From Romanomermis culicivorax (Eukaryota > Nematoda > Enoplea > Mermithida > Mermithidae): a stretch of 64,000 bases of DNA. The notes beneath the pieces are model-generated. The model made no database searches and was not told the origin of the DNA. It was given only the letters and a program-made list of their open reading frames with translations. Of this stretch, positions 1-64,000 are shown piece after piece; positions within the stretch are counted from its first letter, which is position 1, and every line of letters starts with the position of its first letter. Made by a program: the position numbers and the translations under genes. The stretch spans positions 310,001-374,000 of the forward strand of contig CAWUHX010000147.1 in NCBI GenBank assembly GCA_963922205.1, in the 5' to 3' direction.

Positions 1-1435
1 GTTGCAGGTGCATTGCATAATCCAAAAAGCACTACTGAAAATTTCGAATAGTCCATTGTAAGTTATAAAAGCTGTCTTTTCTCTCTCTTTTTAGTAATGG
101 GTATCTGCCAGTATTCCCATGCATGATCAAGTGTTCAGAATAGGGTGGCTCCATGTACAGCATCAAATATATCATCTATTCTAGGTAGCAGGTAACTGTC
201 TTTCTTGGTGATACTGTCAAGTTTCGGGTAATCTATGCAAAAGCAAAATCCTGTCTTCTTGGGCACCAGAACCACTGGGCTGGCCCATGAACTTTGCCAG
301 GGTTTGATCACTCCTTCGTCAACCATCTTATTGGTTTCCTCATCAATGGCTTCTCATTGCTTGTAGGGTACTCTATAGGGTATCTGCCTAATTGGTCTGT
401 TGTCTTCAGTATCAATCATTTGTTCTGCTAAGTTAGTTTTTCCTAAATCTGTTTCATCTCTGGCAAAAAGTGAAGAGAATTGGGCGAGTAACTGTCAAGA
501 TTGACGACCTTGCTTAGGGCTAAGTTTCCCCTGTTTGATTTCCTCATTGATTACTTCTAGAACTTTTTCTGGTATCATACCATTGTTTCCTGCTTCGTAA
601 CTACCCTGGCTGACCAATAGTCAAAGTAAAAACCTGACATCAGGGTGTTTCAGAGGTTTCATTGCATGACCATGGTTGTCTATATACTCGAACTTTCCCT
701 ACTTTGGTGTTTCTATACAGAATAATGGGTGTATTTGTGACATTCAGTACACTAACTGGTATGATTCTATCACCTGGTCGCACTAAACATGAAATGAATT
801 GTAATTGAAATCGATTTAAAAATCGTGGGATTGGTTCAAAAATTGAAGAGTCAACTTTAGCATATGGGGCTTTTAATCTAGCTGTAACAAAAGTAATGGA
901 TCTGGGTGCCAAAGATATGGTCTCGTCTAGAACAGCAATTCGACCTCAGGTCTCTGGTAGATATATCTTAGTGTTTTCATCAGTACTGATTTGTTCCCAA
1001 AGTCAATCTGAGCTTTCTTCCACTGTAAATCAGTTTTAGCAAATCAACGTAAATAATCAGTTCCAAGCAACAGATCATAGGTTGAATCTTTAACTATGTG
1101 AACTCTTAAAAATTTTACTGGAGGTACTACAGAATTCCTGATATTAAGTGACACTTTGATCCAACATGATGCTACAACCTCAGTCCTGATGTTTTTAAAT
1201 ACTCTAAATCCTGGTATCACAGCTGGTAACAAATTGTATCCTCTCTGAGTAGCTAAATCTAAACCTATCAGTGAAATGTCTGATCCAGTGTCAATAAGGG
1301 TTGTAACTAGGACTTCAAAGTCTTCATTAATCCAAACCTCGATAGTTGGGCATCAATCCTGACACAAACACCTGTGGTTAGGGACAGTTGGTAAATTATT
1401 CCTCATCTTGGGTTTCATTGGGGTGACTATCTTTT
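1..1435 (-). pseudogene. Gypsy element G5, pol fragment (protease to start of RT)
   Basis: Minus-strand remains of a Ty3/Gypsy pol gene, read from about 1435 down to the window edge. The protease part (about 1380-1040) and the linker to RT (about 912-640) match the G2 element at 21.5-22.3 kb. RT follows (about 350-1), with WASPVVLVPKKTG and the LPRIDDIFDAVHGATLF stretch. The RT palm YxDD lies beyond the left edge. Many stops and frameshifts make it non-functional. It is one half of an element cut by G1; the other half, the envelope C-terminus, is at 11586-12096 on the same strand. G5 and G2 are clearly the same family. Gypsy identity is firm; the finer lineage is not established. Confidence 0.85.
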
Positions 1436-2092
1436 TGTAAAGAAGAATTATTTTTAGATAAAGTTTACTGTAGTTTTATTATGACAAATTGTTTTCTTAT
1501 TTTTATGATTTCTAGACGATATTTGTAATCCTGTCACTAGTTCCTAACACTGCCATTCCAGAAAGTTCCAAACTCTGACCAATTTGCGTCAATACCTCAA
1601 TCCTGAACTTACCAATCCTATAGTCAGCATACATGGTTGATTCATTAGCCTTGGCTAATGCAGTTTGGACCTTATGTGTCTGTCAACTATTTATCATAGC
1701 AAATGCTATCTAGTCCAGCTATCTCACCAAAATATGTGATCCAATGTCCTATTCTTATCTAACAATAATGAAACCTATCTAAATTTTACCACACCCTAAC
1801 TACTCTAATCCTCTACCATAAAACCTCCTCCATATAACCTAACATTACCAGTTTTCTAAAAGTACCAATTTTCAAATAATAATTTTTAGTGTATTTTGTT
1901 AGCCTTAAAACTTTTCATAATTTGTTAGTTTAAATTTCTAAAGTTCGCCGTTGGGCATTTGGATATACCTTTATCGAGAAATTATGGCGCCATGTTTGTT
2001 TTATGCATGGAAAAGTAGTTTTTTAAATTGTTAGTTTATTCAATAAAAATCTCAAAAGTCTTCATTTTTCATTTTGTCATTTGCCTTTGACA
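1436..2092 (+). repeat. 5' LTR of G1
   Basis: 657-bp LTR, TGTAAAGAAG to CTTTGACA, matching 10930-11585. I counted about 55 differences by hand (roughly 92% identity). It contains the shared blocks GTTCGCCGTTGGGC and TTATGGCGCCA. The primer-binding site just after it (from 2093) was not recognised as complementary to a known tRNA. Confidence 0.9.
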
Positions 2093-2329
2093 AAAGATAG
2101 CGAGGCTGGAAAAAATTTAATTTTTAAATTAAAACAAAAACAAAAATTACATTTTTCAACATTTTTTCAAAAAAAAACTTTTTTCTTATCAGTTCCTGTG
2201 CTTTTTTGCTTTCCTTTCTTTTTATGAATTTTGTATTCATTTTCTTCTGTATCTTGGGTGTCACATTAGATAAGGCACAAATTGTTTAGTGACCCAAATA
2301 AAATTTTTTTCTTGTGTGCAAAAAATTTT

Positions 2330-2640
2330 TCAGTTCTACAGCAAGGTTACATAGCTAGCATAGAACAAAAATCATTTCCATATTCACGACAGCTGTCATA
2401 TTCAGTGCAAAATCGCACTAATTCTTGTTTCTACAGCATGGTTATTCAGAAATAATCAGCATAGAAATTTTCAAATCACTTATACAGCACAGTTATCAGT
2501 TCGATAATGAGCATAGAAAAATTTTTCAATTCTGCAGCACGGTTATTTCCACAAATCTTTGCGACTGATCTCGACAGCACAGCTAATTTTTTTCCAAGCA
2601 AGCATAGAGATAACCTTCTCAATTTTCACACAAACGTGAA
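2330..2640 (+). repeat. Degenerate ~50-bp tandem repeat in the G1 leader
   Basis: Four to five imperfect copies of a unit of about 50 bp lie between the 5' LTR and gag. Each has CAGCAnGGTTAT near the start and AGCATAGA towards the end (for example near 2338, 2437, 2484, 2537 and 2575). Nothing is coded here. Leader repeats in Gypsy elements can bind host proteins, as in the Drosophila gypsy insulator, but no such function is shown. Confidence 0.6.
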
Positions 2641-2697
2641 AATTAAATTTTTGTGTTTTGTAAATTATAATTTTCATTTTTTCTGTAAAATTCAAGT

Positions 2698-4290
2698 GTG
2701 GATAAACCAAAATCAAGCTCAAAACGTTTAAGAAATCAACCTTTATCTGATCCAAACTTATCCTTAAGTGAACAGTACAAAAACATAATTCATAGTGCAA
2801 GAAAGTCAGTTGTATCTACCACTGAAGATCAAAAAGTTTCTAACATGGCAATTGACCCGAATGTGTTAGAACTGACTATTAATCAAACCTTAAAAAATAT
2901 CTTAGCACCTGTTGATCAAGGAATAAATGATCTTTATACTATGCAAGATGACACACAATTAGCTGATACAAATAGAAAAATTGCCAATCTCACACAGGTT
3001 CTTCAAACTGTAAATCTGGTGGACACAACTGTAGAAATAAGAAGAGCCATGCGATTTAATCCTATCTTCCCTCTGAGGCCCCCTACAATGTTTTGGGCAT
3101 CTTTGGGTGAAAATTAGTCAGACTGGTTCGAAAAATTGGAACAGTACATGTGTTTACAAGGTATCTCTGACACAGATGATGTATACAAAAAAGCCTATCT
3201 TGAAGCAAACTTGTCAATTAAAATGTCCTAATAATCCTCCAACCGCCTATGATCAGTTTAAGCTGAAACTCATAGTAATTTACCCAGATGGCAGAGATTG
3301 TGATGTCAATCAGCAAATCATCTATGATCGTAAGCAGCCTTTTAATGAAACTGCAGTTGAATATCTTGAAGCACTTCAAAAATTAGCATGCGCTGCATAT
3401 CCAAACCTTGACCAAAATGCAAAGCAAACAATCATCAAACCTATCTCCTTACGTGGCTTGAAAAATCAAATACGTGAAGCTATAAAATTCAGGGAATTTT
3501 CCAGCCTTTCAGAAGCATGTAAATCAGCTTGTTATATGGAATCCCAGCTTATGAGAGAAGATATCTATAGAGGTCACTCATCAAATAACAATACAACATG
3601 TTCTTTAGCCATTCAAGATCAAAAAAATAAACGACTTGAAAATCAACTACACGAGCTCCAGTATCAAATAAAAGCAGCAAATTCCAATCATCTACAACTG
3701 TATTGTAACCTGTGTAAAACCAATACCCACATTACCGAAAATTGCCGAAAATGCAACAACCATGATCAATATCAAATCCAAGCAAGAAAATGTGCCATTT
3801 GGCTAATCAATGTCGTTCGCCATGTAGAAATTGTGGACGAACAGGTCATAAGACCTCTGCCTGTCTTATGTCCAAAAGAAAAGGTAACAATCAATCTTCT
3901 TTGTTCAACAGAAATGGTAACTTCAATTTTCATCGACAAAACCCAGCACGAAACAATTTTTCATCAAAATACTATCTGTTCCCTTGATCTTGAAGATGAA
4001 AATTTAGCTATTTTTTATTCAGAACCCATGTCAAATGAAATATCAGATGCTTTTGTAAATTGCAATTTAGATCCATTTTGTACGTGCAAATATTGTCTTC
4101 AACATGGTACAAAAAATGATTTGGACAAATGGCAGACCAATACTGCACAACCGATCATTCCACAAGTTGACCCACCACCACCATAAAAATATCAAACAGA
4201 AACAATCATGGACACTGATCATCCGAAAACACCACAAATTGATGAGCATGAATTGGCTATTGACAAACTCACATAGGCCCTTAACACCAT
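2698..4290 (+). pseudogene. G1 gag (capsid and zinc knuckles), broken
   Basis: Structural polyprotein remains. The first codon in the expected place is GTG (2698), where the G4 gag has ATG, so the start codon has probably mutated. The capsid region (about 3060-3580) has the retrotransposon-gag pattern seen in G3, including the DGRDCDVNQQIIYDRKQ stretch. It is broken by a TAG at 3115 and a frame change near 3230. A CCHC knuckle (CNLCKTNTHITENC) is near 3703. A second (CRNCGRTGHKTSAC) near 3826 is in another frame, so a frameshift separates them. A Cys-rich stretch (CTCKYC) near 4080 leads towards env. Confidence 0.85.
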
Positions 4291-4294
4291 TGAA

Positions 4295-6237
4295 ATGGAA
4301 TGTGAGCACGAAGATGATCTGATTATTAAAGAAAAATGCAGAAAGCATGCATCCAGTATAAAACTGCAACTAGCTCAAGTCATAACCAGTAAGATCAAAC
4401 CCATTTCTTCTTGTGTTGCATCATTTTTAAATGTATTCCCTATTTCAAAGGTTAAAGGTTATCTGGAATCGATTGTTAACCATGATGAACCAAAGTGCAT
4501 TTGCAATTCTAAAACCACACACCTCAACTTTTGCAGTGACAAGATAATTTATTTTTTTCATATTACCAGTATCATATTCTTAAGCTTAATTTTCTTAATG
4601 CCGTTTAGTAAAGAATATCAAATATGTGGTGCATCAAAAACTGGTCATGCTCTCGAAATTCCTAGAAACATAAATTGCAAACCTCCTACCGAAATTTTAA
4701 AGCCATACTCTCTCAACCTCACAGTCTATACCCCCAGAAGTGAACCAATCTTTACAAAAGCTTTTAAATGTTTTGTTAGAAATCGTTTCATATGCACAAA
4801 TATGGGGTTATTTGGATCAAAAGGCATTGTTGTTGATCAGATTTCCACAACTCATGTCAATGCACTACAATGCATGAATGAGTAAAAAATAAGACCTATC
4901 ATAACAAAGTTCTTGTAAAAATGCATGATGGATTGTGGTCCACCAATCAGTCTTTAACTGTAAATTTTTCTTGGTGTTGTAAAGATTTTTGTCAAACTAT
5001 CGAAAATTTTTTCATAGAGGAAGGTCAAATAGCCACCTTGGATGGTAAACTCCTATCCAGTGACCTTGGTGATTTGGGTGGTTGTGTACCTAATGCAGGA
5101 CAATGTGCCAATCAGGAAAGTACAATCATCTGGAACCAAACAACCTTTACACACATTTGTCCAGTAGTTCTGAAAGATACCTACATGGCTAAAATCAGTG
5201 GCAAGTATATCATTGTCGACCAACTTCAAGGAGCTTTTAAGCTCAAATCAGCTTACAAAAATTGCCTGGAACTACCTAATGCCTTATATACTTATCAAGG
5301 AATTGTTATCATGATTAAAAATGGTTATAACATAAACATGACGAAAAAATACAAAATTTCTCTTCGGATCCAATCAACGCAAAGCTTAATTATCTCGAGC
5401 ATAAAATTATTGAAAATGAAAAACAAAATTTCTGATACATCTGGCTAGAAATGTGCCTCTATGCTCAAAACTATTTGGATTTAATTTGGAAAATGCTCTT
5501 GTTTGACCCTACCCTTGGAATCCCTGCTTTGCTGCAAAGATGGGACATAACAGCTGACTTTACAGGGGAAATTTTAACAGTATGGTCTTGCAAGAAAGTG
5601 GAAGTTCGGAAAATTTATGATGACCATAAAATCGGTTCCACGTGTTATAAATATCTACCCATTCTTGTTGACAACTATACTATGTTTGTGACCCCCGGTG
5701 GAATAGACCTAACGGAATTTAGCTCAACTGTTGATTGTACTCATCAACATGTGTCTATTTTCAAGAAAAACGCAAAATGGACCGCTAAAACTGGACCTAT
5801 TCACGTTAGCTATGTTTCAGTGGAATTACTATGAAAAGGCCACCATAAAATGTTTCAGTTCGATACTCCATCTATTTTTCATGATAAATTAGCTTTGGCT
5901 CTGACAAATTTTGCATTTTTGTGCCAATATCTATCTAAGACACAAAAACTAGAAGCTATTTTGAATAATGTTGTTAATTATACATCAGCTCTTTCTTTGC
6001 AGCCTGATGTAATATACAGTACCTTATCAGGTGCAGGAACAGGTGTAAAAACAGCTATACATGGAATAGGCCAATCTTTTGAACATGTTATTAAAACAGA
6101 AGGTGACATATAGTCAAATATTTTTTGTAATTTGATCAACGGACCACTTCAACTTATATTAAATAGTGTGGTCATTCTTCTCGTCATTTTAGCTATGTTA
6201 TTTAGCATACGTTGTTCTTATTTGGTATATAGCTAAA
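4295..6237 (+). pseudogene. G1 envelope-like glycoprotein between gag and pol
   Basis: Envelope homologue of the G3 glycoprotein, in several frame-shifted pieces. A hydrophobic signal-like segment (about 4537-4610) precedes the ectodomain, which starts near EYQICGASKTGH. Conserved landmarks follow in order: GLFGSKGIV (about 4805), the WCC motif (about 4972), SDLGDLGGC (about 5059), ITADFTGEILTVW (about 5548), YKYLPI (about 5650), FDTPSIFHD (about 5860) and the DVIYSTLSGAGTG region (about 6005). A membrane-spanning stretch (about 6140-6210) ends it, just before the protease ORF. No ORF spans the whole gene. Placement between gag and pol is the same as in G2, G3 and G4. Confidence 0.8.
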
Positions 6238-6306
6238 TGAAAAGCTAGACTCCAAAACAACTGTTCTTGTGAACCGCCTATTTCTTTTGGCCAAGCTCTT
6301 TTAGAA

Positions 6307-8580
6307 ATGTCCAAAATCCAAACAAAAACGAAAAATAAAATGGACCGTCCTTCTTCATCCAAATTTAACGTTTGTTTCAACAAAGTTAAAAATAAGGTAA
6401 ATATAGAAGAATCATTAAATCTTTGCATAAATTCACAGAAAAGAACACCATACATTAATGTTACCTTCAAAGATCAACTTACAGTACATGCATTAATTGA
6501 TACAGCATCTGTCTACTCAATCATTGATGCTGATATTGTCAAAAAAATACCAAACTTAAGAATTCTCACAACAACTGCTCATCCTATAGCAGCTGATAAA
6601 AGTCCGATTAAGCTTAGTGGAGCAGTTTTCCTTACAATTTCAACTTATGACGTTTCAGAAACTCTCCTTGTTCAAATACAAGAAAATTGTATGGCAAACT
6701 TGATCTTAGGTACAAATTTTCTTAATCGATTTAAAAGCATTGAATTCAATTGGGAAAATTCTTTTATCCGATTCAAAAATTGTCATATTCTTTGTGAAGG
6801 TATGAATTTTAATTCTCCATCAAATCGAAGTGCATTATTCATTGATGAGACAATGTGCCTCGATCCAAGATCTGTGAATATCATTTCTGCTATGGTTCCC
6901 AAACCATATGCAAAACTGTTAAATGACATCATTTTTCAACCGAAACTTATGGGAGAAAAGTTCCAAAATATCTATTTTGCCTCATCTATTGGTAAGATCA
7001 CCAATAATTGTATCCCCATTCAAGTTATTAATTTGAATCCGTATACAATTGAGCTTTATTCAGGCACGAAAATTGGTGATATAAAATGTTTTGCTGATCA
7101 ATCTCCCTCAAATCTTAGCAGAAACACTGTTGAAAGTCAAAATTTCGAACATAATTCCCAACTCATTACTCATGAATGGATACAGAAAAATTGTAATGTT
7201 TCACTTCATTTGAATGAACCAGACAAAAACAAACTTTTTGATTTACTATTGCGCTATCCTCATTTATATGTACTTGATGAAAAAGACACGGGAAAAACTA
7301 CATTAGTTCAACATGAAATTAACACTGCTGATCACAAACCTATCAGAAAGTTTCTTTTCCGAACATCTCCAAAGGAGAAAGAATTTATCACAAATGAAGT
7401 AAAAGCCATGGAAGCTAAATATATCATCCAAAATAGTACTCCACCATGGTCTACCAACTCAGTTTTGGTACCAAAGAAAGATGGTGGATACCGATTATGC
7501 ATTGATTTTCGTGGCTTAAACAAAATGACAAAAGATAATGTGTACCCCTTACCCAGAATCGACGACATCCTAGACACACTAAATGGCATGTTGTACTTTA
7601 CAACCCTAGACCAAGCCAATGCATATTGGTCCATTCCTATCACACCTCAGGACTGAGAGAAAACAGCCTTTTTGACCCCAACTGGTCTATATGAATTTAA
7701 TTACCTACCATTTGGTTTGTGTAATGCGTCTGCAACCTTTCAGAGGTTAATGGACCTACTTTTATCTGGTTTACAATGGTCCACATGTCTAGTCTACCTC
7801 GACGACATTCTCATATTTGCCAAATCACATGATTAAATGCTTTCCCGACTTAAAGCAGTTTTGGATCATTTACTGCATGGTGGAATGAAATTATGTCTTA
7901 ACAAATGTAAATTTAGCTTTCAAGAAGTCAAATATCTTGGTTACAAAATATCAGCTAAAGGCATTAGCCCAGACGACTCAAAAATCCAAGCTGTAAAAAT
8001 TATTCAGGCACCCAAAATGGTAAAAGAAGTAAAATCATTCCTAGGTCTTATATCGTATTATAGAAAGTTTATACCAAACTGTGCTCAAATCTTCCAACCT
8101 TTGACCCAACTCTTGAAAAAGAATGCAAAATTTGTGTGGGGGAAAGACAAATGACAGCTTTCGAAAACCTGAAAAGTAAACTAATTAATCTGCCAATTCT
8201 GAACCATCCAGATTTCACAAAACCCTTCATTCTACAAACTGATGCGTCCAAACAAGGTATAGGAGCTGTTCTCACTCAAATTGATTCTGATACTAAGGAG
8301 CACCCTGTTGCTTTTGCAAGCAGAACTTTAAAACCAGCAGAGAGAAATTATCCGATCACTGAACTTGAAACTTAAGCAGTCATTGAATTTGTAAAGTATT
8401 TCCGCCCATATCTTTATCAACAAGAAGTTACCATTCGAACTGATCATATGGCTGTAAAATCAGTTTTGGAAAAATCAAACCCTAAAAGACATATAATTTG
8501 CTGGGGACTAGCATTAGCAGGTACAAAATTGAACATTCAGCCCAGAAAAAGACACGAATTCCAATGCAGAGACATTGTCA
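6307..8580 (+). pseudogene. G1 pol: protease, reverse transcriptase and RNase H
   Basis: Aspartic protease at about 6470-6760: the active site reads LIDTASVYSIID, so DTG/DTA with alanine replacing glycine, followed by ANLILGTNFLNRF. RT runs about 7310-8100: KKDGGYRLCIDFRGLN, motif A as LDQANAYWSIPI, and the catalytic YLDD near 7797. TGA at 7654 and TAA at 7834 interrupt it. A frameshift near 8150 leads into RNase H: QTDASKQGIGAVL near 8237, then ITELET followed by TAA (8373) where G3 has Leu, then a TDH motif near 8440. The gene is dead but easily recognised as Ty3/Gypsy pol. Confidence 0.9.
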
Positions 8581-10891
8581 AGATTTCCTGGTCCAACAGT
8601 TAAACGTGTGTTTGATATAGAAATTGATGACATTGCACGTCCACAAGAAACAAAACAATATGAGTTCAACATCAACCCCATCTCTGAAGAACAAATTGAC
8701 TTGGAAAATTTGCAGAGAAATGACGAACTCTTGATACCAATAATCACATCATTTGGTGAAGGAAGAGAAGAAAGTGATTCTTTTCCAACCTATCTGCTCA
8801 AAACTAACATATATAAAATCGAGAATGATATTCATAAAATCGTAATTCCCACATCATTGATAAACTTAGTCATCCAAACTCATCATGATGATGAACTAGC
8901 AGGACATTTTGGTTCAAAGAAGACCATACAGTTAATTGAAAAACGATATTTTTGGCAAACCTGGATGACAGATATAACAAATTATTGTAAAATGTAACGA
9001 CCAGTTCTTAGTGATACTTTACTTGATCCAAGAACAGAGATGGGGACAAACGGGGCGATTAGTGAATGCGACAGCTATATTATAAAAACGAAATCGACGA
9101 TTGCTTTGGTCGTCGATAATACAAGAAAACGAATGCCTGCAAATAAACTCGCTTCCTCGCTTTGGAAATCTCACTTTTCAATGAAGAGATGCTTGCAAAT
9201 AAAATTAACAACCGCAAATTCTGATTAAGTCATGCTTTGCTTCTCTTTAAATATAGCTTCTGTGGCCACTCCATTGATTTTGAGGGAGGTCTTGTTTCTG
9301 TCGATCTTCTTCCACCAATTGCTGCTTCGCTTACCTGTTTCGGCCATCTGTATGCTTCTTTAGCCACGTCTCTTGCTTTAATTTATTCTTAATTTCCATG
9401 CTTACATGCTTTATTATACAGTATGCTTTGCTGCACCTATATGTTTTTGGTTTTTCATGTGTTTTTCGGTTTTCCATGCATTCTTTCTAAATCTTCTGTC
9501 TGGGTCGGGATTTCTGTACTACCTACATGGGCAGATGTGTTTACGCATCTGGGGGGAATTATTGTACTTACGGAATGTATATATTCATGTGCATTATGAG
9601 GGCCAGGTGCCAATGTGCAAATAATTATGTATGTCTTAATTGGGTCAATGGGGTGTGGGATGATCAAAACAGAGTGCTTCAAATGAATTTATGAGAATGT
9701 TTGGGTGTGAATTCCAGACACCCTTGAGACGATAGATTAATAAATGAAATTATATTTGATAAATGAATATCACAAAGTGTACATTCTGTATTTAAATTAC
9801 TGCGTTAGCATGTACATTACAAAAACCTGTACAATCTGCCAGAAAAATAAACCATTGTGGAAAAAGACTAAAGCTTCATTAAAACCAATCCCAATCGATG
9901 GACCTTTTGAAAGAATTGCTGTCGACTATATGGGTCCCTTACCGCTGACCCAACAAGGAAATCGTTTTATCGTTGTTTTTATCAACTGATTTACAAAGTA
10001 TATTGAAGCATTTGCAACACCCGATATCACAGCTAATACTATAGCCCAACTTTTTGTAAATCATATAGTTTGTCATCATGAAGCTCCAAGCATTTAAGAG
10101 TCCGATCAAAGGACAGATTCTACATCGGAGCTCATGGCTGAAATCACTCAACTTTTTAAAACAAGAAAAATACATACCTCAGCTTATCACCCCATAGCTA
10201 ATGGAGAAGTTGAGCATGCCAATCAAACCTTAATTACCCAAATCCAAATGTACATTCAAAATAGCAACCATGCAGATTGGGACCAGCATTTATCATATGC
10301 CATTTTTGCAACTAATATCCATATCAATGCTAATCATTCACCATTTCAACTAATGTATGGTCATTTACCAAAACTTCTGATAGATGCTGCCCTTAACTTT
10401 AACCCATCAATTTACTTTATTGACCTTGATGATTATCATTTAGAAGTCAAAAAACATTTCACAAAAGGATTAACCATTATCCAAGATCAAGTCCTGAAAG
10501 CTCAAGAAAAATATAAGCAAACGTATGATAAAAATTAAAATAATATCATATACAAAATTGGTGATTAGGTTTGGAAGGCATCCCAAATGATTCTCAAAAA
10601 CCAAGCAAAAAAGTTGCAACCTATTTTCAAGGCCCTTACAAAATTGTCAATATAAAGTACCCCAATCTTTTCCTTGAAAATCCTAACAGTTTGACTGGCT
10701 TCCAGACCATTCATGTCGATCATTCTCGACCGTTTCATGGAAGTCATGATCAAGAAAATCTAGAAGAAGAAAATGTACCTTTGGCGAATTCGAATGAAAA
10801 AGAGAATAAAGCGACAGACGACAATTTGCTGTCAGATCATACACAAGATCGTCAAAATCAGCATACATATAATTTACAGACAAGAAAGTGA
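8575..10891 (+). pseudogene. G1 integrase, split by a solo LTR
   Basis: Integrase with an N-terminal HHCC zinc module (the HH part is about 8880-8992; the CTICQK part resumes at 9826). The catalytic core follows (AVDYMGPLPL near 9916, a degenerate SD motif near 10100, NGEVEHANQTL near 10202) and then a GPY module (FQGPYKI near 10627). The coding line stops at 8992 and resumes at 9826; the intervening 829 bp are an LTR with AAAA duplications. Further breaks are TGA near 9987 and TAA near 10095. The C-terminal tail is acidic and low in complexity. No chromodomain is seen. Confidence 0.88.
8993..9821. mobile_element. Solo LTR inserted in the G1 integrase
   Basis: 829 bp beginning TGTAACGACC and ending GTACATTACA, the TG...CA ends expected of an LTR (TGTAA/TTACA are inverted). 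It is flanked by AAAA on both sides (8989-8992 and 9822-9825). Removing it and one AAAA copy lets the integrase zinc-finger coding line continue in frame. It resembles none of the other LTRs here, so it is a further LTR family left by LTR-LTR recombination. The ORFs inside it look spurious. Confidence 0.8.
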
Positions 10892-10929
10892 TTTGTTCGA
10901 ATGAGGGAGTTCATTATCAAGTGGAGGAA

Positions 10930-11585
10930 TGTAAAGAAGAATCATTTTTAGATAAAGTTTACTGTAGTTTTATTATGACAAATTGTTTTCTTATTTTTAT
11001 TATTTCTAGACAATATTTGTAATCCTGTCACTGGTTCCAAACACTGCAATTCCAGAAAGTTCCAAACTCTGACCAATTTGCGTCAATACATTAATCCTGA
11101 ACTTACCAATCCTATAGTACGCATACCTGGTTGATTCATTTGCCTCGGCTAATGCAGTTTGGCCCTCATGCATCTGTTAACTATTTATCATAGCAAATGC
11201 TACCTAGTCCAGCTATCTTATGAAAATATGGGATCCAATGTCCTATTCTTATCTAACCAAATGAAACCTAGCTAAATTTTACCACACCTTAACTACTCTA
11301 ATCCTCTACCATAAAACTTCCTCCATATAACCTAACATCACCAGTTCTCTATAAATACTAATCTTCTAACAATAAATTTTAGTGTATTTTGATAGCCTTA
11401 AAATTTTTTGTAATTTGTTAGTTTAAATTTCTAAAGTTCGCCGTTGGGCATTTGGATATACCTTTATGGAGCAATTATGGCGCCACGTTTGTTTTATGCA
11501 CAGAAAAGTAGTTTTTTAAATTGTTAGTTTATTTAATAAATATCCCAAAAATCTTCATTTTTCATTTTGTCATTTGCCCCTGACA
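10930..11585 (+). repeat. 3' LTR of G1
   Basis: 656 bp matching 1436-2092. It is preceded by a purine-rich tract (AAGTGGAGGAA, 10919-10929), the likely polypurine tract. It ends CCCCTGACA; the G5 envelope tail resumes immediately after it. Confidence 0.9.
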
Positions 11586-12167
11586 CTTTCAAGTGCCTGA
11601 ACTATAACTTTACCTAATGATTCAAGTTTAATGTCCTCATAGTGCGTTCCTTTCGCCTGTGACACATTCTGTACTTCTGTTACATTATCATTCAGATTGG
11701 TTTCTTTTAATATGACTGATCTGATCAGTTGCTGCTTGGGTTTCTTCACGTCATTTTGATGTTGAGAACTTTACACTAGGCTGTTTCGTTCCTTTTGAGA
11801 ACCATTTTCTTTGAGTAGAATAACTCGAGCATACTTAAGTCTTCTTTCTCAGGTATCTTTGTAAAATAAGCCAGGTTATTGTGGCAACACAGGCCAAAAT
11901 CAAAAGAACTATCAATATGTTGAGTATCAACTGTTGTGGTCCTGATACTAAGTAATTGGTGAGATTAATCAGATTTTTGGTTCCAGTGGTAGCAATGTGT
12001 TCTAGTGAATGGGTGGCTCCTTCTGTGACTTCTTCAATCGCCTTTATGGTACCAGCCAACATTTGATAAACTACAGATGGATCCACTGTTGCCAGGTGCA
12101 GTAGAATTCTACTGTTTTCAGTAGAATTTTTACTCAACAGTGGCAGTGGCAGTAGAATGCCATTCAC
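11586..12167 (-). pseudogene. Gypsy element G5, envelope C-terminus and membrane anchor
   Basis: Minus-strand continuation of G5. It encodes DPSVVYQMLAGT near 12085-12050, then EVTEGATHSLEHIATTGT, then LVSGPQQLILN running into a membrane span (about 11950-11860). It is very close to the G2 envelope tail at 20.96-21.2 kb. Homology stops abruptly at about 12096, where a CAGTAGAATT minisatellite begins; the Ser/Leu-rich N-terminus of the open frame (12096-12167) is that repeat translated, not envelope. The rest of the G5 envelope and gag are not found to the right, so G5 is truncated there. Confidence 0.8.
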
Positions 12168-12275
12168 AGTAGAATTGGCAGTAGAATTTGTTGTATTGCA
12201 GTAGTAGTCAGTAGTATGTCAATTTTCCAGTAGAATTCAGTAGAATTATCTGTTTCTCAGTATAAGTCAGTAGAA
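12096..12275. repeat. Degenerate CAGTAGAATT minisatellite
   Basis: About ten scattered copies of a 10-bp motif, CAGTAGAATT or close variants (CAGTAGAATG, CAGTAGTAG, CAGTAGAAAT), fill this stretch at the broken end of G5. No gene is seen. Confidence 0.65.
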
Positions 12276-12342
12276 ATGAGTAGTTAACTATAACTAATTT
12301 GACTCAGTTTATGTTACTGTAATAAGCATTGATTAATATGAT

Positions 12343-12906
12343 CAGTGTTGCCAACTGTGGGGTTTTTCCCCAAAATTTGGGGTTTTCTTTCCAATTTGAG
12401 GTTTTTTGGGGTTTTACATAGTGTGGGGTTTTCCTCAGGGTTTTTTTAAATTCTGGGTTTTTTTGGGGATTCTGTTCAGCAAGTAGTAATTACTTTTTAA
12501 AGTAGAATACTGTATTTTTTACAAAGTATCATAAACCATCACCATTTTTCTTTAGTGCTTTTTCTCCTTTTTTAGTCTAATATTTGCAACTATGAAGATT
12601 TTTCGGACTCTTTCCTAATTATCGAGAGTTTATCGAGTATTCCGACGTTTTTCAGTGTTTTCTAGGGAATTAAGAATTTTTTGAAAATTGGGAAAAACAT
12701 TTTAGGCTCATACAATATGTCTATTAAGAAAATGATGTCACATCGCAGAAAAACAGTATAATTGTATATACAACCATACATATACGTTTTATACATATAA
12801 AAAACAGTATATATAACCATACATATACGTTTTGAAAATTTTGGAGTTTTTTCCCAACATTGGGTTTTTTTTGGGGGGATTTTGAAGGAAGAAGTTGGTA
12901 ACACTG
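12343..12906. mobile_element. hAT-type MITE with GGGGTTTT-rich interior
   Basis: 564 bp bounded by inverted repeats CAGTGTTGCCAAC (12343-12355) and GTTGGTAACACTG (12894-12906), one mismatch. It is flanked by 8-bp near-duplicates AATATGAT / ATTATGAT. The CAG-nG-TTGCCA termini and 8-bp duplication are typical of hAT elements. The interior is rich in runs such as TTTGGGGTTTT and has no transposase, so it is a non-autonomous copy. Confidence 0.75.
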
Positions 12907-13075
12907 ATTATGATTAGAAAGTTTAATTTAACTTTAAAAACTGAAAAGTATTAACTATCCAGCGCCTAAGCCTATGCTATATACGTATAACATGCTGAGA
13001 CCATGTGATTTTTTTAGTCGAGCGAAGTTTGGCATCTCATCCACCTAATTCACTAAACACCAGAAGGATATGTTT

Positions 13076-13429
13076 CAGTGTTGCCAGTTTAGTGTATTCT
13101 ATCTACACTGATTTAGTGCATTTTAGGCAGAGAAAAGTACTGTTGCCAGTTTAGTGTGATCTTGGTGCATTTTAGGCAGAAATAACCGAGTTTTGATATT
13201 CAGTGTAAAACTTTTTTCATTCAATTTTCGAGCTATCCGCTTGAAACTTCGTCATGATAGAGATAAACCTAAGGAGTAAAGAGTAAAGTCTTAATCAAAG
13301 TGCTAGCTATCTCACTCTTCATCGTCTCTCCAGTCCTCATTTTGGTTGATTTTTCTTCGATTTTAGTGTCAGTTTCGCCTCTCAGTTCTGAAATCTAGTA
13401 TAATTAGTTTTTTCGACCTGGCAACACTG
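13076..13429. mobile_element. Probable second hAT-type MITE
   Basis: 354 bp bounded by perfect 12-bp inverted repeats CAGTGTTGCCAG / CTGGCAACACTG. Part of the left end (GTTGCCAGTTTAGTGT) is repeated at about 13142. No convincing 8-bp duplication flanks it, so the true ends may differ. It has no coding capacity. Confidence 0.5.
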
Positions 13430-13795
13430 CTAAACAGTGCAGTATAGAGTTGCCAAATGTCAAATGGGCATTTATTTTGCTCCAATTCTAGATACCATTT
13501 TTTCCCTCGTCGTCATTTTCAACATGAGAACCTGGGCCAAAAACATTTTCCGCTTTTCAGAAAAACGTTCCTCAAAGTTTTACTAGCAGAAAAACATATT
13601 ACATCAAAGGCAGGCTTTTTTTCATTCTTCAACCTCGAGCCAGTTGGCTTGTAGGTCCAAAATTTTACAGGCCATTTCATAATTTTACAAGCCAACTTTT
13701 TTTTATAATTTTTCATATGCGTTAAAGTCACACATTTCACAAGTTAATATCATTATCAACGTTATTTGCTTGCTTTAGGTATAGAATGTTCTACC

Positions 13796-14279
13796 CAGGT
13801 ATGGAAAACCCCATTTTTCAAAATTTTGGCTTGGTGTTTTTTGGGTTTAATGGTTTTTCTGGGGTTTTTTGGCGTTTATTAAGGGTTTTTTGGGTTAAAT
13901 GTGGGTTTCATTTTATAATCATTTTAAAACACTATCAAGATTTATATCATGATTACATAAAAGTTAATTAAATGCGATCAAAATTATACTGACATAAATG
14001 TGAAAAATCAAAGGCAATCTTTGCCTGTGACGTCATTCGCTGAGAATTTAGTTCTCAAAATTGAAACTTTTTTGGGAGAAACAACTTTCAAACAGCCTAA
14101 AACGATTTTCTCGAGTCAGATAAGTCATTTATACGCTTTATAATTGAAGTTTACGAAAAAATTCAAAAAACTGATTTTAAGGAACGCCCAAAAACCCAAA
14201 ATTTGCTGGTTTTTAAATTCAGAAAACCCAAAACAAACCGAAAAATCCGAAACCCAAAAAAGCCACTTTGAAAACCCTG
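13796..14279. mobile_element. Possible third hAT-like MITE, GGGTTTT-rich
   Basis: Starts CAGGTATGG and ends AAAACCCTG, flanked by GTTCTACC / GTTCTAGT (6 of 8 identical). The left part is rich in TTTTGGG and the right part in CCCAAAA, giving a loose long inverted repeat. The terminal repeats are weak, so this is tentative. The 366 bp before it (13430-13795) hold no recognisable gene. Confidence 0.4.
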
Positions 14280-14792
14280 GTTCTAGTATTTATTACACAT
14301 AAAAGTTGCAGTGTTTGAGGCGACAATAGGAAACTATCATTAAATGGGCAGGATTTTACTTTATGTAAATATGCTTCTTTTCAATTGATATGCAAATTTA
14401 TACAAATTCAAGGTTGTTGGACGCTTTAACAAGAAGAATTAAACCACAGAAAGGGTTTCAAACCTTGGTGTTTGAGGTGGCTAATAGTGTGATTCTCCAC
14501 TGCACCACTTATGGAAAAAGTTATTGGGTAAAAACACGTTGCTGTAATTTTAAATATTCTTTCTCATAAAATTGCATCTAAATAACTAATTTAAAGGGGT
14601 ACACCAGCTTCAACTCTGAAACGATAATTTCACAGTGTAAATTATAGCAGAAAATGTAGAAAAAAATTCAAAAATGGTTTTTCGAAATATGGAGAAACTT
14701 CTCTTCAACTTCTCGCAAAGTGGTTGTTTCAAGTTTCTTATCATCAATATTCTCTACTACATAGATCTTGCGCATTATATATTATTTACACG
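14280..14792. other. No recognisable gene
   Basis: AT-rich stretch between the MITE cluster and the hAT transposase gene. I see no coding or repeat structure. It may hold the promoter or 5' leader of the downstream gene. Confidence 0.5.
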
Positions 14793-16846
14793 ATGGCTTC
14801 TACAGAAGTTTATGTCACTTCTGATTCGTCTTCGAGTTCACAACAAGAAAATAATGGGAAGCGAAAAAAATAGGTTGTCATTCAAGCAAACTTTTCATTG
14901 CAGTTGGCTACAAGTGCCTATTTTGAGAGGTAAATGAATTTTTCAAAGAATTTCTAATCTGAAACTTTTCTTGGTCTGCTTTTTCACTGGTAAAATTAAC
15001 GGCCTAAAATTCGTTTTCATATTTCGCCAATTTTCATATAATATCATCTTTAGTTATCTTGTGATTTAAACATTTATAAATGTTTTTTACTATCCAGATT
15101 GGCTTGCTGTTCACTCTGGTAATCCGAACAAAGCTCAATGCAATTATTGTACGAACATCATCATGCTCATTTAGCCACACTGAAAGATCATGCAACATCA
15201 AAATCCCATCCAAAAAAACATTGAAGACGCTAGAAAAGTCGCTCTAGCTTCACAAAATATTGACAAATTCGCCATACAAATGATCAAAAACAAATGGAAT
15301 TAGCTATGGCCATGTTTGTTGCGAAGAATTCATCGTTACATGCATCTGATGACTTGACCGAACTAGTGCAGCGTTTGTGCCCAAAAACGATCGGTCGTAA
15401 AAAGCTCCGAGTCATATAAAAATTATTTCCTATTCTGTCTATTCATCCAAATAGTGTTGTTAAATATTACAGCTGGGACGAGCCAAATGTGCAAAACTTA
15501 TTACACAAGTTTTAGCACCTGGATTCAGAGATATGCTAATTCAAGATATTCGGCAAGGAAAATTTTCTTTAATTATTGATGAATCAACCGATATCAGCAC
15601 TTGTCCAACACTCTGCATGGTCATTCGCTATTTGTCGAAATCGAAGCGAAAAATCGTGACAGCCTATTATAGGTGGGTTTTTAATTACACATTATTATAC
15701 ATATCATGCTGAAGTTTAAGGTGGTGGAAATTTAGTATAATTACAAAGCACACATGGGACACCTAAGTGGTCTAGCCAAGGGCATGAATGATGAAAATAG
15801 TGAGGGGGGTCAACTGTCAAGGTTCCAAAATGCCAGCAGGGAGAGGGGGAGTAAATCTGAGGTTCTAACATTGGGGGGGGGGTGGTCAGAACTTCAACTT
15901 ACCCCAGTATCTAGTGACCTTTTTTTACTCACTGCTGCTTATTTTCATATGTGAACTGTTTTACATACCTGCTAAATACTAAATTACAATACAATGAATG
16001 CATTTCATCATGCTTTTTCACCATACTACGTGTTAATAAGGTGATTGAAAAAGTCTGAAATATTAATTACACAATGTAATATTTTTTCAATTGCAGATTG
16101 CTCCCCTTGCCCAGCAAAGATGCAGCATCTATTTCACAAACCATCACTCATGCCTTGGAAAAGGATGGTCTGAAATTAACGAATTTGGTTGGAATAGGTG
16201 TGCCCAGAAATTTTTATTTGCTTTATAAATATTGAGATGAAGGTCGTTCAATGATATACAATTGTTAAAGGATGTGATGGCGCTAGTGTTCTGACAGGTC
16301 GATGATCTGGTGTCTTTACAAGATTGAAAGAACATCAACCACACCTCATAATGGTTCGATGTATTTGCAACTCGATTCATATTGCAGCGTCAGGAGCTAT
16401 TGATGAATTGCCAAGTAATTTGCCCATTATGGTGCGACAAACATACGACTGGTTTTGTAGAAGCAGTGTGTGGAAAGATGTTTATGCTGAAGTAAGTAAC
16501 GTTTCTAGAAATCAATTCACTGGTAGTTTATTTTGAAACATACTTTCCTAGCTAAACGCCAGTGAATTTCATAACTTTTTTCTTAAGAATATATGACTGA
16601 GTGATTCTATAGTGATTGTGTTGTTTTATCCTCATAGCTATATAATGAAATGAACGATAGGGTGCCATCAAAAATCAAAAAACTTATCCATATTCGATGG
16701 CTTTCTTTACACAGATGTGTCGATACTATTGTTTGCCGTTTGATACTTTGGCCAAGTATTTTGAAGAAGTTGAAAAAACAGAAATGGGTGAATCTAAATA
16801 CACAGCTCATAGCTTGAATGCTATGTACAAAGACTACTCGAATAAA
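14793..16846 (+). pseudogene. hAT-family transposase-like gene with introns, broken and 3'-truncated
   Basis: Spliced gene related to hAT transposases. An N-terminal BED-like zinc finger has CNYC near 15142, then HLATLKDHATSKSH one frame off. The RNase H-like core follows: SLIIDESTDIS (about 15575), GIG-CDGASVLTG across an intron (about 16190-16295), CICNSIHIA (about 16357) and RWLSLHRC (about 16695). The first two catalytic Asp are present. Canonical GT-AG introns are 14930-15097, 15673-16096, 16198-16270 and 16492-16637; the last three keep frame. Frameshifts lie after a seven-A run near 14870, in the zinc finger and near 16735. The C-terminal dimerisation region is absent; the sequence is lost before G2. 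It could be a transposon copy or a decayed domesticated gene. Confidence 0.75.
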
Positions 16847-16849
16847 GTT

Positions 16850-17189
16850 AGTTTCATGACACATTATAATACATTAATATCATTAATTATTGATTATAGA
16901 TACATAATGTCGCTATCAGGGAAGAAGGTGCTACATACATTGTTCGAGTAATAGAGAAAAACTAATAGAGAAAAACGCATTCAAAGATTTCATTTCTTAG
17001 GATATAATATAGTAAATGTTCATCTTTGAACACCATTTTAATCTAAAAAAAAATTGCATCATAAAGCCTTTAAAATCCGAAAATGGATTTAAAAGACGTG
17101 TGTAGTACCTTCTTCCCTTCCTTTCCCTTGTAGCTACGATAATTTGATGATTTTATATGAACAATCATTCAAATTTTTGATCTTTGCAC
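16850..17189. other. Junction region, no recognisable gene
   Basis: About 340 bp between the hAT gene and G2 gag. A direct repeat TAATAGAGAAAAAC occurs at about 16949 and 16963. No 5' LTR matching the putative G2 3' LTR start was found, so G2 looks 5'-truncated. Confidence 0.45.
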
Positions 17190-19230
17190 CTTCGTTGTTG
17201 CAAGACTTTAGGCAAATCTGCAAGTTGTTCCAGCTCTAATGTTGCTCCACTATCAGAAACAGAAACTAGCTCATCTAGTGAGGAAGAAGAAATTGTTGCT
17301 GCCATTCTGATCCAGAAATGGCCCAAGCAAGTTTAGATATTTGCCAGAAGTTCAAGAACTTTTACATCAGACAGTAACCCGAGTAGGTGAAACGTATGAT
17401 ACTAGACCCATTATTCAGCACTCAGGAGATTTGATGCCATTTTCAGGAGACCCAAGTGACATAAATGGGACTGATTGGGAGAAACGATATTCTCAGAAAT
17501 GCTATTTTGGCAGGAGCAACAACTTTAGCTAGAAAAACTGCATTGTTGTCAGCTTATTTGCGAGGACCCACATTGATTTACTTGTCAGAAGTAGAAGGTC
17601 GAAACCCTGCTTTACAAACTTGGAATGAGTGGTCACATGCTCTTCTCACCTGTTTTCCAGACAACTGTCAGATTGATGTGAAATATGAACAATTAGTAGC
17701 CTGTAGCCAGTTACCAGGAGAGACAGTTTCAGTGTTTGCTGCAGATGTCAGGAGATAAGGCAAGTGAGCATTTCCACATTGGAATGGTCAAGGAGATGGT
17801 GACATCATGGTTAAAAACCATTCTATCAACCGATTGCAACCAAATATTAGGAGATGAGTTCAGAATGCAGAACCAGGAAGTTTTGAGGATGCCGTGTCAG
17901 AAGCCGAGAAACAGGAATTACAAGAGTTACAGTATAATTGAGTCTCAAGTCAACTGATGCAAGTTTTTTATAATACCCTAAATGAGTTAAGTCACATTGT
18001 CCAAAGATTAGGAGCAGTAAGCATAGCTAATCAAGTGCCAATCAGTAGCGGTCCCGGTTTGAATTTTGGAGTTAATTTTAGAGGACGATTTGGAGGAAAC
18101 CGAGGATCGACTTTAAGAATAAATTTTCGAAGAGCACAGAGTCAGATCTGATGGAATTCAGCCCAATCATACTTTGGGAATGCAGGCCTGCGACAAAACC
18201 ACAACCAAAATTTCACCCAAGACTCGAGGAGAACCCCTGATGGGAACATGATTTGCTCTTGCTGCGGTAGATCAGGGCACTATATTGCCAACTGCCCCAG
18301 GTTTTTTCAGCCTAGAAACAATGTTACCAACATGCAAAATGATACATCTAATATGAATTATGAACAGAATCAAAACGCGCCGAATCCAAACTGTAACATG
18401 TGGTAGGTGGATCACCCGGAGTTCAGATGCCCAGTTCTCATGGTGTTTCAGACTCCCAAGGTTTTCGAGGTACCCAAGGAGACCTGCCTGGAGTGCATAA
18501 TCAACTAGTAATGGTGAGGGAAGATGGTACCATAGAGCAACAGTCTTACAATTCTGAGCTTCAATTTGACCCTTGGAACTGTGATGACTTTGAACTCCTG
18601 AGAAACTCTGATATGGCAACCCCTACCAATGTTTGTATGGTCCAAGGAAAAAATTTTTCAGATACAGAATCTAGCCGTTCAGTAGGCATAGGGACCGATA
18701 CAGGAGTCGAATTTAGTGACATCCCTTCGACCTCCACCCATAGGGAATTTTCCCCTTTTAGTGAGATTATTGAAACTAGTAGCTACTTATGTGATTTTAA
18801 AAATACGAACCCACCTTCCGGTTCAATTTCTGCTATGGGTGATAGTTTTTCAACCATACAATGTGCTTCCCAGGAAGAAAACAAAAAAGAAGAAAATGAA
18901 GAAGAAGAAAACAAAAAAGAAGAAAGTGGAAAAGAAGAGATAAAAGAAGAAAAGTATAATTTACCATGGGGAAACTCTTTTTCGGCACCAGCCGCTAGCC
19001 AATATTGGCAAATAACTCATCCAAATTGGTGAGAAGGCTTTGGAGGCGTAACAAATGAGACCATTCAGACACCCAGGAATAGACTGACGTCTGACCCACG
19101 AACCAGTAGTGGAATGGGCGAGCAATCGAATGTGTTACATGGTACTAAAGGTCACTGTGAAAGTCGAGACGCCCAGAACAATTTTGGACTGAGATTCCGA
19201 ATCTGAGAATGAAACTAATGATGATCAGTT
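17190..19230 (+). pseudogene. G2 gag
   Basis: Gag of a lineage unlike G1/G3/G4. The capsid-like region is about 17340-17760 (PFSGDPSD, then WNEWSHALLTCFP), broken near 17480 and 17756. One CCHC knuckle, CSCCGRSGHYIANC, lies near 18255. A Gly/Arg-rich stretch precedes it (FRGRFGGNRGS, about 18078). An acidic 210-aa C-terminal ORF (18400-19032) contains a lysine/glutamate repeat (about 18874-18955, EENKKEENEEEENKKEE). Stops separate the pieces. Function: virion structure and RNA binding, by family. Confidence 0.75.
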
Positions 19231-19243
19231 TGAATCTTATAAA

Positions 19244-21250
19244 GTGCCACCCAATACACTTAGTCCCGTTATGCAAATTAGAAGGAGTAGGAGAAACAGA
19301 AACAGACATAGATGGAGGAATGGAAGAGATTCCAAATCTAGAAGATCAGTTAATTGGAGATCTTTTATAAGATTTATGAAACCCTTTTTAACCGATTTTA
19401 GATTACCTGCAGCCAGTAATTTCTTTATTTTAGTCATTTTAATTTTTCTTTCTGTTTTGATTGGTAGAGCTGCTTCTGAGCCTTACTATTAGTGTGGAAT
19501 GTCACGGGGAGGCGAAGCCATTGCTATATGGAAACATGTACCTTGTCACCCTCCGCCTTTGTTTGGCACAGAAAAGGAGGAACTCGAATTGCGTGTCTGG
19601 TCAGCTAATGGCCATATGAGCAGAATTCAAGCAGTACGATGTTTGTTGAGAAACAGAACCATTTGTACAAACACCGGATTTTTTGGATCACAAGGAATTG
19701 TTCTCAATTCGACAGAACAAGAAACAGTAACACCTGGAACCTGTCGACAGGCATGGGACCATGAAGAGTATACAGGTCACCCATTGAGAGAATTTCAGCA
19801 TGGAGTTTGGGTCACCAATAACACCCTCAACTTGCGATACAGATGGTGCTGCCAAGATTTTTGTCAATCGATATTTCATTTTTTGATTGAGGTAGGCACT
19901 ATTGCAACAGTAGACAAGAAAACCACTATCAGTGACCTAGGAGATACAGGAGGATGTCCGCCAAATGCTGGACAATGTGTGAATTCAGGAAGAACTATAA
20001 TTTGGAACTCAACTATTTTAGTGGAATAGTGTTTGATTGAGAAGATCGGAGAACATATTTGTCATCTAATCAGAAACCATATAATTATTGAGGCAATTCA
20101 AGGAGCTTTTAGGTAATCTAGACCTACAAATATATGCCACTTGACTTTTGCCTATGAAACTGAACAAGATCCGATTTTACAGTTTACAGGAAACCCTAGT
20201 GAACTTCAGGATTCTTTTTCGATAGTCACCCCAGAGAGAGAAGCTGAACTTACTGATAGAGACCTGCAAAATGCTAAGATACAGTATTTGTATGATAAGA
20301 TCATGGAACAAGAATCAAAGCTATTTTGAACAGTCTGGCTTGAACTTTGTCATTCTGCAGAGTCATTTATGCATTCTTTGTCATTTGTCTGATATGCATT
20401 CTTTGTCATTTGAACAGTCACTGCCAAACCTAAAGATGGTTTGGCAGTTACTCAAGTTAGATCCAACTCTAGGCGCTCGTGCTTAACTAATGAAAAATGA
20501 CATAGTTGCTACTTTTGCTGGTCAAGCTCTCATGATATGGGAAGGTGTTGAAATCATACTCGATCAATTTTTTTGTGATTACAGAATCAATAATACATGT
20601 TACGCTTATTTACCAATTTTAGCAAGAAACCTGATTTTTTTTGCTGTACCTGGCTCACCTGATCTTTTAGATCAAGCACCCATTGTAGACTGCAACCACC
20701 ATACTGTAGGATTGTATAACGACCCCCAAGAAGGTTGGAAAACCAGTTCAGGACCCGTACATGTAACCAGTGTTCCATTCCACATCTCATGGACAGGAAG
20801 CTATAAGTTACAAACGTTTAATTTACCATTGTATTTCAACGATTAACAGACTGGAACTCTTCACACTTTTGGACTCATGAGGAGTTACTTTTCAAAACTG
20901 AGCATTTTTGAAGGAACTCTAGATAGACTAGTTAAGTATACAGCTAATTTACCACTTGATCCATCAGTAGTTTATCAAACTTTGGCTGGTACTGGAAAGG
21001 CCATAGCAGAAGTCACAGAAGGAGCAACCAATTCACTTGAACACATTGCCACCTCTGGAACCAATAATCTGATTAATTTCACCAATTACTTAGTATCAGG
21101 ACCACTACAGCTGATACTCAATATATTGATAGTTCATTAGATCTTAGCTGGCATTGCCACAGTAACCTGGCTTATTTTACAAAGATACCTGCGAAAAAAG
21201 ACTTGTGCATGTCCGAGTTGTTTCACTGGAAGAAAATGGTTCCCAAAACG
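19244..21250 (+). pseudogene. G2 envelope-like glycoprotein between gag and pol
   Basis: Envelope homologue with its own signal-like hydrophobic segment (about 19415-19475, NFFILVILIFLSVLIG). Landmarks: FFGSQGIV (about 19679), RWCCQDFC (about 19843), SDLGDTGGC (about 19931), YAYLPI (about 20602), VDCNHHTVG (about 20688) and DPSVVYQTLAGTG (about 20957). The membrane span is about 21100-21180. Stops (19490, 20027, 21138) and frame changes break it. A direct duplication of about 29 bp containing ATGCATTCTTTGTCATTTG sits near 20370-20420. The protease ORF follows at once, so the order is gag-env-pol. Confidence 0.75.
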
Positions 21251-21260
21251 GATAAAACGA

Positions 21261-23125
21261 ATGAAACAACCTACTGTAAAAATTTCAACCTTAAAACAAT
21301 GCGTAGAAACCCAAGGAACAACCAATCAGATCACTCATGTGAAAGAAACTAACAGGAACGATAATGTAACAGAAATTCAGAATGTGTCACAGGCGAAAGG
21401 AACAGACTTTGAGGACATTGAACTTGATTCATTAGGTAAATTTATAGTTCAAGCACATGAACCCATAGTCACCCCAAAGAAACCCAAGATGAGGAATAAT
21501 TTACCAACTATCTCTAACCACAGTGGTTTGTGTCAGGATGGATGCCCAACAATCGAGGTTTCGATTAATGAAGACTTTGAAGTTCCAGTTACAACCCTTA
21601 TTGACAATGGATCAGACATTCCACTGATAGGTTCAGATTTAGCTACTCGGAGAGGATACAATTTGTTACCAGCTGTGATAGCAGGATTTAGAGTATTTAA
21701 TAACGTCACTACTGAGGTTGTAGCATCATGTTGGATCAAAGTGTCACTTAATATGGCAAATTCTGTAGTAGCCCTAGCAGAACTTTTAAGAGTTCATGTA
21801 GTTAAACATTCAACATATGATTTGTAGCCTGGAACAGATTATTCACGTCGATTTGCTAAAACTGAGTTACAGTGGAAGAAAGCAAAGATTGGATTTGGAA
21901 ACATATCAGTACCCATGAAAAACACCAAGATCTATCTACCAGAGACCTCACGTGGAATCGCTGTTCTAGACGAGACTGTAACTTGGCACCCAGATTAATT
22001 AGTTTTGTTACAGCTAGATTAGAAGCCCCATATGCCAAATTTGGCTCATTAATTTTTGAACCAATCCCACGATTTTTAAATCAATTTCAGTTACAAGTCA
22101 CTTCATGCTTAGTGCGACCAGATGATGGAATCATACTGGTTAGTGTACTGAATGTCACAAATAGGCCCATTATTCTGTATAGAAACACCAAAGTAGGGGA
22201 AGTTCGAGTATATAGACAACCATGGTCATGCAACAAAACCTTTGAAACACCCCAATGTCAGGTCATTGCTTCAACTATAGGTCAGGAGAGTGAAACAAGA
22301 AACAATAGTACGATACCAGAACAAGTTTTAAAAGTGATCAACAAGGAAATCAAACAGGTGAAACTTAGCCCTAAGCAAGGTCATCAATTGCGACAGTTAC
22401 TCGCCCGATTCTCTTCACTTTTTGCCAGAGATGAAACAGATTTAGGAAAAACCAACTTAGCAGAACATACGATTGATACTGGAGACAACCGACCAATTAG
22501 GCAGATACCATATAGAGTACCCTACAAGCAACAAGAAGCCATTGATGAGGAAATCAATAAGATGCTTGAGAAAGGAGTGATCAAATCCTCACAAAGTCCC
22601 TGGGCCAGCCCAGTGGTTCTGGTGCCCGAGAAGACAGGAGGATTTCCCTTTTGTGTAGATTACTGGAAACTTAACAGTGTCACCAAGAAAGACAGTTACC
22701 CGTTACCTAGAACAGATAATATTTTTGATGCTGTACATGGAGCCACCCTATTCTCAACACTTGATCAAGCATGGGATACTGGCAGATACCCATTGCTGTG
22801 AAAAAGACAGAGAAAAGACAGCATTTGTAACTTACAATGGACTATTTGAATTTTCAGTAGTGCCCTATGGATAATGCAATGCACCGCAACTTTTCAGAGA
22901 CTTATGGATTTAGTTTTGAGTGGATTACAGTGGTTGACCTATTTAGTTTACTTAGATGATGTATTAATTTTTGGAAGAACTTTTGAGGAACACCTTGAAC
23001 GATTGGAAGAAGTTTTTCAAAGACTACAAAATGCAGGATTGAAACTTAGACTCGAGAAATGTCACTTCTTGCAGTCAGAAATTTCGTACCTTGGTCACCA
23101 AATCTCAGCTACTGGAATTCGATAG
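21261..23125 (+). pseudogene. G2 pol: protease and reverse transcriptase
   Basis: Protease at about 21540-21850; the active site reads LIDNGSDIPLIG, with Asn replacing the usual Thr after Asp. TAG at 21825 falls where G5 has Leu. RT runs about 22440-23125: WASPVVLVPEKTG, LPRTDNIFDAVHG, LDQA followed by a frameshift near 22770, then TAA near 22872 where the family has Leu, and an intact YLDD near 22950. Order and motifs are Ty3/Gypsy. Inactive. Confidence 0.85.
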
Positions 23126-23800
23126 GATGAAGAAAAGATAAAAGCAGTAAAACAATTTCCGACTCCAAAAAATGTTGACCAGTTACGTAGCCTTTTAGGT
23201 TTAGCAAGCTACTATCCCCGATTTATGAGAAATGTTGCCAGAAAAGCATACCCTCTTCATCAACTTTTGAAACTTAATCAGAAATATGACTGTACATCAG
23301 GATGTCAAGAAAGTTCTGAAACCTTGAAGTACACCCTTGTTACATCACCCTTACTTATTCACCCAGACTTTAACAATGCATTCATTCTATACACTGATGC
23401 ATCTATAGAAGGTATTGGTGCAGTGCTATCACAACAGACCAAAAATAAAGAGCAACCTATCACTTTTGCTAGTCGAAGTTTGAGCAAAGCAGAAAGAAAC
23501 TATTCGGTTACCGAACAAGAAGCTTTAGCTGTCATCTGGGCAGTTAAACATTTCTGACAGTATCATTATCAACAGAGAGTTACCGTTTACACAGATCACT
23601 CAGCCCTGAGTAGTGTCTTTTCCAAACCAAATCCCTCTGGACGAATTGCAAGATGGGGATTAGCCCTTCAAGAATTTCAGGAACTCAATATGAAGCATAG
23701 ACCTGGAAGAGTGAATAAGAATGCTGATGCACTTTCAAGAAACCCCATTTGTGCTGCAGTTACCAATGTAAATGAGACTCAAGAGATGCTAACAAAGATT
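23125..23800 (+). pseudogene. G2 RNase H
   Basis: Continues from RT after a TAG at 23123. It contains YTDASIEGIGAVLSQQ (about 23392), VTEQEALAVIW, then TGA at about 23555, YTDHSAL (about 23590) and KNADALSR (about 23720). The four acidic positions of RNase H are all still present. The integrase that should follow is not found. Confidence 0.85.
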
Positions 23801-25300
23801 TGAGAAGCACAACAGAAAGGTGAATTTTGCAGAAAGTATCTTGAGTATATTTTGTATTTAATCAGTTACCAGTTGAGTTTAGAGAAATGCAACATGTGCA
23901 ACTCATGAGTGATGATTATGTGATCAGTGAAAACTGAGAATGAGGATTGGAAACTACAGTCACCTTGTCACAGAAGTTCGTCAATTTCCCCTCATTTGCA
24001 TAATCCAGTTTTTGACGCCTCATCACAGCAGCGGAAGGACGTTTGGACGCCCGCTAGGAGGACGTTTCCACCACCACCACACAATTATCAAGACGCCTCC
24101 AAGGAACCGCAACCGCAGCCACAACAACAACTGCTGCAACAACATGAGACACCGCGTGAACCATTGCCATGCGCTGGAGACCCACTACGAGAAATGGAGG
24201 CCTGCAAAGAATGAGAAACCGTCGAGGTTTTAAAGTCCTTCAAAATTTGGTTCGCCAACCAAGTGAACCCATGATGCAAGGTCCACAACATGTGTTTCAC
24301 GGGCATATGACAACACCCGACAATTCCAGGATGACAGAGTGCAACCATTACTTCGGGACTACACCTATGCCCATTTGCGTTTTTACGCAAATTGATGGAA
24401 CTGTGAGAGACTGGAACAACAAGGTGGACACCAGCACCCATATTAGAGAAACTGGCGGAAAGAAAGAAAAGAAAAAAATATATATATATTTTTATGAAAT
24501 TGTATTTTTGTGAAACCGAAATTCTATTTTTTTTTCATTTAATTTTTTTAGTGAGTAGCCGCCCTAAATAAATTACACCGCTTGATCATCTACCGAGGAA
24601 CTGAAACCACTGAAGAGACAAAAAAAAGAAAGGAATAGGAACAACACAGAAAAGAAAGAGAGACAACTTGAGCATAGGAAAACTGAAACTCAGAAAAAGA
24701 AACTTATGAAGTGATTGAGAAAACAGAATAGGAGTTACGGAAAAAATAAACTCCGAAAGAATCTCCAAAAGAAACTCAACTTGAGGAGATACTGAAAATG
24801 AGATTAGAGACTTTAGAATGAAGAAATTATATTTAGAAGCACATAATTCTGTTTGCATCCCAGGAAATCCGCTCTTAGGGGAGGAAAATGTAAGAAACAT
24901 AGAAACTAAGCTACAGTAACTAACCTGTTTCTTCGTTGACCTCATTGTCCAACTTTCATTTTTCTTCGCATTCATCATCGCCACCTTCCCTTCTTCATAA
25001 GCAACGCTACCTAAATGAATAAAAAACATTAGAAACTTAGAATTAGATAAAATTTGAGATAGTAACTCACTGAGATGTCAGCTCAAATGCTGATTTGCCT
25101 CATTCGATGGAATCCTATGAAGAAAAAGACGACAAAATAAGAAAATAAACTAGAAACTACATTTTAAACATATACTACACGTGAAACTTGCTTTATGGTG
25201 TGTATTATCTTAATCGTTTTTGTCATCCAGATCGTCGTGCTTGTTTGCCTTTGTGTTCGTCACCTGTAAATAGAAACCCGCCAATTTATTGTATATTTTT
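23801..25300. other. G2 tail without integrase; possible LTR start at 24889
   Basis: No integrase motifs. A stretch at 23930-24240 is unusually GC-rich, with CAA/CAG and CCA repeats that read as Gln/Pro or His runs depending on frame; its origin is unknown. 24590-24880 is A-rich and low in complexity. At 24875-24899, GGGGAGGAAAA followed by TGTAAGAAAC looks like a polypurine tract and LTR start. Polinton DNA polymerase homology begins at about 25300. No gene is assigned. Confidence 0.4.
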
Positions 25301-27784
25301 AGTGAGTAGAGAGCGTTAAAGTAGCTTGTACAACTTTTTCGGGATTGTTTCTGATGAATGTTCTATCCTTGTTGGCAAGTCTTGTCATGACCATTGCAAG
25401 GCCACCTCACATACTGGCTTTGAGTTCATATTGATTTCTCATTGAAGAGGGAAAAATGTGTGTCTGGTATACTCCTAAATAAATAGCGCTCAGTGACAAC
25501 CGGGAGAGACATTGCCTCACGGAAAATATCAATTTAGCCTATAAACTTTGGACATGTTGAGGCAAGGTTCTAGAAATGGAATCACGTCTCGCAAATTGTA
25601 AAATATGAGGTAATAGAACATGGTTTTCATTCCATATTTTTTCCAATTTTGTCCACATTGGTCATAATCAGCCTGACTAATGTGTTCTTTCTTTAAGGAA
25701 CTGTAGAAACATTCTTTTATTGGTAGTTGAATCTCATTGAGTTTGTCATATGCATTCAAATATTCATAGGGAAAATGAGATTTTGACAGTTTCGCCTTGT
25801 AGTCTTGCATGAAAGTGTTGAGGCTATACCCTGGTGCAGAATAAACTCGGGCATCTAGGAACTTCAGTGAAGGAGTGGTGAGACCCAGATAAGCCCCATT
25901 TCTAAGAATTGCTTTAGGCCAAGAATTTATTCCTTTTGACCGTATCAGTTGAACCAGCCCTGGAAAAAGACTTTTTTGAATCAAATTTACATCGTATTCG
26001 CTGGAATTAAACCCAATACAAACTAACTGGTTGCAGTATTGAGCTAACTTCTTTTATAGATGTTATAAAATTTGAATGACCTTTTTCTCTATGAGTATCT
26101 TTGTTATTTAAGTTGCGGGCAGCTATCAATTGTTCAGTATCCTTCACTTATTGGTCGAGTTCGAGAAATACTAATTGAAATTGTGCCATCAGGATTTCCC
26201 TTTGCATTATACTAACTGTATTGAGGTAATGAATCATTTTTGCTATCAAAGAATCTGGGTCTTTATCAATAAAACAAATTGGCTCTTCATATCCTGGAAC
26301 ATTTGTGGCAATTGCACATGACACTGTAGTGTGCATTGGAGTAAATATTAGTTTTTCCATTGGTTAATTCTGCTGTTGCTCCAACAGTGATTCAAAATCA
26401 TAGACTGCTATGAATGGCCAGTATCGCTGGGTCACTGGTGAATATCTAACATTTCTAATGATTCAAATACAGAATTTTTAACTTGAAAGACACCACCTGT
26501 AATTTATGGCGACTTCGTCCACTGTTGCAAGGGTTCTGCATATGATCTTCTAGATTTTTGGCTTTCTTGAACAATCCACTGCAATCTGAGCTCCCATACG
26601 TTTTAGTGCAATGATCCAAGTCGACAATATATGCAAAATGAACTTGTCATTTCGCCAGAAATGAGACGTCCAAGTTCATCGAGTATTAAGACTTTTAAGC
26701 ACATTTTTCAAGCAGGTGGCATCCCTGAATTCATTTGTGTAGTATATTTGAATATCTACGTCAAATAAGAATTCTAATTCAGGCAAATCACTAAAATAAA
26801 TGCCTGGGAAGAAATCCACTGTAGGGGTAACGCCTTTTGTTGCACAAAATTCTGAAAAGCTCTTAGAAACGAAGTGTGTATCTTCGAAATTGCCAACCAA
26901 ACACTGAGCCAAACAACGGAAAAAACATAAATTGTCTTTAAACTTGGTATGGTGGCTGTCCTGTGTCATTCCCAATAGGTTGTGCCTTGGATGATTTGAG
27001 GAATAACATAAAACTCAAGATTTGTGATTGCAGCCAGGTGCCACTTTGTGTTTGGTCCCGTAAATTTTTCTGTCATATCGATTTGTTGCAGTGCTTCTGC
27101 TACTCTGTTGACATCCTCAGTATTTGGAATTGTTTCTAAATGATTCAATAATGTAAAATTATTGTGGCATGAGTACCAGTACTTTCTTTCCAGGGTTTCC
27201 CGATTTTTAAGAATATATCCGATGGCTGCATCAACTTTAAAGCACTGCTTTCCCTTGATATATATGTCTGTAAGCATATTAAGAAAACAGTCCTCCATTC
27301 CACTCCATCGATAATAAAATATGTGATCCAATAAATTAATCCTTGATTATTTTGTTCATATTAGTCGCCAATAATTAGTAATTTCATTTCGTAAATCCTC
27401 TGGATAATCTAGCACATTGGGTATTTCTGAATCCACCCCCACAACTGAAGCAACTCATGTCATAAGGCTTGGAAATTCTTTGTTATCTTGATTAGTCGGC
27501 TTGATCAACAAGCAACCACCAATGTGTTCCTTGGATATCATGGAAGCCCAACTTGTAAAAGCTTTGTTGCACTGTATACATTCAAAGCCATCTGAATGCT
27601 TCCCTTTGCAGTGACTTTTCATTCCTCTCTCATGAGTAAAAGTTGAGGAACAAACTGGGCAGCTATAATGCCAACCTTTGCGAATGGCATTGTTATGCTC
27701 ATTCAAATATTTGTGTTCAGCAAAGAACTTTCGACAAATATCACAATTAAAAATTTTATTGCTCATCATGTTAATATAATCCAA
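25300..27784 (-). pseudogene. Polinton protein-primed DNA polymerase B, N-terminal and exonuclease part
   Basis: Read from 27784 downward. Zinc fingers come first (CDICRKFFAEH, CPVCSSTFTHE, CIQCNKAF; 27745-27520), then the Polinton-type N-terminal region (DNLCFFRCLAQCLVG near 26930). The 3'-5' exonuclease has a GFNSSEYDVN motif near 26010, LDARVYSAPGYSLNTF near 25850, and the third motif YYLIFYNLRDVIPF near 25600. Pre-palm homology continues to about 25320, where motif A is reached in damaged form (SYFNALY). The rest of the palm and the DTD motif are missing. Frameshifts occur near 26970, 26400 and 25530. Confidence 0.82.
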
Positions 27785-28798
27785 CCTTTCTCTATTTGAA
27801 AAAATTCAAAAATGACTCTACTCAACTTCTACTGCCTTTCATACTTTCTGAGCAGGGTTACTGTGGCTTGATTTGGAACAGTGAAAACTTCCTCATCAAT
27901 TACATTGAATGCCACATTTTTTTTATTTTTCTTAGCCATTCGTACTGAAAAAAATCTGGTTTTTTCTGTTTTTTTTTTTAATCTCATTTTTTGATCTTTT
28001 CTCGAAATAAAATTTGATCAAAATGCACACATAAAAACTTTCATCATTTGTGATGAATGAAAAAATGCTTACATAATTTTTCTCCAGACAGGCAGTCTCT
28101 TTCTTAGTGGGTTTCTCATCTATCTTTACCCAAAGCTGCCTTTTCCTTTTAGCTGAGATGTTTATCTGCTCACATCATGCATATAGACAGGGTTTCTTCT
28201 CCAGTAAAAAAAGCTCCTATTATATCCTGAAGCTTTTGATCTACAAATATCAGTATATTAATTACTTTAGCTTGTGGTAGTGTACTTCACTGTTATTTCA
28301 ATTTGATTCAATTTGCTACTCTTATTAGTAAAACCATGGGAGACTTTCAACCACCTTTTCATTAGCTTGTACAAGTACACAAAATGTCTCACATGGACGG
28401 CTAAGTGGAAAAGGTTGTCAATCAATAAGCTGTAGGTAAACATCAACTGGCTGGGTTTGAAAATTGATTACATATCTTTTATATTAGAGATGTGAACGAA
28501 TCTTGATGTTTATAAAAGTTGGCACACTCTCTATAATGAAAAAATATGGATGCTAACCACACTATGGAACATTCTCTAGCCTGTCTGGAAAGGCAGGATG
28601 GGAAAACATTTTTTACTGAAATATGGTACTGTGTGGTCTTATTAGCTGTACTAACAATACTGACTCTGTTGAAGTTGTTGAGAAGATTCTTGGAGAATCT
28701 GTTTTCAAAGAAACCTGGAACTAATATAAAAATGTCAGATTCAATCTTGCAGATGTTCAGGTATAAATAAAAGTTTGAGAGATGCGTGATTGAGAAAA
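27785..28798. other. Divergent intergenic region of the Polinton
   Basis: About 1 kb between the oppositely oriented polymerase and integrase genes. It holds an open frame at 28546-28770 with a hydrophobic run (CVVLLAVLTILTLLKLL). That could be a small membrane protein or chance; I do not call it a gene. Bidirectional promoters are likely here but cannot be read. Confidence 0.4.
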
Positions 28799-29801
28799 AT
28801 GGACAAGCTCTTGGAAAGCACATATTTCAACCCCAGCACAGGGTATTGCAGTGTTCAGAATCTATTCCTACGAGCAAAAGTTATTAACCCCAGTGTGACC
28901 CATCACTATAGCAGCCTACATATACCGTACCCAAGTTAGCTGGCATCATCACCCTAGAAATAAAGTACAAGTTACTGATATTGATGAACAGTGGCAAATA
29001 GATCTTGCTGAACTCGGATCACTTGCTAAGTATAATAGTGGTTTCAAATTTCTTCTAAAATGTGTAGATGTACTGTGAAAGTTTGCATGGTCTGCCCCAT
29101 TGAAAAATAAAAGTGCATCATCTATTTTTTGTGCCTTTGATAATATTTTGAATTCTGGCAGGAAGCCCCAGAAAATACAGACGTGCTGGTACAGAGTTTA
29201 CAAACAAACCTTTTCAGGCCTTTTTAAAAAGGCTTCACATAAGTTTTTTCATAACTGCTAGTGAAACAAAAGCCAGCATTGTTGAACGATTTAATAGGAC
29301 TTTGAAAGAAAAGATGTGGTGTCATTTTACTCACAATAATACATATTGTTACTTAGACATTCTGCCTCAACTGCTCAGCTCCTACAACTCGAGCAAGCAT
29401 AGAACTTTAGGTATTGCTCCTGTGGATGTTACTGACAAGAATAAAGCTGAAATTATTGAAAACCTTTTCAGTAAATGCAAGCCAGGTGAAAAATTTAAAC
29501 TGGCTCCCGGTGACAAGGTTCATATCAGCAAAGTAAAAAGGACTTTTGAGAAGGGTTACACTCCCGATTGGAGTGAGTAAGTTTTTGTCATTCATGAACA
29601 GAAAATTAGACATTTGCTTGCATATAAAGTAGAAGATCAGCTAGGAGAGATCATACAGGGCGTATTTTATGAACCTGAACTACAGAAAGTTGAAGAAATC
29701 ATAAGAAAAAGAAAAAGGGCTGGGAAAGCAGAATACTTTGTTAAGTGGAAGGAACACCCAGATAAATTCAAATGTTGGGTAACTGATTTGATAAAACTAT
29801 G
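28799..29801 (+). pseudogene. Polinton retrovirus-like integrase with chromodomain
   Basis: DDE integrase that would insert the element. The ATG is at 28799. The catalytic core starts with QWQIDLAELG (about 28990; first Asp). The second Asp region is damaged by an indel before AGTEFTNKPFQAF (about 29172), and the third acid is in VERFNRTLKEK (about 29283). A TGA (about 29078) and frame changes break it. A chromodomain-like tail (EYFVKWKEHPDKFKCWV, about 29731-29780) ends the gene. Length and order fit Polinton integrases. It is divergent to the polymerase. Confidence 0.82.
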
Positions 29802-29970
29802 ACTAAAATATGAGAAATACACAGTGATATGCAGGTTTGAAAAGTTTTACCCAAGCCGAATTTTTAATATATAAGGAAGGAAAAATTGCCTTCTCTTAAT
29901 GTGAACATTTTGATGACCCAGAATAAAGTCAAACAAAGTTAAGTCTCCTATTGAGCTGTGTACTTGCAAT

Positions 29971-30156
29971 ATGCCTAGACCAATGTATCCACTCACGATC
30001 GACCTCTGTTACTTTTGTCAAAAGAATAGCTCTGAAAAAGAATGCTTTCAAACTAAAAATGGATACACATATTTCACAATTGGCATGTGTCAAAAATGTT
30101 TGGAATATATCAAGCATTACAAGATGCTGGCAAATCTGTACTATACAAACAGCTGA
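29971..30156 (+). CDS. Small Cys-rich Polinton ORF, possible zinc ribbon
   Basis: 61-codon open frame with two CxxC pairs, CYFC (near the N-terminus) and CQKC about 29 residues later, separated by an aromatic-rich stretch. This spacing fits a zinc ribbon. It is on the same strand as the integrase and ATPase, but I do not recognise the family. The frame continues poorly afterwards. It could be a real accessory gene or a fragment of a larger one. Confidence 0.4.
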   Translation: MPRPMYPLTIDLCYFCQKNSSEKECFQTKNGYTYFTIGMCQKCLEYIKHYKMLANLYYTNS

Positions 30157-30803
30157 AAGAAAGAGAAAAAAGTTATTCAGTGGACAAACCAAGGAATAAT
30201 GTACTTACATGGACTAAAAATTTTTTAGCAGGCAATCATTTTTGCACAGGTGCGCACAGCGCGCAAGTGCACAGATGCCTTCCCCAAGGCAGCCATGGTG
30301 GTGGCGGCAGAGGTTGGACCTCCTAGATCCTACAGTAGGCTAATAATAGATGATTGTCAAGTTGGAGCATAAAAAGTCTTCTGTATATAAGCAAACAAAT
30401 GTATTTTCAAAAAATCTCTTCATTTCTTCATATTTTCAATCTACTGCTTGGTAGTGTCTGTAAAATACAATGTATTTTTACAACAACCGCCCTCAGAATG
30501 GGGATTTTTCTCTACAGACCTTACAGACAGGGGATGTGGTCAGATATGCCTCCTTCTTTTAGGAGAGGGTAAGTGAAGACTACAAGAGGCACTGGAAAAT
30601 ATAAGTGCAAAGCATCAATGGAATTGAAAGTTGAACAGGCAGAAGAAAACTGTCTGCATTTTGGCATTTTGCCAAAGCCTTGGAAGGGTTAGTTAAAACA
30701 TACAGTGCTGAGCCACTGTTGTATGAAATTTGGATGAATTTAACACCTGAAGCCAGAAGGAAATTTTTCACAGATAATAAAGGAATTGATATTCCATATT
30801 GAT
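30157..30803 (+). other. Decayed Polinton stretch with possible gene fragment
   Basis: No intact gene. A GC-richer patch lies at 30245-30315. Between about 30650 and 30803 one frame reads HFAKALEGLVKTYSAEPLLY and ends DNKGIDIPY before a TGA, which looks like the C-terminus of a protein whose start is lost. I cannot name it. Confidence 0.35.
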
Positions 30804-30968
30804 CATGTAATTTTATTTGAAAGAAGATAAAATAAAAAAAAATTCAATAAAAGATGGCAAAAACAAAACTTCAAGTATATACGCAAGCACAAAAGTGCCT
30901 GATTCTGATGTTTGCTAGATGTTCTATCTTATAATAGTAATTTTTTAATAATTTTCTGTTACAAAATA

Positions 30969-31625
30969 ATGAGTTTACATTTTAATCATCCTTTTACATG
31001 CATTGTTGCTGGTCCAACCAAGGCTGGCAAGACAGAATTTGTAAAAAACTTGTTGCAGAATATAGGCCACCTAATTGATCCAATTCCTCAGCATGTGTGG
31101 TGGTATTTTAGTGAGAAACAGCCAGCCTACAAGAACCTCGAGGAACATGTCTCCTTCTTGCAGGGCTCCAAGATATGAGTTTCATTAGAGAATTGATGCC
31201 AAAATCGCAACTGCTGGTACTAGATGATCTTATGCAAGAAATGAGTAGTGAAAGTCGTCTCATTGAACTATCCACATGGGGTTGTCATCACTTGAATGTT
31301 TCTGTTATCCACATTGTGCAAAATGTGTTCTTTAAGGGCCTTCATACTTGATGAATGAATACAGAGTATCCAGTCTTGATGAAGAATCCTTCCGACAGGT
31401 TGCGAATAAAAACATTGGCTAGGAAGCTGTTTCCAGATAATGCTAAATACTTCTAAGAGTCTTTCCAGGATGCAACATTTCACCCCTTCAGCTATATAGT
31501 CATTGATCTGTCTCAAACTAGGCCTGAAAAGCTTAGGCTAAGGACTGACATTTTTTTCAAAATATCCTACAATTTATTTGCCAAATACATAAAAGTTGAT
31601 CATTTCCCTGTCCACTTTGAACATA
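30969..31625 (+). pseudogene. Polinton DNA-packaging ATPase (FtsK/HerA, A32-like)
   Basis: Genome-packaging ATPase. Walker A reads AGPTKAGKTEF (about 31009-31041), and Walker B is LLVLDDLMQE (about 31211-31240) after a frameshift near 31178. Downstream conserved parts (KNPSDRLRIKTLARKLFP near 31381, FSYIVIDLSQ near 31488) continue in other frames. A double stop near 31348 and a TAA near 31453 make it non-functional. The start ATG at 30969 gives the short N-terminus usual for the family. It lies upstream of the capsid genes, as in other Polintons. Confidence 0.85.
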
Positions 31626-31627
31626 AC

Positions 31628-31930
31628 ATGGCTCAAGATCATTTAACACTTAATATTGACTACATCAGGGTGATAGCAAAAGCTAAAACCAAGCAGAGAA
31701 AAGCAATTATCAACACAGCAGATAAGGATTTGATCATATGTCTTTGTGAGTGTATACTGAACCTGCTCAGTGGTAACATAAAAGAAACAAGTTGAATTCT
31801 CACAAAAAGAACTTGCCCACATTAGCTGATAGAAAAACGGCTTTAAAGCAACAAAAAGAAATTTTAGAAGAAAAGGGTGGATTTTTGCCATGTGGCACCC
31901 ATACTATGAATAGCAGGACAACTAATTGCT
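31628..31930 (+). pseudogene. Small basic Polinton protein
   Basis: Starts near ATG 31628 and reads KAKTKQRKAIINTADKDLI, then CLCECILNLLSGN, then a TGA and frameshifts in a Lys-rich tail ending towards GGFLPCG (about 31875). A short basic protein of this pattern commonly sits between the ATPase and the capsid genes of Polintons, by recollection of the family. A core or virion-associated role is only inference. Confidence 0.55.
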
Positions 31931-32376
31931 GATGCAATTCTTAAAAAATGCTGCATACAAATAAAATGATTCTTGTCCCTCATGATATTGGGCAGAGGGA
32001 GGAACTGGCGACCAATGTAATGTCAAATTTGGACAAAGAGATGAGTGAAATTTCACAAAATAGAACATTGCACTCAGATGCTAAAGTTGTTTTATACAAC
32101 CAGGTTTTACATAGGCACAGACAAGCCGAACACAAATAAACAAAACCATTTGAACTGAAAATAGCTGTACCGAACACCCTTCCTGAGATAAAAAACAATG
32201 ATGCAGAATGTGAAAATTATTCACCAGAGAAGGACATACTGTATCAGAAAACAATGAAAATTGTTCCAAAAAATAGCATAATCAGGCCAAAATGTTGTAT
32301 GACTATGCTACTATTAATCCACATATGGGGTGGTCTGATAAGGGTGAAATGATCATCAGTGGTAACAAGATTACAG

Positions 32377-32783
32377 TGTCAGGGAAGCCCTGTATACATT
32401 ACAGTAAAGACTGTTGATATTATTATTTGACATTGATGAATCGTTTTGAATCGTATCTTTCTACTACGCTTCCTTTAATCAGTTTTACGCCCTGAATTGT
32501 ACATTTCTGTAACGCCTTTTCCTACCGTATTTTGTATTCTCCTATCCAGTTTAGAACTACAGTATCTACGTACATTTTTTTATGCTTAGTTTGATTCATA
32601 TTATTCATCCGTGAAGTTTAACCCACTTTTGATATGTATATAAGCTGTGTATCTTCTTATGTGATAAGTCAGTGTTTAGTCCATATTGTATTTGCCACTA
32701 GTAAAGTAAGTTAGTAAACTTGCTAGCCTTAGTTTCACCTTTGAACAAGAACCTGAGTCACATTCTGCACTTGGGCCGTGACA
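32377..32783 (+). repeat. 5' LTR of G3
   Basis: 407 bp, TGTCAGGGAAGCCCTG to GGGCCGTGACA. The 5' end contains the small hairpin CAGGGAAGCCCTG, also seen at the 5' end of the G4 LTR. A possible TATA sequence (GTATATAAGC) is at about 32636. Confidence 0.95.
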
Positions 32784-32787
32784 AATT

Positions 32788-32805
32788 TGGGGGGTCATCT
32801 GGGAA
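32788..32805 (+). promoter_or_regulatory. Primer-binding site of G3, tRNA-Pro-like
   Basis: TGGGGGGTCATCTGGGAA begins four bases after the LTR. It is close to the complement of the 3' end of animal tRNA-Pro (TGGGGGCTCGTCCGGGA) with about three mismatches. G4 has a similar site at the matching place. Assignment to tRNA-Pro is from memory of that tRNA. Confidence 0.6.
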
Positions 32806-33281
32806 AGGAAAGGAAGAAAGGAAAGGAAGGAATTCCGAAGTCGGAAAGTCAGATTGTTTTTCGGACCAGAGTGTCTGAAAGGGTAGATTAAGTTCGAAGG
32901 TTGATGAAGCTTGCCGTTGATCATTGACCAAAGGGTCTGAGACAAAAGTCTGATTGCAGGTGTTCAAGAAAAAAGGACAGTTAGTCAGAAGTTAGATTAA
33001 GTGGCTTTAGGGAACTTCTCACAACGAAAAGGGTTAGTTACCTGGTGGGTAAAGTTAGTCACTCAACACTGTACTCATCAGATAGATTTGAGCCTTTGTG
33101 TGCTCTTGAGTCAAAGTCAAGTGATAAGTCTCACTTACGGACAGTACTCGGTAGACAGATTTGAGCAAGTGTATGCTCATTTGACTAGAAGGTAGTCGTC
33201 AGATTTGTTGGAAAACAGATACGTAGGTCGAAGTAAGCTTGAGTTAAGCACTTCTGAGTTGTTAATAAGTCTTTTCAAGTT
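32806..33281 (+). other. G3 leader
   Basis: Untranslated leader between primer site and gag. It begins with a GGAAAGGAAGAAAGG purine run. It holds an imperfect direct repeat (CAGATAGATTTGAGC near 33078 and GTAGACAGATTTGAGC near 33150). A TGA at 33255 closes the gag frame upstream, so gag cannot start earlier in this frame. Confidence 0.6.
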
Positions 33282-34634
33282 TTGGGTAATCTGGATTCAT
33301 TATCCAAAGGTAGACAGTCTTCAGTTTCGGATGAATTTCGGAACATAATTGACCAGGCAAAGCTTGAATTAAGCACCCCCAGACAGACAAGAAGTAAGGT
33401 TAGAGATATGGTAGAAGAAGCAAAGGCTTTGGAACGGACAGTTAAGCAAGCTTTTGAAAATATTGCTGCTCCATTAGCAGATAGGCTAGAGCAGTTGAGT
33501 TTGAAAATTGTACAGGGTCAGGATACTCATAATTTAGGGGTCAGAAATTCTCTAATGAGGTTCAATTCAATGATGGCATTTAGGCCGCCAGTACCCTTCT
33601 CAGGTTCATTTGGAGAACCATTGAGCGATTGGGTAGATAGATTGCAGCAGTTCATGACTCTGCAAGGAATAAGCGATTTTGATGATGCACACAAGGTTGC
33701 ATTTTTAGAATCTAATTTGATTGGAAGTGCATTGGCATCTTTCCATGAGTTAAGAAAGAATCCTGGTATTCAAAACACATATGATGGGCTAGTTGCAGGG
33801 TTAAAGGAAATGTACCCAGAAGGTCGGGATAGTGATGTCCACCAGCAGCTCATCTATGACAGAAAGCAAAAAAGGACAGAAAGTGTGACGGAGTACCTAG
33901 ATAAGTTGAGAACGATGGCTAGGTCAGCATACCCGACATTGAGAGAAGATGCTAGGGACCTAATCCTTAAACCGATTTTTATAAGGGGTCTTCAGTCGAA
34001 CATCTATGAAGGATTGAAATACAGTGATTTCCCATCATTGACAGAGGCAGCTAAAGCAGCTAGGTACGCTGAATCTCAGATCTTTCGGGAGGATCTACAA
34101 GTGATACCTCGTCAAAATATTGTTTCTTCAAACAATAACAGGGAAATGGACGATTTGCCCAAAGAGCTGCATGATTTGCGTCAACTAATTGTACAAAAAA
34201 ATAGCAAAAAGAACAATCAGCCACGTTGCTTACGTTGCAAAGGCAACAGTCATGTGACGGCTGATTGCAAAGCACCAGAATGCTACGTTTGTGGCAACCT
34301 TGGTCATATCGCCTGGCATTGCCTGAAAAGACAGAACGAATGGGCCAGTCAGAGACAAGATAGTAAAAAGTTTCAAAGTAGGCCTACCATGCAGGCTCAT
34401 AGGATAGGGCAAACATTTTTTCAGTCAAGGGAGAAACCTTCTGGTGGATCCCCTAGGAGGTCGAATCAAACCAACATAAATGAGCTAGATTACGATGACC
34501 CATTGTTGTCTACTGAAACTGAGGAAAAACAATATGGCCATGAAACATGTCTTGTTGAAGAAATGGAGGACAACAGCAACGTCAAACCCTTATTCAGCTT
34601 TCAGCTAGTAGGAGACGATGAAGAGCCATGGTAG
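33282..34634 (+). CDS. G3 gag
   Basis: 450-codon Gag. The frame opens after TGA 33255 and has no ATG before codon 43; the best-placed first codon is TTG 33282, where G4 has ATG, so the initiator has probably mutated (or is non-AUG). The capsid domain is about residues 100-270 (RPPVPFSGSFGEPLSDW, then MYPEGRDSDVHQQLIYDRKQ). Two CCHC knuckles, CLRCKGNSHVTADC and CYVCGNLGHIAWHC, lie at about residues 314-345. An acidic C-terminus ends at TAG 34632. The frame continues directly into env. Role: particle assembly and RNA packaging. Confidence 0.88.
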   Translation: MGNLDSLSKGRQSSVSDEFRNIIDQAKLELSTPRQTRSKVRDMVEEAKALERTVKQAFENIAAPLADRLEQLSLKIVQGQDTHNLGVRNSLMRFNSMMAFRPPVPFSGSFGEPLSDWVDRLQQFMTLQGISDFDDAHKVAFLESNLIGSALASFHELRKNPGIQNTYDGLVAGLKEMYPEGRDSDVHQQLIYDRKQKRTESVTEYLDKLRTMARSAYPTLREDARDLILKPIFIRGLQSNIYEGLKYSDFPSLTEAAKAARYAESQIFREDLQVIPRQNIVSSNNNREMDDLPKELHDLRQLIVQKNSKKNNQPRCLRCKGNSHVTADCKAPECYVCGNLGHIAWHCLKRQNEWASQRQDSKKFQSRPTMQAHRIGQTFFQSREKPSGGSPRRSNQTNINELDYDDPLLSTETEEKQYGHETCLVEEMEDNSNVKPLFSFQLVGDDEEPW

Positions 34635-37094
34635 GAGCCTCCAAATCTGCCATTGCCACCCAAGGAGGCGTTGGGCCCCTATGAAAACATGAACGAGTTC
34701 ATTGAAAGATTCAATGAACTTGAATTGACTTGGTTTTTCGAGGAGGATCAGCCACTATTGGAGTACAAACCGTACAACCAAGGTGAAACAAAAGGCGTTT
34801 GGCTAGGGGCTGCATCAAAGTTAGCAGCCAAATCTGAACAAGAGAAGGAAGTGATTGACTTTGATTTGGACCAGTTTCATCAAAATTATGCTAGAGAACA
34901 GGAAATAATACTGGCAGACAAAAACTCGGAGGAGTTACTGTTGAAACTAAAAGGATTTGTTACTGGTAGTTTTGGAAGATTCAGCAGTTTTGCAAACAGC
35001 AATAGAACGGATAGTTATAGTGATTTGATCGATTTCAACTTAGAAGAATTCTTCAATGGCTACAACAATGAATATAAAGCCAATGAAAAGTTTTTAAAAA
35101 ATTGTGAGAATAATAGGTCGAAAAGAAAATTTAAATGTGATTTTGATGATTACGAGAATGACAGTTGTTCTTTGAATATAGAACGCAGATTGTGCATTTG
35201 CAATGTCGAATGCCCAACCCATGAAGGCAGAAGAGATCAATCGATCAAAGCAATGAAACCGGCCAAATTTGTGCCAAGTAAAGGAAAGGTAATGCCTGAA
35301 AAAACCAACATTAAGCGTAGGACTGCCAAAGGCGTCAGAATAGAATCGACGATTTCGGAAAACGAATCGATTTCGGACGATGGCAGCCATCACATAGATG
35401 ATGAAGTGAAAAGTATTTTTGCCACAGTTGAATTCATAAGATGTTGGACAGTGATAGTTCTTTTGCAGATTGTGAAGATGATGCGGGCGATGATTAGATC
35501 AGAAGTTGGTGTTGCAAGTGTTGCAATTGTGTTTTTGTTGCTTCTTAGTAAAACTTGCTTCGCTTATCAAATTTGTAGTGTGTCCAAGAGTGGTCATGCT
35601 TTGGACATTCCTAAGACAGTCGAATGCAAGCCCCCTATGAAAGAGGAAAGGAAACCATTTAGGGTGGATGTGAGCATTTTTGTTCCAAGAACTGACCCTC
35701 TGCAAGCCAAAGCATACAAATGTTTTGTCAGAAATAGGAAAATTTGTACTTTCAACGGATTCTTTGGTTCAAAAGGGGTTTTGAATGATGAAACATTGTT
35801 TGAGTCAGTCAGCAAAGAAGCTTGTCAAACAGCTTTTCGAACAAAAGGCTACAGAAATGAAAAACTCATTCAGATGTCTGAAGGATTTTGGAGTACAAAC
35901 AAATCACTTGAGGTGAACTACAAATGGTGTTGTGCGGAAGCATGCCAGAATGTTAACAATTTCATGATTGAGGAAGGACAGGTTGCCTCATTCAATGGAC
36001 ACAACATTAGTACTGACCTTGGTGATTTGGGCGGCTGCCGCGCCATTGATGGCAGCTGTGAGGCACGCGACGGTGTAATCCTTTGGGATGCTGCCGAGTT
36101 TCAGGCCGTATGCCCAGTGATCTATAAAGGAAAATACACGTCAATATTGAGCAACAAGCATGTGATAGTTGATGAGTTACAAGCAGCTTTGGAGTTGAAG
36201 GATCCCTACCCCTACTGCCAAAATCAATTCACAAATGCTCTGTGGACAAGCCAGGGAATAGTCGTGAAAATACACGGGAAGAAATACAAAGTAACCCCGA
36301 AACCCTATTTGATGGGACAGTCAGAAAATGTTAGTGATTATGATGCAACAAATGTGAAACTAAACTATTTGGAATACAAAATAATCGGGTTGGAAAATGA
36401 TAATTTCCGACAAACATGGATGGAACTGTGCCATCACATACAAAGGTATCTAGATTTGATATGGCAGTTTGTACATGTAGATGCAACGTTAAGTGTCAGG
36501 GCACTATTGCAGCGCAATGATATAACAGCAGAGTTCACAGGAGAAGTTTTGACAGTATGGCCCTGTCGGCAAGTAAACATAAGTAAAATTTATGACACCT
36601 ATAAGGTCGGTAATATGTGTTATAAATATTTGCCTGTGCATGTTGATGATAAACTTTTGTTTGTAGTACCTGGTACAGTAGACTTGATAAAAGATAGTCC
36701 TGTGATAGACTGTGATCATCAGACGGCAGGAATTTTTCGAGATGGGGCAGGTTTCAAAACAAAATCTGGTACTGTACAGGTTAGTACGATTCCAATAGAA
36801 CTAATTTGGAAAGGACAAGCGAAACTTTTTCAGTTCAACAGCCCAGCAATTTTCCATGATCAACTAGGAAATTTGCCCATGACATTTTCATCATTAAAGC
36901 ATTATGTACACAAAATGCAAGAAATGGAAGGGATAGTTAAAAATATAGTGAATTATCAGGCAGATATGTCACTACAGCCAGGTACTTTGTATGAAATGCT
37001 CTCTGGAATAGGGGCCGGCATAGAGAAAAGTGCCATAGGCGCAGGATCAGGGCTAGAACATGTAATTGATGCAGAGAGACGAAATATGAAATAA
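34635..37094 (+). CDS. G3 envelope-like glycoprotein, in frame with gag
   Basis: About 820 codons directly after the gag TAG. Residues 1 to about 260 (numbered from 34653) form an acidic cytosolic-type linker with a Cys cluster (CICNVEC). A hydrophobic signal-like run at about 285-303 (VASVAIVFLLLLSKTCFA) is followed by the ectodomain. Landmarks: CFVRNRKICTFNGFFGSKGV, KWCCAEAC (about 424), STDLGDLGGC (about 450), ITAEFTGEVLTVWPC (about 625), YKYLPV, IDCDHQTAG, FQFNSPAIFHD. Candidate N-glycosylation sites include NKS, NIS and NVS. The membrane anchor is encoded just after TAA 37092. It is Cys-rich, unlike the usual Gypsy envelope; it is reminiscent of chuvirus/rhabdovirus-type glycoproteins, but that is unproven. 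Confidence 0.85.
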   Translation, partial: EPPNLPLPPKEALGPYENMNEFIERFNELELTWFFEEDQPLLEYKPYNQGETKGVWLGAASKLAAKSEQEKEVIDFDLDQFHQNYAREQEIILADKNSEELLLKLKGFVTGSFGRFSSFANSNRTDSYSDLIDFNLEEFFNGYNNEYKANEKFLKNCENNRSKRKFKCDFDDYENDSCSLNIERRLCICNVECPTHEGRRDQSIKAMKPAKFVPSKGKVMPEKTNIKRRTAKGVRIESTISENESISDDGSHHIDDEVKSIFATVEFIRCWTVIVLLQIVKMMRAMIRSEVGVASVAIVFLLLLSKTCFAYQICSVSKSGHALDIPKTVECKPPMKEERKPFRVDVSIFVPRTDPLQAKAYKCFVRNRKICTFNGFFGSKGVLNDETLFESVSKEACQTAFRTKGYRNEKLIQMSEGFWSTNKSLEVNYKWCCAEACQNVNNFMIEEGQVASFNGHNISTDLGDLGGCRAIDGSCEARDGVILWDAAEFQAVCPVIYKGKYTSILSNKHVIVDELQAALELKDPYPYCQNQFTNALWTSQGIVVKIHGKKYKVTPKPYLMGQSENVSDYDATNVKLNYLEYKIIGLENDNFRQTWMELCHHIQRYLDLIWQFVHVDATLSVRALLQRNDITAEFTGEVLTVWPCRQVNISKIYDTYKVGNMCYKYLPVHVDDKLLFVVPGTVDLIKDSPVIDCDHQTAGIFRDGAGFKTKSGTVQVSTIPIELIWKGQAKLFQFNSPAIFHDQLGNLPMTFSSLKHYVHKMQEMEGIVKNIVNYQADMSLQPGTLYEMLSGIGAGIEKSAIGAGSGLEHVIDAERRNMK

Positions 37095-38906
37095 GGACTG
37101 AATACTTTACTAATGGGACCAATTCAGTTGATTTTCAATGCACTTGTTGTTGCACTGGTTCTGTTAATCATTGGATTCATATTCTACTCGGTTATCATTA
37201 ATAGATGCCAGAGTGGAGGTTCATATTTACCAGCAATAAATTTTAATCGTACACAAAGCTTACGGGAAAGCTTTGGAAATGCATTGTTAAGATTAAGCCA
37301 AATTAGGGCTAGACAGGAAAGAAGAAATAGGAGAACTACATCCAATGTGAATGATGATCAAAAGGAAGTAGAGTTGACAGAACTTGCTTCCACCAGTCAA
37401 AAGGTAAAAAATAGTGGTACTGTAATGCTAGTTGGTTCAACGAGATGTCTGAGAACTCCTCATATGACGATAATCCTCAATGATAACTTGAAAGCTAGTG
37501 CATTGATCGACACAGGAGCAGTTTTCTCTTTGATCGATGATGATATCATAAGCAGGTTGCCAGGAGTGAAAATTTGTGAAACAACTTTGAGACCCATTGC
37601 AGCTAATGGAACACACATACCAGTTGATGGTTGTGTAGTCGTAACTGTGAGATGCGGAGATGTATTGGAAACTGTAAACATGTACATTCAGAAGAACTGT
37701 TCAGCTGATGTCATCATGGGCACAAATTTTCTGAATAGATTCAAAAATGTTCAATTTAATTGGGCAGACTCAACAGTAACCTTCAAGAAAGAAAGAATTG
37801 ATTGTTATGGAATGGTATATAATCCACCAGTACAAAGAGGAGCAGTGGTGATGGCGCACGACGTCTATATTCCGGAAAGATCTGTAAGAATGGTTTATGG
37901 GTTAGTGTCAGAAATCTATAGAAAGGCTGCTAAGATCATATTTGAACCCAAGAACGTAGGAGATGTGATTTTCGCCAGATCAATTAGTGCAATCCAAAGC
38001 CCACCAATTCCATTACAAGTAATGAATACTCGAAATTGTGGAGTGGCACTCTACAAAGATCAGATAATTGCTGACGTAAAAGTTTTTGCTGATTATGAAC
38101 AAGAAATTGTGAACATGGAATGTTTGAGTAACCATAATAACAAGAAACAATGGATAGAGGAAAATGCAAAAATAGCTAGTGAGCTATCTCTTGAGGAGAG
38201 GAAGGAGATCGTTGATCTCTTATGCAAATATCCGACATTGTATGCGGTTGAGGATAAAGATACAGGTAGAACAAAGTTAGTAAAACACAACATAAAGATG
38301 GGAGACAGTAAGCCAGTCCGAAAATTTCCTTATCGAACATCACCCAAGGAAAAGGAAATTGTAATTGAAGAAGTGAAAAAGTTGATAGGATATGGAGTAA
38401 TTAGACCAAGTACTTATCCATGGTCAACAAATGTTGTGCTTGTCAGGAAGAAAGATGGTTAACATAGAATGTGTATCGATTTTCGTGGATTGAATGAGGT
38501 AACTAAGAAAGATGTTTATCCTCTTCCAAGAATTGATGACATTCTTGATACACTGAATGGTATGAAATATTTTACAATGTTAGATCAAGCAAATGCATAT
38601 TGGTCAATTCCGATTGCAGAAGTAGATAAAGAGAAGACAGCATTCTCAACACCCATAGGCTTGTACGAATTCAACTACTTGCCTTTCGGTTTGTGTAATG
38701 CACCAGCATCTTTTCAGAGACTGGTGGATGTTTTGTTGTCAGGTCTACAATGGCAGACATGTCTAGTGTATTTAGATGACATTTTAACATTTGCTAAAGA
38801 CCATAAGCAAATGGTAGAAAGGTTAACACAAATGCTAGATAGGCTTAGTGAGGGAAACATGAAGCTGAAGTTGAGCAAATGTAAGTTCAGTTACTTAGAG
38901 ACGTAG
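37095..38906 (+). CDS. G3 env anchor, protease and reverse transcriptase
   Basis: Same frame as env. The first residues carry the Env membrane anchor (FNALVVALVLLIIGFIFYSV, about 37131-37190), followed by a basic tail. The aspartic protease has LIDTGAVFSLID (about 37503) and ADVIMGTNFLNRF (about 37708). RT has WSTNVVLVRKKDG, TAA 38460 (G4 has Gln here), CIDFRGLN, motif A as LDQANAYWSIPI, FNYLPFGLCNAPASFQ, and the catalytic VYLDDIL at about 38767-38787. TAG at 38904 lies where other copies have Glu-Cys. Apart from two stops, all RT motifs are intact. No ATG start is needed if it is made as part of a polyprotein. Confidence 0.92.
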
Positions 38907-40982
38907 TATCTGGGTTACAGAGTCTCAGAAGAAGGAATTTTACCAGATAAGAAAAAGCTAGAGGCAATTGAAACAATGAAAGCACCACGAACAGTAAAAG
39001 AAGTGAAATCGTTTCTTGGATTGATTTCCTATTACAGAAGATTCATTTGGAATTGTGCTAAAATCATGGAACCTTTAACAAAATTGTTGAGGAAAAACAT
39101 GAATTTTGAGTGGACGGAAGATTGTCAGAAAGCATTTGATGAATTGAAGCATAAACTTTTGTCTCCTCCATTGCTGAATCATCCAGATTTCAATAAGCCG
39201 TTTATTTTACAAACGGACGCTTCATTGGAAGGTATAGGAGCTATCCTATGTCAGTTGGACAGTGAAGGTAATGAGCATCCAGTAGCCTATGCTAGTAGAG
39301 TACTTCAGAAATCCGAAAAGAATTACCCTATCACAGAGCTAGAGACGTTAGCAGTTGTAGAATTTGCAAAATACTTCCGACCGTATTTGTATGAACACGA
39401 AGTGACAGTGGAAACAGATCACACAGCAGTCAAGGCAGTGTTAGAAAAGGAAAATCCGTCTTCAAGAATTGCTAGATGGGGATTAGCTTTGTCAGGATAC
39501 AAGCTGATAATTAAACCAAGGAAAGGTACCAAGAATCAGAATGCTGATTGCTTGTCAAGGTTGCCAAATCCTTTGGGTAAAGTACATTTTGACATCGAGG
39601 AAAACGATGTGGTAGAGAAAACCATTGCTACAATTACAGAAGGCAAGAGTAATGGCGTAGATTTGAGCCAGATGCAGAAAATGGACCATGAATTACAAGA
39701 AATCATAAAGAAATTGAATGAACATGATGTAATGGATACTGATGAATTTGTGATTGAAAATGAGATACTGTACAAGATTCATGAAGACAGCAAGAAAATC
39801 GTGCCACAAAAGTTGATAACGTTGATTTTACAGTCATATCATGATGATCTATTAGCAGGTCATTACAGTGCAAGGAAAACTTATGTGGAAATAAGTAAGA
39901 GATATTTCTGGGCAGGAATGAGGAAGACTATTTTCAGATTCTGTGATGAATGTAAGTTGTGCCAGATCAATAAATCGGCTAGAAAGAAGATAGTTGCCGA
40001 ATTAAAGCCTATAAAAGTAACAGGACCATTTGAAAGACTAGGCCTAGATTGTATGGGACCTTTTCCATTGACGGAAAGGGGTAATCGATTCATTGTGGTG
40101 TTCATTGATTATTTCACAAAATATGTCGAAGCTTTTGCTACAGAAAACATAACAGCGCATACGATAGCGGAACTGTTTATCAATGAAATTGTTTGTCGGC
40201 ATGGTTGTCCAAAGATCTTACAATCAGACAGAGGGTCAGACTTTGTGTCATTATTGATGACCAAAATAACAGAAATTTGTGATACACAGAAAGTACACAC
40301 TACAGCTTATCATCCAATGGCAAATGGTGAAATAGAAAGAACGAATCAAACATTGGTTGTGCGAATGAGAATGTACGTGAACCATGATCAATCAGATTGG
40401 GATTTGCATGTACCCTTTGCTAAATTTGCAGCAAACACACATGTGAACGAGTCAACTGGCTTCACACCATTTGAATTGATTTTTGGCAGACATCCAGCTT
40501 TACCAATAGATGCTGCTTTGAACTACCAACCACCATTGTATATGATGGATTTGTTAGGATATGAGCAAGAAATCAAGAGACATTTTACGAATGCATTGAC
40601 AGTCATCCAAAGGCAGGTAGAGAATGCGCAAGAAAAGTACAAGTTTCATTATGATAAAAAAACATGTCATGTTACCTACAAAATTGGAGATTGGGTTCTC
40701 AAGGAGTCACAGGTGGTCAGAAGAGGGTTGATTAAAAAGCTGATGCCGATGTATCAAGGTCCATACAGGGTGACAGGCATCGTTCTTCCAAACATCATCA
40801 TGGAATTGGTCGACGATCCATCAGTTTGCGAGGTTATTCATGCCAATCGTATGAAACCATACCGTAAAAGACAATTGGATGGTCTGGAAAGTCAAAATGA
40901 AATAACGAACACACATCCTATTGATCCGAACATCGAACAATCCAATAACGAGGACTTGTCAAACGAGGACGTTTCAAAATAA
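38907..40982 (+). CDS. G3 RNase H and integrase
   Basis: Continues the same frame to a TAA at 40980. RNase H acidic positions are all present: QTDASLEGIG (about 39211), ITELETLAVV, VETDHTAVK and QNADCLSRL (about 39538). Integrase: a zinc module with GHYSARKT and CDECKLCQ (about 39859-39966), then the catalytic acids in LDCMGPF (about 40046), QSDRGSDF (about 40222) and NGEIERTNQTL (about 40324). A GPY module follows (YQGPYRVTGIVLPNIIMEL, about 40753). The tail is acidic, with a repeated NEDLSNEDVS. No chromodomain. This looks catalytically complete. Confidence 0.93.
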   Translation, partial: YLGYRVSEEGILPDKKKLEAIETMKAPRTVKEVKSFLGLISYYRRFIWNCAKIMEPLTKLLRKNMNFEWTEDCQKAFDELKHKLLSPPLLNHPDFNKPFILQTDASLEGIGAILCQLDSEGNEHPVAYASRVLQKSEKNYPITELETLAVVEFAKYFRPYLYEHEVTVETDHTAVKAVLEKENPSSRIARWGLALSGYKLIIKPRKGTKNQNADCLSRLPNPLGKVHFDIEENDVVEKTIATITEGKSNGVDLSQMQKMDHELQEIIKKLNEHDVMDTDEFVIENEILYKIHEDSKKIVPQKLITLILQSYHDDLLAGHYSARKTYVEISKRYFWAGMRKTIFRFCDECKLCQINKSARKKIVAELKPIKVTGPFERLGLDCMGPFPLTERGNRFIVVFIDYFTKYVEAFATENITAHTIAELFINEIVCRHGCPKILQSDRGSDFVSLLMTKITEICDTQKVHTTAYHPMANGEIERTNQTLVVRMRMYVNHDQSDWDLHVPFAKFAANTHVNESTGFTPFELIFGRHPALPIDAALNYQPPLYMMDLLGYEQEIKRHFTNALTVIQRQVENAQEKYKFHYDKKTCHVTYKIGDWVLKESQVVRRGLIKKLMPMYQGPYRVTGIVLPNIIMELVDDPSVCEVIHANRMKPYRKRQLDGLESQNEITNTHPIDPNIEQSNNEDLSNEDVSK

Positions 40983-40991
40983 GGAGCGGCG

Positions 40992-41398
40992 TGTCAGGGA
41001 AGCCCTGTATACATTACAGTAAACACTGTTGATATTATTATTTGGCATTGATGAATCGTTTTGAATCGTATCTTTCTACTACGCTTCCTTTAATCAGTTT
41101 TACGCCCTGAATTGTACATTTCTGTAACGCCTTTTCCTACCGTATTTTGTATTCTCGTATCCTGTTTAGAACTACAGTATCTACGTACATTTTTTTATGC
41201 TTAGTTTGATTCATATTATTCATCCGTGAAGTTTAACCCACTTTTGATATGTATATAAGCTGTGTATCTTCTTATGTGATAAGTCAGTGTTTAGTCCATA
41301 TTGTATTTGCCACCAGTAAAGTAAGTTAGTAAACTTGCTAGCCTTAGTTTCACCTTCAAACAAGAACCCGAGTCACATTCTGCACTTGGGCTGTGACA
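40992..41398 (+). repeat. 3' LTR of G3
   Basis: 407 bp, about 98% identical to 32377-32783. It is preceded by AAGGAGCGGCG (40981-40991), the probable polypurine tract; G4 has AAGGAGGGCCG at the same place. It is followed by the ACAG target copy and then Polinton sequence. Confidence 0.95.
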
Positions 41399-41498
41399 AC
41401 AGGTACAAATATTGTTGATATGATTTCTGTTGTTGTGAGAATGAGTCCAAAGAGGCAACCTGTATTGGGAACTGATGTATTTGTGAAAATTTTGGTTA

Positions 41499-42287
41499 GA
41501 GAAAATGTACCCAGAGATTGATTTCTTCATGCAGGATTGTTACCTACTGTGTAATACAGAGTTAAAATTAGAACTGATTCGAAATAGTGATGCATTTGTT
41601 TTACAATGTTCGGCTGGTGATGCTGAAAATGCAAAACTTGAAGTCTCACAGATGAAGCTTTTGATAAGAAAAGTTGAAGTTCTTGACAGTGTCGGACTAG
41701 CATTAGAAAAAACAATACTGAAAATACCAGCTAAATACCCGATTAGAAGAGTGCAAATGATGAGCCTCCACATTGCAAGCACCACACAGTCAACTGCACT
41801 AAACACATTATTCAGTGAGGAGATACCTCGCAGAATGATTATAGCATGCACTGATGCAGATGCATATCGTGGAGAGATGAAAAAGTCTTCATTTGATTTT
41901 AAATGCTATGGTATCAGTGAAGTGAAAATTGTTTCTGGTGGGCTCACTTTTCCAGCCACCCCATTTAAACTTCATTTTGCAAATGACATGTATATTCGTG
42001 CTTACGATCAACTTTTTGAAACCCTTGACATTGCCAAGGACAATTAGGGCAATGCAATTACTAGAAGCAATTTTAAATATGGTGAATGATATTTTGCTTT
42101 TGACTTGACCCCTGATGAAGATGATAGTGGACATTGAGATTTAATCAAAGAGGGCACAACTAGTTTTGAATTAACATTCGCAAATAGAATACCTGATACA
42201 GCTATAGAAGTAGTAGTTTATGCAGAATTTGATAACTTGATAATGATTGATAGGAACAGACACATTTTTAATGATTATACTGCATGA
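41499..42287 (+). pseudogene. Polinton major capsid protein, N-terminus deleted
   Basis: C-terminal half of the double jelly-roll capsid protein. The open frame begins right after the upstream gene, with EIDFFMQDCYLL near 41514, and runs through RKVEVLDSVGLALEKT and KYPIRRVQMMSLHIA (about 41734) to MYIRAYDQLFETL (about 41989). A TAG near 42044 and a TGA near 42136 interrupt the final part, which ends NRHIFNDYTA at 42287. The N-terminal region expected of the family is missing; the gene is fused almost directly to the preceding one, suggesting an internal deletion. Identification rests on memory of Polinton capsid families. Confidence 0.7.
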
Positions 42288-42786
42288 ATACTAACCATAT
42301 TTTGAGCTTATTAAACAGTGACCAAGCTCTAAGGCAGATTTTTAATGGAGTTTTCCCCATTGATTGTTTGCCAGCTTGTAAAACTGTGCCAGCTCACTTG
42401 TTGTAAACCTAGACAAGTATGACAAACCTGGTTCTCATAGGGTGGCCTTGTGCATTGATAGAAAACATAATTGTGAGTACTTTGACAGCTACGGGTTGAC
42501 ATCAAATCAGATAGTGCTAAAATACATCAAGGAAAACTGTCGTTCATATAAATATAATGAGAAATGTATTCAACAATACCTGACATTTACCTGTGGTCAA
42601 CAGTGCATTTATTTCTTGCTATGGAGAGTCAGGGGTGTCCCCATGAGGAGTATTACTAATAGCTTGGAACTCAGCTATGCAGATAATTATGTAGCTGGAT
42701 TCATTAATCCACTATTTGGGACAGATACTGTTGTATGTGATGAAATGTTTGTTCGTGATCAGCATGGCAGAAACTATAAAAGTTAG
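42284..42786 (+). pseudogene. Polinton adenovirus-type cysteine protease
   Basis: Maturation protease of the C5 type. ATG 42284 overlaps the capsid stop by ATGA. Catalytic His is in KPGSHRVAL (about 42428), the acidic residue in CEYFDSYG (about 42475), and the Cys with its Gln in FTCGQQCIYFLL (about 42587). A frameshift near 42395 separates the N-terminus from the catalytic part; otherwise it is open to TAG 42784. Length (about 165 residues) and position between major and minor capsid genes fit Polintons. Confidence 0.78.
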
Positions 42787-43395
42787 ATGACTCTAAAAAT
42801 GAGTTATGAAAAATGAATTGTTCACAATTTTCTGTCACTTTGCCAAGCAATGCAAAAAGTGATTTAAGCAATACTGCTGCAAGTTTCACTGTAAGGTTGC
42901 CCCACCGGCTCGTTTTTCACGGGGACTGGTAGTACGCCCTGTGTGAATGTATCTACCCTAATACTTGGTACAATGTTTCACCAGGTGACCATATAATAAT
43001 ATTTTACGATATTCAGAGTAATATGACACATAAACTGAAAATACCATGCACACATTACGAACTTGTCACTGATTTAATCGTAGCTATTCAACAATCACTC
43101 ATAACCCTGAGTGATCAGGAAAAAATTCTATACACACAATTTATTGATCTTTCATACACGAAACTGGCACATGCAGTTGTGTTGAAAATAGACTTAACAA
43201 GGATAAAAAGTTTCAGAATGAGTGATCATTTATTATACATGCTCGGCTTTGAAAAAATACAACTTAAAAAAGATACTGCCAACCCTGACCTGTTGAAAGT
43301 TGCAGCTAAGCACCCATCAGACATGAAGGCCGGATTTGAAAACATGTACATTTATTGTAACATTATTGAGCAGCAGATCGCTGGAGATATTCCAG

Positions 43396-43837
43396 TGTCA
43401 CACACTAGATGACAGGCTCCGCTAAGCTACTTAGGAGTTCAGTCCAAGATCACTTCTTTCTGTTTAACTATTTATTAAGTAGCGCAATAGTAAAATAGTC
43501 ACTTTCGAATACAAATTCAAAGTCGAATAAAAAACAAGAGTATGAACATGAACCGAAGTTACAATGAATGACTCCTGCTTATATATTGTTTTCATATCAC
43601 TGATAAGTCAATTACGCAATAAAGTAAAATATTAACTTACCATAAATTTTATATTATGACCTAATTAATTAGTTATGACCCAATTAAAGTTTCACTTGTC
43701 AAACAAAGTACTTCATGATGAAGCATGATGATAAGTTCAAAAATATTCTAAACAAACATCAAAAAATTGCAACTATAGCTTGAGGTGAAAGTCTAGCATT
43801 AGTGATTGTTTTATGATGCAACAGGGTTTCCCTGACA
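43396..43837 (-). repeat. 3' LTR of G4
   Basis: 442 bp. Read on the minus strand it starts TGTCAGGGAAACCCTG, like the G3 LTR. It is preceded (minus strand) by AAGGAGGGCCG (43838-43848), the likely polypurine tract. It matches 52309-52746 with scattered substitutions and one short indel. Confidence 0.93.
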
Positions 43838-43852
43838 CGGCCCTCCTTAATT

Positions 43853-45844
43853 TCAAACATCCTCGTTTGACGATTCATCGGTCAGGTCAATATTCTGGTC
43901 AATTTCTCGCAAAATCATGGGTTGCATTGGTTTCTGGATGATGGCTGGTACATCAGACGACATTTTCACTTCTAGATCATTGAGTGGCGATCCTAGCTTA
44001 ATCATGATCAACTTTGTATTTGCGATCTCTGATGATGGCTCAATTACAACTTTGCAAAACCGTTTTGTACGGTTTACATGTACAGTTTCTATCACCATTG
44101 GTTTATCAACTTGCTGAATTACCACATTTGGTGATCTGACCTCTATTACCCTATATGGTCCCTGGTACAAAGGCATTAATTTCTTAGATAGTCCTTTCCT
44201 GACTATTTGTGATTCTTTCAGTACTAGATCCCCAACTTTATATACAACATCATAAATCCTTTTGTCATACTGTTCCTTGTAACGATCTTGAGATTGCTTT
44301 ATCTGTTCCTGTATTACTGTTAGTGCATCTGTGAAATGATTCTTCACCAGTTCAGCATATGACATCATATCAAATGTATGTAGAGATGGTCGATAGTTCA
44401 ATGCTACATCTGTAGGTAACAAAGGGTTCCTTCCATAAATCAATTCAAATGGAGTAAAACCAGTGGTTTCATTCACATTGATATTAGCTGCAAACTTTGC
44501 AAATGGCACATGGATGTCCCAATCAGATTGATTTGTGTCTGCATACACTCTAATTCTCGTGATCACTGTTTGATTTATACGTTCTACGTCCCTATTTTCC
44601 ATTGGATGATATGCAGTGGTGTGAACTTTTCTCGTATTACATAGTTTGGTGATCTCTGTCATTAATAATGATACAAAATCAGATCCCCTGTCGGATTGCA
44701 ATACATGAGGTGCTCCATGCCTACACACAATCTCTGTTACAAACAATTCAGCTACTGTCTGAGCTGTAATATTTTCAGTTGGAAATGCATCACAATACTT
44801 CGTGAAGTAGTCTACAAAAACAACAATAAAACGATTCCCTTGTTCTGTCCGTGTTAATGGACCCATGCAATCCACTCCCACTCCATCAAATGGACTGGAG
44901 ACAGGATTTATTTTGAGTTCGGCCCTAATTTTCCTCCTTGTTGCTTTATTCACTTGACATGGTGCACATATATTGCAATACATGTACACATCTTTTCTTA
45001 GAGTACTCCAATAATACTTCTGTGAGATTAATTCAAGTGTTTTCTTGGCACTGTAATGACCTGCTAATGGATCATCATGATATGATTCCAGTATTAATTT
45101 TATTAAACTTTCGGGAACTACCAACTTTTTCCTACCATTATTAATTTTATATAACATATGATTTTGAATAATGAATTCATCAGATTGTATGTCTTCAGAT
45201 ATTATCCCTTGCTTTATCACAATTAACTCTTCATCTAGATTTTGCAAATTCACAATATTCAATTCATTTCTATCTGTTAATGCACAAACAATTTTCTTGA
45301 AACAATTTTCATCAACATCAAAGATTAGATTTTCATTTTTGTTTGGCAATCTTGACAAACAATCTGCATTCTGATTCTTTGCCCCTTTTCTAGGTATAAT
45401 ATTCAATTTAACTTCAGCCAATGCCAATCCCCATCTAGCTATTCTAGGTGATGGATTTGGCTTTTGCAGCACTGCTTTTATCGCAGTATGATCTGTCTCC
45501 ACTGTGACTTCATGCTGATACAAGTGCAGCTTGAAGTATTTCACAAATTCTACTACTGCCAATGTTTCTAATTCGGTAATGGGATAATTCCTTCCAGCTG
45601 GTCTCAGCATTCTACTTGCATAAGCTACTGGATGCTCTCTTTGCTCCTCATCGAGTTCACAGAACAATGCTCCAATCCATTCTATCGAAGCATAAGTCTG
45701 CAGTATGAGAGGCTTCGAAAAATCTGGGTGCTTCAGTATAGGTGGATTCAATAAACATGCTTTCAGCAATTGAAAAGCTTCCTCTTGCTTACTTTCCCAC
45801 ACAAAATCTACTATTTTCTTCAGTAATGATGTTAGCAGTTCCAT
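43853..45844 (-). CDS. G4 RNase H and integrase
   Basis: 663-codon open frame, the longest intact one in G4. RNase H: QTYASIEWIGALF, where Tyr replaces the first catalytic Asp found in G3; ITELETLAVV; VETDHTAIK; QNADCLSRL. Integrase: GHYSAKKT, CNICAPCQ, then VDCMGPL, QSDRGSDF and NRDVERINQTV, so the three catalytic acids are kept although Gly is lost in NRDVER. A GPY module (YQGPYRVIEV) and an acidic tail ending DESSNEDV follow. RNase H is likely inactive; integrase looks intact. Confidence 0.9.
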   Translation of the reverse strand: MELLTSLLKKIVDFVWESKQEEAFQLLKACLLNPPILKHPDFSKPLILQTYASIEWIGALFCELDEEQREHPVAYASRMLRPAGRNYPITELETLAVVEFVKYFKLHLYQHEVTVETDHTAIKAVLQKPNPSPRIARWGLALAEVKLNIIPRKGAKNQNADCLSRLPNKNENLIFDVDENCFKKIVCALTDRNELNIVNLQNLDEELIVIKQGIISEDIQSDEFIIQNHMLYKINNGRKKLVVPESLIKLILESYHDDPLAGHYSAKKTLELISQKYYWSTLRKDVYMYCNICAPCQVNKATRRKIRAELKINPVSSPFDGVGVDCMGPLTRTEQGNRFIVVFVDYFTKYCDAFPTENITAQTVAELFVTEIVCRHGAPHVLQSDRGSDFVSLLMTEITKLCNTRKVHTTAYHPMENRDVERINQTVITRIRVYADTNQSDWDIHVPFAKFAANINVNETTGFTPFELIYGRNPLLPTDVALNYRPSLHTFDMMSYAELVKNHFTDALTVIQEQIKQSQDRYKEQYDKRIYDVVYKVGDLVLKESQIVRKGLSKKLMPLYQGPYRVIEVRSPNVVIQQVDKPMVIETVHVNRTKRFCKVVIEPSSEIANTKLIMIKLGSPLNDLEVKMSSDVPAIIQKPMQPMILREIDQNIDLTDESSNEDV

Positions 45845-45860
45845 TTTCGTAGCACAATTA

Positions 45861-47470
45861 TCAATGAATTTTCAGTAATATGAGATTATTCCTAAGAACG
45901 TCCAATTCTTTCACATTTCTAGGTGGATAGTCCAATTCTTTCACATTTCTAGGTGGGTTCAGTTGTGCTATATCTTCTAGCTTTCTTTTATCTGGTGGAA
46001 TACCTTTGTCTGAAATACAATATCCCAGACATTCTGTTTCTAGATAATAGAATTTACATTTGTTTAATCTCAATTTCATATTTCCTTCCTGTAATCTATC
46101 TAACACTAGCTTTAGCCTCTCCAGCATATTTGTCTATGATCTTTTGAAAAGATAAGAATATCATCCAGATACACCAAACAAATTTGCCTCTGTAATCCTG
46201 TCAACAATACGTCCATCAGCCTTTGGAATGATGCAGCTGCATTACATAATCCAAATGGCAAATAATTAAATTGAAAAAGACCAATTGGGCTTGAGAAAGC
46301 AGTCTTGTGCTTATCTTCTTCTGCCATTGGTATCAACCAATAGGCGTTAGCCTGATCCAGTGTTGTAAAGTATTTCATCCCCTTCAATGTATCTAGGATA
46401 TCATCTATTCTAGGTAATAGATACACATCTCTTCTAGTTACCTCATTCAGTCCTCAAAAATCTATGCACATTCTATGTTGACCTGTCTTTTTCTTAACTA
46501 GAACCACGGTTGAAGCATATGCTGATATACTAGGACTAATTACGCCACCTTCTAGTAACTTTTTAACTTCTTGAATAATGATTTCCTTTTCTTTCGGGGA
46601 CATCCTGTATGGAAATTTTTGTACAGGCTTATTGTCAGTTGTTTCTATTCTATGTTCAATAAGTTTCGTCTGTCCAGTGTCCTTTTCATCAATCGCATTC
46701 AGTGCAGGATACTTCACTGGTAGATCAACTATTTCCTTTCTTGCACTTTCATGCAATTCACTTGCTGTATCAATATTCTGTACTATCCATTTTCGATGCT
46801 CAGATCCTTCATAATTATTCAAACATTTCCTTTTCTCATCTAGTGTCCCTTCTGAATATGAATGTACATTTCCAATTCGTGTATCTTTGAATAACGTCAC
46901 TGAGTGTGAATTCCGATTTAGTACTTGTATTGGTACGACTGCTTCATTTACTGAGCTAACTGATTCTGCCAAATAAATACCTTTCTTAGTTCTCAACTGC
47001 TTAGGTTCAAATACAATATATTTCATTTTACCATACATCTCTGGCACAAAACCATCTATCGCCATTATGGATCTGGCAGGTATATTTACAGTTGAGCATA
47101 CAGTGACCGTACTACGTTTTTTTGGTGATTTATACAGCATTCCAGTACATGGTACTCATGATTCCTTGAATCTAATGCTGAATTTGCCCTACTGAACTGA
47201 ATGCTTTTGAATCGGTTCAGAAAATTTGTTCCCAAAATCAATTCAGCAGAACAATTTCGTTGCACATATACTACAATATTTTCATTTACATCATGAAATT
47301 GTACAGTAATCATTGTAACACCAGTGATGGGTATGATTTCTCCATTTGCTGCAATTGGTTTTACACTTGTTTCCATTATGTGTATCTGTGGTATCTTTCT
47401 AACAATACTTTCATCAACCAAAGAAAATACTGCGCCAGTGTCAATTAGTGCTTCTGCATCTACTCAATGA
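45861..47470 (-). pseudogene. G4 protease and reverse transcriptase
   Basis: Read from 47470 downward. The protease region starts near 47450 (ALIDTGAVFSLVDESI spans a frame change), with AELILGTNFLNRF near 47240. RT: TVVLVKKKTGQHRMCIDF (about 46500), LPRIDDILDTLKG, motif A as LDQANAYWLIPM, FNYLPFGLCNAAASFQ, and VYLDDILIFSKDH near 46165. Frame changes lie near 47120, 46440, 46130 and 45850. A 30-bp tandem duplication at 45900-45955 repeats PPRNVKELD. Confidence 0.87.
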
Positions 47471-47765
47471 TTAATGTTTACAGTATACGTGGAGTTCGTA
47501 ATATTTCATTCTCATTTCATAATATAGTTACATCTTTTGCACTTTCTGATCCAGCTGTATTAGTAAATTCTTTCGTTTCCATGCCTTGTTTCATTTCTGG
47601 ACTCGTTTCTTGAATATGTAAATTCTCCCTAGATTCTTTCTTTGTTTTCCATTCTTCTTTTGCAGTGAGGTGAGATAATCTTAGTAATGCATTTCCTAAA
47701 TGTCCTCCATTACTTGGTGCATGAGTGACGGTAACTCTGGGTGTATATGCTCTTGTTCTTTTACA

Positions 47766-49470
47766 TCAGTTTAACATTACCAAATATCCAATATATCCAG
47801 CAATAAGAATGATTATCACTGCTACTAATATATTAAACAATAACTGTAATGGTCTTTTTATTAATGTTCTAATACCAGTCAAACTTTTCTGTTCGGCTAC
47901 AATGATATGTTCCAGTGCATTTCCAGCACCTTCTATTGTGCTTTTTATTCTACTATCTATACCAGCTAATGTCTCATGCACAGCATGTGGTTGTAAAGAT
48001 ATATCTGACTGATAATTAATTATGTTCTTTACTATGTTCCCCAACTTATTTGTTTTGTACACATATTGCTTTAACATTGCTAGAGATGCTGGTACATTCG
48101 CCAACTGATCATGAAATATGGCGGGGCTATTAAACTGGAAAAACTTTGTTTTCCCCTTCCATATTATTTCCAAGGGTACCTTACTAATGTGTATTATGCC
48201 ACTGTTTGTAGTCCAGTTTGACCCCTTTTCGACAATACCCATTGTGTGATGATGACAGTCCACCTCTGGACTGTTATCAATGAGATCATCTCTACCTGGT
48301 AGTATGTACCTTATTTTTCTATCCTCTAGAAGTACTGGCAAATATTTATAGCATACTTCCTCAACTTTATAGTCACTGTACATTTTTACAATATTGACTT
48401 TCCATCATGGCCAAATAGTCAATACTTCACCAGTAAACTCTGCCATGATATCAGTCCTTTTTAAGTATGCCCGAGCTCCTAAAGTGGCATTCAAATGTAA
48501 AAATTTCCAGACCAACTCAAGATAACATTGGACGTGATGGCATAGTTCCATGCACCTCCTTCTAAAATTATCATTTTCAGCTTGTACTAGCTTATACTCC
48601 AACTTCACATTAATTGGGTCATGATTTACTATCTGATCTTTTATTTTCATTGGTTCTGGTTTTGATGTGACTGTAAATTTTTTTCCATGTATTTTTATGA
48701 CTATTCCCTGTGTTGTCTTCAACGCATTCATGAATTCCGTTTTACATTGCTGATAGGGTACTGTCAGTTCCAGAGCTGCTTGAAGCTCATCAATTACTAC
48801 ATGCTTTTTACACAAAATTGAAGTATACTGTCCTTTTAATTGTACTGGACATATATCCATAAAATTTGTTCCATTCCATAGGATTACACCATCATCGGAT
48901 TTTCAGTAGCCCATTGCTGGCTTACAACCCCCGACATCTCCCAGGTAAGTAAATAATGTGTGACTTTCCCATGAAGCTACCTGCCCTTCTTCTATAAATA
49001 GAATTCTTGAAGTTCCACATTTTTCTGAGCAACACTACATATACTTTACTTGTAAAGTTTTATTTGTGGTTCACATGTGCTTTGATTTTTCCATCAGTGT
49101 CAAACCTTCATACTGTTTTAACTCATAGGCTAATTTGCATGCTTCTTTAGTTATTACTTTAATAATTACTGTATCCTTGACTATTCCTTCTGATCCAAAA
49201 AATCCAGTAGAAGTACACACAGTTCTTTCACGAGTAAAACACTTATATGACTCAATGTGTGTAGGTTCAGTCCTAGGGATATACACGCTAATGTTCACTC
49301 CATAGGGCTTTTCTTCATTTTTCATTGGTGGCTTACATTCCACTTTTTGAGGTATTTCTAGAGGATGTCCACTTTTAGATAATCCGCAAATTTTGTAAGC
49401 ATCAGCACCAATATTTTAACAACTATACAAAAATTTAGCAATTAAAACTACACTAATTTTAAAATTCCTA
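47766..49470 (-). pseudogene. G4 envelope-like glycoprotein
   Basis: Env homologue read from about 49470 down. Short hydrophobic leader (about 49465-49420), CKPPMKNEEKPYGVNISVYIP region, GFFGSEGIV (about 49200), then a decayed WCC/DLGD region (48900-49060). Continues with KHVVIDELQAALEL, IMAEFTGEVLTIWP (about 48440), CYKYLPVL, DCHHHTMG and FQFNSPAIFHD (about 48125). The membrane anchor LLFNILVAVIIILIAGYIGY ends the frame at 47766. Here anchor and ectodomain share one ORF. Several stops interrupt the gene. It sits between gag and protease, as in G1-G3. Confidence 0.82.
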
Positions 49471-49474
49471 ATTT

Positions 49475-50310
49475 TCAATTTTGAAAACGCCGTTTTCCAG
49501 TTGTTTCCCCTTCATTCTCCTGAAATTTTATGCATAAGTATTGAGTGATTAATCCTTGCATTCTTGATTGTTTAGTACCATTATTTCCATCAGACTCCGA
49601 TGGGTCTTTTTTGCTGGAGCTGGGTCCTTCATCCGAGCTCTCCTGCCCTGTTGTTTCCTGGAATTTTATGCACAATTTCGGAACCTTCCTTTGAGGCGAT
49701 TTCATTTGGCACCATGCACATCCACGCCCACTGACATCGGTTTGTGTCGTGGCATCTTTTATCACAGTACCTACCTCATTAAAATGTGATACTTTTGTAC
49801 AATAGTTACATCTTTTCTGGTTATCCAAACTATTGTTCTTACCATAGTTTTGTACAAGTTCTTCTAGGTCAAATCCTATTACATCTTCAAGAGGGTCACT
49901 AGCCGGTTCCCTTAGTCCAAACCAAGCATGAAATAACCCTGGAACAAATCCTACTAGTGGCAAATTCCGGTTACTGTAACCAAGTGCTTGATGTGGCACT
50001 ATAATATCTCCTAATTCAGCTGAGTTCATAGAATCTGTTAATTCAAATTCGTAATCTTCCTCATCTGACAATTTTTTGTCCTCTTGTAGCTCATTGCTTG
50101 CCTCAATTTTCTGTCAGGTTCCAAAAATTCTTCAGTCCTACGGATTTCACCTCCTACCATCTCATTACAATAGTACTTATCTGCTTGTTTCCACCATACT
50201 TTGTTTTCGTCTATCTCCCAGGTAATACTCATATTATTGAACTTTTCAATAAGTTCACTCATACTTCCAAATTCTCCAAATTCTTCCTTACTCGAAAAAG
50301 GGATACTTAA
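49475..50310 (-). pseudogene. G4 linker region between gag and env
   Basis: Acidic, Ser/Glu-rich region in two overlapping frames (50262-50038 and 50071-49475). It includes a Cys cluster (CNYCTKVSHF, then GCAWCQMKS). G3 has an equivalent linker of about 260 residues between its Gag knuckles and the Env signal segment, starting FNELELTWFFEEDQ, which aligns with FNNMSITWEIDENK here. Function unknown; it would be the Gag C-terminal or Env cytosolic segment of a polyprotein. The LCIKFQE stretch occurs twice. Confidence 0.6.
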
Positions 50311-50355
50311 TTCATCAGTTCCTAAACTCTCACCATAATCACTGTCACAATGCTG

Positions 50356-51795
50356 CTACCGAAATGAAAAAATGGGGACTACTTTGTCTTTTAATTTTTG
50401 CCGTTCAACTTCATTCTCAATAAAGGTGTATTTTTTCGAAAAATGGTCGATGTCCATGTCTTTGACATCATCTGAAAACTTGCAGGAGTGGCGACCATTC
50501 CTTATTACATTACATTTTATTTCAGGTTCCTTTCTATCAATTCCTGCCAAGAAAGCTTCATCATCACAATCAATATGGTTAAAATTTACCCTCCTCCTGT
50601 CCCCTTGATATGTCCTGTTTGGGCCTTGCTCCCTCCTAGTTTGATTTATAGTTGAACCTTGCCCTATTCTATTTTGATTTCTCGAATTATTACATTGCAA
50701 AGCTGGACAGTTGTCCTTCGTATGGCCAGTTTTGTGGCAATAATTACAATACATCTTTGTGCAGTTTCTGGCCAAGTGGCCGATTTTGCCACAAGCGTAA
50801 CAGGGTAGCCTTCCACAATATTGGGCAATATGCCCCTTTTGGTTGCATCATATGCACGTACTTCCAGCGGGCGACTTTGATTGGTCCCTCCACAATTGGT
50901 TGAGCTTTTTAAGCTGCTCTTTAATTTCACGCAGTTCATCTGTCTTGGGCATTGCCATTCCTGAATTAGCCACATTTATAGCAACAGAATTTTGAAATGA
51001 AACCATGCTTAAATCTTCTCCAAAGATTTGGAATTCTGCATACCTAGCAGCCTTGACTACTTCTGTCAATGTGGGGAAATCCCTATATTTCAGTCCTAGA
51101 TATATATTTCTATTTACACCCCTAATGAAAATTGGTTTTATAATAGTTTCTCTAGCTTCCTCATTTAGATTGGGGTATGCCAACTTAGCTAACTTTTTTA
51201 GTTTATCCAAATATTCCATAACACTTTCATGTGCTATCTGCTTCCTATCATAAATTAATTGCTGACGAACATCACTATCGCATTCATCCGGGTACATATC
51301 CTTAAGTCCCTTCAATAAATCTTTAAACATTTTTCCAATTTCTGGATTCCTTTTTACCTCTTTAAATGAGACTAATGTGCTACCTATCAAGTTTGATTCC
51401 AAAATGGCTACCTTATACGCATCATCAAAGTCATCAATTCCCTGAAATTCCATAAATTGATCTAATTTTTCTGCCCAGTCAGTGATTGATTCACCAAAAG
51501 ATCCTGAGAAGGGAGGGGGTGGCCCAAATGTCATAAACAAATTCAACCAAAACAAGGCATTTCTCAAATTCATATCGTGAGCTCCGTCTGTTTCTTTAAT
51601 TTTTACTTTCAAATCTTCCAAATTTTTTGCTATTGGGGTTGTCAAACCCTCTAGAGCCTTCTTTACCATTTTTTATAGAGCCTTAGCTTCTTCTGACATT
51701 TTTACTTTTCTAGTCTGTATGGGAGTTCCAATGCTTAATCTTGCTTCCTCAATAATCTTACTAAATTCATCGTGTTCTGTCAATTTAGGATCCAT
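50356..51795 (-). pseudogene. G4 gag
   Basis: ATG at 51795 (MDPKLTEHDEF) gives the only clear gag start codon among these elements. A TAA near 51677 falls where G3 has Glu, then the frame is open to 50848. The capsid domain (FGPPPPFSGSFGESITDW, then MYPDECDSDVRQQLIYDRKQ) aligns with G3. Zinc knuckles: one at 50840-50770, damaged by frame change, and CNYCHKTGHTKDNC near 50740. The C-terminus runs to 50356. Confidence 0.85.
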
Positions 51796-52286
51796 TTTTT
51801 TCGTATTCTATTCCCAAAAATCCCTAGTTTCGAATTCCTTTGATTTGATTTTACTTACATCCAAGAAATTATATATCCTCGCTTTCCTTACGTGAACTGC
51901 ACCTTCTTTCACTGTGCTTTCCTTACAAAATTTTCAAAACTTCCAGATAAGGGAACCCTGTTCAAAAATTCCAATAATATTTTCTTTCTTCTTACTGTAC
52001 CTTAATTTAGGAATCTCTGGTTCCTGCTTTTACTAACAACTATCCTTCTCTGTTTTCTAATGAACCCCTGATTACTGATGGCTTCTTACTGTAGCCAATT
52101 ACTTACTACAAATTTCTTTCCTCAAATTTTCTTTTTATTCAATGTTTCCGACCTAACTTTTCTGACAGTTAGTTTATCTTAATTCCTTCCAATTATTTCC
52201 TTATCTAACTTTCAATGCTTCCAATAATTTCCTTACCTAACTTTCTTTCAAAATTGTCCTAATTTCTTTCAATATTACCTTTTGTT

Positions 52287-52303
52287 TTCCAGATTGCCCC
52301 CCA
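52287..52303 (-). promoter_or_regulatory. Primer-binding site of G4, tRNA-Pro-like
   Basis: On the minus strand TGGGGGGCAATCTGGAA follows the 5' LTR after five bases. It matches the G3 site (TGGGGGGTCATCTGGGA) closely, including the six-G run, supporting a shared primer tRNA, probably tRNA-Pro. Confidence 0.5.
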
Positions 52304-52308
52304 AATTT

Positions 52309-52746
52309 TGTCACACACTAGATGACAGGGTCCGCTAAGCTACTTAAGAGATCAGTCCAAGATCACTTCTTTCTGTCTAACTATTTAATAAGTAGCACAA
52401 TAGTAAAATACTCACTTTCAAATACAAATTCAAAGTGGAATAAAAAACAAGAGTGTGAACATGAACTGAAGTTACAATGAATGACTCCTGCTCATATATT
52501 GTTTTCATATCACTGATAAGTCAATTACGCAATAAAGTAAAATATTAACTTACCATAAATTCTATATTATGACCTAATTAATTAGTTATGACCCAATTAA
52601 AGTTTCACTCCTTAAAGTACTTCGCGATGAAGCATGATGATAAGTTCAAAAATATTCTAAACTAACATCAAAAAATTGGGACTATAGCTTGAGGTGAAAG
52701 TCTAACATTAATAATTGTTTTATCATGCAACAGGGTTTCCCTGACA
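52309..52746 (-). repeat. 5' LTR of G4
   Basis: 438 bp, matching 43396-43837. The outer end abuts the CCAG target copy and the resumed minor capsid frame. About 500 bp between this LTR and gag (51796-52286) are a T/C-rich leader (A/G-rich on the coding strand) with repeated TTTCCTTA-like motifs and no gene. Confidence 0.93.
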
Positions 52747-52952
52747 CCAGCTCCACTTCTCTGTATTGTGAATATAGAAGGAAAATTTGGTGACATTATT
52801 GATAAGAATGCTCCTCATTACATCCCTGTTTTGATAAAGGATATAGAAACAATCAAAATTTCTATCAGAACTGATACTGATAAACTTGTTCAGTTTGTGA
52901 CTGGAAAAACAATAGTAAAACCACATTCTAGAAAAAGGAGCATATTTTAAAA

Positions 52953-53493
52953 ATGCAGGTGCAAAATATGACCATAATTGCTGAGCGGGACTATAAGCTC
53001 AATTTAGATTCACTTGCAGAAAAGTTGGACAATAGTAAATTAAGTAGTGGAAAATTCAGATTGCTAATTTGACACATTGCAACTCCTAAGTGTCGCTTGT
53101 TGTTGTATGAAAATGGAAGGCTGGTTTGTGTTCGGAGTCAAAACTACTGAACAAGCATTGAGAGGTATAGGTTGTGCCACAGACACATTAATCAGATTTG
53201 GATATGAGGTGAGACCGAAAAAAATCAAGATTTGCAATATAGTTGGATCTCATTCTACCCCCTATGGCATAAATCTAGAAAATTTTTATAATGCATTCAA
53301 AAAACAATGTGATTACACTCCCAAACTGTTTCCTGCTTTAAAATACAATATACGCAAACCAGGACCTTGTGCATTGATTTTTCATAAGAGGAAAATTATT
53401 ATCACTGGTGCAAAATTCATGAATGAATGGCAAAATACTTTCAATGGCTTATTAGTGATTGTTCAAATGTTTTCATTTAATTGTGAGTCATGA
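52953..53493 (+). pseudogene. TATA-binding-protein-like gene of the Polinton
   Basis: About 180 codons, the size of a TBP core, starting two bases after the minor capsid stop. Two TBP-type repeats are visible. Repeat 1: KLNLDSLAEKL, GKFRLLI, TGA at 53070 where TBP has Arg, TPKCRLLLYENGRLVCV, frame change near 53130, then TEQALRGIG. Repeat 2: ICNIVGSHSTPYGINLE, YTPKLFPALKYNIRKPGP, CALIFHKRKIIITGAKF. The four DNA-kinking aromatic positions read Phe, Tyr, Phe, Phe. Known TBPs bind TATA promoters. Same strand and spacing as the capsid genes suggest an element gene rather than a host gene. It is now broken. Confidence 0.78.
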
Positions 53494-53520
53494 TCACACT
53501 GTAGTTCACAAAGTATAAAT

Positions 53521-53763
53521 ATGGAGGCTCTCAAATATTCAAGTCATTTCAAAGATATGAAGCATTTCGGTTGGTGCCGAAGAGTTCCTTCTCATAGTGT
53601 TCATTATGCTGTATGCAAATTTGTTAAGGCTGGAAAATTCCAAGAATTGGGGCCAGATCCAATGCCAAGCAGAAAAATGAAAAAGGCAAACTGTAATGAT
53701 CACTGGGATCTTAACTATTTCGCTGGATCAAAAATATTATGCATACAAAAAATGAATAAATAA
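53521..53763 (+). CDS. Unrecognised ORF after the TBP-like gene
   Basis: 80 codons from ATG 53521 to TAA 53761, open throughout, 28 bases after the TBP-like stop. It is basic and aromatic (HFGWCRRVPSHSVHYAVCKF). Tight spacing on the same strand suggests the last gene of the Polinton. No family recognised. Confidence 0.45.
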   Translation: MEALKYSSHFKDMKHFGWCRRVPSHSVHYAVCKFVKAGKFQELGPDPMPSRKMKKANCNDHWDLNYFAGSKILCIQKMNK

Positions 53764-54097
53764 TCAATGGATGAGAAAAAAAATGGAAAAAAATGTGTTA
53801 GCCATACTTTTTTTCAATCCAAAAGCATATTTGTATGCAAAATTGTGCATTTAGTTTATTGATTTTTGTACGGGGAAAAATCGAAAAACTTTTTTTTTGC
53901 CAGTCTCACTACTTTTCATGAAACCTTTGTAAGAAACAACAAGCATAATATTCCCTTAGTTATAAATTTAACCTGTTAGATGGCAAAATCCTTTTTTCTG
54001 AGGAAAGATCAAGACATGGATAAAATGAAGTTTCACTATGAAGAAACACAGAGAAAACATTTGAGTTTGTGGGTATGAATGTACTTGGTTGTGCACC
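53764..54097. other. No recognisable gene; probable Polinton end region
   Basis: A/T-rich homopolymer runs (a nine-T run near 53890). The Polinton terminus may lie here, but no inverted-repeat partner was found at the left end. Confidence 0.35.
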
Positions 54098-55035
54098 ATG
54101 AATTTTCTAAATTTGCCTACGGAAATAAAGTCAAGAATTTTTGGTTTTTGTGGTGTGGAAACATGCTTAAAGTGTGAAATTATTCGCAAAGATTGGCTTA
54201 AGCGTCTTCTGAATGGGCCCATTTGGCCAGGCACAACTGCCAGGTTGAATATTGCTGTTGACAACAATATTTCGTATCAGGACCAATTTCAGTGAATTTT
54301 TGACAAAATATTTCACTGATTTTTTATTTGCTTTTTCCCCTATGTACTTAGAATACTTTCCAAATGTTCTGATTACAACAGAAGTGTAATCCTGGAGCCA
54401 GAGGTTCGTCCTCCAACAACTGAACTCTTCAGGAACATCACTTTGTATTTTCCGATCGGCCTTTCAAACATTGCCTTGGATACATTAGAAGGGATTATTT
54501 GACAATTCCAGCCAACATCATTGGCAATTTAGGGCCATCAGTGCCCCTGCATCATGGTTTACAGAATTTTACGATTTGCTCTACAATTGGAGTATTTGAG
54601 AGTGGATCTGGGTTTTCACAACATCGATCTTTTGTATGAGCTACCACGTTTGCAGGTCCTTGATGTGCCATTTATTATTTTTCCGTCGAGATATCCATGT
54701 TTTTTGAAAACATTGATTTTACACAAATCGACAATTTTTAATGTGGGTATGATAATTCTCTTGCTAAATTCATAATGTGGTCACAAAAAAATTAAAATGG
54801 CAGTTCATAAAAAATGTAATCTAATCTGTTTACAGATCCCATCTTGTACCCTGTATTGGGGCATCATATTCAAAATTTAGGATGCAGTTCCGTCGAATTT
54901 TATGGAAATATGTTGGATGTACTCATCCACATGTGGGGTCAGGCCTTAACCCCATGTGAAACCTCGCTGAGCCTCTATATAACACGAGAGTGCACCCACA
55001 GGCTGATCCAGTTGACCCCAACAATGCATGTTTAG
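54098..55035 (+). pseudogene. F-box protein gene, three exons, possible pseudogene
   Basis: Exon 1 (54098-54291) encodes an N-terminal F-box, LNLPTEIKSRIFGFCGVE and CEIIRKDWLKRL, the domain that links substrates to SCF ubiquitin ligases. Intron 54292-54351 (GT-AG, 60 bp) joins in frame to exon 2 (ILSKCSDYNRSVILEPEV). An intron at 54747-54835 joins in frame to exon 3, ending TAG 55033. Leu-rich stretches in exon 2 (ALQLEYLRVDLGFHNIDLLY) suggest a repeat-type substrate domain. Two in-frame stops in exon 2, TGA 54500 and TAG 54530, mean it is a pseudogene unless an unseen intron removes them; I found no frame-preserving one that keeps the flanks. Confidence 0.6.
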
Positions 55036-57595
55036 GATCGTTTTAATGCCACATGCACTTTGTACTTCAACAATTTGGGAGTGCTTATGCAAGATAACTG
55101 TGGCTTGAACCAAAACATACAAACTGAGATAAATAAAGAAACAAAAAATTGATGATGATTCACAGCCATGTTTTACTTTTAGATAAGTTCGTACAGAAGA
55201 AAAAGCAGCGAAAAAGTCCAACAACTTTGTAGATTTTTTTGCAGTATATGACACAAGGCGCTTTAATACTTTTTAATCTATTTTTTTGCGCGCCTTTAGA
55301 GTTGGTTGACATTTATTTGAACTTAGTAGAAGAACAAATAAATTAGTATGTGGTTTCAATCCTTAATATAATAACCTCACAAGAGAAGTTAAGAAATGTT
55401 AAGGTATGTTAATGTTAGGAAAGAAAACAACAATAATCGACAATTTCTTAAGTCACTTGTGTGCAAAGATCTCATCAAACTTTTTACAAAGCCAGGAATA
55501 ATTTGAAAACATTGTAGTAGTGTACTGCATTGTGGCCACATTAAACTTGGCCAGCTAGCTAAAGCAATGATCTTTAACACAGGCTGGTCCAAATCTGCTC
55601 CTAAGGGGGGGTGCACTTAACTACTCAGGTTCCATGAAATGACAGAACGCGAATCCAAAACCAGTAATTTTTTGAGACAATTCTTACCATTAGCATATTT
55701 TCTGTTTTCTCTTAATTCTGATTTGTTCAACTTCAGAGCAATGTTTTCATAGCAAGTTTTCCTAATCAGATGTCCATCAAATTCCACAGATTAAATGAAT
55801 TCAACCAACAATGAACGACATTAGGACAAACACATGCCAAATATGGAACAAGTTAGATGAGCTGAATATAAACTTTGAATATCCCATTGGTAAATGTTGA
55901 AAAGCTCCTCTTTGTGCCTTTGACTCATTGAGTGTTGATCTCGAAGTGTATATTCTGGTAGCTTCATTATTATGCCTGGCATAATTTTCAGATTGACAAC
56001 CAAAATGGACCTTCCTACTAATCATGACATTACCAAAGTGGACTAATATTGCTGGTGCCTCAAAGAGACGATGATCAATGATTTCCCAGACTGGACAACA
56101 AGTGTGAAACTTCACATGTTAACGAATCATGTGCCAAAATTTGCCATATGTCATCGATTTCATGGCATGTTTTCTACACTAAAAAATTGAGAGTTCGCAT
56201 GCAGAAATGAACTGCGTATACCGTTTTTTGTTGTGAGACAAGTAAACACAAATATGCCTCTTATTTTTCAGCATCCTCATCTTCTGGCATCAGGCAGAGA
56301 CACTCAACATTTTATGTCTACAAAGTTGAATTTGAAAAATCCAGTGAAGAAAAAGGGTGATGCAGAAGTGCCCACTGACGAATGATGTGATGGGACCCAG
56401 TTCAGCAATGGCGATTTTGAATTAGTTTTGAACGAGTTTTGCATCTAACCTTATTGTTTGGTATGCTGTTTCTGCTAAGAAATTTCAAAAAATCAAAAAC
56501 TCTAAAAAAATATTGCATTTGTGTAGATTTCTTGCTGTTTGACATCCCATACTTGTAACAAGCTTATTCACATTTATTTTGCTCATTGAATCTCATTTTA
56601 TTTTGCTTATAATTTTTTAATGATTTCATCCATGTCTTTTTTGATGCAAAAATATCATGTCACATTCCAGTGATCTTTGTGCCATGTGTTGTTATTGCTA
56701 TTTAATAGGCTTTAAATCTGGTGTGACTTGAGTCCCATGTTTACCGCCTGCATCCCTGAGGCACAGCTGAATTTGCAGATAATAGTTCTTCATGTCATCA
56801 TTTGCCAGTTATGTTATGCTAAATCTTGAATGTGATGAGAAGTGTGGTTTCAACTACTCATTGGCTGCTTTGTTGATGAATTCAAAATTCAGTCCATTCG
56901 TGTTTGTTACTAAAACTGTCAGCCTAATTATTCATTAAATTTCACTTGGAGTTTATTTGTTATCCAAGCAAGTGGAGGTAAGTATTTTAGGCATAGAAAA
57001 TATGCAAGAGTTGTTCTCAAAATCTGCCTGGAAAATCAGGGGAGTCTTTTGAAGCCAGGCATTGCTAAACAAAGCACTGAAAATTTTTTATTGAATAGCT
57101 GAATCCATGATCATTGTATGATGCAGTTTTTTTGCATTGGGTGTTTTGCACAGTGCCAAAAAATAACAGAAAAGTTTTGCATGACAAAACTTTTTTTTGC
57201 AATATAAATGCTATAAGATGAAATTGATCTTGATAAATAGTTTTGCACAGTGCAAAAGATCTCCAAAAACAGTTTTGCACCAGTTGAAAAAGTTTTGCAA
57301 ATTGCAAAAAACAATGGCATAATGACTTTTTTCATTTAACAATTACCTGAATGATGCGTTGAGCACTTCACGGACAAAATTTACATGCAAATGAAAAATT
57401 TCTCAGTTTTGCTGTCTGCTTTTTGACCAATATGGATGAGCCACATTTCCATAGTAATCGTTGTACATTCTCCAGACTTTCTACAATTCCCTTCCAAATT
57501 TTGACTGGAGCGAGGTTTGAACTGTGAGCTTTGAGTTTGTGAGTCAAGAGGCCATCTGGGCTAATTTTCGTATGGCTAGATTTTCTATATGTGTT
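55036..57595. other. Mostly non-coding; possible terminal exon at 56272-56385
   Basis: No clear gene. After a good acceptor (TTATTTTTCAG) a 37-codon frame at 56272-56385 ends TGA; it is Lys-rich and could be a 3' exon of the F-box gene or another gene. At 57120-57310 TTTTGCA motifs recur, including the perfect palindrome TTTTGCAC-A-GTGCAAAA at 57241-57257. The minus-strand open frame at 55801-56115 is not recognised and is left uncalled. Confidence 0.35.
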
Positions 57596-57965
57596 GGTGG
57601 GTAGGATGGCGGTTTTTGCTGCCTATAGCGGATATGATGAAACTTCTGTTACATATATGACCAATTTATATGCTTTTGGTGCCTACATTACTAGGACCTG
57701 CTTCCATTTCCATTGTCTCTCAGATTTTTCTCTTGAAGTTGTTGCTCTCCTGAGCCAATATTTTGGTGTTCTCAAAGGCTGAAGCACATACACACTTCAG
57801 ACAATGTTCAGCTACCCCACTTCTTTCTTCCTTGTGATTCTTCAGGGCATTTTTATGTTCTGATGTTCTTGTTTTCAATGTTCGTCCTGTTTCGCCAATG
57901 TAGACCTTCCCTATGGCTCTATTTGTATGCTGTACACTACACCCTGCTTTTCTTCTTTATCCCTG
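57596..57965 (-). pseudogene. Penelope-like element GIY-YIG endonuclease fragment
   Basis: Minus-strand reading gives EEKQGVVYSIQ (GIY-type motif, about 57957-57930) and, one frame on, GKVYIGETGRTLKTRTSEHK (YIG motif, about 57915-57860). NHKEERSGVAEHCLKC and ENTKILAQESNNFKRKI follow in the same frame. This is the arrangement of the C-terminal endonuclease of Penelope-like retroelements. Short, frameshifted and truncated. It lies head to head with the RT fragment at 57966. Confidence 0.7.
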
Positions 57966-58935
57966 GTAGGGGCCCCAAACCTGGCAAGAAAGTGTTATGA
58001 AATCGCCAAAGTCAGACAACAGGGAAAGTTCAATGATATCAGACCAGTAGAAAAACAAAGTAAAATAATGCCTCTTGATATCGATAAGATGGTTAGCAAC
58101 AAGAGCAGAAGAGAATTGAATCCTGACGAGAAAAACGCACTTTCGAAAGGTATGAACTTTGCAATAGCCCCCAAGAAACACCTGCTTGCAGAAATAATAA
58201 TGAACATTGAATGTGCAGCACATTTCATACAAGAAATGATTTCAGATATGAGATATGCAAAGCAATAGAAAAGGAACGCCTACCCCAACCAAATATGTCT
58301 ACTGAAGAAATTTGTGCTCTAAAGGCAGAAATAAGATCACAGCATTGTCATACTACCAGCTGACAAAGGGAGAACAACCCTAAATATGGACAACCAAGAC
58401 TATGACAGTAAGATCAAAATTATCCTGAACGGTCAGACAAAGTTTAAATGCCTTGGAAATAAAAATCCAATCAGTAGAATCGGAAAAGTAAAGAAATTGA
58501 TTAAAGACATAGGGATTAATGACATAGTCAAGATTAAACATAAATGCAAAGCACCACACATATAGGAATTACCGAAAATCGGCAAGGAGAACCTGCCATT
58601 AGGACCAGTGGTAAGCTGCATTGCAAGTGCGATCCATCTATTAGCCAAGCATTTGGTAACTTATCTGAACCCATTACAGTCAAGCATAAAGCCGAATGTA
58701 ACAAATAGTAAGGACTTTGTCAATAAAATCAAAGACATACCCATCACCCAAGGCACAAAATTAGTCAGCTTAGATGTAGTAAGTCTCTTCACAAGTGTAC
58801 CCATTGCTGAAGCCATCAGACACCTACAAACCTGTCTCAAACAGGACTCTACCAATGAACGCCCAGCAAATTGTACAGCTGACAGATATTTTAACTGCCA
58901 GGGCACAGCCCTGCACAACCAGTGTCTATGACAAA
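57966..58935 (+). pseudogene. Penelope-like element reverse transcriptase fragment
   Basis: N-terminal half of a Penelope-type RT: SRRELNPDEKNALSKGMNFAI (about 58108), VILPADKGRTTLNMDNQDYD (about 58345), LPKIGKENLPLGPVVSC (about 58568), LAKHLVTYLNPL, and motif A KLVSLDVVSLFTSVPI (about 58760). The part with YxDD is absent; homology stops near 58930. A TAG at about 58563 and frame changes interrupt it. It is opposite in direction to the endonuclease fragment beside it. Confidence 0.78.
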
Positions 58936-59094
58936 TATGCATCTTTACTCTACTTCTAAAACATTGGGCCTACATGTTCAAAGAAAGGATGAATACAACC
59001 CTTGTGCACTCTATGACATTCAGGATACCCATGGTTAAGAGTGAAGGGATGTTGACAAAATCGTTCTTCAAGCACAGTTTCAATAATCAAATCA

Positions 59095-59586
59095 TATAGA
59101 GGGTGAGCCACAAAAAAGATGAATGGTGCTAACTTCCGTAACATCAGAATGGATGAAGATTCTATAGTACAGATTCCTGCATTAGAATGCCCTGTTTGTT
59201 TTTGTTGCAGGGGCAAAAATTTTGTATTCCCTGCACATTGACCAGATTGAGAAACGATTAAAATTATTGGTGAAACAGAAAGTGGGCTGCTTTAAAACAG
59301 CTCTCTTGTAGTTTCCAGCTGTTACATGATTGTTATGATAGGATTTTTTGTACTTTTCTGTTGTGGATATCTCGATTTTGTCAAATTTTGTCATATTTTC
59401 AAAATTTAGTTGCAAAAATTGGTGTTCAGTATTCTAGCCACTCAATATTTGGGCAATCTGGCTGAAACTTTTCACTCTATGTCAGATGTTTTGTCTATTG
59501 ATGGCAGGAAACCACATAAAGAAGCTTCACCCATTTGAAAGGTTTGAAAGTCAGTACTGGTCGCCCTTTTTTGGCTCACCCTGTAT
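59095..59586. mobile_element. MITE with GGGTGAGCCA inverted termini
   Basis: About 490 bp. The left end ATATAGAGGGTGAGCCA (59094-59110) and right end TGGCTCACCCTGTATAT (59572-59588) are inverted repeats, with A-rich stretches just inside. TA flanks suggest a Tc1/mariner-type MITE. No transposase. Confidence 0.6.
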
Positions 59587-59864
59587 ATGTAAACTATGTT
59601 GATGAAAATGACTAGATGTATGTATTCATCAGGAAATTGAGAAATCTATAAAATAATTGTGACAAGGAAGATTACACCCAAAAATTCAAGGTATCATTTG
59701 AAGAATCATACCATGTTTATACATAGCTCACAGAGGGAAATCCCTTAACAGTGGTCCACCTAATACATAAAGCTCACTATTCACAAAAAATCCCTGTCAT
59801 AAAATACTAACAAACTTATCTGATGTGTATGCAGCTTGCAGCTGCAGAATCTTCAAGAATAGTA

Positions 59865-60227
59865 TCAATTCCCCAGACATTGATCAGACGTTAGCACAAT
59901 AGCTTGGATGGCAGCAATGCCTGCTACAATTGTATTGGATGGGATAGTGGCTGTTGTACCTGATTTTTGAACAGTGGCAGAAGTTTTTTTGGGTGCAGCT
60001 GCCATGGTTGTATCATATGGTACCGTGGCAGTTGTCCTGGATGGTTTGGTGGCAGCAGTGTTTGTGTCAGATGCAGCAGCCCCACTTGTATCAGATGCCC
60101 TGACAGCAGATGTGTCAGATGGTGTCACAGCAGTGGTTGTATTGGATGGTGTGGTGGCAGTGGCTGAATTGGACAGGGCGACTGCAGTTGTTGTGGACAT
60201 TGCCCCAACAGTTTTATCTTGTTGCAT
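59865..60227 (-). CDS. Ser/Thr/Ala-rich repeat ORF (mucin-like), uncertain
   Basis: 120-codon open frame made of about ten imperfect units of roughly 10 residues (TTAVTPSDTSAV, GAAASDTNTAA, TTATVPYDTTMAA). The underlying DNA is a degenerate minisatellite. Ser/Thr-rich repeats are typical of O-glycosylated secreted proteins, but there is no signal peptide at the ATG, and the plus strand is also open (60-372 region, Val/Ala-rich), so coding is unproven. It might be one exon of a larger gene or a non-coding minisatellite. Confidence 0.35.
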   Translation of the reverse strand: MQQDKTVGAMSTTTAVALSNSATATTPSNTTTAVTPSDTSAVRASDTSGAAASDTNTAATKPSRTTATVPYDTTMAAAPKKTSATVQKSGTTATIPSNTIVAGIAAIQAIVLTSDQCLGN

Positions 60228-61556
60228 GAAAGTTTCATACGCATTTATTTCTATATGGAAACAAAATACAATGTCAAAACGAATCTATATAAACTCAATA
60301 AAGATGATCAGTGAAATTTTTGAACTTGGCATGCCTTTGAATGTCATTCCTTTTTTTGGGAATAGTCCTTAAATAATGAGATTGTGATGATTTTCACCAT
60401 GTAGGCAGTGAGAAAGACACAGGGAAGTCACATTCCTATGTGGTATCCATTAAAATGACCCTAAATAAATCAATAAAGAGAAAGCTTTTATGAATAATCA
60501 ATATTTTCATTTGATGTTTTGGTTTGCTCTAAAGTGCCAATGCTTTGAAAGTAATTAGGAACCACTTCCTGCTGCACAACAGTTTTCATCAGGTCATCTA
60601 ATGCGTTTCTAGTGATCAGTTCCTCCACAGTCACAATTTAGTTCCAAGGTTTGGTGGATCTCCAGATGGACATATTGTTTGATCTGTGAAAGTGTATGAA
60701 ACTCACCCTTTTGTCATTGTACAAATCAATGGTGAGCTTGCAAGGCTCAACTTGAATGCATCAATAATGAATAACATGCCAGTGTGGTTCAACAATTGTC
60801 TCTCTGTTTCTGCTTTGAGTAAACGCCACAACCACCCTACAACAATTTCCAATACCCCTAAAAAAGTTCATTACCTGGTAACCATTTATTAAGAGTATTG
60901 TGCAGACATTCCTCTACACCTCCTGAAACTTGATTTTCCACAACTCTGTTATTGCTTCTTCTTAACATGGTTTCTAAGTTAGATCCAAGAGAGCTATTGC
61001 CTGTTGTGGGTTCTGTAATAATGATAAAAGATTCTTGCATACAACAACATCCTAATTATAAATTTCATTATTATAAAACCAATCATAAGCTATGATTTTA
61101 GAAGAAAACCACCCCAAAATATGGGAAAATGACTTGTTCATTTCTGTATTCTTTCTTGTATGGTTATATTAATATTCATATTTTCTCTGCTGATCAAAAA
61201 TTCATGCAACAAATTTATAAATATTCATTCTTGAAGATGTCAGATTTACAAGTTATCATATATGTATTTTCGTTTTTAAGGATTAAGTCCTGTCAACCAT
61301 ATCAATAAAAAAGTTACTTACAATACAATACAATAAATACTGTATTTACAAAGATGTATGAAAAGAAGAAATAGAATGAAAGAAAGCAAAGACAGGATGA
61401 AAATGTAAAAACGTACATGAATGGAAACATAAGCAACACACGCAGAAAAAAAACAAAGGAATACATACAATAAAAAATATAAGGTAGAGAAGGAGAATAT
61501 GAAGAATGTGTTATCACATTTTTGATTACTCATTTGAAAGCACCTAATTGGGACTT
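60228..61556. other. No recognisable gene
   Basis: AT-rich sequence with short open frames on both strands that lack family features (for example 60686-60892 plus, 61314-61575 minus, the latter an A-rich low-complexity artefact). An AATAAATCAATAAAG stretch near 60465 could include polyadenylation signals. Confidence 0.4.
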
Positions 61557-61708
61557 TGTTCACTTGGGAATTCATTCAGAATAGCTCACACTAGGATCAT
61601 TGAGTTTGGAATTCACATACTTGGGAATCGCTCACTTGAGAATCACTCACTTGGGAATCACTCTATTAGAAATCACTCATTTGGGAGTCACTCACTTAGG
61701 AATAGACC
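61557..61708. repeat. ~15-bp minisatellite, CACTTGGGAATCACT
   Basis: About nine imperfect copies of a roughly 15-bp unit (CACTTGGGAATCACT, CACTTGAGAATCACT, CATTTGGGAGTCACT and others). The copies are cleanest at 61615-61700 and decay to the left. Confidence 0.7.
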
Positions 61709-64000
61709 TAGAGCTTTATGTAGATAGATCAGAATTGATTGAGCACAAATAATTGTCAGAAAATATATGCTGGAAAGACGTTGTAGTATGCGAAAAAAAG
61801 ATTTTTTGAATGTTTTGACTAATTTGCTGAAAGTCCCTCTGATGCATCAAATATGTGCAACAAGCAAATTGGACAAAATATCGGTACAGCAGTAAAGTGA
61901 ACAATGACCATCAACACACAAATAAATAGTCATGATTTTTCTACATTAATTCAACCATTTTTGCGACAAGTTCATAATCAAAAGATAGTTCTCAGTGTTG
62001 CAGCATCCCATAGCCTATGTTAGGTAGGTCGTGACTAACAAAGATGTCCAAACTTGGTGCAATTAACACTCATTCTGATTTTATATTTACGTAAAAATAT
62101 GTAAATTTTTTTCTTCTATGACCCCTGCGTCAATATCTTTGACAATCAATGCTCTCAGTGGCAAAAAAGTTATTTCGCCCTCAGACTTTGCATATGCTGA
62201 ATGAGTTATTTTTTTTTTTGATCGGGGATACTTTTTTTCTAGCTTTTCTACTTAAAAAAACATTGGTGTGGAAAAAGATCAGAAAAAGCAGCTTGTTTAT
62301 TTGAACATATTGGGGGAAGTTCAAAGATTGTGACTTGGAGGAATAAAAACATAGTTTTTAGATCTTTTCTTTCTCAGTACATCTATAGTTTCTGATTCTC
62401 TAAACATCACTGCTTTTTGTACAAGACTATCATGATTGGCTCAGTACAAAGATTTTTTTGGGATCTTTGAAAACAGACAAAGAGATTCTGAGTGCTTCAG
62501 AAAAGTTCATTCACTGTTTTTCCTCGACTGAATAAAGAATGTTCGGAAATATAGAGAATATGAAACATTTATTTCATTTTACATGGGAAAATCGAGAAAA
62601 TTTCAATGTGAGTAACAGCTTAATGCAAAACTATGTTGAAAATGCACAGTCCAGGTTTTTTTGCCATATCAGTCGATCCCTGTTGTAGAATTCACAGAAT
62701 TCTAGTAAAAAAATTTTCATTTTGTACCGGTTTTCATCATGAAATCACTTAAAAAATCCGTACTGTATGGAAAACTTGGTAAAAGTTTTACCAGCTGAAA
62801 AAATCCGTCTGTTATGGAAAAAACACTGCCACACACACATTTTTGTGCAGATAATGCGTTTATGAGAAAATCTTTTACATTTAAAAAAACGTCGCTTTTT
62901 TACACTATTGTAGAAGGAACTGTGATTTTCAGTAAAAAGAACTTTTCAAAGTATATTCTGGAAGGAAAACAAGTTAGAAAAAATTGTTGAGCACACATAT
63001 TACAGATTTGACAAAAAATGAAAATGTTTTTAAATTATTTTGATAGATGAGGATCATGTGTGATTTACACATGTTTACGTCCTCTGGTATATATGTTCAC
63101 TACATTATGTATGAATTACCTATGATTTTTGTTCAAAAAAATTGGAAGTTTCTGGGAAAACGACCCAGAAAAGTCAGGAAATCACATTTTGGCAAATTGT
63201 TGGGCACGCTGTGAGTGCCTCCTCTTGCCTTTGTGCATGTTTAATGTAATGCAGCTTCTTTATGTAGATTAACTATCGAATCGTGTCAAAAATTACAATG
63301 CATGCATGCTCCACCTGGAGCCAAGCATGATTGAAATCCACCAAAGTGATGGAGCACTAAAAACTAATGCAGCTAAGCGATGCTCAAAGCTTGTAGCTTT
63401 GGCAATGTGATCGGGCCATTCTCCCAATATGATTCATGGATTTTGTCATGGATTATTTCCCACTCTATAGGCAGAATGTTAGTTTTTGGTGCCTTCCGTT
63501 TTTTCTTGTAAGTTTTGTTTTTGTCACATTCTTCCTATGCTAAGTTGATTCAGGAACACTGGTCGCTATATCCAATTGCTTGAACATCTTCTGTGGCATA
63601 TCAATGAAATTTTTGAAATACGCAGTTCTAGTAAAATTCATTGAAATGGGGGGTGTGTTGAAAGTCACGTTTGAGTGTAAAAATTTTGAAAGAGGTTATG
63701 GTTAAGACATTAAAATCGTGGATTTTTCGTACATTTGTGTGCTGTGCAGACTATATTAATTATTAGATTTTTTGAATTTCTTTAAGCTTAAAGGGTAACA
63801 CGTAGGTTATTTATGAAATAAAAATAGATAAAGGTTGACAGGTTATTCAGAAGGAGGACGTTTGATGTTTTGAAGGCTATTGTAGGTAGAAAGACCTGTA
63901 ACGTACCTGCTAAAGCAGTACTGTAAATATATAGTATACTGTATGTGATAGTCATTTATTAAATATTATTTCATTTTCCTATTTTATCGTCTCACCCAGA
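61709..64000. other. No recognisable gene
   Basis: AT-rich DNA with A and T runs. GAAAAAATCCGT-like motifs recur near 62755 and 62810. I found no coding region, RNA gene or transposon ends that I can support. Confidence 0.45.

What the first reader, a model, noticed from the sequence alone, without database searches (positions are those of the whole stretch)
33282..40982. Gypsy element with envelope between Gag and Pol in one continuous reading frame
Seen: gag, an envelope-like glycoprotein, protease, RT, RNase H and integrase of G3 all lie in the same frame over about 7.7 kb, with four stop codons and no frameshift. G1, G2 and G4 have the same order. Known: retroviruses and envelope-bearing Gypsy elements place env after pol and usually express it from a spliced RNA. 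Inference: this family may make a Gag-Env-Pol polyprotein, or use stop readthrough. I do not recall this layout being described, but cannot search.
Basis: partly seen in the sequence, partly recalled or inferred. Interest (0 to 1): 0.88.

Follow-up and report, generated by a model that had tools for sequence, protein, structure and literature searches.

The report
Retroelement with envelope inside Gag-Pol
A family of jumping genetic elements in an invertebrate genome encodes a virus-like envelope protein in the middle of its core protein chain, between the shell and the enzyme parts, instead of at the end as in known retroviruses.

Summary
G3 (LTRs 32376-32784 and 40991-41399) has gag, envelope (PF24664, E 4.5e-12), a membrane anchor, protease, RT, RNase H and integrase in one + frame with four stops. 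The window lies in an unnamed 359-Mb genome. Of 68 scored envelope matches there, 8 sit in open frames of 2480-2578 codons without a stop; fetched, these run from gag through env to integrase, and 7 of the 8 have LTRs identical over the aligned bases. So the single gag-env-pol frame is native and G3's stops fit decay (4 seen, 3.2 expected). Env and the gag-env linker are under purifying selection in this frame. Env and RNase H-integrase trees agree, which points to one uptake of env before the families split. The four full-span frames examined have two hydrophobic places, a signal at the start of env and an anchor at its end. Best reading: a Gag-Env-Pol polyprotein threaded through the membrane like a togavirus structural polyprotein. 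No RNA or protein data exist here. Ten paper searches found no precedent, but the most relevant paper (eLife 108449) is not held.

The parts
32376..32784 (+). G3 5' LTR (TGTCAG...GTGACA); flanks share ACAG
   Evidence: blastn self match, 409 bp, 9 mismatches to the 3' LTR; flanks read
33258..34631 (+). G3 gag: capsid and two CCHC knuckles (34227, 34281); stop-to-stop ORF
   Evidence: PF19259 3.2e-6 (below its curated cut-off), PF03732 3.5e-5; CCHC
34635..35519 (+). G3 gag-env linker, fast evolving, same frame
   Evidence: translation; the linker of L017/L018 has dN/dS 0.24 in this frame
35520..35564 (+). G3 signal-peptide-like hydrophobic segment at the start of env
   Evidence: sequence; a hydrophobic stretch at the same place in 6 of 6 other copies scanned
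35565..37091 (+). G3 env ectodomain, class III-like fusion glycoprotein
   Evidence: PF24664 2.1e-12, PF06208 1.4e-9 on 35520-37091
37125..37199 (+). G3 transmembrane anchor, in the same ORF as the protease
   Evidence: translation; homologous anchor in G1, G2, G4 and in L009, L013, L015, L017, L018, L025
37476..37730 (+). G3 aspartic protease
   Evidence: PF13650 4.2e-8
38463..38903 (+). G3 reverse transcriptase core (RT starts in the ORF before)
   Evidence: PF00078 1e-29
38907..40979 (+). G3 RNase H and integrase
   Evidence: PF17919 1.3e-38, PF17921 5.1e-19, PF00665 3.3e-7
40991..41399 (+). G3 3' LTR
1436..11585 (+). G1: LTRs 1436-2092 and 10930-11585; gag 2761-3748, env 4580-6101, PR-RT 6283-7929, RH-IN 7933-10774; decayed
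   Evidence: tblastn with G3 pieces; LTR 92.1%
17519..23821 (+). G2 fragment: gag 17519-17932, CCHC 18254, env 19433-21071, TM-PR 21084-22639, RT 22652-23068, RH 23087-23821; no LTR pair found
43396..52747 (-). G4: LTRs 52309-52747 (5') and 43396-43838 (3'); gag 51771-50527, env 49400-47880, TM-PR 47876-46481, RT 46477-46035, RH-IN 46028-44006; decayed

Best explanation
A lineage of Ty3/Gypsy-type LTR elements took up a class III-like envelope glycoprotein once, in frame, between nucleocapsid and protease, and has kept it there through the split into at least four families. Shown: the order, the single open frame in several young copies, selection on env, and co-descent with pol. Inferred: the genomic RNA is translated into one Gag-Env-Pol polyprotein. 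The internal signal sends the env part into the ER lumen and the anchor stops transfer. Gag then stays in the cytosol before env, and protease-RT-integrase in the cytosol after it. Signal peptidase frees the N-end of Env, and the element's own protease cuts on the cytosolic side. This would tie Gag, Env and Pol to equal amounts and to one membrane site.
For: Open frames of 2480-2578 aa without stops in 8 of 68 scored env matches; in the fetched stretches L009-L014, L017 and L018 they span gag-env-TM-PR-RT-RH-IN. LTRs are 100% identical in L009-L014 (652-690 bp held) and L017 (894 bp). Pfam names each of five separate pieces of L009 and three of L017. dN/dS L017/L018: env 0.064, gag 0.10, TM-PR 0.051, RT 0.014, RH-IN 0.027; linker 0.24 in frame against 2.3 and 1.5 in the other two. 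The four full-span frames scanned (L009, L013, L017, L018) each have hydrophobic stretches (19-residue mean above 1.6) at two places. The nearest methionine before the signal lies 36 codons (L009, L013), 75 (L015) or 129 (L017, L018) upstream. Env and RH-IN trees are congruent, Spearman 0.94 over 12 copies. Gag-env-TM-PR is in one frame in 4 of 4 copies read of the 11 long-framed ones in a deeper group.
Against: No RNA, protein or particle data. N-glycosylation sequons are denser in the ectodomain than in gag and pol in 3 of 5 copies, in between in L025, sparser in L016. L025 has one in-frame stop between gag and env; its sister copy L030 has an open frame past the matching place, judged by distance. 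All four window copies have a stop near the anchor, at different codons. G3 and L025 have methionines within 14 codons of the signal, and L017 and L018 one inside the hydrophobic stretch. L016 has a strong leader donor-like site (12.6 bits) and L025 one in the gag-env stretch (10.0 bits). Linker motifs tried by pattern are not general: PLFxF-like in 2 of 10 linkers, GFVxG in 1 of 10. Among the youngest pairs, with 4-7 env differences each, env dN/dS is 0.09, 0.37 and 0.07.
Confidence: 0.68

Rival explanations
1. Alternative splicing: the unspliced RNA carries the open frame, but env is removed in frame to give Gag-Pol, or a spliced RNA starts Env-Pol.
For: L016 has a leader donor-like site of 12.6 bits and L025 one of 10.0 bits between gag and the signal. 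L025 and G3 have a methionine close to the signal.
Against: L009 and L017 have no donor-like site above 7 bits in the 500 nt before their frame, and none above 8.0 up to the signal (crude weights from memory, sites not compared by alignment). An Env RNA would still run into Pol, because no stop follows env in the 8 intact frames.
Confidence: 0.22
2. Stop readthrough: the TAG after gag and the TAA before the anchor of G3 are programmed.
For: The first two stops lie near domain borders; L025 has a stop between gag and env; each window copy has a stop near the anchor.
Against: Eight copies have no stop at all. Two of G3's four stops lie inside RT. The stops near the anchor are at four different places. 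The count of four fits decay since insertion.
Confidence: 0.03
3. The elements are dead relics and the env layout a chance insertion that spread with the element, without function in Env.
For: All four window copies are broken.
Against: Env dN/dS is 0.064 between two intact copies, dN in env is 0.35-0.70 with saturated synonymous sites between window copies, and the LTRs of seven copies are identical.
Confidence: 0.04

Closest known systems
Envelope-carrying gypsy elements (errantiviruses) of metazoans, including mosquito ones with type III fusion glycoproteins (passages of PMC13172572; Chary and Hayashi 2025 cited there, not held)
   Same: LTRs, Gypsy-type pol, gag, a viral fusion glycoprotein; type III glycoproteins are already noted in gypsy elements
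   Different: Known members are written as GAG, POL, ENV in those passages, and env last is what I recall; here env lies between nucleocapsid and protease in one frame
Anakin, BEL-Pao element with a chuvirus glycoprotein (PMC7642597, passages and sections 16 and 18 read)
   Same: Capture of a chuvirus-type glycoprotein by an LTR element
   Different: BEL-Pao pol; its gene order was not stated in the text read, the figure key listing the glycoprotein last
TelKA of bdelloid rotifers (PMC5408684, passages)
   Same: LTR element with an env from a negative-strand RNA virus
   Different: Class I paramyxovirus F type, as ORF3 after pol
Togavirus and flavivirus structural polyproteins (recalled, no call)
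   Same: Capsid, then an internal signal, then a glycoprotein, in one translated chain
   Different: No reverse transcriptase or integrase follows in the chain; unrelated replication

Membership tests
Ty3/Gypsy (Metaviridae) | Pol order PR-RT-RH-IN | tested here: met
   Pfam on pieces
Ty3/Gypsy (Metaviridae) | gag with capsid and CCHC knuckles | tested here: met
Ty3/Gypsy (Metaviridae) | LTRs and a short target duplication | tested here: met
   G3 ACAG; 4-bp repeats at 5 of 7 copies read, L015 and L022 unclear
Ty3/Gypsy (Metaviridae) | RT and integrase group with named Gypsy references | tested here: inconclusive
   The RH-IN tree holds mostly unnamed proteins; G1-G4 and six hits form a clade, support 100
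Errantivirus-type enveloped gypsy | env downstream of pol | tested here: not met
   11 nt with the stop between last integrase codon and 3' LTR in G3; 12-34 nt in six copies read; env lies before PR
Anakin / BEL-Pao | BEL-Pao pol | tested here: inconclusive
   No BEL-Pao-specific Pfam model (names recalled) among matches at E 0.01; no BEL-Pao reference was put in a tree
Class III fusion glycoprotein | Sequence kinship with chuvirus, borna or herpes gB fusion proteins | tested here: met
   PF24664 matches 5 of 13 env pieces (best 7.8e-13), PF06208 4 (1.4e-9), PF00606 2 (0.0018); PF24664 2.5e-20 and PF00606 3.6e-6, the latter below its curated cut-off
Class III fusion glycoprotein | Class III fold | not testable with these tools

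The most novel reading that the evidence does not exclude
This is a so far undescribed group of enveloped retroelements that make Gag, Env and Pol as one membrane-threaded polyprotein in fixed 1:1:1 ratio, a way of building an enveloped particle not known for any reverse-transcribing virus, and still active in this animal.
Probability: 0.5. Interest if true: 0.88.

Novelty: new variant of a known kind. Interest (0 to 1): 0.78.

Why it matters
Known retroviruses and enveloped gypsy elements keep Env apart from Gag-Pol, by position and by spliced RNA, and make far more Gag than Pol (recalled). A native single frame with env in the middle raises the questions of how stoichiometry, ER targeting of the enzymes and genome packaging are handled, and shows that envelope capture can happen inside the core polyprotein. 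Young copies make this testable in the living host.

Tried and rejected
Whole-protein search of G3 ORF2 (P0002) found nothing at E 0.001 in 5.8 billion proteins, perhaps because the words come from the first 500 residues, 295 of them linker. A profile of env pieces then found P0124 (54% identity over 57%) and P0125 (55% over 31%) on metagenome contigs that I could not fetch, metagenome scans having cap 0. Scans of viral contigs (5) and genome contigs (2) gave no locus. PDB by sequence: none. PHROGs: none. Rfam and tRNA scans of the window: none.

The search with P0016 was meant as a control to find Gypsy elements without env here; it hit largely the same places as P0009, so no env-less group was found for comparison.

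Rejected: programmed stops, independent env insertion, and chance open frame (see rivals). An idea that relative P0004 carries the env leader after integrase rests on a short resemblance: 3 of 300 shuffles reach the score against the G3 linker, 1 of 300 for G4, 40 and 132 of 300 for G1 and G2. P0004 is the only one of the 120 listed hits with that motif, and none of nine further linkers has it. Left open.

Full report
What was checked. G3 was read as separate ORF pieces. One + frame holds gag (33258-34631), linker plus env (34635-37091), anchor plus protease (37095-38459), RT (38463-38903) and RNase H-integrase (38907-40979), each with Pfam matches. The stops are at 34632, 37092, 38460 and 38904. 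In the same stretch the other five frames have 108-236 stops. The two LTRs differ at 9 of 409 positions. With a transition-weighted model this predicts 3.2 nonsense changes since insertion; 4 are seen. So the stops need no special explanation.

The other window copies. tblastn with G3 pieces gives the same order in G1, G2 and G4, with env at 44-49%, 30-37% and 53% identity. The G2 gag was found only with gag queries from other families. G1, G2 and G4 contain frame changes and stops at places that differ among them, as decay gives. Each window copy has a stop within about 40 codons around the anchor, at four different places. The anchor is seen in all four; the tail after it aligns to G3 in G1 and G4.

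The genome. The window is C147:310001-374000 of an unnamed 359,112,060-bp assembly of 595 contigs. PF24664 scored 68 places of 2320 candidates, so counts are lower bounds. Eight of the 68 lie in open frames of 2480-2578 aa without a stop. In 20 of 20 env is followed by protease, RT and RNase H-integrase; gag is seen upstream in 19 of 20 with the G3 query, and in the last (L025) with other gag queries. One ORF spans everything in 8 of 20: L009-L014, L017, L018. LTRs are identical in L009-L014 (652-690 bp held, the stretch ends inside the 3' LTR) and L017 (894 bp). The repeat pair printed for L018 (94.9%) includes the end of integrase, as a tandem arrangement would give, and was not used. The eight lie on eight different contigs.

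A deeper group. Searches with P0009 and P0016 hit a further group of elements at 37-55% identity, 11 of 43 scored places have open frames of 2370-2703 aa without a stop inside the match. I read 4.3 kb upstream in 4 of these 11 (L031-L034): 4 of 4 have gag, env, anchor and protease in one frame. In L031 the frame opens inside gag, after a stop; in L034 the protease is seen only as an active-site motif. Env is 63-67% identical to L025's in three of the four; L033 is 38% to L025 and 43% to G3.

Selection and descent. Between L017 and L018 dN/dS is 0.064 in env, 0.10 in gag, 0.051 in anchor-protease, 0.014 in RT and 0.027 in RNase H-integrase. Three pairs of the youngest family have too few changes to say much: env 0.09, 0.37, 0.07. 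In the gag-env linker of L017/L018 it is 0.24 in frame, and 2.3 and 1.5 in the other frames, which also hold stops. Between G3 and G1, G2, G4 synonymous sites are saturated except in anchor-protease, and dN in env is 0.35-0.70. The env and RNase H-integrase trees draw the same grouping of the 12 copies at family level: L009 type with L017 type (100 and 100), G1 beside L015/L016 (support not printed), G3 with G4 (100 in RH-IN; in env 100 together with P0124), G2 apart with or next to L025 (env was rooted on G2). Path distances correlate at 0.94 (distances are not independent, so its p value means little). The metagenome hits P0004-P0006 fall inside the clade; their env state is unknown.

Topology. 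The four frames examined that span gag to integrase (L009, L013, L017, L018), and two partial ones (L015, L025), each show hydrophobic stretches at two places: a signal-like one at the start of env and an anchor at its end. This puts Gag and Pol on the cytosolic side if the chain is made. The nearest methionine before the signal is 36, 75 or 129 codons away in L009/L013, L015 and L017/L018; L025 and G3 have one within 14. Against a simple picture, sequons are densest in the ectodomain in only 3 of 5 copies.

Splicing. A crude scan (weights from memory, no alignment of sites) gave strong donor-like sites in L016 (leader, 12.6 bits) and L025 (10.0 bits, between gag and the signal), and none above 8.0 in L009, L017 and G3. 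Splicing is not excluded.

Known work. Ten paper searches were answered; one search was malformed. PMC10084718 (passages) states no clear evidence of Jingchuvirales glycoprotein capture by Gypsy elements. PMC13172572 (passages) notes gypsy elements with type III fusion glycoproteins and cites Chary and Hayashi 2025, eLife 108449, with 289 elements; that paper is not held, so the layout could already be described there. No passage seen describes env between gag and pol in one frame. Also seen: PMC12440569 (abstract, passages), PMC7642597 (passages, sections 16 and 18), PMC5408684, PMC8672886, PMC2577118, PMC11089739 (passages). For novelty I therefore claim a new variant, not a new kind.

Host. 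A COX1 copy on C117 reads through with the invertebrate mitochondrial code (AGR serine, AAA lysine, TGA tryptophan), so the host is most likely an invertebrate, phylum unknown.

Noticed in passing
P0004 (protein hit, about residues 748-767): A relative of G3's pol has, after integrase, a short stretch like the G3 and G4 gag-env linker (GFVxGxF). It may mean that the linker or env block lies after pol there, or chance.
   Followed up: partly
G000:C180:404, 8769, 17134; G000:C293:388089, 395546, 402999; L018:1-782: Equal spacing of matches (8365 and about 7455 bp) suggests head-to-tail tandem copies sharing LTRs.
   Followed up: no
window 3-527, strand -: Fragment of protease-RT of a further related element (37-45% identity to G3) cut by the window edge.
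   Followed up: no
window 32785-32804; L017, L019, L026 after the 5' LTR: The stretch after the 5' LTR differs between families (TTTGGGGGGTCATC in G3, TTTTGGTGACC in the L017 type), so primers may differ; not matched to tRNAs.
   Followed up: no
G000:C117:992573-993922 (L035): COX1 frame of 519 codons, open in the invertebrate mitochondrial code, on a contig over 990 kb: a nuclear insert of mitochondrial DNA or an assembly join.
   Followed up: partly
window 24586-25077, 25529-26053 (-), 41487-42047, 42933-43412 (+): ORFs of 159-186 aa without Pfam match at E 0.01.
   Followed up: no
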